Assembly: GCA_013314735.1 (NCBI GenBank)
Contig: JABUFD010000002.1
Span: 620,001-684,000 of the forward strand
DNA length: 64,000 bases
Reading direction: 5' to 3'
Origin: Anaerolineae bacterium
GTDB taxonomy: Bacteria; Chloroflexota; Anaerolineae; Anaerolineales; Anaerolineaceae
This document shows positions 1 through 64,000 of the stretch, in pieces. The position numbers and the translations under genes were made by a program. Below the pieces are notes generated by a model. It worked only from the letters and a program-made list of their open reading frames with translations, did no database searches and was not told the origin of the DNA. Each line of letters starts with the position of its first letter. The first letter of the stretch is position 1.

Positions 1-533
1 ACCTGCCGTTTGCAGCTGAACTGTCGCAGTTGGGCTGGCGCCTGATGGCGAGTGAGGGCACCGCGCGTGCCCTGCGCGCCGCCGGCCTGCAGGTTGATTC
101 CGTGGCTGCTTTTACCGGCAGTCCGGAGATCCTCGACGGGCGCGTTAAAACCTTCCATCCGGCGGTGTATGCCGGTATTCTGGCGCAGGCCAGACCGCAG
201 GATTTTTCCGACCTGGCCCGGGTCAACGCCGCCCTGATTGACCTGGTGGTGGTGGACCTGCCGCTGGTGCAGCCGCAGCCGGGGCACGAGCCTGCTGCGC
301 TGATCGAAAGCATCAACGTGGGCGGGGTGGAATTGCTGCGCGCCGCCGCCAAGAACTTTCGCCGTGTAACGGTGGTGGTGGATCCCACCGACCTGCCACA
401 GGTATTGGCGGAAATTCGCTCTGCCGGGCAGTGCGGTACGGCAACCCGCAAACGCCTGGCAGTGAAGGCCTTCCGCCATGTGGCCGCTTATGATGCCGGT
501 GCGGCGGATGTGCTGGAAAGTCTCGGCGAGTGA
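1..533 (+). CDS. purH: IMP cyclohydrolase domain protein (PurH N-terminal half), 5' truncated by window edge
   Basis: The reading frame is open from base 3 and lacks its start. It matches the MGS-like IMP cyclohydrolase half of PurH, which closes FAICAR to IMP in the last step of purine synthesis. Visible landmarks are SEGTAR (canonical STGGTAK), DGRVKTFHPAVYAGIL, IDLVVVDL, and ESINVGGVELLRAAAKNF, the phosphate- and base-binding segments. In ordinary bifunctional PurH (about 510-520 residues) the AICAR formyltransferase domain follows directly. Here the frame stops after VKAFRHVAAYD plus about 12 residues, so the formyltransferase must be a separate gene or absent. The next gene overlaps by 4 nt (GTGA), suggesting translational coupling. 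Confident on domain; the missing N-terminus is only the window edge. Confidence 0.88.
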   Translation, partial: LPFAAELSQLGWRLMASEGTARALRAAGLQVDSVAAFTGSPEILDGRVKTFHPAVYAGILAQARPQDFSDLARVNAALIDLVVVDLPLVQPQPGHEPAALIESINVGGVELLRAAAKNFRRVTVVVDPTDLPQVLAEIRSAGQCGTATRKRLAVKAFRHVAAYDAGAADVLESLGE

Positions 534-1465
534 GGTCTGCCGGCGCGATGGCCTGGAAACTGCTGCGTAAACCCCTGGATGCCCAGGCGCTGCTGCTGAA
601 CGTACTGCTGTATGCACTCGGGGCGGGGATCGCCTCGTACCTCGGCGCGGATATCCGCTGGTCTGCCTATCTGTTGGGGCAGCTGGCTGTACTCTCATTG
701 CAGGTAGCCGCTTACTACGTGCAGGCGTATTTCTCGCTTGAGACCGAACTGACCGAGTTGCTGGAGGAATTTTTCAAGCTTGCCAAAGCGAAGCGCGTGG
801 GGGAGGACCTGGTGATCGACCGCCCGCGCTACATCCTGTTGCTGCTGGCGCTGCCGTTCCTGGCACTCTATATTGTGGCGTTGTTGTTGCTGATCCAATC
901 CGGGCAGCTGCCGGGGGCGGCCTTTGTGCTGCTCCTGCTGCTGGTGGCGGCCTGGTGCGCCTTCAGCCTGCCGCCGCTCCTGCTGGGCACGGGCGGTTAT
1001 CGCGACCTGCTGCAGGGCATCGCCCTGATGGCGCTGGTGCCAGCCATTTCCTGCCTGCTGCAGCGCGGTTCCCTGGTGGATCTGCCCGGCATCTTTGCCC
1101 TTCCGCTGCTGCTGGCATACCTGGCGCTGCGCATCGTGCTCCAGTTGGAGCAGTACAGCGAGGATGACCGCCGTGCCCGTAAAACCATGCTGACCATGAT
1201 CGGCTGGGAACGCGGCATGCGCCTGCATAACCTGTTTTTGCTGCTGGTTTATTTCAGCCTGGGACTGTCTTCGCTGCTGCTGCGCCTGCCGTGGGAATTG
1301 CTGGCACCGCCGTTGATCTCGCTGCCTTTCGCTGTCCTGCAGGTGGTGCAGATGATCCGCATTCACAGCGGTGCGAAGCCCAACTGGCGCTTGCTGCGCT
1401 TCAATGCTTTCTCCAGCTTCTACCTGCTGTTATACTTGATCCTGTTCACGCTGTGGGTGCTGTGA
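530..1465 (+). CDS. UbiA-like polytopic membrane protein
   Basis: A 311-residue protein made almost entirely of hydrophobic segments, about eight to nine predicted membrane helices. The layout recalls UbiA prenyltransferases: a segment LETELTELLEEFFKLAKAKR near residue 75 and EQYSEDDRRARKTMLTMIGWERG near residue 210 sit where UbiA enzymes carry their two Asp-rich prenyl-diphosphate motifs. The first motif is not a clean NDxxD and the second begins with Glu, so catalysis is uncertain. The GTG at 530 overlaps the upstream stop as GTGA; ATG at 548 is the alternative start. It may be a divergent prenyltransferase or an unrelated multi-helix protein. Confidence 0.6.
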   Translation: MRSAGAMAWKLLRKPLDAQALLLNVLLYALGAGIASYLGADIRWSAYLLGQLAVLSLQVAAYYVQAYFSLETELTELLEEFFKLAKAKRVGEDLVIDRPRYILLLLALPFLALYIVALLLLIQSGQLPGAAFVLLLLLVAAWCAFSLPPLLLGTGGYRDLLQGIALMALVPAISCLLQRGSLVDLPGIFALPLLLAYLALRIVLQLEQYSEDDRRARKTMLTMIGWERGMRLHNLFLLLVYFSLGLSSLLLRLPWELLAPPLISLPFAVLQVVQMIRIHSGAKPNWRLLRFNAFSSFYLLLYLILFTLWVL

Positions 1466-1511
1466 ACCGGAATATTGCATGAATACCCACGATGAAATGA
1501 GGATTTGATCA

Positions 1512-2537
1512 ATGTCGTCGACATTTAAATTACGCAACCAGTTTGAAGCCCATTCCAACTACGTCAACCAGGCGCAGTTCATGCCGATTGTCCCAATTTT
1601 GGTGACAGCCGGAATGGACAACACATTGAAATTGTGGTCAGTACCGCGCTGGGAAGCGCTGGCAACGTTCAATGGGCATGAGAACAGCGTCAACTGTTTT
1701 TTTGCCATGAGCCACGACCGCTGCCTGGTGAGCGGCTCCAGCGATAAGACCATCCGCAAGTGGAACATCCGCAGCCGCGAGCAGATCTGGAAGATCGATG
1801 CGCACAGCAAAACGGTGGCCACCCTGGCGCTGCACCCCGATGAAAGCGTGTTTGCCTCCGGCTCCTACGATGGTAAGGCCAAAATCTGGGATGCTGAAAG
1901 CGGCGCGCCATTGGCGGAATACAAGGATTTTGGCCGCAACCTGACCGCGCTGATGTTTCTTTCCGGCGGCAAACGCCTGTTGGGCGCCGGGCTGGGCGAA
2001 GAAATGGTGGTGTGGGATACCGAAAGCGGCAGCGTGCTGCAGCGCTTTCCGGCTCACGCCGAAGCCACCGCACGCCTGTTCCTGCCCGCCCGCAGCCCGT
2101 ACCTGCTTTCCGCCGGCGCCGACCGTACCCTGAAACAGTGGAATACCGACACCTGGGAAGTGGTCAACCAGGTGGAACTGCCCGCCGGCGGTGTGCATCC
2201 GATTGCCCTCACGCGCGATGAAAGCCTGCTGGCGGTCGGTTGTGAGAAGCGCATCCTGCTGTATACCCACCCCGACCTGACCCTGCTGACCTCGCTGCAC
2301 GTGGAGGTGAAAGGCGTGTATGGGCTGGATTTTTCCAACCAGGACAACTACCTGGTGATGGGCGCCGCCAACCGCCAGGTGTACGTGTGGCAGATGCTCG
2401 ATTCGGAAGAAAACCTGCACAGCCGGACCTTTGTACCACGCAAACCTTCGGAAACACAGCAGAAAAAACGCCCCTTCCAGCGCAGGTACCCATCCAAAAA
2501 TGACCCCGCCCCGAAAGGAAACCGCCGCAAACCATGA
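1512..2537 (+). CDS. WD40 repeat protein
   Basis: A 341-residue protein built from about seven WD40 blades, seen as repeated GH/SH...D.T+.W elements such as AHSNYVNQAQF...DNTLKLW, GHENSVNCFF...DKTIRKW, AHSKTVATLALHPDES...DGKAKIW and DRTLKQW. These fold as one beta-propeller used for protein-protein contacts. There is no signal peptide or membrane segment, so it should be cytoplasmic. The last 40 residues form a Lys/Arg/Pro-rich tail (PRKPSETQQKKRPFQRRYPS). ATG 1512 follows GAGGA at a good distance. The stop overlaps the NUDIX start as ATGA, tying the two genes together. The partner is unknown. Confidence 0.9.
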   Translation: MSSTFKLRNQFEAHSNYVNQAQFMPIVPILVTAGMDNTLKLWSVPRWEALATFNGHENSVNCFFAMSHDRCLVSGSSDKTIRKWNIRSREQIWKIDAHSKTVATLALHPDESVFASGSYDGKAKIWDAESGAPLAEYKDFGRNLTALMFLSGGKRLLGAGLGEEMVVWDTESGSVLQRFPAHAEATARLFLPARSPYLLSAGADRTLKQWNTDTWEVVNQVELPAGGVHPIALTRDESLLAVGCEKRILLYTHPDLTLLTSLHVEVKGVYGLDFSNQDNYLVMGAANRQVYVWQMLDSEENLHSRTFVPRKPSETQQKKRPFQRRYPSKNDPAPKGNRRKP

Positions 2538-3160
2538 ACGAAAACAAGATCATCGCCTGGGCGCAGGCGCTGGCCGGTGTGGCGCAGTGCGGCCTGACCT
2601 ACAACCGTACCAATGCCTTCGAGGTGGAACGTTATTCTGAAATCCAGCGCATCGCTTCAGACATGATGGCGGAGGTTTCCAATGTGCGCTTTGAGGACAT
2701 GCTGGAATTGTTCGATGAACAAAGCCATGACGGCTACGCCACCCCCAAGGTGGATGTGCGCGGCGCAGTCTTCCGTGATGATGCCGTGCTGCTGGTAAAG
2801 GAACATGTTACCGGCAAATGGACCCTGCCCGGCGGCTGGGTGGATGTCGGAGATACCCCCAGCGGTGCTGTCGAGCGCGAAGTGTGGGAGGAAAGCGGCT
2901 ACCGCGCCAAGGCCAGCAAAGTGATCCTGGTGGCGGACCGCAACCTGCATTACCCGCCGGGGCGGTTTCACATTTACAAGCTGTTTTTCCTGTGCGACCT
3001 CACCGGCGGTGAGGCACTTGTGAGTCACGAAACCGACGGGGTGGGCTTTTTCCGTGAGGATGACCTGCCGGAACTGGACCTGAACCGCACCAGCAGTGGG
3101 CACCTGGCGGCATGTTTCGCGCATTACCGCAGCCCGGCGCTGCCGACGGAGTTTGATTGA
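2534..3160 (+). CDS. NUDIX hydrolase with N-terminal NUDIX-4-type domain (ADP-ribose pyrophosphatase-like)
   Basis: 208 residues. The first 65 residues (IIAWAQALAGVAQCGLTY...YSEIQRIASDMMAE) match the small helical domain that precedes the NUDIX fold in hydrolases of X-linked nucleoside diphosphates. The NUDIX box is GGWVDVGDTPSGAVEREVWE followed by ESGY; the first conserved Glu is Asp here, while the metal-binding REVWEE core is intact. Likely substrates are ADP-ribose or similar nucleoside diphosphate derivatives in the cytoplasm. The gene overlaps the WD40 gene by 4 nt and the next lipoprotein gene by 4 nt (TTGA), so all three are probably co-translated. Confidence 0.88.
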   Translation: MNENKIIAWAQALAGVAQCGLTYNRTNAFEVERYSEIQRIASDMMAEVSNVRFEDMLELFDEQSHDGYATPKVDVRGAVFRDDAVLLVKEHVTGKWTLPGGWVDVGDTPSGAVEREVWEESGYRAKASKVILVADRNLHYPPGRFHIYKLFFLCDLTGGEALVSHETDGVGFFREDDLPELDLNRTSSGHLAACFAHYRSPALPTEFD

Positions 3161-4614
3161 AGCCATTTTCCCCCGCCCGATTGGTAGGATGGCTGCTTGC
3201 GTTGGCATTGTTTCTTACTGCCTGCACCGCCCCGGCAGGGGAACCCACCGCGGCGCCGACGGCTGCCGCCACGCTGCGCCCCACGGCCACGCCGCGCCCG
3301 ACGGCAACTGCCATCCCCACCGCCACCACCGCCCCGCACCTGACGATTGATGGGGCTTCCCTGATGGGGGTCACAGTGCGTTTCTGGCATCCTTTCACCA
3401 ACGATGCCGCCGCGCAGCTGCGTGAGATGGTCAATACTTTTAACAGCGACAATCCTTACGGCATCCGGGTGGAGGCGTATTCACTCGGCGCGGGGGCAGC
3501 CCTGCAGGAACGCATGCAAACGGAGCTGGCGCTGGATGCCGCCGAAGCCCAACTGCCCAATGTGGTGGCGGGTTCCAGCCTGCTGTTGCACAGCTGGGCT
3601 GATGCCCTCCAACCGCTGGATGATTACCTGGCGCACCCTGAATGGGGCGCGGCACAGGTGGATCCGACGCAGTTTGACGCGCTGGCATTGGCGCAGGGCG
3701 TCACCACCGGGGGGGCACGGATTGCGCTGCCGCTGCTGCGCAGCGCGCCGGTGCTGTATCTGAACCGCACCTGGGCGGAGGAACTGGGGTTTGCCGTGGA
3801 TGGCACCGACCCGGCCGCTTTTTCCGCCGCCGATTTTAGCGCCATTGCCTGCGCCGCCTACCAGGCGTTGCTGGACGATGACGACCCCGCCAACAACGGC
3901 ACCGGCGGGTGGGTGATCAGCCTCGATGAAAACAATATGCTCAGCTGGCTGCGTGCCTACGGGTATACGGACCTGGCGCCGCAAGACGGGCTGTTCCGCT
4001 TTAATACGCCCCAAAGCGAGGCCGCCTTCAATGCGCTGTGGTCGCTGAACAACCAGGGCTGTGCCTGGACCTCCCGCCAGCCGACCCCGTACGATTACTT
4101 TGCCACGCGCCGCGCGGTGTTGTTCTCCGGTACGCTGCGCGATGTTGACCTGGTGCGGCGTGCACTGGAACAGGCAGGCAATGCGGATCAGTTCGTGATC
4201 CTGCCCTACCCGGGGCCGCAAGGCAGCCCCGCGCAGTTGTGGGAATCGAGCGGGATCGCGCTGCTGCAGGGCACGGCGGAAGAACAACTGGCGGGGTGGG
4301 TGTTCATCACCTGGCTGCTGGAAAGCCGCCAGCTGGCGCTGTTGAGCATCAGCACCCACAGCATGCCGGTACATGCCGGCGCACTGCCGTGGATGCAGGT
4401 GTATTTCGATGACTACCCCCAGTGGGCGGCGCTGCAAGACTGGCCGCTTCCTGCTGAAAGCCTGCCGCAGCATACCAACTGGATGACGGCTGGCAATGTG
4501 CTGGAGGATGCCGCCTGGCAGTTGTTCCAGTCCTATACCCGGGCGGAGGATATTCCGCTGATCCTCGAGCAATTGGACGCGCTGATCGCTGAGTACGAAT
4601 CTCCCACACCGTGA
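3157..4614 (+). CDS. extracellular solute-binding lipoprotein (ABC family 1)
   Basis: 485 residues. The signal peptide MKPFSPARLVGWLLALALFL is followed by the lipobox LTAC, giving lipid-modified Cys23. A Thr/Ala/Pro-rich linker of about 35 residues (repeated ATPRPTAT-like units) then tethers the domain to the membrane. The mature domain begins VRFWHPFTNDAAAQLREMV and is typical of sugar-binding family 1 proteins. The start is TTG at 3157, overlapping the NUDIX stop (TTGA). No permease genes lie next to it, so it may use a distant permease or act as a stand-alone sensor. Substrate unknown. Confidence 0.82.
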   Translation: MKPFSPARLVGWLLALALFLTACTAPAGEPTAAPTAAATLRPTATPRPTATAIPTATTAPHLTIDGASLMGVTVRFWHPFTNDAAAQLREMVNTFNSDNPYGIRVEAYSLGAGAALQERMQTELALDAAEAQLPNVVAGSSLLLHSWADALQPLDDYLAHPEWGAAQVDPTQFDALALAQGVTTGGARIALPLLRSAPVLYLNRTWAEELGFAVDGTDPAAFSAADFSAIACAAYQALLDDDDPANNGTGGWVISLDENNMLSWLRAYGYTDLAPQDGLFRFNTPQSEAAFNALWSLNNQGCAWTSRQPTPYDYFATRRAVLFSGTLRDVDLVRRALEQAGNADQFVILPYPGPQGSPAQLWESSGIALLQGTAEEQLAGWVFITWLLESRQLALLSISTHSMPVHAGALPWMQVYFDDYPQWAALQDWPLPAESLPQHTNWMTAGNVLEDAAWQLFQSYTRAEDIPLILEQLDALIAEYESPTP

Positions 4615-4683
4615 GTGTGATTCATCGCGCACCTGGCAGGCATTTTGGGCGGTGAAAAAAATCTTCACTTCCCTGGCAACACT

Positions 4684-4712
4684 TTCAACCGCATGGCGGC
4701 GCGGGGTACAAT
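4684..4712 (+). promoter_or_regulatory. predicted sigma-70 promoter for the GH99-like gene
   Basis: TTCAAC at 4684-4689 and TACAAT at 4707-4712 are separated by 17 bp and lie about 25 bp before the start, which has AAGGAG as ribosome site. Confidence 0.55.
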
Positions 4713-4736
4713 CAGGGCAGACCCAAGGAGCCAGAG

Positions 4737-5894
4737 ATGACCGAAAAACCGTTTGCCGCTGTGTACTACTTTCCCAATTACCATGTTGATCCGCGCAACG
4801 AGGCCTTGCATGGGCCGGGTTGGACGGAATGGGAGCTGGTGAAACATGCCGCGCCGCGCTGGCCCGGGCATGCCCAGCCGCGTGTGCCGGCCTGGGGCTA
4901 CACCGATGAGGCCGATCCGGCGCAGATGGCGCAAAAGATTGATGCCGCCGCTGACCACGGGATTGGGGCGTTCCTGTTTGACTGGTACTGGTACGACAGC
5001 GGTCCCTATCTCAACCGTGGCTTGGATTGCGGATTCCTGCCGGCGGCCAATGCTTCGCGCCTGCGGTTCGCGCTGATGTGGGCCAACCACGACTGGATCG
5101 ACATCCACCCGGCTCGCTGGCGCGGCAATCCGGCATTGCTCTATCCCGGCGCGGTCACTGAATGTACGTTTGAGGGGATGACGGATACCATCATCGAGCG
5201 CTATTTCCGCCATCCTTCCTACTGGTTGGTGAATGGCGCGCCGTACTTTTCGGTGTATGACCTGGGGATGCTGGTGCGCAGCTTTGGCGGCGGGGAACGC
5301 GCGGCCGTACTGCTGCGGCGCTTCCGTGAGAAAACCGTGCGCGCCGGGTTTGCTGACCTGCACCTGAATGCGGTGGTGTGGGGCGGCAGCCATTGGGCTG
5401 ATTTTGTTCCCACCCAGGCCGACCAGCTGGTCACCGTGGCGGATTCGGTCAAGGCGCTGGGGTTCGACAGCGTCACCTCGTACGTGTGGATCCACCATGC
5501 CGCCCTCTCCGATTTCCCCGAAACCCCCTATACAGAAGCCATGCGGCAGTACATCGCCTACCGTACCCGGGCGCAGGCGGCGTTCGCGGCGGCAGGCCTG
5601 CCGTATTACCCCAATGTGACCATGGGGTGGGATGCCAGCGCGCGCACCCAACCGACCGAGCCGCATGCCAACCTCGGCTATCCGTACATGCCCGCCCTCA
5701 GCGGCAATACCCCGGCGGCATTTGAAGCCGCCCTGCGGGAAACCGCGGCCTATCTCGAAACCATGCCTGGCAACCAGCGCATTTTCACGATCAACGCCTG
5801 GAATGAATGGACCGAAGGCAGCTACCTGGAACCGGATACCCGCCACGGCATGGGCTATCTCGAAGCGATCCGCGCCGCGTTGGGCGGGGGGTAA
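4737..5894 (+). CDS. GH99-like / WbsX family protein
   Basis: 385 residues matching the WbsX family, related to GH99 endo-alpha-mannosidases and often annotated as a glycosyltransferase. Landmarks are AVYYFPNYHVDPRNE near the N-terminus, GPGWTEWELVKHA, GIGAFLFDWYWYDSGP, LMWANHDW, and INAWNEWTEGSYLEPD near the C-terminus; the acidic residues in the last segment sit where the GH99 catalytic residues lie. No signal peptide is seen, so it would act in the cytoplasm unless exported another way. ATG 4737 has a clear AAGGAG. It is convergent with a sulfatase gene 4 bp downstream, a pairing seen in loci for sulfated or host-type glycans (inference). Confidence 0.82.
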   Translation: MTEKPFAAVYYFPNYHVDPRNEALHGPGWTEWELVKHAAPRWPGHAQPRVPAWGYTDEADPAQMAQKIDAAADHGIGAFLFDWYWYDSGPYLNRGLDCGFLPAANASRLRFALMWANHDWIDIHPARWRGNPALLYPGAVTECTFEGMTDTIIERYFRHPSYWLVNGAPYFSVYDLGMLVRSFGGGERAAVLLRRFREKTVRAGFADLHLNAVVWGGSHWADFVPTQADQLVTVADSVKALGFDSVTSYVWIHHAALSDFPETPYTEAMRQYIAYRTRAQAAFAAAGLPYYPNVTMGWDASARTQPTEPHANLGYPYMPALSGNTPAAFEAALRETAAYLETMPGNQRIFTINAWNEWTEGSYLEPDTRHGMGYLEAIRAALGGG

Positions 5895-5897
5895 GGT

Positions 5898-7280
5898 TCA
5901 GGCTGCCATCCAGGGGGTATCGGCATCCCATTCTCGCAGGATCGAATCCAACCCGGCGGCCAGGGTGCTTTGTCCAACGCTGTTTGCCAGGTTGTTCAAC
6001 TGGTAGGGATCGCTCTGCACATCAAAGAAGTAATGCGGTCGGGCTGCCAGGGTGCGGCCGTGTTCAAAGGGCAGGCCATACAGGTGGGTGGGGGTGCGCA
6101 CGCCCACGCCGGAACCGGTTTCAATGATGGCATGCTCAGCCGCCAGTACGGGCACTTCACCTCGCAGTACGGGTGACAGGCTGCTCCCGGCCATATGGCC
6201 TGGAATGGGTATGCCTGCCAATGCCAGCAAGGTTGGGGCGACCTGGACGGAACTGGCCACCTGGGTTTCACAGGTTCGCGGCGCAAGGCCGGCCGGCCAG
6301 CGCACCAGGAACGGGATGCGCACCGATTCCTCATGCAGGTCACCTTTTTGTACCCGCCCATGGCTGCCCAGGTAATCACCGTGGTCTGAGGTGAACAGGA
6401 GGATTGTGTTTTCAGCCATGCCGTGCGCTTCCAGCGCTGCCAGCATGCGGCCCAATGTGTCATCGACCCAGGTGGTCAGCCCATAATACTCGGCGATCAC
6501 CTGGCGTAGATCATAGCTTGCGGGCAGGTCTTCGGTGTGGGGCAGGTGGTAATTGTAATAGCGGAAATCCCAGCGATAGACCTTGAACCAGTGGTCCTGG
6601 TTCGGGATTGGTTTGTCCATATCCACGTTCGGGCGCAGCGGAATTTCCCGCGGATCGTACATCTTCAGGTACTGTTCCGGGGCATCACTGAGGGGACAAT
6701 GCGGGGGGGAGATGTTGTAGTACAGGAAGAACGGTTGGCCAGCAGCGGCGCGTTCCTGCAGGTATTGCGCCACGCGGTCTGCCTCAAAATCAACACTCCA
6801 GCCGGGCGGCACAAATTCAGGCCCGCCGTTTTCGATGTAGCTTTGCCCCGTATGGCAGTGGTTCATGCGCGGGATGCAGTAGTGGTCAAAGCCGATCTCC
6901 TGCGGCCAGGAATGGATGTGCCACTTGCCGATCACCGCGGTGTGGTAGCCATGCTGCTGGAGGGCTTCCGGCAGGGTCTGTTCGCGCAGGTGCGGACGAC
7001 CCGCGTAGGGGTACTGGGGAAAGTCGATGCGGCCGTCTTCGTGACCGGTGGCGACGTTGCCCACCCCGCCGGTGCACTGGCGGTTGTACATGCCGGAGAG
7101 CATCACCGAGCGCGCCGCCATGCACACCGGGAAGGTGGTAACGGCATGCTCGAAGCGCACACCTTCCGCGGCCAGGCGGTCAATGTGCGGGGTACGCACC
7201 AGCGGATTGCCGTAACAGCCGGTTTCAAACGCGCGCAATTGGTCGCAGGTACACAGGATGATATTGGGTTGGGTGGGCAA
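5898..7280 (-). CDS. type I sulfatase with CxAxR modification site
   Basis: 460 residues of the alkaline-phosphatase-like arylsulfatase family. Residues 53-57 (CMAAR) form the formylglycine site in its CxAxR form, the version handled by the anaerobic radical-SAM maturase rather than the CxPxR favoured by aerobic FGE. Metal-binding segments are NIILCTCDQLRAF at the N-terminus and FTSDHGDYLGSHG near residue 290. There is no signal peptide. The start is TTG at 7280, supported by AAGGAGG 5-6 nt upstream. A choline-, carbohydrate- or aryl-sulfate ester is the likely substrate. The maturase is not in this window. Confidence 0.9.
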   Translation of the reverse strand: MPTQPNIILCTCDQLRAFETGCYGNPLVRTPHIDRLAAEGVRFEHAVTTFPVCMAARSVMLSGMYNRQCTGGVGNVATGHEDGRIDFPQYPYAGRPHLREQTLPEALQQHGYHTAVIGKWHIHSWPQEIGFDHYCIPRMNHCHTGQSYIENGGPEFVPPGWSVDFEADRVAQYLQERAAAGQPFFLYYNISPPHCPLSDAPEQYLKMYDPREIPLRPNVDMDKPIPNQDHWFKVYRWDFRYYNYHLPHTEDLPASYDLRQVIAEYYGLTTWVDDTLGRMLAALEAHGMAENTILLFTSDHGDYLGSHGRVQKGDLHEESVRIPFLVRWPAGLAPRTCETQVASSVQVAPTLLALAGIPIPGHMAGSSLSPVLRGEVPVLAAEHAIIETGSGVGVRTPTHLYGLPFEHGRTLAARPHYFFDVQSDPYQLNNLANSVGQSTLAAGLDSILREWDADTPWMAA

Positions 7281-7409
7281 GCGAACCTCCTTCAGCCGGC
7301 GAACGGAAATGACCGGTCTCTGTTCCCTCCATTGTACCTGCTCTCACGCAGTGGGGGGTGGGACGGATGCCGCAATTGAAAATGAAACAGGGGCGGAAAT
7401 CACCGCAGG

Positions 7410-8093
7410 TCACTTTTTGCGCGCCAGCACCACCGCGATCCACTCCGGGGCGTAGGTGGAATAGCAGCCTTTGGGAACCGGTTTGTCATCCAGTTTGCCC
7501 ACGCGCTCGCCGATGGCGATGCAGCGCTGGGTCAGTGCGGGGGTATGCACGCCAATTTCCACCAGCGCGCGGTTCATGCTTTCCTGTTTGGGGGTGGGGG
7601 CGGCAGCCAGGTTGTTTTCAATCACCAGCAGCAGGGAATCCAGTTCTGCGGGCGTGAGGGATTGCGCCATGGCCGCGGCGCACACCAGGTTCCATCCCGC
7701 GCGGCCGGTGAGTGCATCGGGTACGTCCATCCAGCGTGCGCGCAGCGCCGGCGCGTGGGGGCTTTTGGCAGCCAGCTGGAAACTGAACTCATCCACCAGG
7801 CGCGGATAGTAGAGCACCGGCAGCATCGCTTCCAGCTCATCGATGGAAAGATGGGCGGGATCGAGGATCATCACGGCGAGGATACGAGCATCGTCATTGC
7901 CGCTTTCCCACAGCTGCAAGCCGAGGGCATGGTTGGTCTTGAGTTTTTTTGCCAACCCACGCAGCGGCCCCATCATTACCCCGAACTGGCTGTCTCCCGC
8001 GCCCATCCGGGCGTAGATCGCGCGCATTTTCTCCGAACCCCACGCTTCCAGCTGGGCCATCACTTCATCATATGTCATTTGTAAAGCCGGCAT
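7410..8093 (-). CDS. AlkD-like DNA alkylation repair / HEAT-repeat protein
   Basis: 227 residues with the layout of the AlkD family: all-helical HEAT-like repeats that hold alkylated DNA. Typical pieces are MAQLEAWGSEKMRAIYARMG, FGVMMGPLRGLAKKLKTNH, LWESGNDDARILAVMILDP and GRAGWNLVCAAAM. AlkD excises positively charged alkyl-purines. I cannot confirm the key Trp/Asp/Arg set from the sequence alone. ATG 8093 has AGGAGG in front. It is on the same strand as the sulfatase but 129 bp away, with its own likely promoter, so probably independent. Confidence 0.75.
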   Translation of the reverse strand: MPALQMTYDEVMAQLEAWGSEKMRAIYARMGAGDSQFGVMMGPLRGLAKKLKTNHALGLQLWESGNDDARILAVMILDPAHLSIDELEAMLPVLYYPRLVDEFSFQLAAKSPHAPALRARWMDVPDALTGRAGWNLVCAAAMAQSLTPAELDSLLLVIENNLAAAPTPKQESMNRALVEIGVHTPALTQRCIAIGERVGKLDDKPVPKGCYSTYAPEWIAVVLARKK

Positions 8094-8218
8094 GTGTACC
8101 TCCTGGATGAATGATGGTAATTATCCCATATCGGTGTGCCGGTTCGCAAGATTGTTCAAACACGCCAAATCTGCATCGCATGTGTCTGCCTAGAAAAATG
8201 CGATTAAACCATCGGTAT

Positions 8219-8249
8219 TTGTATGAATTGCGATAGTATGCTATACTAT
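8219..8249 (+). promoter_or_regulatory. promoter giving a leaderless mRNA, with overlapping inverted repeat
   Basis: TTGTAT at 8219-8224 and TATACT at 8242-8247 (extended by TG at 8239-8240) are 17 bp apart. Only 6 nt separate the -10 from ATG 8254, so transcription should begin at or next to the start codon. ATAGTAT (8233-8239) and ATACTAT (8243-8249) form an inverted repeat across the -10, a plausible autoregulatory operator. Confidence 0.65.
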
Positions 8250-8253
8250 TTTT

Positions 8254-9390
8254 ATGAAGATACCAAGGGTATTATCCACTCAAATCAAAGCCAATATCAT
8301 TCCCGGTAAAGTACTGGTTTTATATGGACCTCGTCAGGTTGGAAAGACAACCTTGTTGCGAGATCTGCTTCGGTCAGTAGAGGTGCGCAGCAAGTTTATC
8401 AATGCTGATGAATTAATCTACCGTGAAGCACTCTCCAGCCAGAATAAACAATTGCTGGGTGAATTGTTGGCTGATGCGCAATTACTGGCGATTGATGAAG
8501 CCCAGCGGGTGCCAGATATCGGGTTGAACCTGAAAATCCTTGTGGACTCTTTTCCGCATGCCGCCATCATCGCTACCGGGTCTGCTTCGTTTGACCTTGC
8601 CAACAAAATCAGTGAGCCACTGACGGGGCGAAAACTGACCATGTACCTGCATCCTGTGATGTATTCTGAATTGCAAGAGGCATTTGGCTCGTTTGAAGCA
8701 CGTATGCAGTTAAACCGTTGGCTGGTATATGGTGGTTATCCTGCCATTGTGACCACAGAGGACCCGGTACTGCGTGAACGTTTATTGGGTGAGTTGGTGG
8801 GTTCTTACTTGTATCGCGATATCCTTGAATTGGAAGGGGTGCGTAGGGCTGAGAAGATTGTCGATCTGCTGCGCCTGCTGGCATTCCAGATCGGACAGGA
8901 GGTATCGCTCAGTGAGTTGGCATCCAATCTGGCCATTAATCGGGCTACCGTGGAACGTTACCTGGATTTGTTGGAACAAGTATTTGTGATTTACCGTGTA
9001 CGTGGGTTTTCCCGCAACCTGCGAAAAGAGATCAGTAAAAATGCGCGTTATTATTTTTATGATAATGGTGTCCGCAACAGCTTGATCGCGAATTTTAATC
9101 CTCTTGAACTTCGGAACGATGTGGGACAGTTATGGGAAAATTTCCTGATGACGGAACGCTTGAAGCGCAACCAGGTCTACAACAGGCAAGTAAACCGATA
9201 TTTTTGGCGCACCTATGACCAGAAAGAAATTGATTCTATTGAAGAATATGGTGGAAATCTTCACGGATTCGAATTCAAGTGGAAGCAGGGTGAAATGAAA
9301 CCTGCTACGCGGATGGAATTTGAACAAGCGTACCCAAACTCGGTGTTAAAGACCATCAGCCAGGAAAATTTTGTTGAATTCCTCACCTGA
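8254..9390 (+). CDS. AAA_14 / DUF4143 ATPase
   Basis: 378 residues. Walker A is GPRQVGKTTLLRD near residues 25-37 and Walker B is LLAIDEAQRVPDIG near residue 75. The C-terminal half has the DUF4143 pattern: a winged-helix part (LASNLAINRATVERYLDLLEQ) followed by YYFYDNGVRN and a nuclease-like end with RYFWRT...EIDSIEEYGGNLHGFEFKW. Members are common accessory ATPases of uncertain role. There is no Shine-Dalgarno; the promoter points to a leaderless transcript. The gene is visibly richer in A/T than its neighbours and stands alone, which suggests horizontal acquisition. Confidence 0.85.
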   Translation: MKIPRVLSTQIKANIIPGKVLVLYGPRQVGKTTLLRDLLRSVEVRSKFINADELIYREALSSQNKQLLGELLADAQLLAIDEAQRVPDIGLNLKILVDSFPHAAIIATGSASFDLANKISEPLTGRKLTMYLHPVMYSELQEAFGSFEARMQLNRWLVYGGYPAIVTTEDPVLRERLLGELVGSYLYRDILELEGVRRAEKIVDLLRLLAFQIGQEVSLSELASNLAINRATVERYLDLLEQVFVIYRVRGFSRNLRKEISKNARYYFYDNGVRNSLIANFNPLELRNDVGQLWENFLMTERLKRNQVYNRQVNRYFWRTYDQKEIDSIEEYGGNLHGFEFKWKQGEMKPATRMEFEQAYPNSVLKTISQENFVEFLT

Positions 9391-9444
9391 TAATCTGGGG
9401 ATTTGATCGCGGATTGAATTGATCGTTTCCTGTTGATAATGAAA

Positions 9445-9471
9445 AAGCCAACCGCAGATTCGGGTTGGCTT
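9445..9471. terminator. bidirectional terminator hairpin
   Basis: AAGCCAACC and GGTTGGCTT form a perfect 9-bp stem with a 9-nt loop, lying between two convergent genes. An A-run precedes it on the plus strand, giving U residues for the minus-strand transcript; T-rich sequence follows on the plus strand. Confidence 0.7.
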
Positions 9472-9502
9472 CTGGTTTGATGGTCTCAGGGTCGGGGTAA
9501 TC

Positions 9503-10921
9503 TTAGCGCAGGCTGGGTGGTTTCCAATCGCCGGCGCCGGTGATGCGGGTGATGCGTCCGCCGTCGGGCAGGGGCATGTCGGCCCAGGTGCGTCCTTCGC
9601 CGTTGAACTGCGGCAACCATTCCGCCAGGGCGTCAAACATCTCGTCGCACATCGCCCACACTTCCGGCGGGTTGAGTACGGCACCGGTCAGCGGGTCATG
9701 CAGCACGGCCAGCTTGACGAGGTCGCGGTTGCCGGTGAGGGCGGCCTCGACCACCATTTCCTGTACGTTGACTGTCACCTTGCAAGTGGCGGCGCATTGC
9801 TGCGGCAGGGCGCCCATCCAGGCGGGATGCACGCCGGTGCGGTCGACGTAGCACGGCAGCTCCACCGTGCAGCCATCGGGGAGGTTATCGATCAGGCTGG
9901 TGTTGCCCAGGTTGAAGTGCCCACGGTAGGCACGCCCGGTTTCGAGGGCTTCGATGATGTAGGAGGCATGCTCATGGGAACGCTCACCCAGCTGGATCAG
10001 GGGCAGTTCACCGCTCATCAGTTTGGGGTAATTTTCCTCGTATTCGTGGCGGGTTTCGCGGCAAACGCGCAGGTATCCGCCAGTTTCGCCGTGGATCCAG
10101 GCATCGTAGCTGATCCACGAATCAATCTCATCCGGGCGCTTGCGGTACCACGGCACGTATTCGCTCAGGTGCCCGTTGGATTCGGTGGAATAGTAGCCGA
10201 AGCGCTTGAGGATGTCGATACGCACCTTTTCCTGGCGGGAGAAATCGGGATGCTGCTCGAAGGCTTCTGCCAGGAACGGCAGCATGTCCATCCCCTGGTA
10301 ACTGACCTGGGTGAACCAGGTCTGGTGGTTGATGCCGACGCAGTTGTAATCGACCTCATCCTGCGGCAGGCCCAGTGCCTGGGCAATCTGCCAGTGTCCG
10401 CCCAAAACGCCGTGGCACAGGCCGATCACCTGCACCCCGCCGGCGCGGCGCAGCGCCCAGGTATTCATCGCCATCGGGTTGGAGTAGTTGATCAGGATCG
10501 CATTGGGTTTGGCAACCTCGCGCATATCTTTGGCAATCTCGAGCAGCACCGGGATGGTGCGCAGGGCGTAGAAAATCCCGCCGGGGGCGAGGGTGTCGCC
10601 CACGCACTGGTCCACACCGTATTTAAGCGGAATCTCGATATCTTTGGCGAAGGCTTCCAACCCGCCCACGCGTACCAGCGAGAGCACGTAGTCAGCGCCG
10701 GTGATGGCTTCGCGCTGGCTGGTGGTGTCGATCACCGTGGCAGGCAGGTGGTTATCGGCGAGGAATTTGCGGGCGATGTTGCCCGCCATGGCTAGGCTGT
10801 TTGGGTTGATGTCCATGAAGCGGAACTCGGTTTCCCGCAGTTCAGGCACAGCCATCAGGTCAGCCACAAGGCGCTGGCAAAAGGTCAGGCTGCCCGCGCC
10901 GATGATCGCAATTTTCAACAT
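9503..10921 (-). CDS. GH4 alpha-glucosidase/alpha-galactosidase
   Basis: 472 residues from ATG 10921, which has AAGGAG 8 nt upstream; an upstream in-frame extension to 11002 is not needed. GH4 enzymes use NAD+ and Mn2+ in a redox-elimination mechanism. The N-terminal IIGAGSLTFCQRLVADLMA is the Rossmann NAD site. GLCHGVLGG carries the metal-binding Cys, and CVGINHQTWF the conserved Asn-His. FGYYSTESNGHLSEYVPWY is typical of the alpha-galactosidase/alpha-glucosidase branch. It is cytoplasmic and would act on imported disaccharides. The exact sugar cannot be read from the sequence. Confidence 0.9.
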   Translation of the reverse strand: MLKIAIIGAGSLTFCQRLVADLMAVPELRETEFRFMDINPNSLAMAGNIARKFLADNHLPATVIDTTSQREAITGADYVLSLVRVGGLEAFAKDIEIPLKYGVDQCVGDTLAPGGIFYALRTIPVLLEIAKDMREVAKPNAILINYSNPMAMNTWALRRAGGVQVIGLCHGVLGGHWQIAQALGLPQDEVDYNCVGINHQTWFTQVSYQGMDMLPFLAEAFEQHPDFSRQEKVRIDILKRFGYYSTESNGHLSEYVPWYRKRPDEIDSWISYDAWIHGETGGYLRVCRETRHEYEENYPKLMSGELPLIQLGERSHEHASYIIEALETGRAYRGHFNLGNTSLIDNLPDGCTVELPCYVDRTGVHPAWMGALPQQCAATCKVTVNVQEMVVEAALTGNRDLVKLAVLHDPLTGAVLNPPEVWAMCDEMFDALAEWLPQFNGEGRTWADMPLPDGGRITRITGAGDWKPPSLR

Positions 10922-10963
10922 GTTCTGGTTCTCCTTTATCCGGTTGCGGTATGCTATGGCTTG

Positions 10964-10969
10964 ATTATA
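10964..10969 (-). promoter_or_regulatory. -10 element of the GH4 gene
   Basis: TATAAT on the minus strand lies about 43 bp upstream of ATG 10921, leaving a short leader with AAGGAG. No clear -35 was identified. Confidence 0.4.
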
Positions 10970-11102
10970 ACGAACCCCCGGGGCTGCCGGGGTGGTTTTC
11001 ATTTACAGAAAAAGGATTGTTGGACCAGGCGCAGTTTTCCGCGGTTGCCCTGTCTTCTGCACTTTCGCGAATGTCGGCATCCCGCGGCGGGGTGGTTAAC
11101 AA

Positions 11103-11134
11103 GAACATTCTGCCGCCGTTGCGTCAGAATGTTC
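11103..11134. terminator. hairpin between the VWA gene and the GH4 gene
   Basis: GAACATTCTG and CAGAATGTTC form a perfect 10-bp stem around a 12-nt loop. On the minus strand it follows the VWA gene and precedes GH4, but only a weak T-run follows, so it may be a terminator or a regulatory structure. The rest of 10970-11211 shows nothing else. Confidence 0.4.
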
Positions 11135-11211
11135 CTCCCCTTCGAGCCGGTGCGCAATTCTCCCATTGCGCTGGCCAGCCCTGCCTGTTTACGAACGAAC
11201 GCCTGGTTCGC

Positions 11212-12480
11212 CTAAACTTCGTTTTGTTCCTCGCTGTCGTCGATGTTGCGGTCGCGGCTGCGGCGGTAAGTGTTGTAGTGCATGCGTTTGCGTTCTTCCT
11301 CACTCAGGCCATCGCGCATGCGCTCGCTGCGGTTGGTGAACAGCTGGCGGTCTTCGGCGCGCAGGTAATGCGCGGTGCCTTCCATGGCGCTGGCCATCAC
11401 CGCCTGGGCCTGGTCGCGCTTGCCCATCCGTTCCAGCAGGAGCGCTTCGCGGGTGGTGTCAGAAAGGTGCACCTTGCCGTAGCGTGCCATCATCTCGGCA
11501 TGGTAGGGCGCGTTTTCGCACGCCGCCAGCCCGGCATACTCGAACACGGCTGTCGTATCGGCAGAAAACTCGCTGCCGTCTTCCCCCCGGGCATGCAGGC
11601 TGAAGGTGACGCTGGCCTTGCCCGGCTCCGATTGCGGCGGCAGGTTGAGGATCAGGTACACGGCGCGTTCCTGCAATGCCACCAGGTCGCCGAGGAACAC
11701 ACGCAGCTGGCCCTCCTGAATCTGGTGTCGCCAGCCGCCCAGCACCTCAACGGTGGCACCAGCCGGCAGGAGGCAGCGCAGTTCAGCGCCTTTGGCCGTC
11801 ACCTGCACCAGTTCCTGCAATTCGGCCAGGAAAATTTCCGGGATGTGGCGCGGGTGCTCGATGAAGTAGAAATTCCCGCCGCCCTGGCTGCTCATGCGTT
11901 CCAGCAGCTGTTCGGAAAAGTCCACCCCAACCCCGAAGGTGCTGGTGGCAATGCCGCGTTCATGCAGGGCGGCGGCATGCTGCCCGAGTTCCTCCAGTGA
12001 GGTGATGCCCTGGTTGGCAAGCCCATCTGACAGCAGCAGCACGCGGTTGACCTGGTTGTCGGCCATGTGCCGGGCAACGGCTTCGCAGCCCATCAGCCAG
12101 CCGTCCGAAAGATTGGTCATCCCGCGCGGGAAAACCTCATCAATCGCGCTCAGGAAGTGGGCGCGGTTCTCCTCGGTCAGTTCCACGTTCGGCATCACCG
12201 TTTCGGCGATGTTATCATAGATGAACAAGCCGGCGCGATCATCGGCTTTGAGCATGCCGATCACGTGGCGTGCGGCCTGCTTCACGTACTCGATTTTTTC
12301 GCCCTGCATCGAGCCAGAGCGGTCGATCACCAGCCCCAGGTTGAGGGGCATGCGTTGTTCCTGTTTGCGCTGGGTGGCGGGGGCCTGCAGCTTGATCTCC
12401 ACCACGCGCCGGGTGGCATGCTCTTTGGCGATCAATGCTTTTTCCAGCGTCGCCTCGATTTGTAAAGAAGGTTGGCTCAT
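11212..12480 (-). CDS. von Willebrand factor A domain protein, partner of MerR regulator
   Basis: 422 residues from ATG 12480 (MSQPSLQIEATLEK). The VWA domain starts near residue 46. Its MIDAS motif DRSGSM (Asp53, Ser55, Ser57) is intact, followed by RGMTNLSDG and LLLSDGLAN, the other metal-site loops. A beta-rich domain follows (about residues 230-330) and a helical tail with AHYLRAEDRQLF and a Glu/Arg-rich end. No signal peptide or membrane anchor is present, so it is cytoplasmic. It lies 37 bp downstream of the merR-like gene on the same strand and is almost certainly in its operon. VWA domains bind protein partners through the metal; the partner here may be the regulator itself (inference). 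Confidence 0.88.
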   Translation of the reverse strand: MSQPSLQIEATLEKALIAKEHATRRVVEIKLQAPATQRKQEQRMPLNLGLVIDRSGSMQGEKIEYVKQAARHVIGMLKADDRAGLFIYDNIAETVMPNVELTEENRAHFLSAIDEVFPRGMTNLSDGWLMGCEAVARHMADNQVNRVLLLSDGLANQGITSLEELGQHAAALHERGIATSTFGVGVDFSEQLLERMSSQGGGNFYFIEHPRHIPEIFLAELQELVQVTAKGAELRCLLPAGATVEVLGGWRHQIQEGQLRVFLGDLVALQERAVYLILNLPPQSEPGKASVTFSLHARGEDGSEFSADTTAVFEYAGLAACENAPYHAEMMARYGKVHLSDTTREALLLERMGKRDQAQAVMASAMEGTAHYLRAEDRQLFTNRSERMRDGLSEEERKRMHYNTYRRSRDRNIDDSEEQNEV

Positions 12481-12517
12481 TTCGTTTTCATTCTCCTGTT
12501 CTCGTTCGGGGTACCGG

Positions 12518-13156
12518 TTAACTGTGCCGGATTTTGGTGAAGTTCTGGCTGATCCAGTCCAGCAGGCGCTGGAATTCCTGTTCAAATTGCTGGTAAATGG
12601 CTTCGGCGATGTGGATCTCGAAGCCGGGGAAGACCTGGATGCGGCGCCATGGTTCGCCAGGCGGGTTGCCCCAACTGCGCTTGCGCGGCGGCGGGGTGAC
12701 CGACTGGCGCTTGCGGATGTCATGGATGTAATCGAGCGCTTCCTGGTCGGGCGGGGTTTCCGCCGGCTTCCCCCCGCGCAGGGTGTGGATGTAATCCAGC
12801 GCGCTGGTTTCGCGCAAGGATTTTGGCGATGCTGCGATGGGCAGCGAATGGTTTTCGACCATGTCCAGCGCCGGGGGGGCGGCTTCGACGGCATCCAACT
12901 GCTGGAGCATTTCCCGCACCTGGGCATCCGTCAGCTGCGCCATGCGTTCGCGGATTTCCTTCAGCGGCAGGTAGGCGTCCTTCCAGCGCCGGATGAGTTC
13001 CAGCCGGTCCAGGTAACTGGCATCATACAGCGCGTAGCGCCCGGAAGTTTCGGCGGGGGGCAGGAGGCCCTCATTGACATAGTAGCGGATCGTCCGTACC
13101 GTCACCCCCGCGGCATCCGCCAGTTCACTGATCGTCATTTCTTCGTTATCGTTCAT
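12518..13156 (-). CDS. MerR-type transcriptional regulator with duplicated ALDYIH motif
   Basis: 212 residues. The N-terminal 75 residues are a MerR winged helix-turn-helix (TISELADAAGVTVRTIRYYV, then GRYALYDASYLDRLELIRR). The effector half is not a metal or drug domain. It holds two copies of one short motif, ALDYIHTLR (about 117-125) and ALDYIHDIR (about 138-146), in a Pro/charged, probably disordered linker, then a helical end (AIYQQFEQEFQRLLDWI). No Cys metal site is present. The repeated motif looks like a docking peptide, perhaps for the VWA protein encoded next. The start sits 6 nt from its -10, so the mRNA should be leaderless. Confidence 0.87.
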   Translation of the reverse strand: MNDNEEMTISELADAAGVTVRTIRYYVNEGLLPPAETSGRYALYDASYLDRLELIRRWKDAYLPLKEIRERMAQLTDAQVREMLQQLDAVEAAPPALDMVENHSLPIAASPKSLRETSALDYIHTLRGGKPAETPPDQEALDYIHDIRKRQSVTPPPRKRSWGNPPGEPWRRIQVFPGFEIHIAEAIYQQFEQEFQRLLDWISQNFTKIRHS

Positions 13157-13162
13157 GACAGT

Positions 13163-13191
13163 AGTATAGCGCTATTACGTAATACTGTCAA
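13163..13191 (-). promoter_or_regulatory. MerR-type promoter with palindrome in the spacer; leaderless start
   Basis: Read on the minus strand, TTGACA (13191-13186) and TATACT (13168-13163) are 17 bp apart. The spacer contains the 12-bp palindrome TATTACGTAATA at 13173-13184, the position at which MerR proteins bind. Only 6 nt lie between the -10 and ATG 13156. Confidence 0.75.
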
Positions 13192-13498
13192 TATATTGGT
13201 GAGGGGAATCTTGCTGATATTTTTCGGAAAAACCAGGTCCTGAAGGTGGAAATAAATATTTATGTGAAAGGATGGGCTTAAATCATCATTTTGTTTCGAT
13301 GGTTGCGGTGCAAACCAGGGGATTATGGGTGCTGATTAACCAATCACTGTCGTTTTTGGAAAGTACTGTTTTACAACAACACCCTATTTCTGCAAAATAC
13401 ATTCCCCTCCGTTTTCCCGACATTAAAAAATCCTGCTTCGGTTTCGGGGGGAAATCCCGTATAATGGAATTAAGCCAACATTTCAACCTGGAGAGGAC
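13192..13498. other. non-coding region between merR-like gene and mini membrane gene
   Basis: AT-richer stretch. TATAAT at 13460-13465 with weak TTCGGT 17 bp upstream is a likely promoter for the gene at 13499. A short inverted repeat TGATT-AACC-AATCA lies near 13335. Otherwise I see no gene or RNA. Confidence 0.4.
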
Positions 13499-13696
13499 AT
13501 GAACCATAGCCCGAACCATCATCGTCCGCACCACGAATCGATCGAGGTGACGGAAGAAATGCCCGGCAGGCCGTTTGACACCCAGCCGCCCAGCCTGTGG
13601 AAACAGGCGCTGACCATTACGGTATTCCTGGCAGGGCTTGCCCTGCTGGCCACCGCGATGGCGTACGGCATGGCGTGGCTCGTCAACCTCGGTTAA
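13499..13696 (+). CDS. small His-rich single-pass membrane protein
   Basis: 65 residues. The N-terminus is rich in His (MNHSPNHHRPHHESIEV), followed by an acidic/Pro stretch and one hydrophobic helix (ALTITVFLAGLALLATAMA) ending in a short tail. Ribosome site GGAGAGG lies 4 nt before the ATG, with a -10 upstream, so it is probably expressed. The His cluster could bind a divalent metal. No family is recognised. Confidence 0.65.
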   Translation: MNHSPNHHRPHHESIEVTEEMPGRPFDTQPPSLWKQALTITVFLAGLALLATAMAYGMAWLVNLG

Positions 13697-13819
13697 GCCC
13701 TTCATCCGCAGCCCCTCAATTTTTCTAACAAAGGGCGTGCGCTGGGGGAAAAGTGTGCCCAAATATCCCCGCTTCAACCATTCCCGCGCGGCAGGCGCGG
13801 CTTTGTTACGCCAACCGCA

Positions 13820-14536
13820 CTACCACTCGCGCCGCAGGGCGGCACCGAGCCATTCACAGCGGTTGAGGTATTCGATGCGCCAGCGCTCGAGGTCGAACCC
13901 GTCGCCGCGTTCGGGGCCGTAACTGAAGCACGAGATGGCGGCGTTTTCGCTTTCGAACCAGTAATTGACCGGGTGAATGTTGTTGACCAGCACATCCACA
14001 AAGCGCCCGAAGAACCCGCCGTGGCTCACCAGGGCGATACGTTCGGTGGTGCCGCCGAACTGGGCCAGCAGGTGGCGGATCACCTGGTCGGCGCGTCCGG
14101 TGCGTTCGGCGCGCGGTTCCACCTCGGGGCGGTTCCACCAGCCCTGGTCGCCGATCTCCGGTCCAATCGTGAACTGGGGGAAGGCGGCGCTGATCTCGGC
14201 GCGGTTCATGCCCGGCGCGCCGACGTGTTCTCCGGTGTCGGGGTCATTCCCCACGCAGCCGCCCTCTTCGTGCAGCGGTTTCCACACCATTTTGGGGCAA
14301 TCATACAGCGCTTCGAACGCCGCCGCGGTCTGCAGGGTGCGCAGGAAGGGGCTGATGTAGATGCGACTGAAGCCGAATTCTGCACGGTGTTCCGCCAGGA
14401 AGGCGGCCAGCGCGGCGGCCTGCTGCCGCCCGAGGTCGCTGATTGGCGGATCGGGCAGGCGGTCGGTGTCATCACGGTATTGGTGCCACAGGCAGTTGTT
14501 GACAGATTCGGCATGGCGGATGAAGAATATTTTCAT
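13820..14536 (-). CDS. histidine phosphatase superfamily protein (phosphoglycerate mutase-like)
   Basis: 238 residues from ATG 14536, so that FFIRHAESVNN lies at the N-terminus. RHAES carries the catalytic His that is phosphorylated. Other landmarks are PISDLGRQQAAALAAFL, IYISPFLRTLQTA with the second Arg, and ALVSHGGFFGRFVD with the second catalytic His. It is cytoplasmic. The substrate could be a sugar phosphate or a small phosphoester; the superfamily is broad. AAGGAAG lies about 12 nt upstream of this ATG. A longer N-terminal extension to 14563 is possible but adds only MACERKPHP. Confidence 0.85.
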   Translation of the reverse strand: MKIFFIRHAESVNNCLWHQYRDDTDRLPDPPISDLGRQQAAALAAFLAEHRAEFGFSRIYISPFLRTLQTAAAFEALYDCPKMVWKPLHEEGGCVGNDPDTGEHVGAPGMNRAEISAAFPQFTIGPEIGDQGWWNRPEVEPRAERTGRADQVIRHLLAQFGGTTERIALVSHGGFFGRFVDVLVNNIHPVNYWFESENAAISCFSYGPERGDGFDLERWRIEYLNRCEWLGAALRREW

Positions 14537-14658
14537 GGGATGGGGCTTCCTTTCGCATGCCAACTATACCACAGGTGGTTACAGTTTCACACCAACGGGC
14601 GCGGGTGCAAATGGGAGATAAGAATATGTTAACAAGCGTGCTTTCCTGCGGGTATCTA

Positions 14659-14686
14659 TTGACACAACGGTCAAATATTGTATAAT
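14659..14686 (+). promoter_or_regulatory. consensus sigma-70 promoter of the ABC uptake operon
   Basis: Perfect TTGACA (14659-14664) and perfect TATAAT (14681-14686) with a 16-bp spacer. Transcription should start near 14693, giving a leader of about 430 nt before the binding-protein gene. A second extended -10 (TGGTATAAT) lies at 14769-14777. Confidence 0.8.
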
Positions 14687-14693
14687 ACAAATA

Positions 14694-14707
14694 TGGGAGC
14701 GCTCCCA
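14694..14707. promoter_or_regulatory. LacI-family operator, CelR-type box
   Basis: The perfect 14-bp palindrome TGGGAGCGCTCCCA covers the predicted start site. It equals the box known for the cellobiose-responsive LacI-family repressor CelR of Thermobifida and related actinobacteria. Binding here would block initiation until a sugar ligand is present. No LacI-family gene is in the window. Confidence 0.8.
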
Positions 14708-14777
14708 ATTTGAAACACCGACCACCAATCTGGGAAACATGCGCAGAACAGACGGAAGCTTGACATAATGGTATAAT

Positions 14778-15123
14778 GGGACTATCACCTCATCTGTTCA
14801 CGATCAGCAAGTACCCGGAGTCAGCGCCTGCAGAATGGCGCGGTGCGCCTCTCATGCCGCGGCGCCGCGGGATGGCCAGACAGCCATCACTGGCAGCAGT
14901 ATACCGCAACACCAACCAATGTGTATCTTTGGAAATTCGTGACACACTGTTTTACTGAGAGAATGAAAAAAACTTTTACCCTTTTGCCTGTTTCACCAAC
15001 TGTGCCCGGCCTGGTTTGCTCCGGCCGCGCAAACTCCACGGGAGCACCACAGATGCCGAGGGCCGGCAGCTGTGATAATCTAATTTTTAACCAACTCATG
15101 TATTCTAGAGAGGAAAAGAGAAT
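14778..15123 (+). other. long untranslated leader of the ABC operon with possible small ORF
   Basis: Holds a GC-rich palindrome CCGCGGCGCCGCGG near 14857 and, from ATG 14963, a 54-codon frame (MKKTFTLLPVSP...) whose TGA overlaps the next start as ATGA at 15124-15127. The small frame has only GAGAG very close to its ATG and no known family, so it may be chance or a coupled leader peptide. No known riboswitch was recognised. Confidence 0.3.
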
Positions 15124-16944
<1,821 letters not shown>

Positions 16945-16961
16945 GTCCTGATCCAATCAAC

Positions 16962-16996
16962 ACAGCCATGTCCCGTGAACCCCGGGGCATGGCTGT
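16962..16996 (+). terminator. intra-operon hairpin after the binding-protein gene
   Basis: ACAGCCATG pairs with CATGGCTGT, extended by CCC/GGG, and TTTGTT follows. It lies between the binding-protein and permease genes, where partial termination or 3' end protection usually raises binding-protein levels. Confidence 0.65.
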
Positions 16997-17024
16997 TTGT
17001 TAATATCTGACAGGAGGTGTTCTG

Positions 17025-18032
17025 TTGAAAGGGTACCGTAAATATTTTGGAGCCAAGCTGATCTGGTTCGGGGTCACGCTGGTGGCTGCCTTCATGTTAA
17101 ATTTTATTTTGCCGCGGTTGATGCCCGGCGATCCGGTGGCGGTGATCACCCAGCGGGTGACCCAGGGGATGACCAGCCAGACCGGTGTGCAAAAAGTCTA
17201 TGAAGAATATGCCAACCTGTTTGGCACCACCAAGCCCATGCATGAGCAGTTCATTCTCTACATGGGCAATATGTTAAAAGGGGACCTGGGTACTTCCTTC
17301 AGCCAGTATCCCCGGCCTGTTTCCGATATCATTCGCAGTTCGGTATGGTGGACTGTGTCGCTGCAATTCCCGGCGATTATCGTGGGTTGGCTGCTGGGCA
17401 ATCTTCTCGGCGCGCTGGCAGCTTATCTGAAAAAAGGCTGGGACAAGGTGCTGATGCCCGTCAGTATTTTTGTGAGTAATTTGCCGGCATTTGGTTCGGC
17501 GATCATCCTGCTGGTGATTTTCGGGGTGCAACTCAGCTTGCTGCCGACTTCCGGCGGTTACGGGTTCGACTTGATCCCCAATTTCAGCTTCAGGTTCATC
17601 TGGTCGGTTTTTGTGCATTACCAGCTGCCGTTCTGGTCGATCGTGTTGATCTCGATTGGCGGACAGGCGATTGGGATGCGCTCGATGGCGATCTATGAAT
17701 TGAATGCTGACTACGTCAAGTATGCCCGTTTTTTGGGCATCAAAGACCGCAAGATCATCGGGTACGTGTTCCGCAACGCGATGCTGCCGCAGATCACCGG
17801 CCTGGCGCTTTCCATTGGTACCATGGTGGGCGGTGCGCTCGTGGCGGAAACCATTTTCAGCTACCCCGGACTGGGTTCCACCATTTTCTCGGCCGTGATG
17901 GGGCAGGATTACCCGTTGATCTCTGCCACCACACTGATCATCACGTTGATGGTGCTGTTTGCCACCTTCGCGATTGAGATCCTGTACGGTTTCATTGACC
18001 CGCGCATCAAAGCCGCGCAGACGGAACAATAG
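17025..18032 (+). CDS. ABC transporter permease, OppB/DppB type
   Basis: 335 residues with about six membrane helices. The N-terminal helix and the motif [12 protein letters not shown] are typical of the first permease of peptide-type importers. The cytoplasmic coupling (EAA) loop is [26 protein letters not shown]. Start is TTG 17025 with a strong AGGAGG upstream. It forms the channel with the next gene product and is separated from it by 11 bp. Confidence 0.92.
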
Positions 18033-18043
18033 GAGGTGCCGCG

Positions 18044-19294
18044 ATGAAACATATTCTTCATGAAGCTTTTCGATCCCCCAAGTTTGTCACCGGGTTTGTC
18101 ATTTTCATGGCGATCCTGGCGCTGGTGGTCTTCTACCCGCTGTTTGTAACGGACCACCCACTGGCGATCATTGGCCAGGGGACTTTCTTCCCGCCTGGCA
18201 TTTATGTCAGTGTCTACGACACCACCAATGCCCCGCAGTATACGATGATGCTGCCTGAAGCCGAAGGCAACCGTATCGGCGCCAAACTGGGCGATGTGGA
18301 ACGCGAGGCGATGCGTGAGTGGTTGATTGACTTCGGCATTCCCCGCGCGGAGATCGATATCGATGATACCGCCAAGCTGATGACCCTGTGGGATGCCTAC
18401 TATGACCCCGCTCTGCGCTTCCAGGGGATGACCTCGGCGCGCCAGAAATATTTTGCGCGCCTCGATGCCTCGCTGGAAGGGCTGCTGGTGATGGAGCCGC
18501 GTGTGATTGCCGTGCCCAACACCGAAACCGGCGCCTTTGAAGCCTCACAGAGCATTGAACTCACCGATTTTGTCAATGTCAATGAGGTGGCCAATGTGCG
18601 CGTGCTCCCGCTGGGCACCGATAACTTCGGGCGTGATATGCTCACCCAGCTGGTGTCTGCCATTGGCACTTCCTTGCAAATCGGTTTGGTAGCAGGAACG
18701 GTTGCCACCCTGATCGGCCTCACCCTGGGGCTGATGGCCGGCTATATCGGCGGCCTGGTGGATGATGTGATCATGTTCTTCACCAACCTGTTCACCGCCA
18801 TCCCCGGGATTGTGCTGCTGATCCTGATCTCGTACAGCATCGGGCAGGAGAACCGCGGCGCGGTTACGGTGGCGGTCGTGATCGGCGTGACCTCGTGGGT
18901 GTGGACCACCCGTGCGGTGCGCGCCCAGGTGATTTCCCTGCGCAACCGCGACCATGTCAACCTCTCCAAGCTGTCCGGCCATTCCATCTTTCACATCATC
19001 TTTGCTGACATCCTGCCGTACATCCTCTCGTACGTGGTGATGGCCTTCATCCTGCAAATTTCCTCCGGCATCCTGGCGGAGGCTGGCCTGTCGATCCTTG
19101 GGCTGGGACCCAAGACCACTGATGTGCCCACCCTGGGCCTGATGATGCGCTGGGCGATGATCTACTCCGCCCACATCCTCAACAAGTGGTGGGCGTTCTT
19201 CCCGGTGATCGTGGCAATTGCCCTGATCTCGTTCTCGCTCAACCTGATGAACACCGGGCTCGACCAGGTCTTCAACCCGGCACTCAGAGAATAG
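18044..19294 (+). CDS. ABC transporter permease, OppC/DppC type with large extracytoplasmic insert
   Basis: 416 residues, longer than the usual 280-300. After helix 1 ([18 protein letters not shown]) an insert of about 150 residues (roughly 45-190) lies outside the membrane before [16 protein letters not shown] and the transport domain. The EAA loop is [20 protein letters not shown]. Such inserts occur in the sugar-specific branch of this family. AGGAGG precedes ATG 18044. Partner of the preceding permease. Confidence 0.92.
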
Positions 19295-19303
19295 GAATTG
19301 ACG

Positions 19304-20311
19304 ATGGGAAAAGTAATGTTAGAGGTCAGGGAACTGACCACCAAGTATATCACCCGTTTCAACGAAGACATCTACGCGGTGGATCATGTATCGCTCAAGG
19401 TGGAAGAGGGCAAATCGCTGGGGATCGCCGGTGAATCCGGCTGCGGAAAATCAACCCTGGCATTGAGCCTGATGGGGTATTATTTCCCCCCGCTGTATTA
19501 CACCAGCGGTGATATCATCATCAACGAACGCAATATCTCCGGCATGGACCCGGACGAGGTGCGCAAATCGATCCTGGGCAAGGAGATTGCTTACATCCCC
19601 CAGGCGGCGATGAACGCGCTCAACCCCACCCAGAAGGTGATCAATTTTGTCGAAGATGTGATCCATGCCCATGAGCCTACCGCCACCAAGAAAGATATTT
19701 ATGATATGGCGCGCCAGCGCTTCGAGATTCTCGGCCTGCCGGCGGAGGTGCTGCAGAAGTATTCCGTGGAACTTTCCGGCGGGATGAAGCAGCGCACGGT
19801 GATTGCTATTTCGGTAATCCTGGGCCCCAAGGTGCTGATCGCGGATGAGCCGTCCTCAGCGCTGGATGTGACCTCGCAGAAGATGGTGATCAAAATGCTG
19901 CGCGACCTGATGGACCGCGGTATGATCAAATCGATGATCTTTATCACCCACGAACTGCCGTTGCTCTACAACGTCACTGATGACATCATGGTGATGTATG
20001 CCGGGCAGATGGTGGAACACGCCACGGCGGAACAGGCGGTGTTTGACCCGCTGCATCCGTATGCCCGCGGCCTGATGGGTTCGATCATTGTGCCGGAAAG
20101 CGGCCTGCGCGGCCACAAGCTGGCGGCTATCCCCGGCGTACCGCCCAACCTGAAAAAACCGCCATCCGGCTGCCGCTTCGCGGAACGCTGCAAGTATGTC
20201 ACTCCCACCTGCCGCGCGGTTTCGGTCAACATGCGTGAAGCCGCCAACGATCGGGAATACCGCTGCATCTTTGCGGAACAAGAGCTGAGGGAGATGTATA
20301 AAAATGAATGA
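19304..20311 (+). CDS. ABC transporter ATPase, OppD type
   Basis: 335 residues from ATG 19304, chosen over TTG 19298 because AGGA is better placed. Walker [13 protein letters not shown], signature [12 protein letters not shown] and Walker [13 protein letters not shown] are intact. The C-terminal oligopeptide/dipeptide domain includes the Cys cluster [15 protein letters not shown], which in this family can bind an Fe-S cluster. It powers uptake together with the next ATPase, whose gene overlaps it by 8 nt. Confidence 0.93.
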
Positions 20312-21116
20312 CGAAAGAAAATTATGCCTGAGCGGCAAAGGGCTGACCAAGGTGTTTGGCCTGGGACGCCAGAAGACGGTGGCGGTTGACCATGTTGATT
20401 TTGCCTTTCATGAAGGTGAGATCATCTCGATTGTGGGGGAATCGGGCAGCGGCAAGACCACCCTCGCCAAAATGCTCCTGGGGCTGATCGGCGAGACCGA
20501 AGGCGAGGTGTATTTCCAGGGCGTAAAGCGCGATATTGGCTCCCAGAAGAAAAAGCAGAACTACTGGAAGCAGATCCAGGCGATTTTCCAGGATCCGTTT
20601 TCATCATACAACATCTTTCACAAGATCGATGAAGTGCTGCTGGACTGCATCCGCATGCGCGGCGGCGGCAAGCTGCCCCATGCCAAAAAGGTCGAAATGA
20701 TGACCGAGGCGTGCAGCTTTGTCAACCTCAAGTTTGAGGAACTGACCAATAAGTACCCGTTTGAGCTTTCGGGCGGGCAGCAGCAGCGCCTGATGATCGC
20801 GCGCATTTTCCTGCTCAAACCCAAGATTCTGCTGGCCGATGAACCGACCTCGATGATCGATGCCTGCTCACGCGCCACCATTTTGGATTTCCTGATGCAG
20901 CTGCGCGATGAGATCGGGATGACCTTGATCTTCATCACCCACGATATCGGGCTGGCGTATTACGTATCCGATACGGTCTACATCATGGAGAAGGGCAAGT
21001 TTGTGGAAAGCGGTTCCGCCGATGAGGTGATCCTCAATCCGCAGCAGCCCTATACGCGCCGTCTGCTGAATGATGTGCCCAAAATCCACGAGGAGTGGGA
21101 CCTTTCAACCGTGTAG
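20304..21116 (+). CDS. ABC transporter ATPase, OppF type
   Basis: 270 residues. Walker [18 protein letters not shown]-loop region [10 protein letters not shown], signature [13 protein letters not shown], Walker [13 protein letters not shown] and switch His ITHD are all present. It lacks the C-terminal Cys-rich domain seen in the preceding ATPase and is shorter than most OppF proteins (about 310-330), a usual asymmetry in such pairs. Last gene of the operon; a strong palindrome follows. Confidence 0.93.
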
Positions 21117-21205
21117 GCGATCCCGCCGAATCATGGGTTAGCGATGGAATGGGGCCGTGCCGCGCAGCCATGCGGTGCGGCCCTGTTGTTGCTGGGCACA
21201 ATGAC

Positions 21206-21237
21206 AGACTTCGGAAGTTTCCAAACTTCCGAAGTCT
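21206..21237. terminator. perfect 15-bp palindrome, bidirectional terminator or dispersed repeat
   Basis: AGACTTCGGAAGTTT and its exact complement are separated by only CC, between two convergent genes. The plus strand continues CTTAA without a real T-run, so it may be a dispersed palindromic element acting as a transcript end. Confidence 0.6.
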
Positions 21238-21246
21238 TAAGCGCAA

Positions 21247-21717
21247 TCAACTGGCTGACGCTTTGTCCAGGCCGATTGTGACGGTGAAGCGGCAGAGTTC
21301 ACCGCCGCGCAGGAGGGTGGTTTCTGCTGCCGCCGTAACCGGGCAGCCGAGGGCCTGCGCCAGGTTTTCCTGCAGGTTGGCGGTGGAGCATTGGCACAGC
21401 AGCGGTGAGGTGACCCATCCCCGGCGCACCAGGTCACAACCGCAGCGCCGGTAGGTGACGTGCAGCGTGTGCTCCCCGCTGCGTTCATAATGGGCGTCCG
21501 GGATATGCTGATTGAGCCGATCCAGGAAATCATCGAGGCTGTTGCTTTCGGCGTGCGCCTGGCGGAACAATGCCACTGTGTACGAATGAGCGCAGGCGCG
21601 GCCGCAGGCGTCCAGCACGCGGCTGCGCGCGGGCACATCGAGGGTTACCAACCCTGCGGCAAACCCACCAAACCAGTATGCCAGGAAATCGGTTAATCCA
21701 TCATCAGCGCTTTCCAA
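21247..21717 (-). CDS. uncharacterised Cys-containing small protein
   Basis: 156 residues, no membrane segment. Cysteines occur in patterned places: DACGRACAHSY near residue 38, YRRCGCDLV, then LLCQCSTANLQENLAQALG and GGELCRFTVTIG at the C-terminus. The end resembles small-molecule-binding proteins of the V4R / ATC-hydrolase-like type, whose last strands carry a Cys-x-Phe, but this is a weak impression. The start is probably TTG 21717, 3 nt past the stop of the upstream hydrolase, with a poor ribosome site, so translation may be coupled. Function unknown. Confidence 0.6.
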   Translation of the reverse strand: MESADDGLTDFLAYWFGGFAAGLVTLDVPARSRVLDACGRACAHSYTVALFRQAHAESNSLDDFLDRLNQHIPDAHYERSGEHTLHVTYRRCGCDLVRRGWVTSPLLCQCSTANLQENLAQALGCPVTAAAETTLLRGGELCRFTVTIGLDKASAS

Positions 21718-21720
21718 ACG

Positions 21721-22569
21721 TTACACCCGCGTGTCGACCCATTCGGCGATCTCGCCCAGCACCATTTCTTTTTCGGGTTCGTTCATGATCTCGTGATAGA
21801 GACCCTGGTAGGGACGCAGGGTTTTATCGGTGGAGGCGGCCTGCTCGTACAGCATCTGGCTGCCTTTGGGATCCGCCAGGATATCTTCGGTGCCGTACAT
21901 GATGCGCACCGGCAGGTTGAATTCGGTAAAATGGGCCTGCACGAACTGCACCGCGCGGTTCAGTTCCGCCCCGGTACGGGCCGGGATGCCGCCGCGGTAA
22001 TTGAGGGGGTCATCGTCATAACGCTGCATCACCGCCGGGTCGCGCGAGACCGAACTGTTGGAAAGCTTGATCGTTGGCATGTTGGGCACCACCGTGCCGA
22101 GGAATCCGGCCAGTTTCACCATCAGTGGCGACACATCCGCGCCGATCTTGAGGGCGGCGCCGCTCAGCAATACCCCGCGCAGCTCGGGTTTGTACGTCAG
22201 CACATACGCGGTGCTGATCAGACCGCCCAGGCTGTGCCCCAGCAGGAACAGTGGCTTGCCGCTGAATTCCGCACGTACCCGCGCCAGGAACAGGTCAAGG
22301 TCTGCCAGCCAATCGGTGTAGCGGTCCACGTAGGTGGTGTGCCCGCCGCCGGATTGACCGTGCCCGCGGTGGTCGAGTGCCGGGGCGATATAGCCGTGTT
22401 GTGCCAAGAACTGCCCCACATGGGCGTAACGCCCGCTGTGTTCTGCCAGGCCATGCACGATCACCACCACCCCTTTGGCCTCTGCCGGGGTTTCCGGCAG
22501 CCAGTATTGTTCGTACAGGCGCAGGCCGCCGGTACCTTCGAAAAATCCTTCGCGATGTTGTATTGCCAT
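21721..22569 (-). CDS. alpha/beta hydrolase, monoacylglycerol lipase-like
   Basis: 282 residues of the S33 / monoglyceride lipase family. The nucleophile elbow is LGHSLGGLIS (Ser near 114). The acid is probably Asp in GTEDILADP and the base His in GLYHEIMNEP. VIVHGLAEHSGRYAHV holds the oxyanion HG motif. It would be cytoplasmic and act on glycerol or other simple esters. AGGAG precedes ATG 22569. It is the first gene of a likely two-gene unit with the Cys-containing protein. Confidence 0.88.
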   Translation of the reverse strand: MAIQHREGFFEGTGGLRLYEQYWLPETPAEAKGVVVIVHGLAEHSGRYAHVGQFLAQHGYIAPALDHRGHGQSGGGHTTYVDRYTDWLADLDLFLARVRAEFSGKPLFLLGHSLGGLISTAYVLTYKPELRGVLLSGAALKIGADVSPLMVKLAGFLGTVVPNMPTIKLSNSSVSRDPAVMQRYDDDPLNYRGGIPARTGAELNRAVQFVQAHFTEFNLPVRIMYGTEDILADPKGSQMLYEQAASTDKTLRPYQGLYHEIMNEPEKEMVLGEIAEWVDTRV

Positions 22570-22756
22570 GGATGCTCCTAACCGTGGTTATTTTTAATTG
22601 GCCTCGTTAAATGCAGCAAATTCGCTGAAACGGGGCGATTCTGTTGATATAATGAACAAACAATCAGTGAGCGGGTGTGGGAAATCACCCATCACCAACG
22701 ATTGTACTACCAAATGGTTCAGGGATGGCATTGAAAAACAACACCAGGGCAGCCGC

Positions 22757-24901
22757 ATGATCGAACAACTCACCTCCGCGCAGGCGGAACTTCTGGCACA
22801 GCCATTACAACGACGCCTCTTTCTCAGCGGTCCGGCCGGCAGCGGCAAGACCACGGCCGGGACGGCGCGCGCCTTGCAATGGATCCAGGCAGGCATTCCG
22901 GCCGAGGAAATCCTGATCCTGGTGCCGCAGCGCTCACTGGCACTGCCGTATTATGAAGCCCTGCGTGACCCCGCCCTGCCGCCTGGCGGGGTAAGTGACA
23001 TCCTCACTTTCGGCGGCCTCGGGCAGCGGCTGATCGCGTTGTTCTGGCCGCTGATCGCGGAGGAGGCCGGCTTTCAGCATCCTGACCGCCCGCCTTCTTT
23101 CCTCACCCTCGAGACCGCCCAGTACGTCCTTTCCGGCATCATGGAACCGCTGATCGATGAGGACTACTTTATCGCTGTCAACATGGATCCCAACCGCCTG
23201 CTGAGCCAGGTGATCGACAATCTCAACAAGGCCGCCGCCATCGGCATTGACCACCGCACGGTGGCAGAATGCCTTAGCGCGGCGTGGGTGGGCAAACAGG
23301 CCGACCAGCCGCTGGTGTACCAGCACGCCCAGGAGGGCGCCAACGCTTTCCGCGCTTATTGCTACGCCGAGAACCTGCTGGATTTTTCGCTCCAATTGGA
23401 GCTGTTCACGAACCATGCCTGGCATCTGCCGGCGGTGCGGGAATGGCTGCGCAGCCAGTACCGCTATTTGATCTATGACAATATCGAAGAGGATGTGCCC
23501 GCCGTGCATGACCGCGTGCTGGAATGGCTGCCGGATTTTGACGGTGCGCTGTGCATTCTCGATGACGATGCCGGCTACCGCCTGTTCCTCGGTGCTGACC
23601 CGGAATCCGCCTTACGCCTGGCGGCGGAAGCGGATGCGGAGATTGCTTTCCCGCAATCACTGGTGACCCCGCCGGTGGTCGCTGAACTGGATGACGCTCT
23701 GCAGGTCTGTATCCGCCAGCCCGGGCGCGGTGCACTGCCCGACGGCCTGCGTGATGGCTTTGAGCTGGAAACCAGCGCGCGCTTCCATCCAGAGATGATC
23801 CAGCATGCCTGCCTGCGGGCGCGCCAGCTGGTGGAAAAAGGCGTGCCGCCGGAGGAGATCGTGATGCTGGCGCCGTTCCTTTCGGATTCGCTGCGCTTCT
23901 CATTGGAGCGCGAACTGCGCGCGCACGGGCTGGAAAGCTATACCACCCGCCCCTCACGCAGCCTGGGCGATGAACCGGTGACGCGCTGCCTGTTGGCGCT
24001 GGCGCGCCTGGCCAACCCCGCCTGGGGCGATGCCCCGGCGGAAGCCGATGTGACCCAGGCGTTGGTGCTGGCGATTGACGGTTTCGACCTGGTGCGTGCC
24101 TCGCTCCTGCGGCGCATCATCTACCGTCCCCAGCGCGAAGGCGCCGAACGCCTGGCGTCGTTCAGCGAGATCCAGCCGGACATGCAGGAGCGCATCAGCT
24201 ACCAGGCCGGCCAACGCTACGAAGACCTGCGCGGCTGGCTGTTGTTTGAACAGCAGAGCCACGACCATCCTGACCTGGATGTGTTCCTCTCGCGCCTGTT
24301 TGGCGAGGTGCTTTCCCAGCCGGGTTTTGCTTTCCACCGCGATCTGGAAGCCGCCGCCGTTACCGCACGCCTGATCGAATCGGTGCAGAAGTTCCGGCGC
24401 GGGATGGCCTTCCTGCTGGAACCGGAACCGCTGGGACCATCACTGGCCGACCGGGTGGGGGCGGAGTACGTGCGCATGCTCGAACAGGGTGTGATCGCTG
24501 CCCAATACCTGCAAACCTGGGAACCGCAGCCCGCCGGGACGATCCTGCTGGCGCCGGCCCATACCTTTTTAATGAGCAACCGACCCGCCCGTTGCCAGTT
24601 CTGGCTGGATGCCGGCAGCAGCGGCTGGTGGCAGCGCCTCGACCAACCCCTTACCCACCCGGTGGTACTCAGCCGCCGCTGGGAACCCGGCCGTAAATGG
24701 ACCGACGTGGAGGAGGTGGCGTTTAACACCGCCCAGCTGGCGCGCCTCACGCGCGGCCTGCTGCGGCGCTGCGCGGAGAAGGTGTTCATTTACACCGCCG
24801 AAATTGACCAGAGCGGGTACGAGAACAGCGGACTGCTGCTGCAGGCCCTGCAGAACCTGCTGCTGCGCCTGCCGCCCGAAACGGGGGCCGGCCGTGTTTA
24901 A
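22757..24901 (+). CDS. superfamily I helicase-like protein, AddB/UvrD-related, degenerate motif II
   Basis: 714 residues from ATG 22757; a TATAAT at 22648-22653 suggests transcription starts after the earlier in-frame start codons. Walker A is GPAGSGKTTAGTA near residue 25, followed by EEILILVPQRSLALPYYEAL and DILTFGGLGQRLIAL, as in UvrD-type motifs Ia and Ib. Where DExx is expected the sequence reads YLIYDNIEED, and the C-terminal helicase motifs V and VI are hard to see, so it is probably a non-translocating subunit like AddB. It is followed at once by a true helicase and an Fe-S nuclease. No nuclease motif is evident in this protein. Confidence 0.75.
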   Translation: MIEQLTSAQAELLAQPLQRRLFLSGPAGSGKTTAGTARALQWIQAGIPAEEILILVPQRSLALPYYEALRDPALPPGGVSDILTFGGLGQRLIALFWPLIAEEAGFQHPDRPPSFLTLETAQYVLSGIMEPLIDEDYFIAVNMDPNRLLSQVIDNLNKAAAIGIDHRTVAECLSAAWVGKQADQPLVYQHAQEGANAFRAYCYAENLLDFSLQLELFTNHAWHLPAVREWLRSQYRYLIYDNIEEDVPAVHDRVLEWLPDFDGALCILDDDAGYRLFLGADPESALRLAAEADAEIAFPQSLVTPPVVAELDDALQVCIRQPGRGALPDGLRDGFELETSARFHPEMIQHACLRARQLVEKGVPPEEIVMLAPFLSDSLRFSLERELRAHGLESYTTRPSRSLGDEPVTRCLLALARLANPAWGDAPAEADVTQALVLAIDGFDLVRASLLRRIIYRPQREGAERLASFSEIQPDMQERISYQAGQRYEDLRGWLLFEQQSHDHPDLDVFLSRLFGEVLSQPGFAFHRDLEAAAVTARLIESVQKFRRGMAFLLEPEPLGPSLADRVGAEYVRMLEQGVIAAQYLQTWEPQPAGTILLAPAHTFLMSNRPARCQFWLDAGSSGWWQRLDQPLTHPVVLSRRWEPGRKWTDVEEVAFNTAQLARLTRGLLRRCAEKVFIYTAEIDQSGYENSGLLLQALQNLLLRLPPETGAGRV

Positions 24902-27146
24902 CCCGCGCCCCAGGCAAAAAGCCGTGGTTGATTTTGACGCCGGGCGCATGGGCGTGGCTGCCGTACCCGGCAGCGGTAAAACCCAGACGCTTTCGTACCT
25001 TGCCGCGCGCCTGATCCGCGAACAAAAGGTGGACCTCAGCCGCGGGCAGGAGGTACTGGTGGTGACGCTCACCAATTCGGCGGTGGGCAATTTTGAAAGC
25101 CGCATCAGCCGTTTTATCGAGGGCTTTGGCCTGATGCCGCGCATGGGCTTCCGCGTGCGCACCCTGCACGGCCTGGCGCATGATATTGTGCGTGAACGGC
25201 CGGATTTGGTCGGCCTGCCGACGCAGTTCAACATCATCGATGACCGCGAATCGGAATTAATGCTGCAAGCCTCGGTGCGGGATTTCCTGCTGATGAAACC
25301 ATCACTGCAGGAAACCTATTTCAGTTCCACTGTACGCATGACAACAGATCGTGCCAAAGACTGGAATGACCTTGCTGTCGAGAGCTGCCGCAACTTCATT
25401 CGCACCGCCAAGGACCTCCAGCTGGAGGCCGATGATGTGCGCGGGCTGGTGGGGGAGATGCGTTTCAGCCATCCCCTGGTGACCCTCGGCATGGCCGTCT
25501 ACAGTGATTATGCCCGCAAGCTGGCCCTGCGGGAGGGGGTGGACTTTGACGACCTGATCCGTTACGCGCTTGCTGCCCTGCAAACCGATCCCGCTTACCT
25601 GGCGCGCCTGCGCGCGCGCTGGCCGTTTGTGCTGGAAGATGAAGCCCAGGATTCCAGCCACCTGCAGCAGCAGATCCTGGCGTTGATCAGCGGCGAGGGC
25701 GGCAATTGGGTGCGGGTGGGCGACCCCAACCAGGCGATCTATGAGACCTTCACCACCGCTGATCCGCGCCTGCTGCGCGATTTCATCCAGCAGCCCGGTG
25801 TACAGCGTGCCGACCTGCCCAATTCGGGGCGCTCGACTGCATCCATCATTCGCCTTGCCAACCGCCTGGTGGAATGGACCGTGCATGAGCATCCCATTCC
25901 GGTCTTGCGCGATGCCCTGTTTGAAACCTACATCGAACCCACCCCGCCCGGCGATCCCCAGCCCAACCCGCCGGATGATGAAAGCCGTATCCGCATTGTC
26001 AACCCCACCAAGCGCGTCAAATCAGAAGGTGAGATCCAGTTCACGCTGGAGGCGATCCAGCAATGGATGGCGAATGAGGATTACCAGAACCAGTCACTGG
26101 CAGTGCTGGTGCCCACCAACCGCCACGGTGAAAGCATGATCAAGGCTTTGCGCGAGCATGACATCCCGTATGTGGAATTGCTGCGCAACACCACGGAAAC
26201 ACGCCAGACCGCGGCGCAGATCGAGGCGATTCTGTATGCCCTGGCAAATCCCGACCAGCCGCGCTTATTAAGGAAAGCCTACGGCGCGCTGCGCCTGCCG
26301 CGCCAGGTGCAGGACCCGGCTGAACGTGCTGTCGTCAAGCGCGCTGCCGACCTGCTGCTGAAATGCGCCAACCTGGAAGAATATCTCTACCCGCGCGGCG
26401 GGGCCGATTGGCTGATGGACCGCGCCGCCGAGGAGGACCCGCAGGTGGTGGAGGAACTGGCCTGGCTGCGCGAGCGCGTGGTGCGCTGGCAGGAAGCCGT
26501 GCGCCTGCCGGTGGACCAGCTGATCCTGACGATTGCCGGTGACCTGTATACCCAGCCGGTGGACCTGGCGCTGAGCCACAAATTCGCGCAGATGCTGGAA
26601 TATTACGCCCGCAACCACCGCGAATGGAGTTTGCCGGAATACGCCGCCCAGCTGCACGATATCGCTTCCGCGCGGCGCGGTTTTTCGGGGCTGTCCGAAA
26701 ATGACATCGGCTTTGACCCCGATGACCACCGCGGCGAGGTGACGGTTGCCACCATTCACAAGGCCAAGGGGCTGGAATGGGATATCGTCTACCTGCTGTC
26801 GGTTAATAACTATGATTTCCCTTCGCTTGACCCGTTTGACAGCTATGTGTCTGAGAAGTGGTTCATCCGCGATGAATTGAATTTGCAGGAAGAAATGCTC
26901 AGCAAGCTCAAGGCCCTGGCAGCGCGGGATATGGAACTGCTGGAACTGCCGGAAGGTGCCGCCACCATTGCGGCGCGGGAAGGTATCGCCGAGGAGCGCC
27001 TGCGCCTGCTGTACGTGGGCATCACCCGCGCCCGTAAGCAATTGAACCTGCTGTGGAACGTGGGCCTGCGTGAGAAATGCCAGCCCGCCCGTGCCCTGCA
27101 GGAATTGTACGCCTGGTGGAAGGAGCATCATGATGACAGGGAATAA
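24894..27146 (+). CDS. UvrD/PcrA-type superfamily I DNA helicase
   Basis: 750 residues from GTG 24894, which overlaps the end of the preceding gene by 8 nt. All core motifs are readable: Walker A AAVPGSGKTQTL (about 22-33), EDEAQDSS (about 247), VGDPNQAIYETF, TIHKAKGLEWDIVYL (about 619) and LLYVGITRARKQLNLLW (about 706). It should translocate 3' to 5' along single strands. There is no C-terminal nuclease domain, unlike AddA or RecB; the nuclease is encoded by the next gene. The upstream in-frame extension to 24609 runs inside the previous gene and is not credible. Confidence 0.9.
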   Translation: MFNPRPRQKAVVDFDAGRMGVAAVPGSGKTQTLSYLAARLIREQKVDLSRGQEVLVVTLTNSAVGNFESRISRFIEGFGLMPRMGFRVRTLHGLAHDIVRERPDLVGLPTQFNIIDDRESELMLQASVRDFLLMKPSLQETYFSSTVRMTTDRAKDWNDLAVESCRNFIRTAKDLQLEADDVRGLVGEMRFSHPLVTLGMAVYSDYARKLALREGVDFDDLIRYALAALQTDPAYLARLRARWPFVLEDEAQDSSHLQQQILALISGEGGNWVRVGDPNQAIYETFTTADPRLLRDFIQQPGVQRADLPNSGRSTASIIRLANRLVEWTVHEHPIPVLRDALFETYIEPTPPGDPQPNPPDDESRIRIVNPTKRVKSEGEIQFTLEAIQQWMANEDYQNQSLAVLVPTNRHGESMIKALREHDIPYVELLRNTTETRQTAAQIEAILYALANPDQPRLLRKAYGALRLPRQVQDPAERAVVKRAADLLLKCANLEEYLYPRGGADWLMDRAAEEDPQVVEELAWLRERVVRWQEAVRLPVDQLILTIAGDLYTQPVDLALSHKFAQMLEYYARNHREWSLPEYAAQLHDIASARRGFSGLSENDIGFDPDDHRGEVTVATIHKAKGLEWDIVYLLSVNNYDFPSLDPFDSYVSEKWFIRDELNLQEEMLSKLKALAARDMELLELPEGAATIAAREGIAEERLRLLYVGITRARKQLNLLWNVGLREKCQPARALQELYAWWKEHHDDRE

Positions 27147-27236
27147 ACCCGCGTTGATCGCCCATGCACACCGCGCACCCACCCGGTTCTGGCAGCCTGT
27201 TTTTTCCAATCTGCGTGTTCAAACGGGAGGCCGGCG

Positions 27237-28124
27237 ATGAGTGACAGCCCTGGAAAAAATGCTTCCAACCATCCCCCGGCGGCTTCTGACGTGTTGGAAA
27301 AAACCACCCATTTTTCCCAGTACAGCCTGCAGGATTTTGTCGACTGTCCGCGGCGCTATGACCTGCGCCACCGGCGCAAACTGCAATGGCCGGCGGTGCA
27401 ATCGCTGCCGGTGCTGGAGCAGGAAGAGCGCATGGCCCGTGGAGAACAATTCCACCGCCTCGTGCAGCAGCACCTCAGCGGTATCCCCGTAGAAAAGATC
27501 GAAGCCCGCATCCACGATCCGATCCTGCTGGCATGGTGGGGCAACTTCACTGAATATGACCCGTTGGCGCTGCTCCCGCCGCGCCGCCTGGCGGAATACG
27601 CCCTCAGCGCGCCCTTCCTCGGCTATCGCCTGTTGGCCAAATATGACCTGCTGGCAATTGCCCCCGGCGAAACCGCGCACATCATGGATTGGAAGACCGC
27701 CGAACTGCGCCCCAGGGGGGAAATTCTGCGCGCCAAAGTGCAAAGCCGCCTGTACCCGTTCCTGCTGGCGCTGGGGGGGGAACGCCTGTTTGGCGGAACC
27801 GCTCCCAAGCCGGAACAGATTCGCATGACCTACTGGTTCGCGGCCTTCCCCGAAGCCCCCGAGGAGATCGGCTACAGCAAAACCCAGTTCAACCGCGACC
27901 GCGATTACCTCGCCGCGCTGATCGAAGATATCTTCGCGCGTAGTGCCGCCGATGATTTCCCGCCCACCGACAACCTCAAGCGCTGTGACTACTGCCAGTA
28001 CCGTTCGTACTGCGAGCGCGGGGTCGAGGCGGGGGCGATCGAAGAAGTGGATGACGAAAGCCTGCTGGAACAGGATCCCGGCTTTACGATCGACTTTGAA
28101 CAGATCGGGGAGATTGCCTTTTGA
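27237..28124 (+). CDS. PD-(D/E)XK nuclease with Fe-S cluster (RecB/Cas4/AddB C-terminal type)
   Basis: 295 residues. FSQYSLQDFVDCPRRYDLRH gives the first Cys; CDYCQYRSYC near residues 249-258 gives the other three, together a 4Fe-4S cage. The active site is the pattern GEQFHRLVQ (His), then YDLLAIAPG and IMDWKTAELRP (Asp-x-Lys), and the QxxxY-like helix RLYPFLLAL. This is the nuclease module normally fused to AddB or RecB. Here it is a separate gene. GGGAGG lies before ATG 27237, and the RecJ gene overlaps its stop as TTGA. Confidence 0.9.
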   Translation: MSDSPGKNASNHPPAASDVLEKTTHFSQYSLQDFVDCPRRYDLRHRRKLQWPAVQSLPVLEQEERMARGEQFHRLVQQHLSGIPVEKIEARIHDPILLAWWGNFTEYDPLALLPPRRLAEYALSAPFLGYRLLAKYDLLAIAPGETAHIMDWKTAELRPRGEILRAKVQSRLYPFLLALGGERLFGGTAPKPEQIRMTYWFAAFPEAPEEIGYSKTQFNRDRDYLAALIEDIFARSAADDFPPTDNLKRCDYCQYRSYCERGVEAGAIEEVDDESLLEQDPGFTIDFEQIGEIAF

Positions 28125-30505
28125 GCGCATCACGGCGGGTGTGGGTTGCGGCGCAGCCTCCGGCGGACGTGCCGGCGGAACTGCTCGATTTCTTTGCGGG
28201 CGATGCCCTGCTGGCAGGATTGCTGGCGCGGCGCGGCATTGCCACCGCCGAAGCCGCGCGTGCCTTCCTGTACCCGGATGCCTACATTCCCACCCCGCCC
28301 GAGGAATTGCCCGAGCTGGACCTTGCCGTGGAGCGCATCCTGCGCGCGTTGGACGATGAGGAGCGGATTGGCATCTGGGGGGATTTCGATGTCGATGGGC
28401 AGACCTCGACCAGTTTGCTGGTAGGCGCGTTGCAGCAATTGGGCGCGGATGTGGTGTTTCACATCCCGCTGCGGCGTGAGGAGAACCACGGCGTGCGCCT
28501 GCCGTTTTTGGAGCGCTTCATCGAAGAGGAGCATCCGGCCCTGATCATCACCTGCGATACCGGCATCAGCGCGCATGATGCCGCTGCCTATGCCGATGCG
28601 CGCCGCGTGGATTGGATCATCACTGACCATCATGCCCTGCCGCGCGGCGGCCTGCCGATGGGGATCGCGCGTATCAATCCGCAGCGCACCCCGCCCGGGC
28701 ACCCCCTGCATGGGCTGACCGGTGTGGGCACCGCTTACAAACTGATCGAAGCGGTGTGCAGCGCGCTGGGGCAGCCGGAAATCGCTGAAGCCCAGCTGGA
28801 CCTGGTGGCGCTGGGGACGATCGCGGATGTGGGCGAGCTGAGCGGCGAGAACCGCTACCTGGTGCAGCGCGGGATGGAAGTGCTGCGGCGCAATGCCCGG
28901 ACCGGGCTGAAGGCATTGATGGCGGGGGCGCGGGTCAACCCGGCCGCACTCAACGGCGACCACATCGGTTTTTCACTGGCACCGCGCATGAACGCCCTCG
29001 GGCGGCTGGATGATGCCGGGCGCATGGTGGAATTGATGACCACGGTCAATGAAGCCCGTGCCAGCCAGATGGCGCTGTACCTGGAAGGCCTGAACACCCT
29101 GCGCAAGGAACGCCAGGAATCGATCCGGCGTGAGGTGTTTGAACTGGCTGAGAACAATCCCGCCTGGCTGGAGTTCAACGTGATCATCCTCCACAAGCCG
29201 GATTGGGAAGGCGGGGTGGTGGGGATTGTGGCGAATGCGCTGGTGGAAGCCTATGGCAAGCCCGTGGTACTGCTGACCGGCGACCGCGACGGGGTGTGCG
29301 GCGGGTCGGCGCGTTCGATCGAGGGGATATCGCTGATCGATGCCATTAACCACAACCATGACCTGCTGATCAACGGCGGGGGACACGCGATGGCGGCCGG
29401 GGTTTCACTGCGCATCGCGGATATCGAGGCCTTTCGCCAGGGGATGCACCGCGCGGTGGCGCTGCAGGCGCCGCAGGGATTGCCGCCGCTGACGCTGGAG
29501 GTGGAATGCGAACTGCCGCTGGCGCAGGCGCACCTGCCGTTCGCGGAATCGTTGGAACGCCTGGCGCCGTTCGGCGCGGGCAATCCCCGACCGGTGTTTT
29601 TTACCAGCGATGTGTCACTGCGCTCCGCCCTGCTGTTCGGGCGCGAGGAAAACCACCGCAAGTTGTTCGTGGCCGATGCCGAAGATAACCTGCTGGAGCT
29701 GATCTGGTGGAAGAGCGCGGAGGAGGAATTGCCCGAGGGGCGCTTCGATGTTGCCTATACCCTGCACCCGGTGACCAGCGGCGGGCAGAATGGGCTGGAA
29801 GCGCTGTGGGTGGCCTACCGCCAGCGTGAAGCCCAGCGCCCGGCCGTGGTGGAACGGCCGCCGCTGGCCGTGGAAGATTGGCGTTCGCTTTCTGTGGGGG
29901 AGGTAGCAGTACGTGCCCCAGGCCTTGTGCAGGGCCGTGTTGAAGGGCAGTTGGGGGGAGAATCTCCGCTTGACCGAAGCATTGCCTATCACGAAGGCCC
30001 CGGCGCGGCACTGGCCGGGGGGGCGAATCGCCTGGAATTGCGCCCGGCGGAAACCCTTCTGCTGTACAGTATCCCGCCATCGGCGGCGGTGCTGCACTCA
30101 CTGCTGGAAACGGTGCAGCCGCGGCAGCTGGTGCTGGTGTGCCAGGGCGGCGGCGAACTCGATCGTCCCCAGGCACTGCTGACACACCTCGGCGGGATGG
30201 TCAAGTATGCCCTCAATCGTGACGGGCGGCTGCCCCTCACCCGCCTGGCGGCGGCCACCGGCCAGCGGGAAGCCGTGATTGCCAAAGCAATCGAGGTGCT
30301 GTGCGCCATGGGCCAGTGCCGCGTGACGGAAGAAGATGAGATCGCCCTGCGGGTGAGTGCCGCCGGCGCCGCCCCCGAACCTGCCCTGCAGGCAGCCCTG
30401 CTGCGTGAATTGGCATACCTGCTGGAGGAAACCCGTGCCTTCCGTAATTACCTGCGCGGTGCGGCGCCTGACTGGTTCCGCGGACTGGCAGAACACAGCC
30501 GTTGA
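28121..30505 (+). CDS. recJ: single-strand-specific DNA exonuclease RecJ
   Basis: 794 residues. DHH-family motifs: WGDFDVDGQTSTSLL near residue 88, LIITCDTGISAHDAA, and IITDHHALPRG near 168; the DHHA1 part has INGGGHAMAAGVSL near 420. RecJ degrades single strands 5' to 3' in recombination and base-excision repair. The protein is longer than the common 560-580 residues; the last 200 residues include a winged-helix-like stretch (RLPLTRLAAATGQREAVIAKA). Start is TTG 28121 overlapping the upstream stop. It completes a four-gene DNA-end-processing run. Confidence 0.9.
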   Translation: MSASRRVWVAAQPPADVPAELLDFFAGDALLAGLLARRGIATAEAARAFLYPDAYIPTPPEELPELDLAVERILRALDDEERIGIWGDFDVDGQTSTSLLVGALQQLGADVVFHIPLRREENHGVRLPFLERFIEEEHPALIITCDTGISAHDAAAYADARRVDWIITDHHALPRGGLPMGIARINPQRTPPGHPLHGLTGVGTAYKLIEAVCSALGQPEIAEAQLDLVALGTIADVGELSGENRYLVQRGMEVLRRNARTGLKALMAGARVNPAALNGDHIGFSLAPRMNALGRLDDAGRMVELMTTVNEARASQMALYLEGLNTLRKERQESIRREVFELAENNPAWLEFNVIILHKPDWEGGVVGIVANALVEAYGKPVVLLTGDRDGVCGGSARSIEGISLIDAINHNHDLLINGGGHAMAAGVSLRIADIEAFRQGMHRAVALQAPQGLPPLTLEVECELPLAQAHLPFAESLERLAPFGAGNPRPVFFTSDVSLRSALLFGREENHRKLFVADAEDNLLELIWWKSAEEELPEGRFDVAYTLHPVTSGGQNGLEALWVAYRQREAQRPAVVERPPLAVEDWRSLSVGEVAVRAPGLVQGRVEGQLGGESPLDRSIAYHEGPGAALAGGANRLELRPAETLLLYSIPPSAAVLHSLLETVQPRQLVLVCQGGGELDRPQALLTHLGGMVKYALNRDGRLPLTRLAAATGQREAVIAKAIEVLCAMGQCRVTEEDEIALRVSAAGAAPEPALQAALLRELAYLLEETRAFRNYLRGAAPDWFRGLAEHSR

Positions 30506-30510
30506 GAAGT

Positions 30511-30745
30511 AATGAACCACGGATAACGCGAATCTGCGCGAATAAAAAAATTAAAAATTTGTTTTGATCCGCGTCAATCTGTGTTATCCGTGGTTAACAA
30601 AAAATCCAAACCACAGATAACGCGAATCTCCACGGATAAAAAAAGAAATACAAATACTCCGTGCCTATCCATGCGGATCTGCGCGATCTGTGGTTGATAA
30701 AAATGGAACCACGGATTACGCGAATCTGCGCGGATCAAAAGTGAC
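30511..30745. repeat. dispersed inverted-repeat block A
   Basis: Two hairpin units and one half unit. Each half reads like AACCACGGATAACGCGAAT followed by CTGCGCGGAT, and its complement closes the hairpin about 80-105 bp later. The copies differ at several bases, so this is an old, diverged family. It fills the gap between recJ and proC, which are convergent. Confidence 0.8.
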
Positions 30746-30747
30746 GG

Positions 30748-31590
30748 CTATTTTTCCGGGTTGTGCACCATCTTGCCCTGGCCCAGTTCCACCGAGCGTT
30801 CGTAGGCGGCCCAGATGGCGCGCGAGATGGCGGTGCGGAAACCGGCTTTTTCGAGGTAATACAGCGCGGCGGTGGTGGTGCCGCCGGGGGAGGTGACATC
30901 GTTGCGCATTTTGGCGGGGTGTTCCTTCATCGTGTCAAAATATTCCACCGAGCCGCGCACGGTCTGCACCACCAGTTGTTCCGCCACGTTGCGCGGAAAG
31001 CCGAGGTGCACGCCGGCATCGATCATCGCCTCCATGAACAGGTACACGTAGGCCGGGCCGGAGCCGGAAAGCGCGGTGGCCATGTCGAGGAAGTTTTCCT
31101 CCTGCACCTGCACTTCGACCCCGAACGCCTGCAAAATGCTGCGCGCCAGTGCCATTTGCTCCTCGCTGACGGCATCGGTTGCGGTCCATACCGTGATCCC
31201 CTGGCCGATCTGGGCCGGGGTGTTGGGCATGGTGCGGATGATGCAGCCGTGGCGCAGGCCGCTGCTGAGGCGTGCCAGGGTGGCGCCCGCCACGATCGAG
31301 ATCACCAGGGTGCTGGCGGGCAGGCTGCCTTCCAGTTCCTGCAGCACTGCCCCGATGTGCTGGGGTTTGACACACAGCATCACCACGTCTGCGCCCGCGA
31401 CGGCGGCGCGGTTGTCGGTGAGGGTTGTCACACCGTAGGTATTGGACAGGTCGTGCAGGCGGCCCTCATGCTTGTCGGCGGCGCGCACATGGTCGGGAGT
31501 GGTCAACCCCTGCCGGATGATGCCGGCCAGGATCGCGCTGCCCATGTTGCCGGTGCCGATGATGGTGATGGTCTTGCCTGAATCGTTCAT
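30748..31590 (-). CDS. proC: pyrroline-5-carboxylate reductase
   Basis: 280 residues. N-terminal Rossmann motif IIGTGNMGSAILAGI binds NAD(P)H. MLCVKPQHIGAVL and IIRTMPNTPAQIGQGITVW are family hallmarks, and DVTSPGGTTTAALYYLEKAG is the signature of ProC. It reduces pyrroline-5-carboxylate to proline, the last step of proline synthesis, in the cytoplasm. Length is normal. GAGGAGAG lies before ATG 31590 and a -10 (TATAAT, minus strand) near 31622. It is monocistronic. Confidence 0.95.
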   Translation of the reverse strand: MNDSGKTITIIGTGNMGSAILAGIIRQGLTTPDHVRAADKHEGRLHDLSNTYGVTTLTDNRAAVAGADVVMLCVKPQHIGAVLQELEGSLPASTLVISIVAGATLARLSSGLRHGCIIRTMPNTPAQIGQGITVWTATDAVSEEQMALARSILQAFGVEVQVQEENFLDMATALSGSGPAYVYLFMEAMIDAGVHLGFPRNVAEQLVVQTVRGSVEYFDTMKEHPAKMRNDVTSPGGTTTAALYYLEKAGFRTAISRAIWAAYERSVELGQGKMVHNPEK

Positions 31591-31827
31591 GGAAAACTCT
31601 CCTCGCTGCGGATGAAGTTGATTATACCTGATTGTTCCACTCCCCTGCGATCGCTGTGGAATGTCTTTTCAACCCCGGTAAGACACGAATCGCAAAATTT
31701 CCGCCCATACACGCAAAAATACATATTTTGTTATCTGCTTTTTCTCCGTGGGGATTCACGCGAAGGGAGAGACATCGGATGTCTGGGTTAATCTCAACCG
31801 CAGACAACAGGAATTTTCAGGGACTTC
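31591..31827. other. intergenic, no gene seen
   Basis: Upstream region of proC, with its likely promoter near 31620. The remainder shows only a decayed trace of the repeat family (AACCGCAGACAACAG near 31797). Confidence 0.4.
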
Positions 31828-32097
31828 TTATCCGTGTAGATTCGCGCTATCCGCGGTTTGTTTCTTTATTAACCGCGGATAACACAGATTGACGCGGATC
31901 AATACGAATTTTTTCTATATTTTTATCCGTGTAGATTCGCGTTATCCGCGGTTTGCTTTTTTATTAACCACGGATAACACAGATTGACGCGGATCAATAC
32001 GAATTTTTTCTATATTTTTATCCGTGTAGATTCGCGTTATCCGCGGTTAACTTTTTTTTATCAACCACGGATCACTAAGATTAACGCGGATACACAA
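31828..32097. repeat. dispersed inverted-repeat block B with 95-bp tandem duplication
   Basis: Same family as block A. Bases 31877-31953 and 31972-32048 are identical by eye over 77 bp with a 95-bp period, each holding AACC(G/A)CGGATAAC, a T-rich centre and ATCCGTGTAGATTCGCG followed by TTATCCGCGGTT. A partial third copy precedes and a half copy follows. The identity implies a recent duplication. Confidence 0.85.
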
Positions 32098-32104
32098 ATA
32101 ATTT

Positions 32105-32539
32105 TTATTTGAGTTGAGTGGTTTGATCCGTGATTCTTTTCTGGCGGCTGGTTTGTGTCAATACCATTCTCTTCCATTCGAGTTTGTCGCTGCTGCCAAA
32201 ATTAATCAGCAGTCCCAGCTGGCGATGAGACGCTTTCAGGTAGTTGAGTAACTGGGCTTCTTCATTCCTACCCAGTTGATGGATCGCTTTTAACTCAAGA
32301 ATGATATGCCCATAGGCTATCATGTCAGCACAAAATACCTTTGTCAGCGGCGTACCTTTGTAATCAATCGGCAGGTCGACCTGATGGGCAAAAGGAATCT
32401 TGCGCAGTTGCAATTCAATCATCAAGGCTTCTTCGTACACACTCTCCAGGAACCCGTTTCCGAGTGCATTGTAAACCTCCAACGCCGCGCCAATGATGGA
32501 ATAGGTTTGTTCTTTGTAGAGTAATGATTGTGCATTCAT
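32105..32539 (-). CDS. GxxExxY family protein
   Basis: 144 residues from ATG 32539, which has AGGAGGG upstream. ALGNGFLESVYEEAL contains the family motif G-x-x-E-x-x-Y, followed by FAHQVDLPIDYKGTPL, FCADMIAYGHIILELKAI and QLLNYLKASHRQLGLLINFG. The Asp...Glu-x-Lys arrangement resembles PD-(D/E)XK nucleases, but no activity is established for this family as far as I know. The gene sits alone between two blocks of the dispersed repeat, and its composition is A/T-richer than the surroundings, so it may travel with the repeats (inference). Confidence 0.88.
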   Translation of the reverse strand: MNAQSLLYKEQTYSIIGAALEVYNALGNGFLESVYEEALMIELQLRKIPFAHQVDLPIDYKGTPLTKVFCADMIAYGHIILELKAIHQLGRNEEAQLLNYLKASHRQLGLLINFGSSDKLEWKRMVLTQTSRQKRITDQTTQLK

Positions 32540-32645
32540 GGCAACCCTCCTGCAATGAATTCGCGAACCCTGTTGATATTCCACAGGAGGTGTGCAACGA
32601 TGTGGGCTGTTTTGATATGCCATATATCCATTAAAATATTGATTG

Positions 32646-32836
32646 ATCAACCGCGGATCATACAGATTGGCGCGGATGGAAATGGATTTTGTTTTTATGC
32701 TTTTATCCGCGCAGATTCGCGTGATCCGTGGTTTGTTTTTTTATTAACCGCGGATCACATAGATTGACGCGAATACACACGGAATTTTTTATCTATCCTT
32801 TATCTGCGTAGATTCGCGTGATCCGCGGTTAATTTG
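32646..32836. repeat. dispersed inverted-repeat block C
   Basis: Two hairpin units of the same family (AACCGCGGATCA...TGATCCGTGGTT and AACCGCGGATCACAT...TGATCCGCGGTT), using GGATCA in place of GGATAAC. They lie directly upstream of the GH13 promoter. With the GxxExxY promoter side (32540-32645), nothing else is seen in this gap. Confidence 0.8.
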
Positions 32837-32868
32837 TTGTATCAGCTGCTTGCATCGCAGTATTTCCC

Positions 32869-32897
32869 TTGCAATTCTGCTGTTCTTTTTTTACAAT
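32869..32897 (+). promoter_or_regulatory. predicted promoter of the GH13 gene
   Basis: TTGCAA at 32869-32874 and TACAAT at 32892-32897 with a 17-bp spacer, 45 bp before the start. Confidence 0.5.
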
Positions 32898-32941
32898 CAA
32901 TTTGTACCCATATCCTGATGAATACCAACCGGAGGAACCCC

Positions 32942-34276
32942 ATGGCAAAAGATACCTGTGCCAGTTTGAACAACATCACCATCTACCAGGTGTACGTGCG
33001 CAACCACGGCCCCAACGGCACCTTTGCCGATGTCCTGGCCGATCTCGACCGCATCCAGTCGATGGGCGTGGATGTGGTGTACTTCATGCCGATCCATCCC
33101 ATCGGGCAATTGAACAAAAAGGGTTCGCTGGGCTGCCCGTACTCGATCCGCGATTTCCGCGCCGTCAACCCTGAATACGGCAGCGAAGCCGATTTCAAAG
33201 CCCTGGTCGAGGCGATCCATGCCCGCGGGATGAAGGTGATGATCGATGTGGTCTACAACCACACCGCCCACGACGCGCGCTACATCGACGAACACCCCGA
33301 CTGGTACAACGTGGATGCCGCCGGCAAACCCTTCACCACCGTGCCCGTCTGGAGCGATATCATCGACCTCAAGCACCCCAACGAGGAACTGTGGGAGTAC
33401 CTGGTGGGGTCGCTGGTGCACTGGGTGCAATTCGGCGTGGATGGTTTCCGCTGTGACGTGGCATCGCTGGTGCCGATGGACTTCTGGCTGCGCGCCCGTG
33501 CCGCCTGTGCTGCCGTCAACCCACATACGATGTGGCTGGCGGAAAGCGTGCATCTGAACTTTGTGCGTGAACGCCGCCGGGACGGCCTGCGCGCGGTTTC
33601 CGATAGCGAGGTCTACCAGGCTTTTGACATGTGCTACGACTACGACATCTGGCCCGTGTTTGGCGCGGCAGTGGCCGGTACCATGCCACTCACCCGCTAC
33701 ATTGAAATGCTCCAGCTGCAGGACAGCATCTACCCCGGCAATTTCATCAAAATGCGCTGCGTGGAGAACCACGACCAGGTGCGCATCCAGCAGCTGGCCG
33801 GCAACCCGCACGCCGCCCTGGCATGGACCGCGCTGGCGGCCTTCAACCGCGGCCCGTTCTTCATTTACGCCGGGCAGGAATCCGCCGCGCGCCACACCCC
33901 TTCGCTGTTCGATGTTGACAAAGTGGCATGGGGAACGTACGAGCTGCAGGAGACCCTCACGCGGATGGCCGCGCTGAAGCAGGAGCCCGCCCTCACCAAC
34001 GGGAAACTGACCTTCCTGGCCGCCGAGCCGGCGATCCAGGCCGCCTGGGAAAACGGCGCCGACAGCCTGTACGGCGTGTTCAACCCGCGCGGCGCAACGG
34101 GCGCGGCGGCGGTGCAGCTGCCGGACGGCGAGTACCCCGACCTGCTCAACGGCGGGAGCGCCGCGGTGCGCGGCGGCAAGCTGGCGCTGCCGGCGGCCGC
34201 CTGCATCCTGCGCGCCGCGTTGGCGCAGCCCCTGCGGGAATTCGTCAGCCCGTTGATGCATTCGGAGATCCATTAA
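32942..34276 (+). CDS. alpha-amylase family (GH13) protein, short form
   Basis: 444 residues from ATG 32942 with GGAGG upstream. The (beta/alpha)8 barrel motifs are MIDVVYNHTAHDA (region I), VDGFRCDVASLVP (region II, nucleophile Asp), MWLAESVH (region III, acid/base Glu) and RCVENHDQVRI (region IV, Asp). A short C-terminal beta domain follows. No signal peptide, so it is intracellular and probably acts on imported malto-oligosaccharides or glycogen. It is shorter than typical amylases and lacks carbohydrate-binding modules. Confidence 0.9.
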   Translation: MAKDTCASLNNITIYQVYVRNHGPNGTFADVLADLDRIQSMGVDVVYFMPIHPIGQLNKKGSLGCPYSIRDFRAVNPEYGSEADFKALVEAIHARGMKVMIDVVYNHTAHDARYIDEHPDWYNVDAAGKPFTTVPVWSDIIDLKHPNEELWEYLVGSLVHWVQFGVDGFRCDVASLVPMDFWLRARAACAAVNPHTMWLAESVHLNFVRERRRDGLRAVSDSEVYQAFDMCYDYDIWPVFGAAVAGTMPLTRYIEMLQLQDSIYPGNFIKMRCVENHDQVRIQQLAGNPHAALAWTALAAFNRGPFFIYAGQESAARHTPSLFDVDKVAWGTYELQETLTRMAALKQEPALTNGKLTFLAAEPAIQAAWENGADSLYGVFNPRGATGAAAVQLPDGEYPDLLNGGSAAVRGGKLALPAAACILRAALAQPLREFVSPLMHSEIH

Positions 34277-34564
34277 TTTCCCGATCCATGCGGTTTTTCC
34301 CTGAACCGGCTTGCCTTTTTGGGGCAACCTGCCGTATAATACAGAAGGGGATGGGAGTGAAAAACCGCCCGTTGCATCCACCGTTAAAAAAAGGCCCAAA
34401 AAACGCCCCATTTTTCGAGGTGGATGCAGGAACCTTAACAAAGGGGAAACCCGGCGCCGCGCGCGGCAAAAAGAAGGAGACCAAACCCCAAACGACACCT
34501 TTTTGACCTGCTGTGTGGGAAATCCTTGTGCCACCCGCAGCTGCCGTGGGAACCCAAAAGAGGA
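34277..34564 (+). promoter_or_regulatory. CRISPR leader region
   Basis: Non-coding DNA before the first repeat. TTGCCT (34311-34316) and TATAAT (34335-34340), 18 bp apart, could drive the array. TGCATCCACC (34373-34382) and GGTGGATGCA (34419-34428) form a perfect 10-bp stem around a purine-rich 36-nt loop. A GC palindrome-like run (GGCGCCGCGCGCGGC) lies near 34452. Leader polarity is inferred from repeat decay at the other end. Confidence 0.5.
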
Positions 34565-35688
34565 GTCAGAAACAATAAACCCCCGTTTAGGGGATTAAGA
34601 CCAACATGCCGGGGGTGGAGTGATGAGCAAACACAGGCCATACGTCAGAAACAATAAACCCCCGTTTAGGGGATTAAGACTTTTTCAAACATTTCTTTTC
34701 CTTTCACAATCGCCTTTATAGTCAGAAACAATAAACCCCCGTTTAGGGGATTAAGACGTTCTTGTCGACGTTGGGCGTGTGCACCCACGACGTCCAGTCA
34801 GAAACAATAAACCCCCGTTTAGGGGATTAAGACCTGACCCGCACAGAAGCTGTCCGTTATCAGCCACAAAGTTCTGGGTCAGAAACAATAAACCCCCGTT
34901 TAGGGGATTAAGACGCATTGCGCTACGAGAGTGCAAACTTCGAAAAATTTCTTGTCAGAAACAATAAACCCCCGTTTAGGGGATTAAGACTCTCATTATC
35001 CTCCATAAAGGATAAGTGATACAGAACTTCGTCAGAAACAATAAACCCCCGTTTAGGGGATTAAGACCAAAGCAAGCGATTCTTGGCCTGAAATAACGGG
35101 AGGTAGCGTCAGAAACAATAAACCCCCGTTTAGGGGATTAAGACTCACGTTGTTGGTGATGACTTATTATTGAATAAGCATTTGTCAGAAACAATAAACC
35201 CCCGTTTAGGGGATTAAGACGCACCTGCCTGCCACAGCGAGCGATAATGCCTCCGGCACTCGTCAGAAACAATAAACCCCCGTTTAGGGGATTAAGACCT
35301 TGCCTTAATAGCGTTGTCAAGCAATTGAAAACATTTTGTCAGAAACAATAAACCCCCGTTTAGGGGATTAAGACATCAAGCTTGCTTAAGGCTTGTAGTA
35401 GTTTATACCTTGCGCGCGTCAGAAACAATAAACCCCCGTTTAGGGGATTAAGACAGCCACTCGTAAAATTTGGGGTCATGCATAAACGAGGCATGTCAGA
35501 AACAATAAACCCCCGTTTAGGGGATTAAGACGGCTCCTGCCTCTTCTTGTTGATTGTTAGGTAATACATTTGGGTCAGAAACAATAAACCCCCGTTTAGG
35601 GGATTAAGACCCGAACATACCACTCTTGCACCCAAGCCGGTGCCAGAGATGGTCAGAAACAATACAACCCCATTCAGGGGATTCGACA
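34565..35688 (+). CRISPR. CRISPR array, 15 repeats of 37 bp and 14 spacers
   Basis: Repeats begin at 34565, 34644, 34721, 34797, 34878, 34954, 35031, 35108, 35184, 35262, 35338, 35418, 35495, 35574 and 35652. The first 14 look identical: they open GTCAGAAACAAT, hold the core CCCCGTTTAGGGG and end ATTAAGAC. The fifteenth is decayed (ATACAACCCC, ATTCAGGGG, ATTCGACA), marking the trailer end. Spacers are 39-44 bp. If transcribed rightward, ATTAAGAC would be the 8-nt 5' handle, close to the ATTGAAAC handle of many type I and III systems. Long spacers with a 37-bp repeat suggest type III or I-D (inference). No cas gene lies in the window, so proteins must come from elsewhere. Confidence 0.97.
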
Positions 35689-35975
35689 GGCAAATACACC
35701 CCTCGACAGCACTTCGACAGGCTCAGTGTAAAGCTCGGGGTGCGTGGATGGCGTTAAAACCATCCGCCACCGTTCAGCGGGTGGATGTGTACTGCTGCCG
35801 CCCCTTGCGCTCCCAGGGGGCCATTCGCGGTTTTTTTTGCGCAACAATCGCCGGCAACCTCTGGTCAGAACCCCAATAGTTTGATATAACAGAAGCAGAT
35901 GCGGCCGGTGCCGTTCCATCACCGCGGCAGGCTGCACCACCCTGTGAGGAAGGCATACAGAAAGGCGTACATCCT
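35689..35975. other. intergenic after the CRISPR array, contains a dispersed repeat
   Basis: Bases 35708-35741 hold ACTTCGACAGGCTCAGTG plus AAGCTCGGGG, a common intergenic repeat type in environmental genomes. A T8 tract at about 35831-35838 (GCGGTTTTTTTTGCGC) may end transcripts from the array. No gene seen. Confidence 0.4.
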
Positions 35976-36815
35976 GTGGCAGAATTCAGGCCGGTTGTTT
36001 TGATGACGGATTTTGGCGAGGAGGACGGCTACGTGGGCATCATGAAAGGCGTCATCCAGGGCATCGCTCCCGGGGCGGTGATGATCGACCTCAGCCACGG
36101 CATCCCGCCGCAGGATGTATTGGCGGGCGCGCTCACCCTGCAGCGCGCGGTGGAATACTTCCCGCCCGAAAGCGTGTTCGTGTGCGTGGTGGACCCCGGC
36201 GTGGGCACCCGGCGCCGTTCGATCGCCGCCCGCCTCGGCCGGCAGTACTACGTCGGCCCGGATAACGGCCTGCTGACGCTATGGCTGGAGCAGGCGGAAA
36301 AACAGCGCCTGCCGGTGGCGATGGTCGAACTCGACCGTCCGCACATGTGGCGCGATGCCATTTCCAACAGCTTCCACGGCCGTGATATCTATGCCCCCTG
36401 CGCGGCGCACCTCGCCCGTGGTATGGCACTGGCAGACCTCGGCAGCCCGATCCAGGATCCGATCTGCCTCGACATTCCCCAACCTGCCCCGACCAACCGC
36501 GGCTGGAGCGGGATGATCCTGCACGTGGACCATTTCGGCAACCTCGCCACCAACATCGAGCGCAAGCACCTGGTGGCATTTGCCGCGGACATCAACCTGG
36601 GCATCCCGGATGTGCTGGTGCGCTACGGCGAATACACCATCAACGGCATCAGCGCCACCTTCGGTGAAGCCCGTCCCGGCACCCTGACCGCGATCATCGA
36701 CAGCGCCGGCCGCCTCAGCCTGGCGCTGGTCAACGGCAACGCGCGCGACTACCTCGGCGCCGAGATCGGCGACATGGTGCATGTGCTGCGTGAATTGGAT
36801 GAAAGCGATGTTTAA
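35976..36815 (+). CDS. SAM hydroxide adenosyltransferase (DUF62)
   Basis: 279 residues of the family that splits S-adenosylmethionine with water into adenosine and methionine. Motifs are LMTDFGEEDGYVGIMKG at the N-terminus (catalytic Asp), IDLSHGIPPQDVLAGA, VCVVDPGVGTRRR, YVGPDNGLLT, SFHGRDIYAPCAAHLA and HVDHFGNLATNI. It is cytoplasmic. Start is GTG 35976 with a weak ribosome site. About 100 bp downstream begins a full ECF transporter operon on the same strand, so the enzyme may handle a product related to the transported compound (inference). Confidence 0.93.
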   Translation: MAEFRPVVLMTDFGEEDGYVGIMKGVIQGIAPGAVMIDLSHGIPPQDVLAGALTLQRAVEYFPPESVFVCVVDPGVGTRRRSIAARLGRQYYVGPDNGLLTLWLEQAEKQRLPVAMVELDRPHMWRDAISNSFHGRDIYAPCAAHLARGMALADLGSPIQDPICLDIPQPAPTNRGWSGMILHVDHFGNLATNIERKHLVAFAADINLGIPDVLVRYGEYTINGISATFGEARPGTLTAIIDSAGRLSLALVNGNARDYLGAEIGDMVHVLRELDESDV

Positions 36816-36916
36816 CCCGGCCTACTGGCATACAACGCACGCCGCGGCGTGATGGTTAAGCGGTATACGCCGGTTGATCACCGCCCGGTAAGGCCCTCAA
36901 TCCCCAAAGGAGTATC

Positions 36917-38551
36917 GTGGAACAAGCTGAAACCTCCCTCCCCACCCTGGAAATTGAACATCTTTCCTTCCGCTACCAGCGCCGCGAGGAACTGGCGATC
37001 CGCGATATTTCCCTCACGGTGCATCCCGGCGAAATTGTATTGATTGCCGGCGCCAGCGGGTGCGGCAAGACCACCCTGGCGCGCTGTATCAACGGCCTCA
37101 ACCCGCGCTCGTACCGCGGCGATCTGCAAGGATCGATCCGCATCTGCGGCAGGGACATCCGCGAGTTGAAACTGGTGGAGGTATCGCAGATGGTGGGTAC
37201 CGTGCTGCAGGACCCCGAACGCCAGATTTTGGGCACCAAGGTGATCAACGAGGTCGCTTTCGGGCTGGAGAACCTGGCCCTGCCGCGCGAAGAAGTGCTG
37301 GAACGGGTCGACCAGGCGATGGCGCGCCTGCGCATCAGCGACCTGCGCGGCCGTGATACTTTTTTGCTTTCGGGGGGTGAAAAGCAAAAAGTGGCCGTGG
37401 CCGGTGTGCTGGCGATGCGCCCGCGCCTGCTGATGCTGGATGAACCCCTGGCGAGCCTCGACCCCGCCAGCGCGCGCGAAACCCTCGACCTGGTGCGCGA
37501 GCTGGCCGATGAAGGCATGGCGATTTTGATGATCGAACACCGCGTGGAGGATGTGCTCTCCATCCGCCCTGACCGCATCCTGTTCATGGACGGCGGTGAA
37601 ATTAAATACCTCGGCCCATTGGCAGGGCTGGCGGGCGTGGTCGATTACCATGCCGTCAAGCTGCCGGTGGCAATGACGATGGCGATGGCGGTCAAAGACC
37701 CGCCCCCGCCCCGCATCAGCATGCTTCCTTCCGGGCAGGGCGAAAAGACCACCCTGGTGGAGTTCCGCGCTGTCAATTTTGGCTATGGCGATGAGCGCAA
37801 CGTGCTGAAGGATGTCAACCTCAAAATCAACCGCGGCGATGTGATTGCCGTGCTGGGCGCCAACGGCGCCGGCAAAACCACCCTCGTCAAGCACGCCATC
37901 GGGCTGCTCAAGCCTTCCGCCGGTGATGTGCTGGTGGATGGCAAAAGTACACACGAGCTTTCGATTGCCCAGGTGGCGGCGATGCTGGGCTATGTCTTCC
38001 AGAGCCCAAGCCACATGCTGTTTGCCCCCACCGTGCGCGATGAACTCAGCTTTGGGCCGAAAAACCTCAAGCACCCCCCGCACGAGATCGCGCGCGACGT
38101 GGCGGAAGCGATCCGCATTGTGCACCTCGAAGGGCGGGAAGAAGATCCGCCCCTGGCGCTCTCCTTCGGGCAGCAAAAGCGTGTCAGCATTGCTTCGATC
38201 CTCTCGATGCGCTCGCGCATCCTGGTGATGGATGAACCCACCGCCGGGCAGGATTACCGCAACTTTATGAGCTTTATGAACGCGATTGTGCAGCTGCCCA
38301 ATTTTGAGTCGATCCTGTTCATCACCCATGATATCGACCTGGCAGTGGTGTATGCCAACCGCGTGCTGCTGGTCAATGACGGGCGCGTGGTGCGTGACGG
38401 CAGTCCGTATGAGGTGCTGCAGGACCTCGACCTGCTGGTGGAAAACCGCCTGGTGCCCACCTCGCTGCTGAAGGAAAACCTGCTGCACTACCCGCGCACC
38501 GGCACTTTCCTGCGCGCCGAACACCTGGCACACGCGGTGATGCTGAATTAG
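36917..38551 (+). CDS. ECF transporter ATPase, two fused ATP-binding domains
   Basis: 544 residues; EcfA1 and EcfA2 in one chain. Domain 1: Walker A GASGCGKTTLARC (about 44-56), signature LSGGEKQKVAVA (about 151), Walker B LLMLDEPLASLD. Domain 2: Walker A GANGAGKTTLVKH (about 314), signature LSFGQQKRVSIA (Phe in place of the first conserved Gly), Walker B LVMDEPTAGQD. Start GTG 36917 follows AAAGGAG. It energises vitamin-type uptake with the S and T proteins encoded downstream. The altered second signature may make one ATP site weaker. Confidence 0.93.
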   Translation: MEQAETSLPTLEIEHLSFRYQRREELAIRDISLTVHPGEIVLIAGASGCGKTTLARCINGLNPRSYRGDLQGSIRICGRDIRELKLVEVSQMVGTVLQDPERQILGTKVINEVAFGLENLALPREEVLERVDQAMARLRISDLRGRDTFLLSGGEKQKVAVAGVLAMRPRLLMLDEPLASLDPASARETLDLVRELADEGMAILMIEHRVEDVLSIRPDRILFMDGGEIKYLGPLAGLAGVVDYHAVKLPVAMTMAMAVKDPPPPRISMLPSGQGEKTTLVEFRAVNFGYGDERNVLKDVNLKINRGDVIAVLGANGAGKTTLVKHAIGLLKPSAGDVLVDGKSTHELSIAQVAAMLGYVFQSPSHMLFAPTVRDELSFGPKNLKHPPHEIARDVAEAIRIVHLEGREEDPPLALSFGQQKRVSIASILSMRSRILVMDEPTAGQDYRNFMSFMNAIVQLPNFESILFITHDIDLAVVYANRVLLVNDGRVVRDGSPYEVLQDLDLLVENRLVPTSLLKENLLHYPRTGTFLRAEHLAHAVMLN

Positions 38552-38558
38552 TGGTACC

Positions 38559-38580
38559 AAAGAGACCGGGATCTCTTTTT
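38559..38580 (+). terminator. intra-operon hairpin with T-run
   Basis: AAAGAGA-CCGGGA-TCTCTTT followed by more T, eight bases after the ATPase stop. It could attenuate transcription into the S-component gene. Confidence 0.55.
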
Positions 38581-38624
38581 GATTTGTTGTTGGTTTCGTG
38601 ATTGTGATTTCTGGAGGAATGCTT

Positions 38625-39551
38625 ATGAAACGCTGGATGAAAATTTTACTGAGCCTGGTAGCGACCCTGGTGGTCCTGATCCTTGTGGCGGTGATTGGAC
38701 CGTTGTTCAATGAAAGCCTCAAGCTGGACGCCACCGCCTTCCTGCGCTTTGCGTTTGTGGCGATCGGCCTGGCGATTGTGTATGCCGTCTACCTGGTGAC
38801 CAAAACCGATACCGCCTGGGTGGTGGGCACGCGTGAAGTGGTCTACATGGCGATTGGCGCTGCACTGTACGCGATCTTCTCCTACCTGTTCAATGGAACG
38901 GTGTTCGTGGTGCCGTCCGTCAGCCAGGTGGCGCTGCGCCCGGCGATTGTGATCCCGATGTTCTTCGGCTATGCCTTTGGCCCCGTGGTGGGGCTGTTCA
39001 CCGGCGCGGTCGGCAATATGTTTGCGGACGCCCTCACCGGTTTTGGCCTCTCGCCGCAGTGGTGCATCGGTAACGGCCTGGTGGGCATGATCGCCGGCAT
39101 GCACATGCTGTTTGAGAACAAGAAGAAGAGCATGAATATTGTCCTGATCCTGGGCGGTGTGCTGACCGCGATTTTCGCCCTCACCTATATCCTCAACCAG
39201 GCCATCCCCAATATGACCTTCTTCGATGTGGAAGCGGGCATTTTCGGTGACGCGCAGATCACCTGGTTCGCCGGCCTGGCGATTGTGATCGGTTTCGTGA
39301 TCGTGCTGCTGATCCGCCTGCTGGTGAAGAACGAGGATGTGGCCGCGGCGGTGACCTGGGCGATGCTGGGGAACATCCTCGGGATCGGGTTCGCCGCCAT
39401 TTCTGATATCTGGATCAACGGCTTCTCGTTTGCCGTGGCAATTGTGGGTGAATTCCTGCCGGCGGCAGGCACCAACATGCTGTTTGCCGCGGTGCTGCTG
39501 CCGATCATCGTGGTGGCGTACGAGGCGATCCAGAAGCAGTCCGGGCGCTGA
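38625..39551 (+). CDS. ECF transporter S (substrate-binding membrane) component
   Basis: 308 residues from ATG 38625, with GGAGG 7 nt upstream. The N-terminal part adds two helices (residues 1-65), then the conserved S-component body: REVVYMAIGAALYAIFSYLF, RPAIVIPMFFGYAFGPVVGLFTGAVGN and LTGFGLSPQWCIGNGLVGMIAG. Further helices run to the end. S components set substrate choice in ECF importers. The sequence does not tell me which vitamin or cofactor precursor is bound; the neighbouring SAM hydrolase is the only hint. Gene order is A-A, S, T. Confidence 0.85.
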   Translation: MKRWMKILLSLVATLVVLILVAVIGPLFNESLKLDATAFLRFAFVAIGLAIVYAVYLVTKTDTAWVVGTREVVYMAIGAALYAIFSYLFNGTVFVVPSVSQVALRPAIVIPMFFGYAFGPVVGLFTGAVGNMFADALTGFGLSPQWCIGNGLVGMIAGMHMLFENKKKSMNIVLILGGVLTAIFALTYILNQAIPNMTFFDVEAGIFGDAQITWFAGLAIVIGFVIVLLIRLLVKNEDVAAAVTWAMLGNILGIGFAAISDIWINGFSFAVAIVGEFLPAAGTNMLFAAVLLPIIVVAYEAIQKQSGR

Positions 39552-39648
39552 TGCCCGGATGGGATTGATGTACGGGGGCTGTCCCGGCAGCCCTCCGCGC
39601 CATTGATTTTTCCCATCGCCCTATTTTTCTTGTTGGAAGGATTCCCCT

Positions 39649-40506
39649 ATGCTTGCCAGCTGGCAGTACCGAGAACGCAACTCTTTTGTGCAAAGCTTTG
39701 ACCCGCGCGCCTGGTTGATCTTCATCGCCATGTTCATCTTTTCCGCGTTCCTGTTCTGGGATATGCGCTACCTGCTGTTCTTCTTCCTGACAGCGCTGTT
39801 CTTTGTGCTGCGTTCCGGGGTGCGCTGGAAGGAATCCAAACGCGCCTGGCTCTTCATCGGCGGGTTCATCCTGTTCTTCTCGCTGCTCACCTTCCTCACC
39901 GGGCGCGGCAGCAGTGAATTTTTCACCGAAGAGCACCTGATCCGCGAGTTCACCGCCAAATTCTCGATCCTTGGCTGGACGCCGACCCTGCGCGTGACCG
40001 CCGAAAAAACCGCCTATGCGATCTCGATGCTGCTGCGCGTGTTCAGCATCGCCGCCCTGACGATCCTGATTCCCTATACCCTCAATCCTGCCCTGTACGG
40101 CATCACCTTCCACGGGTTGGGGATGCCCGACAAATTCGCCTTCGCGATGGACCTCACCATGCGCTTTGTGCCCACCTTCGCGCGCGATTTTCAACTGACG
40201 ATGGATGCCCAAAAAGCGCGCGGCTACGAGCTGGAGAAGGTTGAGGGCGGGTTGATCGCGCAGATCCGCAAGCTGGCGCCGCTGGTGGTGCCGGTGACGA
40301 TCCAGGCGGTGGCGGGCAGCGAGGATATCATCGACGCGATGGATCTGCGTGCCTTCGGCGTCACCAAACGCACCTGGATCCAGCAGCTGCAGTACCGCCG
40401 CCGCGATTATGTTTTGATCGGCTTTGGTGTGCTGTTGATGCTGGTATCAATCTCGCTGGCGATGTTCGGCCTGGGGCAGTACTACGTGCCGGGATTCCTG
40501 CTCTAG
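39649..40506 (+). CDS. ECF transporter T (coupling) component
   Basis: 285 residues, CbiQ/EcfT family. Five to six membrane helices surround a cytoplasmic coupling region with the two Ala-Arg-Gly-like motifs: QKARGYELEKVEG and AMDLRAFGVTKRTW, which dock into the grooves of the two ATPase domains. Ribosome site GGAAGGA precedes ATG 39649. Last gene of the transporter operon; the next gene is convergent. Confidence 0.9.
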   Translation: MLASWQYRERNSFVQSFDPRAWLIFIAMFIFSAFLFWDMRYLLFFFLTALFFVLRSGVRWKESKRAWLFIGGFILFFSLLTFLTGRGSSEFFTEEHLIREFTAKFSILGWTPTLRVTAEKTAYAISMLLRVFSIAALTILIPYTLNPALYGITFHGLGMPDKFAFAMDLTMRFVPTFARDFQLTMDAQKARGYELEKVEGGLIAQIRKLAPLVVPVTIQAVAGSEDIIDAMDLRAFGVTKRTWIQQLQYRRRDYVLIGFGVLLMLVSISLAMFGLGQYYVPGFLL

Positions 40507-40515
40507 CCGGTCGGC

Positions 40516-40941
40516 TTAGCGCAGGTACTTGACGTAAAACAGTTCCGGGTCGCCCTCGTCGAGGTCATGCACCACGCCGCTCAGGCGGTAACCGAGCTGT
40601 GCCAGCAGGGCCTGCATCGGCAGGTTGGAGAGGTTGGTGGAGGTGAACAGTTTTTCTGAGTGGCAGTCCTGTTCCAGGTGGCGCATCAGCGCCGCGCCAA
40701 CGCCCCGGCGGCGCTGGGCGGGGTGGATGTAGAGCAGTTCCACAAAGCCGAGGGTGAAGAAACTGTAATCCATCACGGCATAGCCCAGCAGGATGCCGTC
40801 CTCAGCCGCGGCGACACGGCATTCTCCGTTTTCCACCGCGCGGCGGATGAACTCGCCGCGTTCCGCTTCAGCCTGCGCCACATGGTCCATAGCGCATAGG
40901 GCTTCGATATCATCTGGTTGTGCTGTCCGGATCGTGATCAT
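40516..40941 (-). CDS. GNAT family N-acetyltransferase
   Basis: 141 residues. The acetyl-CoA loop is HPAQRRRGVGAALMRHLEQD, preceded by the strand GFVELLYIHP. ITIRTAQPDDIEALCAMDHVAQ is a typical N-terminus. Substrate unknown. The start overlaps the stop of the upstream gene (ATGA), so the two are translationally coupled. Confidence 0.9.
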   Translation of the reverse strand: MITIRTAQPDDIEALCAMDHVAQAEAERGEFIRRAVENGECRVAAAEDGILLGYAVMDYSFFTLGFVELLYIHPAQRRRGVGAALMRHLEQDCHSEKLFTSTNLSNLPMQALLAQLGYRLSGVVHDLDEGDPELFYVKYLR

Positions 40942-41585
40942 GCGGATTCCGGTGCCTCCATAAAGCGCCAGTGGGGGAACGCACCGCGCAGGAACGGCAG
41001 ATGGCTGTTCCAGGCTTCGGCGCCGGTGACTTGCAGCGGGTGCAATACCGGGGTGGATTCGGGAAGATTGTTCTCATCATACCCCCAGCGGAAAGCGGCC
41101 AGGCATTGGATCGCTTCATCGCGGGAGCGCATCGGCAGGGTGGTGAGGAATGTATCGGCGCTCCACCGCAGCCAGGCGCTGTCATTCAAATTCATGCAGG
41201 GCGCGTCAAAGAATTGCGGCAGGTTGCCCAGGCACACAAACGGCATTGCCAGGTCTTCCAACGCGGGGGCGATATCACGCGATACCGAGCGCTGTCCCTG
41301 TGCGGCAGGCTGGGTGTGCGCGCTGCCTTCCACCCGCGTGACCAGCTGGATCCAGGCGCATACTGTGCGGTAACCGGAGCCGGCATAGTCCTCGATGCGC
41401 GCATGCACCACCGGGTAGCCTTTGCAGATGTCCGGGTTGAATCGCAATCCGGCCAGGAAATCGAAACCGGATTTGGCGGCATCGGTGTTGGTGCCGTAAT
41501 ACACCCGGAGCATACCGGGATACCCCTGCAATGTGAAGGGGATGTGTGCCGCGGGGGCGGCAAACAGGTTCCATGATTCGTTCAT
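40938..41585 (-). CDS. uncharacterised protein, 215 residues
   Basis: No family recognised. It is soluble, rich in aromatic residues (WNLFAAP, MLRVYYGTN, LRWSADTFL, WGYDENNLPEST), without signal peptide or membrane helix. AAGGAAG precedes ATG 41585. Its stop overlaps the start of the acetyltransferase gene, so it probably works with that enzyme or is simply co-expressed. Confidence 0.7.
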   Translation of the reverse strand: MNESWNLFAAPAAHIPFTLQGYPGMLRVYYGTNTDAAKSGFDFLAGLRFNPDICKGYPVVHARIEDYAGSGYRTVCAWIQLVTRVEGSAHTQPAAQGQRSVSRDIAPALEDLAMPFVCLGNLPQFFDAPCMNLNDSAWLRWSADTFLTTLPMRSRDEAIQCLAAFRWGYDENNLPESTPVLHPLQVTGAEAWNSHLPFLRGAFPHWRFMEAPESA

Positions 41586-41687
41586 TCGTTTTCTTCCTTG
41601 TTCGTTATGTTCCCGGCCGTTGACCGGCCTGCATTGATTGTACCGGATTAATGTTGGCGTGGGGAGCCCCCTTCGCCTGCGGCCTGC

Positions 41688-42449
41688 TCATTCCGTCATG
41701 TCAGCCGCCCAATACAACACCGGGGCATCCGGCAGGGGGTCAAAACCCAGCTTTTTTGCAATGGCAATCGAAGCCTCACGCTCCGGCCAGCAGGACCAGT
41801 TGGGCAGCAGCCCCTGTGCCAGGCAGATTTCGATGAAAGCACTCGCGGTCAGGGTGGCATAGCCGCGCCCCTGCCATTGCGGTGCGGTGTGGATGTCAAT
41901 TTCCACTTCTCCGCGCCCGGCGAATACCGCGCGGCATTCGCCCAGGATGTTCTCTCCGCGGCACAGGCGCACCCCCTGCCATTGCGGCTGCCCATGCGCG
42001 TCCGGCTCGATGATCTCCTCCATGCGGCAATCCACGGGCAGTGCGCCGCGCCAGTCCGGCAGGCTGCGGAAGCGTGCCGGTTGGAAACGGAACACCTTGC
42101 GCCCAATTGTGAGCATGTTTCTGCCGGCCAGCAGGGATGCTGCCGCCTGGAACCAGTTCTCATCGAATGTGAACAACGCCACCTCGCGGTCGGGGTTGTG
42201 CGGCAGCAAGGTTTCAAACAGCAGCGGTTCCAATTTCTGCGGCAGGATTGGCGGGTTGCCCGTTCCGTGCAGGTAGCAGAACGCGCCATCCACAGACAGC
42301 AGGGCCAGTGCGGGGCGTGCGGGATCATCCACAAACACCCGCCCGGGGGCATTGCCTTCTAGCAGCGCGAACACGATCGGCACGCTGTGGGGAATTTCCG
42401 CGAACAGCGGTAAAGCAAGTTGTAATTTAAATGGGTGAAGTTCCTGCAT
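41688..42449 (-). CDS. GNAT acetyltransferase, zwittermicin-resistance-like (GNAT_acetyltr_2)
   Basis: 253 residues from ATG 42449 with GGAGA upstream; a TTG at 42482 is the alternative. The N-terminal half (PIVFALLEGNAPGRVFVDDPARPALAL) is typical of the two-part family, and the C-terminal half carries EIDIHTAPQWQGRGYATLTA, the acetyl-CoA loop, and WSCWPEREASIAIAKKLGF. It follows the methyltransferase gene closely. Substrate unknown. Confidence 0.82.
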   Translation of the reverse strand: MQELHPFKLQLALPLFAEIPHSVPIVFALLEGNAPGRVFVDDPARPALALLSVDGAFCYLHGTGNPPILPQKLEPLLFETLLPHNPDREVALFTFDENWFQAAASLLAGRNMLTIGRKVFRFQPARFRSLPDWRGALPVDCRMEEIIEPDAHGQPQWQGVRLCRGENILGECRAVFAGRGEVEIDIHTAPQWQGRGYATLTASAFIEICLAQGLLPNWSCWPEREASIAIAKKLGFDPLPDAPVLYWAADMTE

Positions 42450-42478
42450 GGTGGCTGTCTCCAATGGGTGTGAAATGA

Positions 42479-43129
42479 TCAATCTCGATCCCAGCGCGCC
42501 ATGCAGTAGGCTCTCTGGCTGGGGTATTCAGCATCTTTGTAGGGGTAGCGCACCAGCAGTTCCAGCACTTCGTAACCAGTTTCCTCCAGCAGGGCTTTGA
42601 TGGCATCGGTGGGGAAGTAATAGAAGGTGAGGGGGTTGTCGGTTTCGCCGAAGAAATCTGCTACCGTCAGGCTTTCGACGGTTTCGGCGGTGTGGAACGC
42701 CAGCAGGAGCAGCCCACCGGGTTTGAGCACGCGCCGCGCTTCCGCCAGCACATCCCGCACTTCCGGCAGCGTCAGGTTGACGATGGCGTAGAATGCCACC
42801 ACCCCGCCAAAGGCGGCATCGGGGCAGGTCAGGGCAAAGAAATCCTGCACCTCGAACCGCACCTGCGGAAAGGTGGCCTTGCCCACAGCAACCATCTCAG
42901 GCGATATATCGGTTGCCAGGCAGTCCAACCCGCAGGATTGCAGGCAGGCGGCAACCTCGCCGGGGCCGCTGCCGATTTCCAGCACAGGTTCCCCCGGCGG
43001 CAGGCGTTCGGCGAACCAGCGCAGGAACAGGCGGTCAAATGGTTTGCGGTCGAGTTCATCCGCCAGTTGGGCGGCATAAGCGGCCGCAGTGCGGTCATAC
43101 GCGCGGGTGATGCTCTCCTTCGTATTCAT
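42479..43129 (-). CDS. class I SAM-dependent methyltransferase
   Basis: 216 residues. Motif I is VLEIGSGPGEVAACLQ, then CLATDISPEMVAVGK and FGGVVAFYAIVNLTLPEVRDVLAEARRVLKPGG written in pieces along the fold: this is the Methyltransf_11/25 type. The substrate is unknown. It starts 9 nt after the stop of the SDR gene, so it is in one transcription unit with it and with the downstream acetyltransferase. Confidence 0.9.
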   Translation of the reverse strand: MNTKESITRAYDRTAAAYAAQLADELDRKPFDRLFLRWFAERLPPGEPVLEIGSGPGEVAACLQSCGLDCLATDISPEMVAVGKATFPQVRFEVQDFFALTCPDAAFGGVVAFYAIVNLTLPEVRDVLAEARRVLKPGGLLLLAFHTAETVESLTVADFFGETDNPLTFYYFPTDAIKALLEETGYEVLELLVRYPYKDAEYPSQRAYCMARWDRD

Positions 43130-43138
43130 GGGATGGCC

Positions 43139-43870
43139 TCAATGGAACAGGTACGGCAGCGTGCAGCCGGTGACGTAATCGCCGGCATCGGAACACAGGA
43201 ATGCCACGCCTTCCGCGATATCCTGCGGGGTGACATTCTTTCGTTCCTGCCAGGCAGTCCCGTGGGCCGCCAGTTGTGCTGCCGCGTCGAAGCTGGCAAT
43301 CCCATTCACCGGTCCTGGCGCGATCACGTTGACCGTGACGCCCTTGCCCCAGGCCTGGTCCTGCGCCAACAGGAGTGCCTGCATGCGTGCCAGCTTGCCA
43401 GCATTGTAGGTGTAGGCGGGGGAGAGTTTCACCGGGTGGGTGCCGATCCCGATCAGGCGTCCCCAGCCGCGGGAGAACATGCCGGGCAGCACCAACGGCA
43501 TCAGGTGCATGATCGGGGCAGTCTCACGCTGGATGCATTCCAGCGCGAAAGCTGGATCGATGGTTTCGATCGGCTGCGGATGCCATTCCCCGCCGGGTCC
43601 GATGATGCAGATATCGATCTGCCCAAAGGCATCCAGCGCACCCTGTACCAGCGCCTGGCAGCCTTCGGCTGTGAACACATCCGCGGCAACGGCGGCGGCT
43701 TCACCGCCCTGCGCCCGGATGTATTCCGTGATCTCAGCCGCGGCATCCGCACTCTTGCGGTAATTGACCACCACCTTTGCGCCTTCCCGTGCCAGGGTCA
43801 ACGCAATACTGCGCCCCAATCCATTCCCGGCTGCGCCGGTGACCAGTGCTGTTTTACCTTTCAATGCCAT
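43139..43870 (-). CDS. short-chain dehydrogenase/reductase
   Basis: 243 residues. TGAAGNGLGRSIALTLA is the nucleotide-binding TGxxxGxG. The active-site YxxxK is YNAGK in YTYNAGKLARMQAL. The Ser expected about 13 residues earlier is not present: the segment reads LIGIGTHPVKLSPA, so catalysis may be altered. VNVIAPGPVNGI and a C-terminal VAFLCSDAGDYVTGCTL are typical of the classical family. Substrate unknown. First gene of the operon. Confidence 0.88.
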   Translation of the reverse strand: MALKGKTALVTGAAGNGLGRSIALTLAREGAKVVVNYRKSADAAAEITEYIRAQGGEAAAVAADVFTAEGCQALVQGALDAFGQIDICIIGPGGEWHPQPIETIDPAFALECIQRETAPIMHLMPLVLPGMFSRGWGRLIGIGTHPVKLSPAYTYNAGKLARMQALLLAQDQAWGKGVTVNVIAPGPVNGIASFDAAAQLAAHGTAWQERKNVTPQDIAEGVAFLCSDAGDYVTGCTLPYLFH

Positions 43871-43891
43871 GTTCCTCCATTTAATAATCAG

Positions 43892-43923
43892 TTTTCACCG
43901 CAAAGGCGCAAAGAGCGCAAAGA
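43892..43923. repeat. dispersed short repeat (CGCAAAG type)
   Basis: TTTTCACCGCAAAGGCGCAAAG followed by AGCGCAAAGA: a short repeat type common in intergenic DNA of environmental bacteria. It lies between the SDR start and the next gene. Confidence 0.5.
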
Positions 43924-43962
43924 TTGCGAATGATGAATTCGACCGGATGGGTTGCGGTGCGG

Positions 43963-44475
43963 TTAGGAGTTACTATCCGTACCGGATAGTTTCTTTTTCA
44001 TTGGCTGCACCGGCAGGCCGTGACCGTCGAAGCTCCAGGCGCGGCGCAGGCCGGTGGAACGCTGGTACCCCATGGCGCGGTAGAAGGGCACCGCGTATAC
44101 AGTGGCTGATATGCGGATTACGCGCACCCCCAGCGTACGGCTTTCATCCTCAAAACGCTGCACCAGCATCCGCCCCACCCCCTGGCGGTGATGATCACCG
44201 CGTACGAACAAACTCGCCAGGCGCTCCTTGCGCCCACGCAGCACGCCGACAATCTCGCCGTCCTCCTCCGCCACGAAGACCATTTCGGAGTCGATCATAC
44301 GGGCAATCTCCGCCTGCTGGGCGGGGTCACTGCTGTGGGCGTGGCGGAACGGTCCGAGGAATTTCCCCACTTCTTCCGGTGGGAAACAGGAAAGGTTGTA
44401 CTCGCTGTACGTATCAGCGATCAGCCTGCCAACGGTGCAGGCATCATCCTCGTGGTACTGGCGGATTACGATCAT
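43963..44475 (-). CDS. GNAT family N-acetyltransferase
   Basis: 170 residues. IVIRQYHEDDACTVGRLIADTY opens the domain; LASLFVRGDHHRQGVGRMLVQRFEDE is the acetyl-CoA-binding loop and VYAVPFYRAMGYQRS the usual C-terminal part. Substrate unknown. GGAGG lies 7 nt before ATG 44475. Stands alone. Confidence 0.9.
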   Translation of the reverse strand: MIVIRQYHEDDACTVGRLIADTYSEYNLSCFPPEEVGKFLGPFRHAHSSDPAQQAEIARMIDSEMVFVAEEDGEIVGVLRGRKERLASLFVRGDHHRQGVGRMLVQRFEDESRTLGVRVIRISATVYAVPFYRAMGYQRSTGLRRAWSFDGHGLPVQPMKKKLSGTDSNS

Positions 44476-44538
44476 GGTTAAACCTCCTGAGGGTTAATCT
44501 CCATGATAGCATAGAGTATTCCAGAATACGATTGACTT

Positions 44539-47500
44539 TTATGCCAATTGCAGCAGATAGGGTTCGATCACTGCAGAGAATTCCAGGGTCGACACCCGGT
44601 CCCGGATTGCATCTACTTCTTCCATTGATAGATGAGCCAGGGCTTCTTCCATTGGTTTTCCGTAAAGATCGGCAAACCAGGCCGATCGCGCCAGGTATGC
44701 CTGCCGGCATGCCAGGAAATATAATTCGGCTGCTTGAAGAAAATCACCATCACCAGCATGCAGCAGCGCTGCCTGGGCCAGCGTCAGGTAAATAAAAAAT
44801 GTAAAGATCCTGATTCCGGCATACAACTGCAAGGCTTGCCGGGTGTAAGCCCAGGCTTCTGTTCCATTCCCAAGCGCCAACGCGGTCCTGCTGAGTCCGG
44901 TCAGAGCGGTGATGATCCATCCTTTATGGCCTGCTGCCTGGAAAAAGTGGAAACTGTATTCGTATGCACGGCATGCTTCCTCAACCTTATCCTGCGCCAG
45001 GAAAACATCCCCCAGGTAACGGTGGCGGTGGGCAAATTCAAGTTCACTCCACCCTTGCGCCAACGCGAGCGCTGTTCGCAGTTCTGTTTCTGCCTCGGCA
45101 TACCTGCCCAGGTGGGTTAATGCCTCCCCGATTTCGGCATGGCTGATTCCCATCATCCGGTGATCGCCAATCTCCTGGAAGTAATCCATTTCCTGCTGGC
45201 GCAGCATTAAAATATCAGAGAATTCGCCGTGAATGATGTGCAGGTATCCCATTGTTTTAAAGATCATCACCCGGCTGACGGGATCGTCCATGGCCTGAAA
45301 AATATCACAGCATTCCCGCAGCAACGGTTCTGCCCGTTCCACCCGGAAGGTGTGGAAGGCTTCACCAATGCCAAGTGTGAACAGGAGGCATGCCAGTTCG
45401 AAGGGGTCACCGGCGGCACGCACGGCTTCCAGGATGCTGACCAACAGGCTGTAGAGTTCCGCGGATACATTTCCGCTCATCAAAAACCGCCAGAAGTAAA
45501 CGAAGAAACGGGGGGCTTTCCCGGCGACTTTCAAAGAGAGATCCAGGCACGACTGGCATAACAACACCGCCACAGCCGGGTCAGCCTGGAGGTTGGCCAG
45601 CAGAAAACGGGCTGTCAGCAGGAGCACCATTTCGGACGATTGCGCCTGTTCGGTCCCGGCGGATTCCAACAGTTCCTGACCCTGTCGAAGCCAGCAGCCG
45701 GCTTCCTCAAATTTTTCCAGGTTGATGGAAAAAATGCCCAACCAGGCACAGGCTTTTGCCCGTAGTTGTGGCGTGGGGTCTTTCCCCGGGATGGCCACCA
45801 CGGTTTCACAGGCGGCGCTGCCTTCCGCGAAACGCCCGCACCGAAGGTAGAACATGCACATGCCATCCAAGGCCTGTTCCACCAGGGGCCATTTCCGGTG
45901 CCGGATGGCCCATTTCCAGGCGGACTGGAGGTTGGGCAGGTGGATTTCGATTTCCCTTAATATGCGCCATGTGCAGTACCCGGCGAGGTTCCTGTTCCAT
46001 TCCGCCAGGCGGGAGCAATAAACCGCGCAGTGGCGGCTTCTGGTTTCGTGATCGTCGTTGGGTGATTTTTCCAAGAGTTTCCGGGTATATTGGCGCAGCA
46101 GGTCGTGCAGCAGGAAAAAACCATCCGGGGTGCGCTGTACCAGGGATTGATCCACCAGCCCTGCCAGTTCGCGCAGGTTGATCCCGGCTACCTGTTCCGC
46201 GGCGCGTCGGTCAAAGATGCCTTCAAAAACAGACAACCGCGGCAGCAGGCGCTGTTCCCGGCTGCTCATTAACCGCCAGGAATGATCAAACACGGCCCGG
46301 ATGCTGCGCTGGCGTTCGGGTAAATCCTGGGCAGAATTTTCCAGGAAATCCAAACTGTGATTAATCTCCTCTGCAATTTCAGTACATGACAGTGTTTTCA
46401 CCCAGACCGCCGCCAATTCCAGCCCCAAAGGCATCCCTTCCAAACTATGCAAGACCTGGGTGATGGCAGGAATATCGGCGGCAGCCACCTGGAAATCCGT
46501 CCGGGTGCGGTGTGCGGCGTTGAGGAAAAGCGCTGATGCGGTATAGTCCTGGAGCGCTGCCACCGTTTGCGGTGGATGTTCGGGGTAATGCAATCCTTTC
46601 ACCTCGACCACCCATGCGCTTTGCATGGGCAGCCTGTGCCGGGTGGTGATGATTACCTTTATATCCTTTGCCCGGAAGTGGATACTGCCCAGCAGGGCAG
46701 AAGACTGCACCAACCGTTCAAAGGAATCGAGGATCAACAGGAGTTTCTTTTCTGCCAGGAAATCCAGCAATTGTTCTTCAGGCGGACGGTCATTTTGGCG
46801 TAGGGTCAGCCCGATGGCGGAGGCAATGGCCGGGGCAACGGATGGTGAGGTTTCAGCCGCAGCCAGGGGCACGAAAAACACACCCTGCGGGAAGTTGGCT
46901 GCTTGCTGCCTTCCTGCTTCGAGCGCCAGCCGGGTTTTCCCAATCCCGCCGGGACCCAGCAGGGTCACCAACCAGCAATTCGGATTGGCAAGCAGTTCTG
47001 ATATTTGTTCCAACTCCTGCTGCCTGCCCAAAAAAGGGGTGGATGGGACGGGCAAAGAGATGGCTGGTTTTTCTGTATAAGCCGCTGGCGCTGGCAGGGC
47101 TGCTTCCCCGCTGCCGGATCGGGGATCCAACTGCGCCATGAAGGCACCTGATAGAATTTGTTCATGGAGGGAGATCGTAGCGGGTTCCGGGGGTACCCCC
47201 AATTCCGTTTTCAACAGCCGCTCACATTCCTGGAACTGGCGCAGTGCCTGGCTGCGGTCGCCGTTCAAAACGTAAATTTTCATCATCTGCCGCTGGACTT
47301 CTTCATTTAAATTGTCCAGGGCCAGCCATCGCTGGCAAAAAACCAACGCTTCATTCAGAGAGTTATCCCGCAAAAGCATCGCCACTAATGTTTGCAGTGC
47401 ACCCGCATATTCCCGGCGCAGGATTTCAGCCTGGAACACCTGCCAATCCTCAAACCGGTCGCTATCGCGCAGGGAGAACCCGGACAGGAAATCACCCCGA

Positions 47501-47901
47501 TATAAGGAAGCAACCGTATGGAGCCGGGTGATGCAATCCGCACACGATTCTGTGGTTGGATGCGGATGCTGACTGATCCTTGCCAGGTGATTATGAAATT
47601 CAGCAACATCCAGGTACAGGCTGATATCTGGCAGGAACCCAATTTCCCCATGGTCGGCTTCGATCCAACCCGCTCCCAGGATGGATTTCATCTCCCACAA
47701 GGTGCGGCGGAGGTAAGAATATGCCTTGTCCTGTGAAAATTCGGGCCACAGCAGCGCCGACAACAAACTGCGTGAATGCTTGCCGGGGTTCATGGCAAGG
47801 TAAACCATCATAGCCTGCGCCTTATGGCGGCTGGTCTGGATTGCCTGGCTGTCAAGTTCGATGCGAAGCGGCCCCAATGCGAAAATTGCCAGATGGCTCA
47901 T
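44539..47901 (-). CDS. BTAD/NB-ARC/TPR transcriptional regulator (SARP-LAL type)
   Basis: 1120 residues. Order: OmpR-like DNA-binding domain (1-95, LAIFALGPLRIEL... LLSALLWPEFSQDKAYSYLRRTL), BTAD helical domain (about 100-250), an NTPase of STAND/NB-ARC type with Walker A LLGPGGIGKTRLALEAG near 318 and LLLILDSFERLV as Walker B, then TPR-like helices to the end (AEIGEALTHLGRYAEAETELRTALAL). Such proteins activate nearby genes after ligand or partner sensing. It is divergent from the operon at 48033, its likely target. The start lies 6 nt from a -10, so its mRNA should be leaderless. Confidence 0.9.
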   Translation of the reverse strand: MSHLAIFALGPLRIELDSQAIQTSRHKAQAMMVYLAMNPGKHSRSLLSALLWPEFSQDKAYSYLRRTLWEMKSILGAGWIEADHGEIGFLPDISLYLDVAEFHNHLARISQHPHPTTESCADCITRLHTVASLYRGDFLSGFSLRDSDRFEDWQVFQAEILRREYAGALQTLVAMLLRDNSLNEALVFCQRWLALDNLNEEVQRQMMKIYVLNGDRSQALRQFQECERLLKTELGVPPEPATISLHEQILSGAFMAQLDPRSGSGEAALPAPAAYTEKPAISLPVPSTPFLGRQQELEQISELLANPNCWLVTLLGPGGIGKTRLALEAGRQQAANFPQGVFFVPLAAAETSPSVAPAIASAIGLTLRQNDRPPEEQLLDFLAEKKLLLILDSFERLVQSSALLGSIHFRAKDIKVIITTRHRLPMQSAWVVEVKGLHYPEHPPQTVAALQDYTASALFLNAAHRTRTDFQVAAADIPAITQVLHSLEGMPLGLELAAVWVKTLSCTEIAEEINHSLDFLENSAQDLPERQRSIRAVFDHSWRLMSSREQRLLPRLSVFEGIFDRRAAEQVAGINLRELAGLVDQSLVQRTPDGFFLLHDLLRQYTRKLLEKSPNDDHETRSRHCAVYCSRLAEWNRNLAGYCTWRILREIEIHLPNLQSAWKWAIRHRKWPLVEQALDGMCMFYLRCGRFAEGSAACETVVAIPGKDPTPQLRAKACAWLGIFSINLEKFEEAGCWLRQGQELLESAGTEQAQSSEMVLLLTARFLLANLQADPAVAVLLCQSCLDLSLKVAGKAPRFFVYFWRFLMSGNVSAELYSLLVSILEAVRAAGDPFELACLLFTLGIGEAFHTFRVERAEPLLRECCDIFQAMDDPVSRVMIFKTMGYLHIIHGEFSDILMLRQQEMDYFQEIGDHRMMGISHAEIGEALTHLGRYAEAETELRTALALAQGWSELEFAHRHRYLGDVFLAQDKVEEACRAYEYSFHFFQAAGHKGWIITALTGLSRTALALGNGTEAWAYTRQALQLYAGIRIFTFFIYLTLAQAALLHAGDGDFLQAAELYFLACRQAYLARSAWFADLYGKPMEEALAHLSMEEVDAIRDRVSTLEFSAVIEPYLLQLA

Positions 47902-47907
47902 ACATTG

Positions 47908-47936
47908 ATTATAGCAATTTCATCCCTATTTGAAAC
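47908..47936 (-). promoter_or_regulatory. extended -10 promoter of the BTAD regulator; leaderless start
   Basis: On the minus strand TGCTATAAT (TATAAT at 47913-47908) ends 6 nt before ATG 47901. GTTTCA at 47936-47931 is a weak -35 with a 17-bp spacer. Confidence 0.65.
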
Positions 47937-48032
47937 AAATTTGGAAACGATCTGGAAACGCAGGTTTTTGTATAGTATAGAAAATCATTGACTGAGTAAA
48001 AAAAAGATCTACCAAAAGTGGTAAAGGAGACC

Positions 48033-48362
48033 ATGATGACTATCAAACTTGTTGTATTGTATCGGCATCAAAAAGACCCGACGGCGTTTGAGAAAGCCTA
48101 CGTGACGGAACACATTCCGATGGTGGCGAAAAACCTGACCCTTGTGAAAAAGGCATCCTACAGCCGGGTACTGATGTCGCCCGAGGGTGATTCACCGTTC
48201 TGTCGGATTGCAGAATTGCAGTACGATTCCCTCGAATCGCTCCAGGCGGATTTTGCCACGCCGGAAGGCCAGGCGCTGAGTGCCCATGCGGCATCTATTG
48301 CTGCCACCGGCGGTGCCATCTCGCTGATCTGTGATGAGGAGACCATCACGTTTGATAAGTAA
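48033..48362 (+). CDS. EthD domain protein
   Basis: 109 residues from ATG 48033, preceded by AAAGGAG. IKLVVLYRHQKDPTAFEKAY and EHIPMVAKN match the EthD ferredoxin-like fold, a dimeric alpha/beta barrel found in small oxidative enzymes and accessory proteins. Function not fixed. First gene of a three-gene run and divergent from the BTAD regulator. Confidence 0.88.
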   Translation: MMTIKLVVLYRHQKDPTAFEKAYVTEHIPMVAKNLTLVKKASYSRVLMSPEGDSPFCRIAELQYDSLESLQADFATPEGQALSAHAASIAATGGAISLICDEETITFDK

Positions 48363-48394
48363 CCAAAGAACAGGTTTCAAGAAAGGAGTACATC

Positions 48395-48721
48395 ATGAAA
48401 ACCCCTCGATTTGTTGCTGCCGGGTTGCTGTTATTGACCGGTTTGCTCCATACAATCCAGATCCTGCTGACAAAGGTCATTGACCCGGGTGTCATCATCA
48501 CAGTGACATTTGGTGTCATCTATCTTGTTCTCGGGTTCCTGTTATTCCGCGGCAAACGTATTATCTTGTGGATTGCGGCGATTGTCCCGTTGGTGGGGAT
48601 CGCCCTCGCCGTGATCGGGATGCTGACCAATCCGACAGTGTTGGGCGGGGTCTTTATCCTGATCGACATCATCATCTCTGCCTGCTGCTTCTACCTGATC
48701 TCCCGGCACAAGAAGGCGTGA
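48395..48721 (+). CDS. small four-helix membrane protein
   Basis: 108 residues with four hydrophobic helices (FVAAGLLLLTGLLHTIQILL, VIITVTFGVIYLVLGFLLF, IILWIAAIVPLVGIALAVIG, VFILIDIIISACCFYLI) joined by short loops; ends in RHKKA. AAGGAG precedes ATG 48395. No family recognised. It lies between the EthD and hydrolase genes with short gaps, so it is co-transcribed. Confidence 0.8.
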   Translation: MKTPRFVAAGLLLLTGLLHTIQILLTKVIDPGVIITVTFGVIYLVLGFLLFRGKRIILWIAAIVPLVGIALAVIGMLTNPTVLGGVFILIDIIISACCFYLISRHKKA

Positions 48722-48725
48722 AACC

Positions 48726-49547
48726 ATGCCAAAAAGTTCATCCGCAGGAGAGAATCCCCACGGAAACTTCATCGAAGCCAATGGACTGCATATCTATTAT
48801 GAAGAACACGGTGCCGGCGATCCCTTGATCATGCTGCATGGGGGATTGGAAACCAGCCAGATGTGGACGTCCATGCTCCCGGATTTTGCCACTCAATTCA
48901 GAGTGATCATACCCGACAGTCGGGGCCATGGACGAACCGATAATCCTGCGGGTGTCTTTTCTTATCCCATGATGGGCGCTGATATCGCTGCATTCATCAA
49001 GGCATTGGGCCTGTCGAAACCGTTCATCATCGGGTACAGCGATGGCGGGCAGACCGCCCTGGAGATGGCAATGACGTACCCGGGGCTGGTTCGCGGTTAT
49101 ATGATCGGCGGAATTTATCACTCCATCACAAAAGCCTGGCAGCAATTCCTGGCGTTTGAACTCGGAATGAAGGAACCTGGTGTGATCGATACGGAATGGT
49201 TGCTGTCGGCAAAGCCCGAATCCGTAGCATACTGGCAGACACTGCATGATAGTTTCCACGAACCGGGTTATTGGCAGCAACTGCTGCGCCAGATATCCCA
49301 CATGTGGCTTGCAACCCTTCACTATTCGCAGGATGACCTGGCGAAAATTAAGGACCCCATCCTGTTCTTCTGCGGCGATCGGGATGATTTCTGTCCACCC
49401 ATCCAGAACCTGGAAATGTACCAGATGATCAATCATGCCGAATTGGCAGTGATCCCCAATGCGGATCATTTTTCCATCGCACAGGAATGGAACATTGTCC
49501 AAACGGTGTTGAACAGATTCATGCTGAGGGTCATTGCGGCGGCTTAA
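48726..49547 (+). CDS. alpha/beta hydrolase
   Basis: 273 residues. LIMLHGGLETSQMW gives the oxyanion HGG, IIGYSDGGQTALEM the nucleophile elbow (Ser in GYSDGG), FFCGDRDDFCPP the acid and IPNADHFSIAQEW the base His. It belongs to the broad esterase/haloperoxidase-like group and is cytoplasmic. It begins 4 nt after the stop of the small membrane protein. Substrate unknown. Confidence 0.88.
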   Translation: MPKSSSAGENPHGNFIEANGLHIYYEEHGAGDPLIMLHGGLETSQMWTSMLPDFATQFRVIIPDSRGHGRTDNPAGVFSYPMMGADIAAFIKALGLSKPFIIGYSDGGQTALEMAMTYPGLVRGYMIGGIYHSITKAWQQFLAFELGMKEPGVIDTEWLLSAKPESVAYWQTLHDSFHEPGYWQQLLRQISHMWLATLHYSQDDLAKIKDPILFFCGDRDDFCPPIQNLEMYQMINHAELAVIPNADHFSIAQEWNIVQTVLNRFMLRVIAAA

Positions 49548-49598
49548 ATAAGGACACCCTCCCAGGCATCATGAGGTGCGATGCCTGGGAGGATTCGG

Positions 49599-50513
49599 TC
49601 ACTTTTCCAGCGGGTGCTGTACAAAGAAATCCCACATCAGGCGCGTGGCGTCGATGTCGCGGGTGGTGTGCCCCACCAGCCAGCGCGGCATATCACCCCC
49701 ACCGGGCCAGGTATGCCCGCCGCCGTCGATGGTGTAGTACACCACATCCGCCGTGCAGCCGCTGTAGCGCACACCGCTGACCTCACCCTGTTGGGGCAGC
49801 GCGTCCGGGACAGCTTCACACCCCCTGCGCTCTGCCAGGATACCGACCCAATCATTGATCACCGGGAAGGGGATATCAAACGACCGCGAAGGTCCGCCTT
49901 CGAACGGCACCACCGGGTCGGCGTTGCCGTGGAACAGGATCGCGGGCACCGGGCGGACGGGCTGGCAAGCTTCCCACGGCAGCAGGTAGGCCCCCGCCAC
50001 CCCGCCAAACGCGGCGATGCGGTCAGAAAGTTTACACGAAAGCAGGAACGACATTCCCCCGCCGTTGGAAAGTCCATTGGCATAGATGCGGTTGGGGTCA
50101 ATGTTATATTCGGCTTGCAATTGATCGATCAGGTCGGCGATGAATTGCGCATCGGTATCATCCCCACCGTTGCTGCGCCAGCGCTTGGGGAAGCCGGTGC
50201 CGGCGGGGTAGACCACGATGAAGTTTTCTTCGTCCGCCAGCTGGTTCCAATGGCTGATCTTCGCCTGGTGGGCGGGCCATTCGGCAAAGCCGTGGATGCT
50301 GATTACGAGCGGGGTGGGCAGCGCAGGATCATACCCCGGCGGTACATGCAGCAGGTAGCGGCGAATTTCACCGTCGGAAACGATATGCCCGTTGGCGCCC
50401 TGGATGACGACGGCATACACCGCCAAACCCAGCAGAACCGCCGCTGCCGGTACACCCACTGCCAGGGCTGCCGCCTTGCACCAGAACGCAGTTGTTTTGG
50501 ATGTTTTTTTCAT
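49599..50513 (-). CDS. PHB depolymerase / feruloyl esterase-like exported hydrolase (LpqC type)
   Basis: 304 residues from ATG 50513, preceded by GAGGAG. An N-terminal membrane helix (CKAAALAVGVPAAAVLLGLAVYAVVI) serves as anchor or signal. RRYLLHVPPGYDPALPTPLVISIHG opens the esterase fold; the nucleophile elbow is ANGLSNGGGMSFL, and GGGHTWPGG supplies the His. Two Cys (SCKLSDRIA and ACQPVRPVP) may bond outside the cell. Relatives cleave feruloyl or acetyl esters or polyhydroxybutyrate. Confidence 0.85.
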   Translation of the reverse strand: MKKTSKTTAFWCKAAALAVGVPAAAVLLGLAVYAVVIQGANGHIVSDGEIRRYLLHVPPGYDPALPTPLVISIHGFAEWPAHQAKISHWNQLADEENFIVVYPAGTGFPKRWRSNGGDDTDAQFIADLIDQLQAEYNIDPNRIYANGLSNGGGMSFLLSCKLSDRIAAFGGVAGAYLLPWEACQPVRPVPAILFHGNADPVVPFEGGPSRSFDIPFPVINDWVGILAERRGCEAVPDALPQQGEVSGVRYSGCTADVVYYTIDGGGHTWPGGGDMPRWLVGHTTRDIDATRLMWDFFVQHPLEK

Positions 50514-50678
50514 GATCATCTCCTCATGTTGGCAATTGTATTGTACAATGAAATCAGAAACTTTCCCCTTGTTTCTTCCTGAGATCATCATCGCCTGCCG
50601 GGAGATCGATTTTCCGCAAGGAAGTTGGAAACCCGCATTGCCGCAGGTTGAACACACCGCACCAAGGGAGTTCTGACG

Positions 50679-51713
50679 ATGAAACCAACCCTGATCCTCG
50701 ATCCGTTGTTTCGCCGCATGGAAACCACTTTTTCAGCGGTTGACCAGGCACGCATCCATGCCGCAGCCCGGGTGGTGTGGGGCCGTAACGAACCCATGCC
50801 CGATGAAGCACTGGAAGCAGTGCGGGATGAAGTGGAAATCATCACCTGTGGTTACTGGAAATACGGTGATGTTTCCCGTTTTCCAAAATTGAGAGCGATC
50901 CTTGAGATTGGCGGGGCGTTCCCCGCGCCGGAAGACCTGGATTATGGCGCCTGTTTTACACGCGGCATCCGCGTGCTGAGCTGCGCGCCGGCTTTCACCG
51001 CCGCCGTGGCGGAAATGGGACTCGGCCTGGCTTTGGCCTGCACCCGGCAGATCGCATGGACGGATCGCGCCTTCCGTCATGGCATGCCCAACTGGAGCCA
51101 CACCGAGTTTGCCACCGAACTGGGCACCCCTTTCACCCTCTACGGCAAGCGGGTGGGGATGATCGGTTTCGGCGGGTTGGCGCGCGCGCTGAAGCCGCTG
51201 CTGGCGCCGTTTGGCTGCGAATTTCAGGCGTATGATCCCTGGCTGACAGAGGCTTTCTTGAAAGGGCAGGGAGTGACGCCGGTGGACCTGAGTACACTCC
51301 TCGCCACTTCACGTGTGATCTTTGTGCTGGCCACGCCGAGTGCCTCCAACCAGGCACTGCTGGACCGCGGCAAATTGAGCCTGATCCGTCCCGATGCGGC
51401 CCTGATCCTCCTCAGCCGTGCGCACGTGGTGGATTTTGACGCCCTGACGGAACTGCTGCTGGCAGGACGATTCGTTGCCGGGATCGATGTATTTCCCGAA
51501 GAGCCGCTGGCACAGGATCACCCGATCCGCAAAGCAGAGCACGCCGTGCTGTCCTCGCACCGTGCCGGTGCCAACGCCGAAGCGATCTTCAACATCGGTC
51601 ACGTTACCGCTGATGACGTGGAAGCGTTGTGCAGCAGAAGGGCGCCGTTCGCCATGCAGGCGGCGCAGCCTGAATATATCCGCCTGCGGGCTGACCGGCA
51701 GGGGGCGGGATGA
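50679..51713 (+). CDS. D-isomer-specific 2-hydroxyacid dehydrogenase family protein
   Basis: 344 residues. NAD-binding motif VGMIGFGGLARALKPLLAPFG near 155, then AYDPWL; the C-terminal catalytic part has LILLSRAHVVDFDALTELL, DVFPEEPLAQDHPI and a His in LSSHRAGAN. The usual Arg is in ATPSASNQALLDRG/LSRAHV territory and not certain. It would reduce a 2-keto acid or oxidise a D-2-hydroxyacid. AAGGGAG precedes ATG 50679. Confidence 0.87.
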   Translation: MKPTLILDPLFRRMETTFSAVDQARIHAAARVVWGRNEPMPDEALEAVRDEVEIITCGYWKYGDVSRFPKLRAILEIGGAFPAPEDLDYGACFTRGIRVLSCAPAFTAAVAEMGLGLALACTRQIAWTDRAFRHGMPNWSHTEFATELGTPFTLYGKRVGMIGFGGLARALKPLLAPFGCEFQAYDPWLTEAFLKGQGVTPVDLSTLLATSRVIFVLATPSASNQALLDRGKLSLIRPDAALILLSRAHVVDFDALTELLLAGRFVAGIDVFPEEPLAQDHPIRKAEHAVLSSHRAGANAEAIFNIGHVTADDVEALCSRRAPFAMQAAQPEYIRLRADRQGAG

Positions 51714-51769
51714 AAGGAACCGCAGCGGTGACCGGTTTGGGGCCAGAACCCTTCAGGATCCAATAGAGC

Positions 51770-53821
51770 ATGCTGGATTACGCCCTGTTCCCCTACATTG
51801 CCGCCCTCACTGCCCTGCTGCTGGCAGCCGGGATGGTGTGGATGGCAAGCGCAAAGCAAAAGCCGGCAACGCTGCGCCTGTTGCTGCTGTTTGCGGCAGT
51901 TTTTGGGTGGATTGTGTTCAACACCCTCGAGCTGGTCAGCCTTTCCGAGGACTGGACCCTGTTCTGGACGCGAGTATCCTACCCATTCATTGTCGCCACG
52001 CCTGTGTTCTGGATCCAGTTTCTGTTATTTTATTACAATTATCCCCGTATGCTGCGTTTGCCGCAGTGCCTGGCATGGTGGATCATCCCGATTTTCGGCC
52101 TGGCGATGATGTGGAGCAACGAGTCGCACCACCTGTTCTGGCCCAGCTATACCTTCGTGCCGGTTGGCCGTTTTCTGGGGCTGCGCGTGGTGCATGGGCC
52201 TGCTTTTTTTATCCAATGGGGATACGCGTACCTGCTGCTGATCGCCGGATTGGTGCTGATCGCACGGGAATCGTTCCGGACTGCGAAGATGTACCGCGGA
52301 CAGTCGCGCTGGCTGAGCGTGGGCGGGATCACCGTACTGGTGTTTAACAGTGTCTATGTCAGTCAGGTGATCCCCGGCTGGCATAAGGATTACACCCCGA
52401 TCGGGCTTGCCCTGGGGATCCTGTGTTTCTTTATCGCATTGTTCCGCTACCAGTTTCTCACGGTGCTGCCGATCCGCAAGCAGATGCTGTTTGACGCGCT
52501 CGATGACGGCATCCTGGTGGTGGATGGGGAGCAGAAAATCATCAGTGTCAACCCGGCTGCCCAACAGTTGTTTGGCATCCAGGAAGAGCAGGTGATTGGG
52601 CAGCCGATTGCCACAGCCCTGCCGTACCTGCCGCAACTGGTAGAGTTGATTGCCGCGCCGCAGGCGGAGTGGCGGGAAATGCAGGTGATCGGTCCGGCGG
52701 GCGGTCTGGAAAGCGTACGCAGCCTGCTGGTGAAATCCCGCCGGATTGAAAATGTCTTTGCCAATTTTTGGGGACTGATGCTGCTGGCGCGGGATGCCAC
52801 CTATGAAAAACACATCGAACACGAGCAACAGGAAGAGCGCCAGTTTGCCCTGGCATTGAGTGAAATTGCCGCCGCCTTGAACAGCACGCGCGAACTGGAT
52901 TCCCTGTTGGATATGATCCTGAACATTCTGCCGCGCATCACCAACTGCGATTCCGCCAATATCATGCTGATCGAAGATGGCTGCGGCGTGGTCAAGCGCA
53001 GCCTGCAGTCATCCCAGGTGGGTTTCGCCTTGCCGGTGGCAACCACCGAGAATATGCGTTGGATGGTGGAGAACCGCCAGCCGCTGGTGATGCCGGATAC
53101 ACTCGATTTCCCCGCCTGGATTTTCCACCCGGAAACCACGTGGGTGCGTTCATACGTGGGCGCGCCGATTGTGCAGCAGGAGCAGGTGATCGGCTTCATC
53201 AACCTCGATTCTCCCACTCCCAACCTGTATAACGCGCGCACGGCGGAGCGCCTGATGTCGGTTGCCAACCATGTGGCGATTGCCATTCAGAACGCGCGCC
53301 TGTTTGAGCAGTTGCAGGAACTGGCGGTGACGGATGAACTGACCGGCATTGACAACCGGCGCGGTTTCTTTGCCCTGGCCAACCGCGAATTTGAACGCGC
53401 CCTGCGCTACCAGCACCCTTTGACCGTGTTGATGATGGACATTGACCATTTCAAGGATGTGAATGACCGTCTGGGACACCCCGCCGGTGATGTGGTGTTG
53501 CGGCGCATCGCGCAGGAGTGCGCGCAGGAAATCCGCAAGATCGACCTGCTCGGGCGATATGGCGGGGAGGAATTTGTCTTTGCCCTGACCGAAACCACGC
53601 TGGAACAGGCGTATCAGACGGCGGAACGCATCCGCGCACGGATTGAAGCGCTGGTGACTGAAACCCCTGCCGGGACGTCCCAGGTGACGGTCAGCCTGGG
53701 GGTGGCTGAATTGTGCCCCAAATGCCGCAGCCTGCAGAATCTGATCGACCATGCCGACCAGGCGCTGTACGAGGCCAAGCAGGCCGGACGCAACCGGGTG
53801 GAGGTGTACTGCGGGGAATGA
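51770..53821 (+). CDS. diguanylate cyclase with 7TM, PAS, GAF and GGDEF domains
   Basis: 683 residues. An N-terminal seven-helix sensor (about 1-225, histidine-kinase-7TM type), a PAS domain (about 240-340, DGILVVDGEQKIISVNPAAQ), a GAF domain (about 365-515) and a C-terminal GGDEF domain. The active-site loop is GGEEF near 598, and RKID lies exactly five residues before it, the inhibitory c-di-GMP site. It should therefore make c-di-GMP and be product-inhibited. The inducing signal is unknown. The ribosome site is weak. Convergent with the exported protein gene next to it. Confidence 0.93.
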   Translation: MLDYALFPYIAALTALLLAAGMVWMASAKQKPATLRLLLLFAAVFGWIVFNTLELVSLSEDWTLFWTRVSYPFIVATPVFWIQFLLFYYNYPRMLRLPQCLAWWIIPIFGLAMMWSNESHHLFWPSYTFVPVGRFLGLRVVHGPAFFIQWGYAYLLLIAGLVLIARESFRTAKMYRGQSRWLSVGGITVLVFNSVYVSQVIPGWHKDYTPIGLALGILCFFIALFRYQFLTVLPIRKQMLFDALDDGILVVDGEQKIISVNPAAQQLFGIQEEQVIGQPIATALPYLPQLVELIAAPQAEWREMQVIGPAGGLESVRSLLVKSRRIENVFANFWGLMLLARDATYEKHIEHEQQEERQFALALSEIAAALNSTRELDSLLDMILNILPRITNCDSANIMLIEDGCGVVKRSLQSSQVGFALPVATTENMRWMVENRQPLVMPDTLDFPAWIFHPETTWVRSYVGAPIVQQEQVIGFINLDSPTPNLYNARTAERLMSVANHVAIAIQNARLFEQLQELAVTDELTGIDNRRGFFALANREFERALRYQHPLTVLMMDIDHFKDVNDRLGHPAGDVVLRRIAQECAQEIRKIDLLGRYGGEEFVFALTETTLEQAYQTAERIRARIEALVTETPAGTSQVTVSLGVAELCPKCRSLQNLIDHADQALYEAKQAGRNRVEVYCGE

Positions 53822-53832
53822 CCATCCAGCCG

Positions 53833-55392
53833 CTACTGCCGGCGGCACAGTCGCCAGGCTGCCCAGGCAAAAGCCGCCACCAGCAGGGCAGCAGCGCCGA
53901 TCACCAGGATGGAAACGGGAGCGCGAGCCTGCGCACCGATCGCAGCGGCAGTGGCTTCAATAATGACCTCGGCTGCCTGGGTGGGCGTATTGGTGGCTGC
54001 GCAGGGCGTTGCGGTGGGCGAAGGTGGCAGCGTCTTCACCATGGTCGGACGGCTGGTTGCGGTTTGTGAAGCGCGCGGTGTGGGGGTTTGGGTGGCCTGG
54101 CGGTTGGCATAGGCCAGCAAGGCCGCATCCACCATCTCAATCGCGGAACCGTAAATACCTTCCGGCACCAGTTCCGGGTGCTGTGCCCCCAATTCACGGG
54201 CAATATCCAATTCCTCCTCGATCTGTACCAGGAGTGCCGGTGGAAGCGTTCCGCTGTCCTCCGCCAGGTATGGCACCAGGTTGAGCAGTGCCCAGCCGGC
54301 ATGCGGCACGGGGTGTTCCGGCAGGTATGTTATTGCCTGTTGATAGGCTTCGATACCCTGCGGCAGGTAACTGTCGCTGAAGGTTTGCAGGGTGTTGCGG
54401 TACGAAACCGAAAGCAAATGATACAGGGCAGCCAGTTCCAGCCAGGCTTCACCGTCTTGCGGGTGTATGCGCACCCGTTCCCGCGCCGCTTCCAGGGCCT
54501 GCCAGCGGTGGGGCAGCAACAGAAAAATCGAAAAATCATCCGCGGGACCCGGTTCAAAATCCGTCCAGGTCCACCGGGCCTGGCTGCCCTCCATCACTAC
54601 GCCGGACGGAAGATCGTGCCGGTGCTGGGGAATGCTGTAATAGGGCAGATGCAGCCCGGCCGGTGCCATGCCGCTGAGGGTTGCGGCAGAGGCCGGGTAT
54701 GGCAGGTTGATGATCAGGTCGGCCTGGCCGATGCTGCCTGCCCACCCGGCGCCGGTCTGGAAGATGTAATACAGGATCATCTCATTGCCCTTGATGGCTG
54801 GCGCCAGCGGCAGCTGGTACGCCACGTGGATATGGGTGTGTTCCAGCGCCGGGAACCGCACCGTGAAGCTGGCCCAGGGCAGCGGCAGAAAGGCACTCCC
54901 CTGCGGGTTGGGCAGTTCCACCTCGGTCGTTGCCAGGGCGGTACCGTTGGCAGACACCTGGAACGCGGACAGGCGCGGAACGATCTCCTCCGGGTTTAAA
55001 GCCCAGTCAGCAGTGTCCAGTGCCGAAGCCAGCGGAAACCAGACCAGCATTTCGATTGCCTGGTCAGTGGGATTGAACATGTCAAAATCCGCACTCACCT
55101 CCGCCACCGCCGGATACCAGGTATCGAGTGACCACCTGCCGTAGTAATCAGGGGTGAGTGTGACCAGCTCGTTATCGGCGGGGGTGGATTCACGCACCGT
55201 AATTTCCACCACCTCGGCCGCCATCTCAATCGGGGTTTCTGTTTTCGGCAGGATGCTGCTGCCGCCGGGCAGGATTGGCTGCACACCCACATCTGCCCGT
55301 ATCGGGGGCAGTCCCTGATGATCGAGGAGCTGTGCCAGCAGGGCCAGGGCACACAGCCCCCACACATAGTTTCGATGCGGAGATTTAAACAT
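53833..55392 (-). CDS. uncharacterised membrane-anchored extracytoplasmic protein with TPR-like part
   Basis: 519 residues from ATG 55392. A hydrophobic N-terminal signal segment (YVWGLCALALLAQLL) is followed by a beta-rich domain (about 50-300), then helices with a TPR look (GEAWLELAALYHLLSVSY, GIEAYQQAITYLPEHPVPHAG), a Thr/Pro-rich linker (TPTPRASQTATSRPT) and a C-terminal membrane helix (ILVIGAAALLVAAFAWAAW) ending RLCRRQ. So most of it lies outside the membrane. No family recognised. It is convergent with the diguanylate cyclase gene. Confidence 0.75.
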   Translation of the reverse strand: MFKSPHRNYVWGLCALALLAQLLDHQGLPPIRADVGVQPILPGGSSILPKTETPIEMAAEVVEITVRESTPADNELVTLTPDYYGRWSLDTWYPAVAEVSADFDMFNPTDQAIEMLVWFPLASALDTADWALNPEEIVPRLSAFQVSANGTALATTEVELPNPQGSAFLPLPWASFTVRFPALEHTHIHVAYQLPLAPAIKGNEMILYYIFQTGAGWAGSIGQADLIINLPYPASAATLSGMAPAGLHLPYYSIPQHRHDLPSGVVMEGSQARWTWTDFEPGPADDFSIFLLLPHRWQALEAARERVRIHPQDGEAWLELAALYHLLSVSYRNTLQTFSDSYLPQGIEAYQQAITYLPEHPVPHAGWALLNLVPYLAEDSGTLPPALLVQIEEELDIARELGAQHPELVPEGIYGSAIEMVDAALLAYANRQATQTPTPRASQTATSRPTMVKTLPPSPTATPCAATNTPTQAAEVIIEATAAAIGAQARAPVSILVIGAAALLVAAFAWAAWRLCRRQ

Positions 55393-55501
55393 GACAGGTA
55401 TCCGGGGGAGAATCAACAGCGTGCTGCGAAACACGGCGTGAATGCCGCTTAACTTGATTATACGCCGATCGGGCAGGGCTGCATTAATGGCTTTCGATGG
55501 G

Positions 55502-56116
55502 TCACAGCAGTGGTTGGATCGGTTTGCTGTACACTCGCAGTAGATACCGGGTTTCAAAGCCCATTGCAAAGTACAGGCTGAGAGGATTGAATGGATTTCC
55601 CGTATGGCACGATAATCCTGCTTCGTGCATGCCCCGGTCTTTGTGCTTTTTTAATGATACTGCAATCATGGCACGCGCCAGGCCCATGCGGCGGTAGGGT
55701 TTCAGCACAGCGATATGCTCAACATAACCACGCTTGCGCTGGTAGTACTCGTTTTCATCCTTCAGTATGAAATTCAGGATCAATCCTGCGATTTTGTTAC
55801 TCCGTACATCCCAGGCGATCACCCACAGCGAGCGATCCTGGAGATAATCTTCTGCACACCATTCCTGAAAGCCTTCCTCACTGGGATCACTGCCGTGGAT
55901 GTGTTCAATGAAAGCCTCAGTCACGGCTTCGTACACCTGATGTAGGTGTTCCTCCGCAAAGGGTCTGACCTCGATCTCAGGAGGGAACATCGCCTGGGGG
56001 ATGCCATCCAGGTGCGGTCTGACCATCATGGCGTGCTCAGCCACTTGCTGGTATCCTGCAGCTTCTGCAATCCCGCAGGCATACAGGTTGGTTTCAGGAA
56101 TGAACAGTTTGTACAC
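55502..56116 (-). pseudogene. C-terminal half of a stop-interrupted tandem GNAT acetyltransferase
   Basis: A complete GNAT domain: VEHIAVLKPYRRMGLARAMIAV is the acetyl-CoA loop and SLYFAMGFETRYLL the C-terminal part. It continues the upstream half (56120-56521) in the same frame, separated only by TAA and one codon. The first possible start is GTG 56116, without ribosome site. Its first residues (YKLFIPETNLYACGIAEAAGYQ) look like the middle of the two-domain family, not a natural start. It could be made separately by re-initiation, but disruption is more likely. Confidence 0.75.
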
Positions 56117-56119
56117 CGC

Positions 56120-56521
56120 TTAGGGCGATGGATGCGATGCCCTGAGTTCAGATACACGCTGCTCCAGTATCCTGGTTACGGGCAATTCGATGCCCCGATT
56201 TTGCCAGGCTGTTTGCAGGTATAGTTCATGGTATCCAACCAACATATCACGCCTCTGCTGAAAAACTGCACAACTGCCCCAGCCAATCATTTCGCTGTGC
56301 GTTTCCAGGATGAATACATTCCGGCAGGATTCCACATCCGCAAGCGGGAAGCGTTCTGCCAGCGTACCCGGGGTCAAAGGAAGAAATAGTGGATTATCAA
56401 CCCGTGCGGCCTGGTTATGGATGGCGCACATGTCCATATAATCCGAATCGCATGCCAGTGTGCGCAAGTGAACACCGGCAGGAATGGATGTGTTTATTAA
56501 CCCGGAAAGCGATTCGATCAT
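56120..56521 (-). pseudogene. N-terminal half of a stop-interrupted tandem GNAT acetyltransferase
   Basis: 133 residues, a first GNAT domain: HNQAARVDNPLFLPLTPGTLAERF, VFILETHSEMIGWGSCAVF and ELYLQTAWQNRGIELPVTRILEQRV. It ends in TAA at 56122-56120, and the frame then runs on directly through GCG GTG TAC into the second domain. ATG 56521 is the start. The two together give the length of tandem GNAT proteins (about 340 residues). Confidence 0.75.
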
Positions 56522-56636
56522 AGTATTGTTTCCGCCCTGATTGTATCATGCTCACAGAGGTAGTTTCAGCAGGGAATGATTCCATCCAGGCCTTCCAGTG
56601 CCGGTACCACGTGGGCCCATCATTATCCATCCACCC

Positions 56637-57815
56637 TTATTCGGTGGCAGGCAAAATGTATTCCTTGAGGTCAGAGTGCAGGATCGCGTCCAGTTCTGCC
56701 TGGTTCTCCACGCGGGTTTCCGTAAACAGGAAGCCGAATACAGGATATTTGCGGTGATCCAATTTGCGGAACTCAAGCGGTTTTTCAAAGCGAGCCTGTA
56801 ATTTGTGTTCATCAAACGCTGCAATATTGGCAGGTGGAACTCCGGTGGCATTGTCGAGGATCACCAGGCTGTACAGTTTGCCGTCTTTGCCCGTCAGCAG
56901 GCTGTCCCAATCGGGTTTTTGCTGGTGCAGGTAGTACAGGTAGGGATTGAAGCCGTACGCCAGGGCGGTCAGGTCGGGGGTGGAGCACCACCCGCCGAAG
57001 CGCATCGGGTTGACCTCGATCGGCACGAGCGCGCCGTCGGTACGGTGCCGCAGCTCGAGGTGTACAGGGAAGTTGTGCAGCCCGGCCAGCGCCCCCAGCT
57101 GCCCGAGCAATGCGGTAAAAGCCGCCAGGTTGTCGTCAATGATGGCTTTGGAGGTGGTGTAGATGCGGTCGCCGACATCTGCAGCGGAGGAGAAGGCGTG
57201 GCGCAGGATGGTCAGCACAACCGCCTTGCCGGCGGCGTTGAAATAGGCATCCACCGCGAATTCCTCGCCCTCGATGCATTCTTCGATGATGAAGGTGTCC
57301 GCGTCGAGCACCGCCGCGGGGTGGGTCCCCTGGTGGCGGCACATGTCCGCCGCGAGCGCGGCCAGCGTGGGTTCCCACGCGCTGCGCTCCGCCACGCGGT
57401 ACACGCCCATGCTGAAGAACCCGGCGGCGGGTTTGATCACGATTGGGTACGGCAGGCGGTCAGCCTCCAGCGCGCCCAGCTGTGCCGCAGGTACAGCCTG
57501 GTAAAAGAAGTCCGGGTGGAGCGGCTGGATCAGCTGGCGGAATTGGACCTTGTTCTTGAACAGGCTGATCCTGGCCGGCAGGCCGCTGAAGCCGAGGTGT
57601 TCCGCAATCCAGCCGATGGCATTCTCCGAGGTGGTGTACAGTGGCAGGTCAGGGTTGGCGCGCACACAGTCGATCGCTTCCGTTTCACTCAGCAGCACGG
57701 TACCGGGCAGCAGGCCCATCCCGCGCGCGGCGGGGGTGTTTACCACCGGGATGGCATACTCGCGGAGGGTGTGCTTGAGAAAATCCGACAGGTAGGGTTG
57801 GTCAACAAGGAACAT
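56637..57815 (-). CDS. ATP-grasp domain protein
   Basis: 392 residues from ATG 57815 (GGAGA upstream); longer starts would read into the divergent gene. ATP-grasp features are LPYPIVIKPAAGFFSMGVY, FIIEECIEGEEFAVDAYF and LVPIEVNPMRFGGWC, the last giving the metal-binding Glu/Asn. The family joins a carboxylate to an amine or thiol through an acyl phosphate. Substrate unknown. It is divergent from the fructosamine-kinase-like gene with about 150 bp between. Confidence 0.85.
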   Translation of the reverse strand: MFLVDQPYLSDFLKHTLREYAIPVVNTPAARGMGLLPGTVLLSETEAIDCVRANPDLPLYTTSENAIGWIAEHLGFSGLPARISLFKNKVQFRQLIQPLHPDFFYQAVPAAQLGALEADRLPYPIVIKPAAGFFSMGVYRVAERSAWEPTLAALAADMCRHQGTHPAAVLDADTFIIEECIEGEEFAVDAYFNAAGKAVVLTILRHAFSSAADVGDRIYTTSKAIIDDNLAAFTALLGQLGALAGLHNFPVHLELRHRTDGALVPIEVNPMRFGGWCSTPDLTALAYGFNPYLYYLHQQKPDWDSLLTGKDGKLYSLVILDNATGVPPANIAAFDEHKLQARFEKPLEFRKLDHRKYPVFGFLFTETRVENQAELDAILHSDLKEYILPATE

Positions 57816-57934
57816 GCGGGTGTTCTCCGTGGGGAATGGGACGATAACCTCCCGATTGTACCAGCGCCGGCTTATGGATGCCAGCCCCAACACGGCAGTT
57901 GAAAAAGGCAAGCCGGAGGGCGGAGAATTCCACG

Positions 57935-57940
57935 TATAAT
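57935..57940 (+). promoter_or_regulatory. -10 element upstream of the fructosamine-kinase-like gene
   Basis: TATAAT, 30 bp before the preferred start; no good -35 seen. Confidence 0.4.
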
Positions 57941-57969
57941 CTAGATATAGTAGCCAAGGAGGCATGCCA

Positions 57970-58866
57970 GTGAGTGACCATCCCCTGTACAGCGAACCCT
58001 TGCGGACAGAAATTGAGCGCATCATCTCCACCCACCTGGGGAAGGCGTGGCAGGCGCGCACGATGCAGGACCTGAAGGATCTTGCATCGCACCCCGCGCT
58101 GCTGCTTTCTGATGGCGGGTACCGAATTTTTGCCAAACTGAGCACCGCCGCCAACGGGTTGGAGCAGTTCGAGGCCGAAGTTGCCGGGCTGCACCTGCTG
58201 GCAGAGCAGGCCGATGTGTTGATCCCGGCCGTGATCGCGGTGGAGCAAACCGAAACCGGTGCGCTGCTGCTGATGGAAGCCGTCCCGGATGTGGCACGCG
58301 GGGTGCAGCAGTGGCGCGAGATCGGGCGTACGCTGGCGCGCATCCATGCCGTGCCGGGCACCGCCTGCGGGTTGGACACCCACGGTTACTTTGGACCGTT
58401 GTACCAGGACAACCGCCCGTTGGATAGCTGGACGGAATTTTACGCCGAACGCCGCCTGCGCCCGCGCCTGGCGAGTGCCATCGATATCGGCGCGCTGACC
58501 ACCGACGAGATCCGCCAGGTGGAGCGCCTCATCCAGCGCCTGCCGCAGCTGTGCGGGACGGAAATTTCTCCTTGCCTGCTGCATGGTGATGCCCAGCAGA
58601 ACAACTTCATCAGCTCGCCCGCCGGCGCGGTGGTGATCGACCCCGCTGCCTATTACGGCCACCCGGAAATGGACCTGGCATACGTGGATTATTTCCAGGC
58701 GGTGCCGGAAGAGGTCTTTGACGGTTACCGCGAACTGCGCCCGATCGACCCTGGCTTTGCCGAACGGCGCAGCCTGTGGCGTATCTACGGCTACCTGGCG
58801 ATTGTGACGGTGGAGGGGCGCAGCTGGGCGCCGGTGTTGATGCAGGCGGTGCGGGGGTATTTGTAA
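57970..58866 (+). CDS. fructosamine kinase family protein
   Basis: 298 residues from GTG 57970; the ATG at 57964 sits only 1 nt from AAGGAGG, while GTG has proper spacing. The fold is of the aminoglycoside-phosphotransferase type. Catalytic loop CLLHGDAQQNNFI and metal-binding VVIDPAAYYGHPEMDLAY match FN3K enzymes, which phosphorylate ketosamines so that the sugar falls off glycated proteins. The N-terminal lobe has GYRIFAKL with the ATP-contacting Lys. Cytoplasmic. Confidence 0.87.
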   Translation: MSDHPLYSEPLRTEIERIISTHLGKAWQARTMQDLKDLASHPALLLSDGGYRIFAKLSTAANGLEQFEAEVAGLHLLAEQADVLIPAVIAVEQTETGALLLMEAVPDVARGVQQWREIGRTLARIHAVPGTACGLDTHGYFGPLYQDNRPLDSWTEFYAERRLRPRLASAIDIGALTTDEIRQVERLIQRLPQLCGTEISPCLLHGDAQQNNFISSPAGAVVIDPAAYYGHPEMDLAYVDYFQAVPEEVFDGYRELRPIDPGFAERRSLWRIYGYLAIVTVEGRSWAPVLMQAVRGYL

Positions 58867-58876
58867 ATACGCTGGC

Positions 58877-58913
58877 TTGACAAATAAAACCGAAGTAATT
58901 ACAATGTAATTAC
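58877..58913 (+). promoter_or_regulatory. mazEF promoter and inverted-repeat operator
   Basis: TTGACA (58877-58882) and TACAAT (58900-58905), 17 bp apart. Two copies of the palindrome GTAATTAC (58895-58902 and 58906-58913) flank AAT over the -10, the expected site for antitoxin autoregulation. Confidence 0.75.
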
Positions 58914-58928
58914 AAAGGCAGGCGCGAA

Positions 58929-59186
58929 ATGGGTAAAAAAATTCGATCAAAAATCATCCAGATTGGCAATTCACGCGGGGTGCGCATTCCGCATACCTTG
59001 TTGGAACAAGCAGGGCTGTATGAAGCGATTCAAATGCATGTGGAGGGAAACCAGTTGATCATCCAGCCAGCCGCTCCCAGAACGGGCTGGGCGGAACAGT
59101 TTGCGTTGATGGCGGCAAACCAGGATGATGGAATGTTGGATGAACCCACAACAACCCACTGGGATGATGAGGATTGGCAATGGTAG
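58929..59186 (+). CDS. mazE: MazE-type antitoxin (AbrB/SpoVT fold)
   Basis: 85 residues. KKIRSKIIQIGNSRGVRIPHTLL is the swapped-hairpin DNA-binding domain of MazE/AbrB proteins; the acidic tail (DDGMLDEPTTTHWDDEDWQW) is the part that wraps the toxin. It neutralises the MazF encoded next and, with it, represses the shared promoter. The genes overlap by 7 nt. Confidence 0.92.
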   Translation: MGKKIRSKIIQIGNSRGVRIPHTLLEQAGLYEAIQMHVEGNQLIIQPAAPRTGWAEQFALMAANQDDGMLDEPTTTHWDDEDWQW

Positions 59187-59503
59187 TCAGGCGGTTTGAG
59201 GTGTACCTCGTTGCGCTCGACCCTGCCATCGGCAGCGAGATACAGAAGACACGCCCGTGCCTGGTGATCTCCCCCGATGAGATGAATGCACACATTGCCA
59301 CAGTGATCGTTGCCCCCATGACCACCAAAGGCAGGGACTATCCTTCGCGTGTGCAATGCGTGTTTGAGGACAAAACCGGGCACATTGTGTTGGACCAGAT
59401 TCGAACTGTTGACAAAAACAGGCTGGTGAAAAAACTGGGCGAGCTTGATCCTGCCACCCGGCAGGAAGTGTTGGCTATCCTGCAGGAAATGTTTGCGGAA
59501 TAA
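59180..59503 (+). CDS. mazF: MazF-type mRNA interferase toxin
   Basis: 107 residues from ATG 59180. RRFEVYLVALDPAIGSEIQK is the MazF start, followed by TRPCLVISPDEMN with the catalytic Arg, TVIVAPMTTKG with the catalytic Thr/Ser region, and IVLDQIRTVDKNRLVKKLG. Such toxins cut mRNA at short sequences when the antitoxin is degraded. Family length is normal and no damage is visible. Confidence 0.93.
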   Translation: MVVRRFEVYLVALDPAIGSEIQKTRPCLVISPDEMNAHIATVIVAPMTTKGRDYPSRVQCVFEDKTGHIVLDQIRTVDKNRLVKKLGELDPATRQEVLAILQEMFAE

Positions 59504-59512
59504 AGAAAAATA

Positions 59513-59537
59513 CAGACCGCCGATCTCCGGCGGTCTG
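59513..59537. terminator. bidirectional terminator hairpin
   Basis: CAGACCGCCG and CGGCGGTCTG form a perfect 10-bp stem with loop ATCTC between convergent genes; A-rich sequence lies before it and T-rich sequence later. Confidence 0.75.
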
Positions 59538-59590
59538 CTGGATATTACTGTATGTTTTTTCTTTTTATGATTCACGGCCTCCCTGGCCCA

Positions 59591-60589
59591 TCACTGGACT
59601 TTTTCAAGGAAAGCATCGGCGGCTTCGAGGATATCGGCCACATTGGTCTGGTAGATGAAGTGCGTGCTCTCGACTGTCACCCACGCCGCCCCGGCGCCCA
59701 GCCGGGCGAGGTGTTCTGTCTGATAGGCTTCGCCCATCCGCTTCAGGGTATCGGAGGAGACCATTTTGAACACCGGGATGCCTTGTGGGAACGGGATGGC
59801 ATTGACCTCTTTGATGTTATCCAGCATGCGATAGGACTGGTCAATCATTGTGTCGTTCAGGACGTGGTAGGCAAATAGCCTGTAATCACTGATCTCTTTT
59901 TCGGTGTAGCCGTTTTCGACCTTCTGGGCTGGCTTCACCAGGCTGTACGAAATCCGCGTCAGGCCGCATGCCTGCTGCACCTTCGAGATGCCGTACACAA
60001 ATTTGGGCAGGTTCGGGCCATCGGTCTTTGCCGTGGTCGTTGTATCCAGCATGAAGATCGCAGACACCTCGTCCGGGTAGTTGGCGGCATAGTATTCGCT
60101 GTATACCCCGGCGGCAGAATGCGGCATCAGGATATACGGCGGTTGGAAGCCGGCCAATGCCAGTGCGCTCCGGATCTCTTCAGTAAAGTTCTGGTTGGTG
60201 CGGGGGATGTCGGTCTGGCTGCTGAAGCCGGTACCGAAGAATTCCACCAGCACCACGGTGTATTCCTTTGCGAGATCCCGCATCAGCGGACCGAAATCCG
60301 CCGCGGGCAGCGCCACGCCGAATCCCGGCAGCAGCACGATGGTTTTTTCGCCGCTGCCCATGCTGTACACATGCATTTTCCCGCCGTTGACTTCCACCAG
60401 TTGCCCATACGGCGCAACTTCCGCAAGCTCGTTGCGGAACAACAGTTGGTTCACCGCGAACCCGATCAGGTTGAGGGCGATGACAATGCCCAGGATGATC
60501 AATATGATGTTCATGAATTTTTTACCTCGTTTTGTCGTTTTCTGTTCCAATTGATGCCGGTTATTCTTTTTCGTTTTATTCGTTTCCAT
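59591..60589 (-). CDS. membrane-anchored alpha/beta hydrolase
   Basis: 332 residues. A Lys-rich N-terminus is followed by one membrane helix (NIILIILGIVIALNLIGFAV), then the hydrolase: VLLPGFGVALPAADFG, nucleophile elbow LMPHSAAGVYSEY (Ser in PHSAAG), and His in ESTHFIY near the end. ATG 60589 has AGGAAG; ATG 60514 is an alternative. The catalytic domain probably lies outside the membrane. It follows the HTH regulator gene by 14 nt, so they form an operon. Confidence 0.87.
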   Translation of the reverse strand: METNKTKKNNRHQLEQKTTKRGKKFMNIILIILGIVIALNLIGFAVNQLLFRNELAEVAPYGQLVEVNGGKMHVYSMGSGEKTIVLLPGFGVALPAADFGPLMRDLAKEYTVVLVEFFGTGFSSQTDIPRTNQNFTEEIRSALALAGFQPPYILMPHSAAGVYSEYYAANYPDEVSAIFMLDTTTTAKTDGPNLPKFVYGISKVQQACGLTRISYSLVKPAQKVENGYTEKEISDYRLFAYHVLNDTMIDQSYRMLDNIKEVNAIPFPQGIPVFKMVSSDTLKRMGEAYQTEHLARLGAGAAWVTVESTHFIYQTNVADILEAADAFLEKVQ

Positions 60590-60603
60590 TGTATTTCTTC
60601 CTT

Positions 60604-61107
60604 CTATGTTGGCGCGGAGATCACAGTAATATCCCTGGCTTTCCTTCCATGGCCAGCTTCCAGTGTGTATTTGATCAGGAGCCCGCGCAGCTCCGTTAAA
60701 AACGCGTCAAATTCGGCATCATCCATCATCATCACGGTGGTGTTCCAGAAGATACGGTCCCTGCCGGGGTCGGGGTGCGCACCGGTGAAGTAACTGTGAA
60801 AGCGTGCGTAGCGTTCCATCAGGAAGGCCAGCACCTGCCGGGGGGCATCTTCCAGCTGGCTGCTTTTACGGACTTCCGCCATATTGAGGGCGAGGGTGCG
60901 TTCCAGGCTGCCGCGGATGCGGGTTTCAGCGATCACCGACACAATCCCATGATCCACCAGCACCCGCACATGGCGGTAGAGGGTGGTGCGGGGCACGTCA
61001 TTGATCTTTTCCGCCAGCTCCGCCGTCGTCATCCCTGCCGTCACCGCCAGCACCTGGATAATCCGCATCCGGACCGGGTTCAACATCACTTCATGGATAT
61101 CTTTCAT
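60604..61107 (-). CDS. ArsR-like winged-helix transcriptional regulator
   Basis: 167 residues from ATG 61107; the ATG at 61113 lies too close to AAGGAGAG. MLNPVRMRIIQVLAVTAGMT, then TAELAEKINDVPRTTLYRHV is the winged helix. The C-terminal part (VLAFLMERYARFHSYF, FDAFLTELRGLL) is helical and may bind a ligand or mediate dimerisation. No metal-binding Cys cluster. It probably controls itself and the hydrolase downstream; a TATAAT on the minus strand lies near 61140. Confidence 0.87.
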   Translation of the reverse strand: MKDIHEVMLNPVRMRIIQVLAVTAGMTTAELAEKINDVPRTTLYRHVRVLVDHGIVSVIAETRIRGSLERTLALNMAEVRKSSQLEDAPRQVLAFLMERYARFHSYFTGAHPDPGRDRIFWNTTVMMMDDAEFDAFLTELRGLLIKYTLEAGHGRKARDITVISAPT

Positions 61108-61252
61108 CCGCATCTCTCCTTGATTAATACCAGAAATGATTATAATACCAATTATGGAATTATACAACAGGCAACTGGCAAATTCGAGAAAATCCGCTGA
61201 TCGGGTACGCCCCCTCTCCTGCTACAATACTGTTAAGAACAAAGGAGGTCGG

Positions 61253-61909
61253 ATGAAAACGGAGATCAGCAACCAGCAGCCGGGCAATTTCGTCGAGCGC
61301 TGGCCGGGTGAGTTTGAAGTATTCTCGCATTACGAGATGGCACTGGGCATCCCGCATGCCCTGTTCCTGATCACGACACTGAAGGAGAACGGCCTGCCGA
61401 ACGCGTGCTTCCAGGGCTGGAGCTCGTTCACCGGCGACCGCGGCGGGTACTTCGTGCTGACGCCGCTCCTGCAGAAGACGCACACCTACCGCAACATCCT
61501 GCGCAGCGGGGAGTTCTGCGTCAACTTCATCGCCCCGCGTTATTTTGATGCCTGCTACCAGACCGTGTTCCACAACGAGGATGACACCGATGAGATCGCT
61601 GCCGGCGGCTTCAACGCCGAACCGGCGGTGTGCGTCAACGCCCCGCGCATCCGGGAGGCGTTCCTGGTGCTGGAGTGCCGTTACCAGCGCGAGATGGACC
61701 TCTCCGGGCAGGGCATCCAGTCGGTGGTGGTGGGTGAAGTGCTGCACGCCGCGGTGGATGCGGATGTCCTCAACGGTGTAAACAAGTACGGCAAAGACGG
61801 TTTCATGCTCTACGGCTACGAACTGGCCGATTTTACAGCCCTGGGTGACCAGGGTGAGCGCAAGGTGCTGTCGTTGACCGTGTTGGAGAAGGGGGAACTG
61901 GGGGAGTGA
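61253..61909 (+). CDS. flavin reductase family protein (FMN-binding split barrel)
   Basis: 218 residues from ATG 61253 with AAAGGAGG upstream. The split-barrel pattern is seen in HALFLITTLKENGLPNACFQ, FVLTPLLQKTHTYRNIL, GEFCVNFIAPRYFDAC and VVVGEVLHAAVDADVL. It would bind FMN and reduce it or use it for electron transfer. A TACAAT at 61223-61228 preceded by TGC suggests its promoter. Stands alone. Confidence 0.87.
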   Translation: MKTEISNQQPGNFVERWPGEFEVFSHYEMALGIPHALFLITTLKENGLPNACFQGWSSFTGDRGGYFVLTPLLQKTHTYRNILRSGEFCVNFIAPRYFDACYQTVFHNEDDTDEIAAGGFNAEPAVCVNAPRIREAFLVLECRYQREMDLSGQGIQSVVVGEVLHAAVDADVLNGVNKYGKDGFMLYGYELADFTALGDQGERKVLSLTVLEKGELGE

Positions 61910-61949
61910 AGGGGGATGGTATTTAAAAAATCCGACATAATCGTAATGG

Positions 61950-61955
61950 TATAAT
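61950..61955 (+). promoter_or_regulatory. extended -10 upstream of the restriction endonuclease gene
   Basis: TGGTATAAT, leaving a leader of about 140 nt that contains no recognised structure. Confidence 0.45.
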
Positions 61956-62099
61956 ATTTAGATGGGATGTAATTATTCGGAAAACAGCATCACCTATAAA
62001 CTGGACTGTAAATCTCCTCTTGTTTTCTGTGAATTCTTTCAGAATATATAGATATCGTTGAACTAGATGTTGGATTCAATTTGACGAAAAGAGAAAATT

Positions 62100-62744
62100 A
62101 TGGATCGCTGGCAACAAGTATTACCTGAAACTATCAAAAAAAGATACGAACTTCATAATGTCAACAATGCTGTCGAGATTCTTTCACAAGCTTTTCCGGT
62201 AGAATTCACTGAAATTATGTCTGCACTCACGGATTTTTACCTAACAATAGACGATATAACAAGGAGTGGTGGAAACGAATCGACGATCCCTAAAAAGTTA
62301 TCAGCTGCGTTGCATCCTATTGGCTGGGAAGAAGTTAAAATTACCGGGGATCTTCTTGTAAAGTTGCATAAACGTAATCCTTCTTCTGAAACAGAAATAA
62401 CTATCAAAGATTTTATTGATGGTCATAATATTGACTACGTCAAAAACGGCGTTGCTGTTGACATGGAATGGAATAGCAAGGACCAGACATTTGATAGGGA
62501 TTTATTTGCTTTTCGCACATTCTACGAATGTGGAATTATCTCATGTGGAGTTATTATCACAAGGAGCGAAGAATTAAACCAAGTTTTTGACGCATTAGGA
62601 ATCAATATAAAAAAGAAATATGGAGCAAGTACAACATGGATCGGAAAATTGCTTCCTCGTATTCAAGCGAGGCGCCATGGGGGATGCCCATTATTAATTG
62701 TTGGGATTACCCCAAGGGTGATTGCCGATTGGAAGGATAGCTAG
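62100..62744 (+). CDS. BglII/BstYI-family type II restriction endonuclease
   Basis: 214 residues. The stretch IDYVKNGVAVDMEWNSKDQ (about 111-129) holds acidic residues placed like the BglII active site, and TFDRDLFAFRTFYECGIISC, then GVIITRS and KYGASTTWIGKLLPRIQARR with GGCPLLIVGI follow as in that family. BglII cuts AGATCT and BstYI RGATCY; the site here cannot be read, but a GATC core is likely. Codon use is A/T-rich compared with the rest of the window, a sign of transfer. The methylase starts 1 nt after its stop. Confidence 0.87.
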   Translation: MDRWQQVLPETIKKRYELHNVNNAVEILSQAFPVEFTEIMSALTDFYLTIDDITRSGGNESTIPKKLSAALHPIGWEEVKITGDLLVKLHKRNPSSETEITIKDFIDGHNIDYVKNGVAVDMEWNSKDQTFDRDLFAFRTFYECGIISCGVIITRSEELNQVFDALGINIKKKYGASTTWIGKLLPRIQARRHGGCPLLIVGITPRVIADWKDS

Positions 62745-62745
62745 G

Positions 62746-63426
62746 ATGTCTGCCCAAGATATCATGTACCATAAAGATAATAACCTGTTTGATTTTTGTG
62801 ATGGATTAAAGTTTAAAACTATATTGGCTGATCCTCCATGGCAATTTCAAAATCGGACAGGAAAAATGGCGCCTGAGCATAAACGCTTGAATCGATATCC
62901 GACAATGAAACTCGAGGATATCAAAGGTCTTCCTGTGTCAAAAGTAGCCGACGAAGTTTGCCATTTATATCTATGGGTCCCAAATGCATTATTGCCCGAG
63001 GGTTTGGAAGTTTTGAGGACATGGGGTTTTCAATACAAAACCAATATAATATGGGAAAAAGTTCGCAAAGATGGCGAACCGGATGGCCGTGGTGTTGGAT
63101 TTTACTTCCGTAATGTAACAGAGGTACTATTATTTGGAATTAAAGGAACCAAAGCCAGAACACTTGCTCCTGCCCGTAGTCAGGTAAATTTGATCCGTTC
63201 GCAAAAACGAGAGCACTCACGAAAACCAGATGAGATTTTTGAAGTTATTGAGCGATGTAGCCCAGGTCCTTATTTGGAATTATTCGCTCGTGGTGAAAGA
63301 GATGGTTGGACACTTTGGGGTAATCAGGCAAATGAAGAGTATGAACCTGATTGGGCAACATACAAGAATTCTACAATATTACCTTTATTCGATAATCAAA
63401 ATCATTTTGTAGGAAATGCCGATTAA
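62746..63426 (+). CDS. MT-A70 family DNA adenine methyltransferase
   Basis: 226 residues from ATG 62746. FKTILADPPWQFQN (DPPW at 29-32) is the catalytic motif of N6-adenine methylases of the MT-A70 class; YLWVPNALLPEGLEVLRTWG, IIWEKVRKDG, GFYFRNVTEVLLFGIKG and HSRKPDEIFEVIE complete the fold. It follows the endonuclease directly and should protect the host site. BglII's own methylase is described as an N4-cytosine enzyme, so this pairing differs from the prototype. A/T-rich like its partner. Confidence 0.9.
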   Translation: MSAQDIMYHKDNNLFDFCDGLKFKTILADPPWQFQNRTGKMAPEHKRLNRYPTMKLEDIKGLPVSKVADEVCHLYLWVPNALLPEGLEVLRTWGFQYKTNIIWEKVRKDGEPDGRGVGFYFRNVTEVLLFGIKGTKARTLAPARSQVNLIRSQKREHSRKPDEIFEVIERCSPGPYLELFARGERDGWTLWGNQANEEYEPDWATYKNSTILPLFDNQNHFVGNAD

Positions 63427-63443
63427 TACGGCACGGTATTTGT

Positions 63444-63740
63444 GTGGAAACCAGAATTCTTCAGGATTATGACACCATCCAAACCGCCCTGGCCAGTGGG
63501 CAAGAGGAGTTGATCCCGGTAGATGTGGTGTATGCGCTCCTTGATGGTGCCAATCCGATCCGGGTATGGCGGGAATTCCGCGGAATCCCGCGCCAGGCAT
63601 TGGCAGACCAGGCCGGGATCAGTACCGCATATCCCTCACAACTCGAAAACGGCAGGCGAACCGGATCGCTGGCAGTTTTGACCAGCATCGCACGCGTACT
63701 ACAAATTTCGCCGGATCAACTTTTGCCCGTCGCGCAATAA
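63444..63740 (+). CDS. XRE family helix-turn-helix regulator, antitoxin-like
   Basis: 98 residues from GTG 63444. The HTH is RVWREFRGIPRQALADQAGI plus STAYPSQLENGRRTGSLAVL; the N-terminal 35 residues form a short helical linker (VDVVYALLDGANP) as in HigA/RelB-like antitoxins. No toxin gene is adjacent. It follows the methylase by 17 nt but returns to normal GC, so it is probably native and not the controller of the restriction system. Confidence 0.8.
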   Translation: METRILQDYDTIQTALASGQEELIPVDVVYALLDGANPIRVWREFRGIPRQALADQAGISTAYPSQLENGRRTGSLAVLTSIARVLQISPDQLLPVAQ

Positions 63741-63808
63741 ACCCCGCCGCTTTCACTAACTTTTCACTTCTGGAAACGAAAGGATTCGCCGGCAGGCTTG
63801 GCTGCGCC

Positions 63809-63817
63809 TGTTATAAT
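63809..63817 (+). promoter_or_regulatory. extended -10 of the sialidase-like gene
   Basis: TGTTATAAT, 50 bp before ATG 63867. Confidence 0.45.
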
Positions 63818-63866
63818 CAGCATCATCCACCCAAACCATTCACTGCTGAGCGCCCCCACTCGCCTG

Positions 63867-64000
63867 ATGAACCTCCCCCTCCCCGTCATTGCCCATTCCC
63901 CCGCACGCACGCGGCAGTACATCGGTTCGCCGGGGATTGCCGCCCTGCCGGACGGCACGTTCCTCGCCAGCCATGACCTGTTCGGCCCTGGCAGCACGCG
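63867..64000 (+). CDS. sialidase/BNR-repeat-like protein, 3' end beyond the window
   Basis: Only the first 44 residues are present. [20 protein letters not shown] and HDLFGPGS match the N-terminal start of sialidase-fold glycoside hydrolases, where (Y)IGSP and LPDGT come just before the first BNR strand. No signal peptide is visible in this piece. The identity rests on a short stretch. Confidence 0.6.

Follow-up and report, generated by a model that had tools for sequence, protein, structure and literature searches.

Gene content of the locus

The window, by which we mean the whole 64,000-nucleotide stretch of Anaerolineae DNA that was analyzed, contains a cassette of four plus-strand genes that we call P1, P2, P3 and RecJ, and its presence at the place given in an earlier, sequence-only reading was confirmed (Table 1). 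P1 and P2 overlap by 8 bp, with the GTG start codon of P2 (picked by eye) at 24894 and the P1 stop codon ending at 24901. A gap of 90 bp separates P2 from P3, and the stop codon of P3 and the start codon of RecJ share the sequence TTGA (28121-28124). The cassette is flanked by an alpha/beta hydrolase-like gene on one side and a proC-like gene on the other, both named by eye. Nearby, a second nuclease-fold gene on the minus strand (32105-32650) encodes a PDDEXK_3 protein, which we take to be of the GxxExxY type.

Table 1. Features of the four-gene cassette and their positions in the window.
Feature	Position	Strand	Basis
P1, 714-aa UvrD-fold helicase-like subunit without nuclease domain (predicted)	22757..24901	+	AF2 model and fold match
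P1 Walker A, GPAGSGKT	22829..22852	+	G25, G28, G30 and K31 at least 90% conserved (80 aligned sequences)
P1 degenerate motif II, DNIEED	23477..23494	+	Conservation in 80 aligned sequences
P2, SF1A helicase motor (AddA/UvrD-like), nuclease absent	24894..27146	+	Pfam domains, hhalign to AddA motor
P2 motif II, DEAQD	25638..25652	+	Invariant, 26 aligned sequences
P3, free PD-(D/E)XK nuclease, 295 aa, four-Cys Fe-S type cage (predicted)	27237..28124	+	PDDEXK_1, fold match
P3 catalytic core, D137...D151-W-K153	27645..27695	+	Invariant, 19 aligned sequences
P3 Cys 250, 253 and 259	27984..28013	+	With Cys37 (27345-27347), the predicted Fe-S type cage
P3 C-terminal tip, DFEQIGEIAF, after acidic linker	28092..28121	+	Last residue aromatic in 50/61
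RecJ of 794 aa, extended at its C-terminus, start codon TTG	28121..30505	+	DHH, DHHA1, RecJ_OB, TIGR00644

The sequence-only reading had described the gene products as a Walker-A protein with an abnormal motif II, an intact SF1 helicase that lacks a nuclease domain, a free PD-(D/E)XK nuclease with four cysteines and, next in the run, RecJ. All four descriptions were borne out by the domain and conservation analyses given below. The last gene, whose start overlaps the P3 stop, is a RecJ by its domains and by its TIGR00644 score of 450 bits against a cut-off of 397.

P1 is predicted to be a motor-fold subunit with a degenerate motif II

P1 is a conserved protein without a family name in the libraries searched (Pfam and NCBIfam): in Pfam the window protein resembles DEAD and UvrD below threshold only, and it reaches no cut-off in either library. 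The AddB family models (Pfam ADDB_N and addB) matched 0 of 39 aligned P1 members at E ≤ 0.01, and in a control a true AddB from the class matched ADDB_N at 7e-19. The motif II of P1 reads D241-N242-x-E244-E245-D246, with E244, E245 and D246 invariant in 80 aligned sequences and D241, N242 and the Walker lysine K31 each conserved in at least 90% of the same set. E244 and E245 were still invariant in 39 more diverse sequences, and the P1 of Salinibacter ruber has DNVEEG. P1 shows the AddB-type combination of a Walker A motif without a catalytic motif II; in the AddB proteins of the class, the site corresponding to motif II reads VDGFD (from a consensus, by eye).

The AlphaFold (AF2) model of P1 (pLDDT 91.9, pTM 0.90) has a full SF1A fold that best matched UvrD (Z 29.4, rmsd 4.8 over 505 residues). 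AdnB gave Z 25.8 (rmsd 5.2, 622 residues) and AddB gave Z 21.8 (rmsd 6.5, 604 residues, AddB 2-695). Profile comparisons scored UvrD at 2e-12, AdnA at 6e-7 and AddB at 4e-4 over 73 positions, and hhalign returned probabilities of 95.4 for the helicase part of AddB, 95.6 for P2 and 94.0 for AddA. UvrD is nearest to P1 by both fold and profile, and therefore neither measure marks P1 as AddB-like as such. Sequence and model together point to a motor-fold subunit without special AddB likeness. Among relatives, the P1 frames of three genomes carry N-terminal extensions, and some P1 matches from family f5 contain an in-frame TGA, which is the end of the gene in the one that was compared (G138, L067).

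P2 resembles the AddA motor and P3 a fused nuclease domain

P2 (752 aa) has helicase/ATPase domains only (Pfam UvrD-helicase, 3e-43; UvrD_C, 1e-24), with no nuclease match. Using hhalign, it was aligned to the AddA motor with a probability of 100 over AddA residues 9-842 of 1134, i.e. with the nuclease left out, so P2 does not have the AddA arrangement of a motor fused to a C-terminal nuclease. Among solved chains, P2 scored best against PcrA and Rep. It resembles GajB of the Gabija system through its motor only; the pairing of a GajA nuclease with a GajB helicase was not found, and GajA is not among the PADLOC matches listed for P1-P3 and RecJ (for P2, the best 25 of 52).

P3 matched PDDEXK_1 at 2e-25. 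H73, D137, D151-W-K153, Q169 and Y173 are invariant in 19 aligned sequences, and in another 39 sequences D151 is conserved at 90% or more without being invariant. The four cysteines (37, 250, 253 and 259) are invariant in both sets. The hhalign probability was 97.5% for the nuclease end of AddB and 27.5% for the AddA nuclease. The fold closest to the AlphaFold model (pLDDT 85.3) was the nuclease domain of AdnA (Z 18.2, rmsd 3.3-3.7, 232-234 residues, AdnA 764-1039), followed by the cyanobacterial Cas4-family protein ACE1 (Z 16.1); AddB gave Z of about 14.8-14.9 (rmsd 3.6, 232 residues, AddB 776-1135). The P1 model (AddB 2-695) and the P3 model (AddB ~776-1135) cover both sides of the helicase/nuclease junction of AddB. 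P3 is thus predicted to carry an AddB-type Fe-S PD-(D/E)XK nuclease, with the Fe-S cluster predicted from the cysteines. The AddB fusion of a helicase-like part to an Fe-S nuclease is absent, since P1 and P3 are separate genes. Across the class, the strong full-length P3 matches among those listed lie in frames of ~260-450 aa.

P3 ends in a conserved C-terminal tip

P3 proteins continue for 28-44 residues beyond the last cysteine, with a variable acidic linker followed by a conserved tip, a tail that fused AddB lacks: in nine AddB proteins from the class, 6-17 residues follow the last cysteine. Of 61 distinct P3 proteins, 50 have an aromatic terminal residue, compared to 1/131 for P1, 2/93 for P2 and 0/48 for RecJ, the latter three being sets that were not made distinct and that include some members cut at locus ends. 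Among 60 P3 proteins (two of 62 rows were left out, one truncated by a contig boundary and the other containing masked sequence), entropy was 1.3-2.65 bits over the last ten positions and 2.6-3.7 bits at positions -13 to -32. A strict tip pattern matched 33 of the 60. The exceptions include six related copies with a shorter form and single copies that deviate at the very end, and the motif is absent from two diverged copies of the window's own family (L200 and L203). The tip is kept in S. ruber as DLDDVEEIEF.

The P3 tip is similar to SSB tips found in the class (EEIPF and DEEFPF are examples), which were read by eye with wrong-frame rows excluded. The own genome has five SSB-domain matches, the best-scoring of which (L238) apparently ends without the usual terminal aromatic tip. 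In the published description of Deinococcus RecJ, the C-terminal domain is where the SSB tip binds, its last Phe occupying a pocket (PMC4846377). The profile of the cassette RecJ extends to residue 643 of drRecJ, with the SSB-pocket residues aligned only tentatively. P3 would be a docked nuclease, probably held through its conserved tip; the docking site may be P1/P2, RecJ, or both.

P1, P2 and P3 share a pattern of gain and loss

We searched 199 genomes of the class, taking P1 and P3 matches at E ≤ 0.001 and P2 matches at E ≤ 1e-60, and found P1 in 115, P2 in 111 and P3 in 109. Before counting, we dropped six genomes with weak P1 matches (E 1e-5 to 4e-4) and nine with P3 matches at E 2e-16 or weaker, one of which was a 44-residue piece beside P2. 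All three genes were then present in 94 genomes, none in 85, two in 18 and one in 2, with P1 in 109. Presence agreed in 193 genomes for P1-P2 and in 182 each for P1-P3 and P2-P3, and for every pair none of 2000 within-family shuffles reached the observed agreement. Ten of the 13 families that are mixed for P1 contain both all-three and none genomes, although several of the latter are incomplete assemblies. P1, P2 and P3 are therefore gained and lost together, within families too, and they persist together even when far apart or on different contigs (e.g. in G111). Of the 109 P1-positive genomes, 13, some of them fragmented, have P1 and P2 but no counted P3; four of the 13 belong to family f5 and have listed completeness of 95-99%, and the motors may therefore be retained in the absence of P3.

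Among the matches listed from 301 genomes of the phylum, all full-length P1 proteins came from the same class, and the others were short or weak motor matches. A mirror-tree analysis of 42 loci, with the duplicates L081 and L101 removed, gave partial correlations given RecJ of 0.74 for P1-P2, 0.45 for P1-P3 and 0.38 for P2-P3. The values with RecJ itself were similar (P1-RecJ 0.57 and P3-RecJ 0.51 given P2; P2-RecJ 0.03 given P1), and thus partnership and shared ancestry are not separable by this measure, nor is P3 singled out over RecJ. In L200 (G359, own family) and in the genus g43 genomes G038, G070 and G136, P1, P2 and P3 all score far below most of their sisters, as if the three had sped up jointly.

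Gene order and coexistence with fused AddAB

Gene order was examined in 80 named loci, counting at each step only the loci with room. P2 lies within 150 bp downstream of P1 in 33/58 loci, P3 follows P2 in 31/46, and RecJ adjoins P3 in 19/32. A check of order conservation in Anaerolineae, which the sequence-only reading had proposed, gave a divided answer: P1-P2-P3 order is kept in all six own-family relatives drawn, but RecJ is adjacent in only three of the six, and a sizeable share of the class has the cassette genes dispersed. The linkage of RecJ to P1-P2-P3 is optional. In one genome with scattered genes (G111, L173:7725-9691), P3 and a gene whose product, on inspection by eye, resembles a NYN/DUF88-type protein are arranged back to back.

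A long fused helicase-nuclease is present in at least 38 of 109 P1-positive and at least 20 of 90 P1-negative genomes, a count (at least 58 genomes, frames ≥750 aa) in which AddB-like and UvrD-Cas4-like fusions are mixed. P1 is found in 22 of 31 AddA-positive genomes. We rejected the idea that the cassette replaces AddAB, as the earlier claim could be read, because there is no avoidance: phi is +0.14, and agreement is 111/199 against a within-family shuffle mean of 105.7. The presence of AddAB in many relatives makes a separate task for the cassette possible. L168-L170, L177 and L184 contain neighboring genes of AddB and AddA size, with the L177 pair verified by domain. Helicase-like proteins of ~950-970 aa are encoded at L180:1084-3939 and L181:4685-7594 in class genomes possessing P1 and P2 as well; the L180 protein has UvrD and Cas4-like PDDEXK_1 domain matches. 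In a quick tree, P1, P2, AddA, AddB and PcrA each formed their own clade, and a recent fission of a local AddAB is therefore not favored, albeit weakly given the long branches.

The own genome was searched for a fused enzyme, another check proposed earlier. This genome (4.09 Mb, 95.5% complete) contains no AddA at E ≤ 1e-40. Its only PDDEXK_1 proteins are P3 and a 173-aa Cas4-like protein, and its only UvrD_N proteins are P2, a PcrA-like protein and a NERD-helicase; no protein has both domains, so no RecB-type or AddA-type fused motor-nuclease was found. Genes for Mre11/SbcD-like, Rad50/SbcC-like, NurA and HerA proteins lie within ~12 kb of each other (L227, C9:563000-580000, 2266-14508) and give this genome a resection set of the archaeal type. 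RecF is present as well, and thus other end-processing routes exist alongside the cassette.

A plasmid of Salinibacter ruber carries the four-gene set

Of 72,556 plasmid records, three match P1 and one covers it: pSR56 of the salt-loving bacterium Salinibacter ruber M8, from another phylum (Rhodothermota), for which we found no paper in the open-licence literature. Its order of P1 (annotated "hypothetical protein"), P2, P3 and RecJ is that of the window, and the four proteins are 41, 40, 40 and 37% identical to their window counterparts and up to 45-48% identical to other class copies. In a quick P2 tree rooted with AddA and PcrA, the S. ruber protein falls inside a fully supported 41-row class set, with some class rows outside; the placement hints at transfer, in a tree with long branches. 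The pSR56 RecJ matches cassette RecJs at 45% over 774 residues, nearly full length, whereas the remaining plasmid RecJs among the matches listed cover at most 68% of the window RecJ, which suggests that RecJ traveled together with the P1-P2-P3 set. Upstream of P1, and separated from it by one small gene, pSR56 encodes an XRE-family regulator (L258:8008-9186) whose profile matches are strong for RmrA and weaker for CapP/CapH, making DNA-damage control possible. The plasmid also has type I restriction genes and a DpdF-like helicase.

Discussion

The likely reading of P1-P2-P3 is that they form a three-subunit helicase-nuclease of the AddAB/AdnAB kind with a separate, docked nuclease, both complex and activity being predicted. 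The B-type subunit would be cut at the helicase/nuclease junction and the A-type subunit would be nuclease-less, so that one nuclease serves the complex. P2 would bind the DNA end and unwind it as the sole ATP-driven motor. P1 would keep ATP binding but lack the usual catalytic Glu, acting as scaffold and strand guide as in AddB, and P3 would dock on the motors, probably by its C-terminal tip, and cut the emerging strand. RecJ, often co-encoded, would trim the 5' strand to leave 3' single strands for RecA. Complex formation, unwinding, cutting, docking and a role in recombination are what we infer from comparison. The sequence-only reading had proposed AddAB function with the parts kept separate and RecJ added. 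Its core is supported by the matches of P2 and P3 to the AddA motor and AddB nuclease, by joint gain and loss, by the four-gene order on pSR56 and by the lack of any AddA- or RecB-type fused enzyme among the own-genome matches; the remainder is not supported, as RecJ is adjacent in only 19 of the 32 loci with room, P1 and P2 lie outside the local AddB and AddA clades in the quick tree, AddAB often coexists with the cassette, and Mre11-Rad50-NurA-HerA genes share its genome. The failure of all 39 P1 proteins to reach ADDB_N, the closeness of P1 to plain UvrD and the 13 of 109 genomes without a counted P3 also count against an enzyme of the AddAB kind.

Alternatively, the four products could be independent repair enzymes that share an operon, with P2 and P1 acting as a UvrD-like translocase, P3 and RecJ working separately on flaps or gaps, and no stable complex. 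RecJ is usually an enzyme of the RecFOR pathway, and RecF is encoded in the own genome. The scattering of the genes across a good part of the class, the genomes with motors only and the best scores of P2 against PcrA and Rep are all as expected of such enzymes, but their joint loss within families exceeds that of shuffles, and P3 matches a nuclease domain that is elsewhere fused to such motors; we regard this explanation as quite improbable. A defense machine that degrades invading linear DNA, retained and spread as a module against phages, is also unlikely. The restriction genes, DpdF-like helicase and RmrA-/CapP/CapH-matching regulator on pSR56 leave room for that role, and the many cassette-positive relatives with AddAB would have no need of a second repair machine. 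Nevertheless, the cassette is widespread in the class, the distances of P1, P2, P3 and RecJ correlate, and the neighbors in the window are hydrolase- and proC-like genes. Moreover, PADLOC held no match to P1 (E ≤ 0.001) or RecJ (E ≤ 0.1), no P1 relative was confirmed in viral contigs, and no P3 match was found in phage records.

Beyond the three-subunit helicase-nuclease that we favor, a more ambitious view, possible but doubtful, is that bacterial end-resection machines have a fourth class, represented by the cassette: a movable four-gene unit of motor, helper, docked nuclease and its own RecJ. An SSB-like peptide at the C-terminus of the nuclease (D-F-E/D-Q-I-x-E-I-x-F) would hold it or hand it over, and could also bind in pockets for SSB, e.g. 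the one reported on RecJ. To our knowledge, the known bacterial enzymes of the AddAB kind have the nuclease fused to a motor, and control of the nuclease has been studied with that tether in place. If the cassette is a natural free-nuclease version, nuclease and motor could be examined, deleted or exchanged independently of each other, and a free nuclease would show whether a peptide dock can stand in for a tether. P1 fills an annotation gap, given that it reaches no Pfam or NCBIfam cut-off and that 39 relatives lack an AddB model match. Carriers of cassette genes include the named, growable strains Anaerolinea thermolimosa IMO-1, Longilinea arvoryzae KOME-1 and Salinibacter ruber M8.

Comparison with known systems

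Among the open-licence papers listed, no title or abstract opening describes the three-part set. A two-gene precedent, by its published description, is a predicted operon, mostly of Clostridiales, in which UvrD and Cas4-like genes are unfused and the context is not indicative of defense (PMC5704561). Helicase and nuclease are separate there as in the cassette, but there are two genes, and the text of that description mentions no P1-like subunit and no RecJ. With AddAB (RexAB), the cassette shares an A-type SF1A motor, a Walker-A B-type subunit with a broken motif II and a predicted Fe-S PD-(D/E)XK nuclease. In contrast, AddA and AddB are each fused to a nuclease, whereas the cassette has one separate nuclease with its own tail, and P1 misses the ADDB_N model. 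AdnAB, which is confined to Actinobacteria according to a published account (PMC6452273), provides the nearest fold for P3 in its AdnA nuclease domain, and P1 fits the AdnB motor; however, AdnA and AdnB are fused motor-nucleases, and P1, P2 and P3 do not have the form of two subunits with a motor and a nuclease each. NurA-HerA of bacteria and archaea likewise keeps motor and nuclease separate for end resection, but it is built from other protein families and the own genome has a copy elsewhere. RecBCD is a three-subunit helicase-nuclease with a single active nuclease, and the cassette would likewise have one nuclease and three subunits. The RecBCD nuclease is fused to RecB, its second motor is the SF1B protein RecD and the nuclease domain of RecC is inactive, whereas the cassette nuclease is free.
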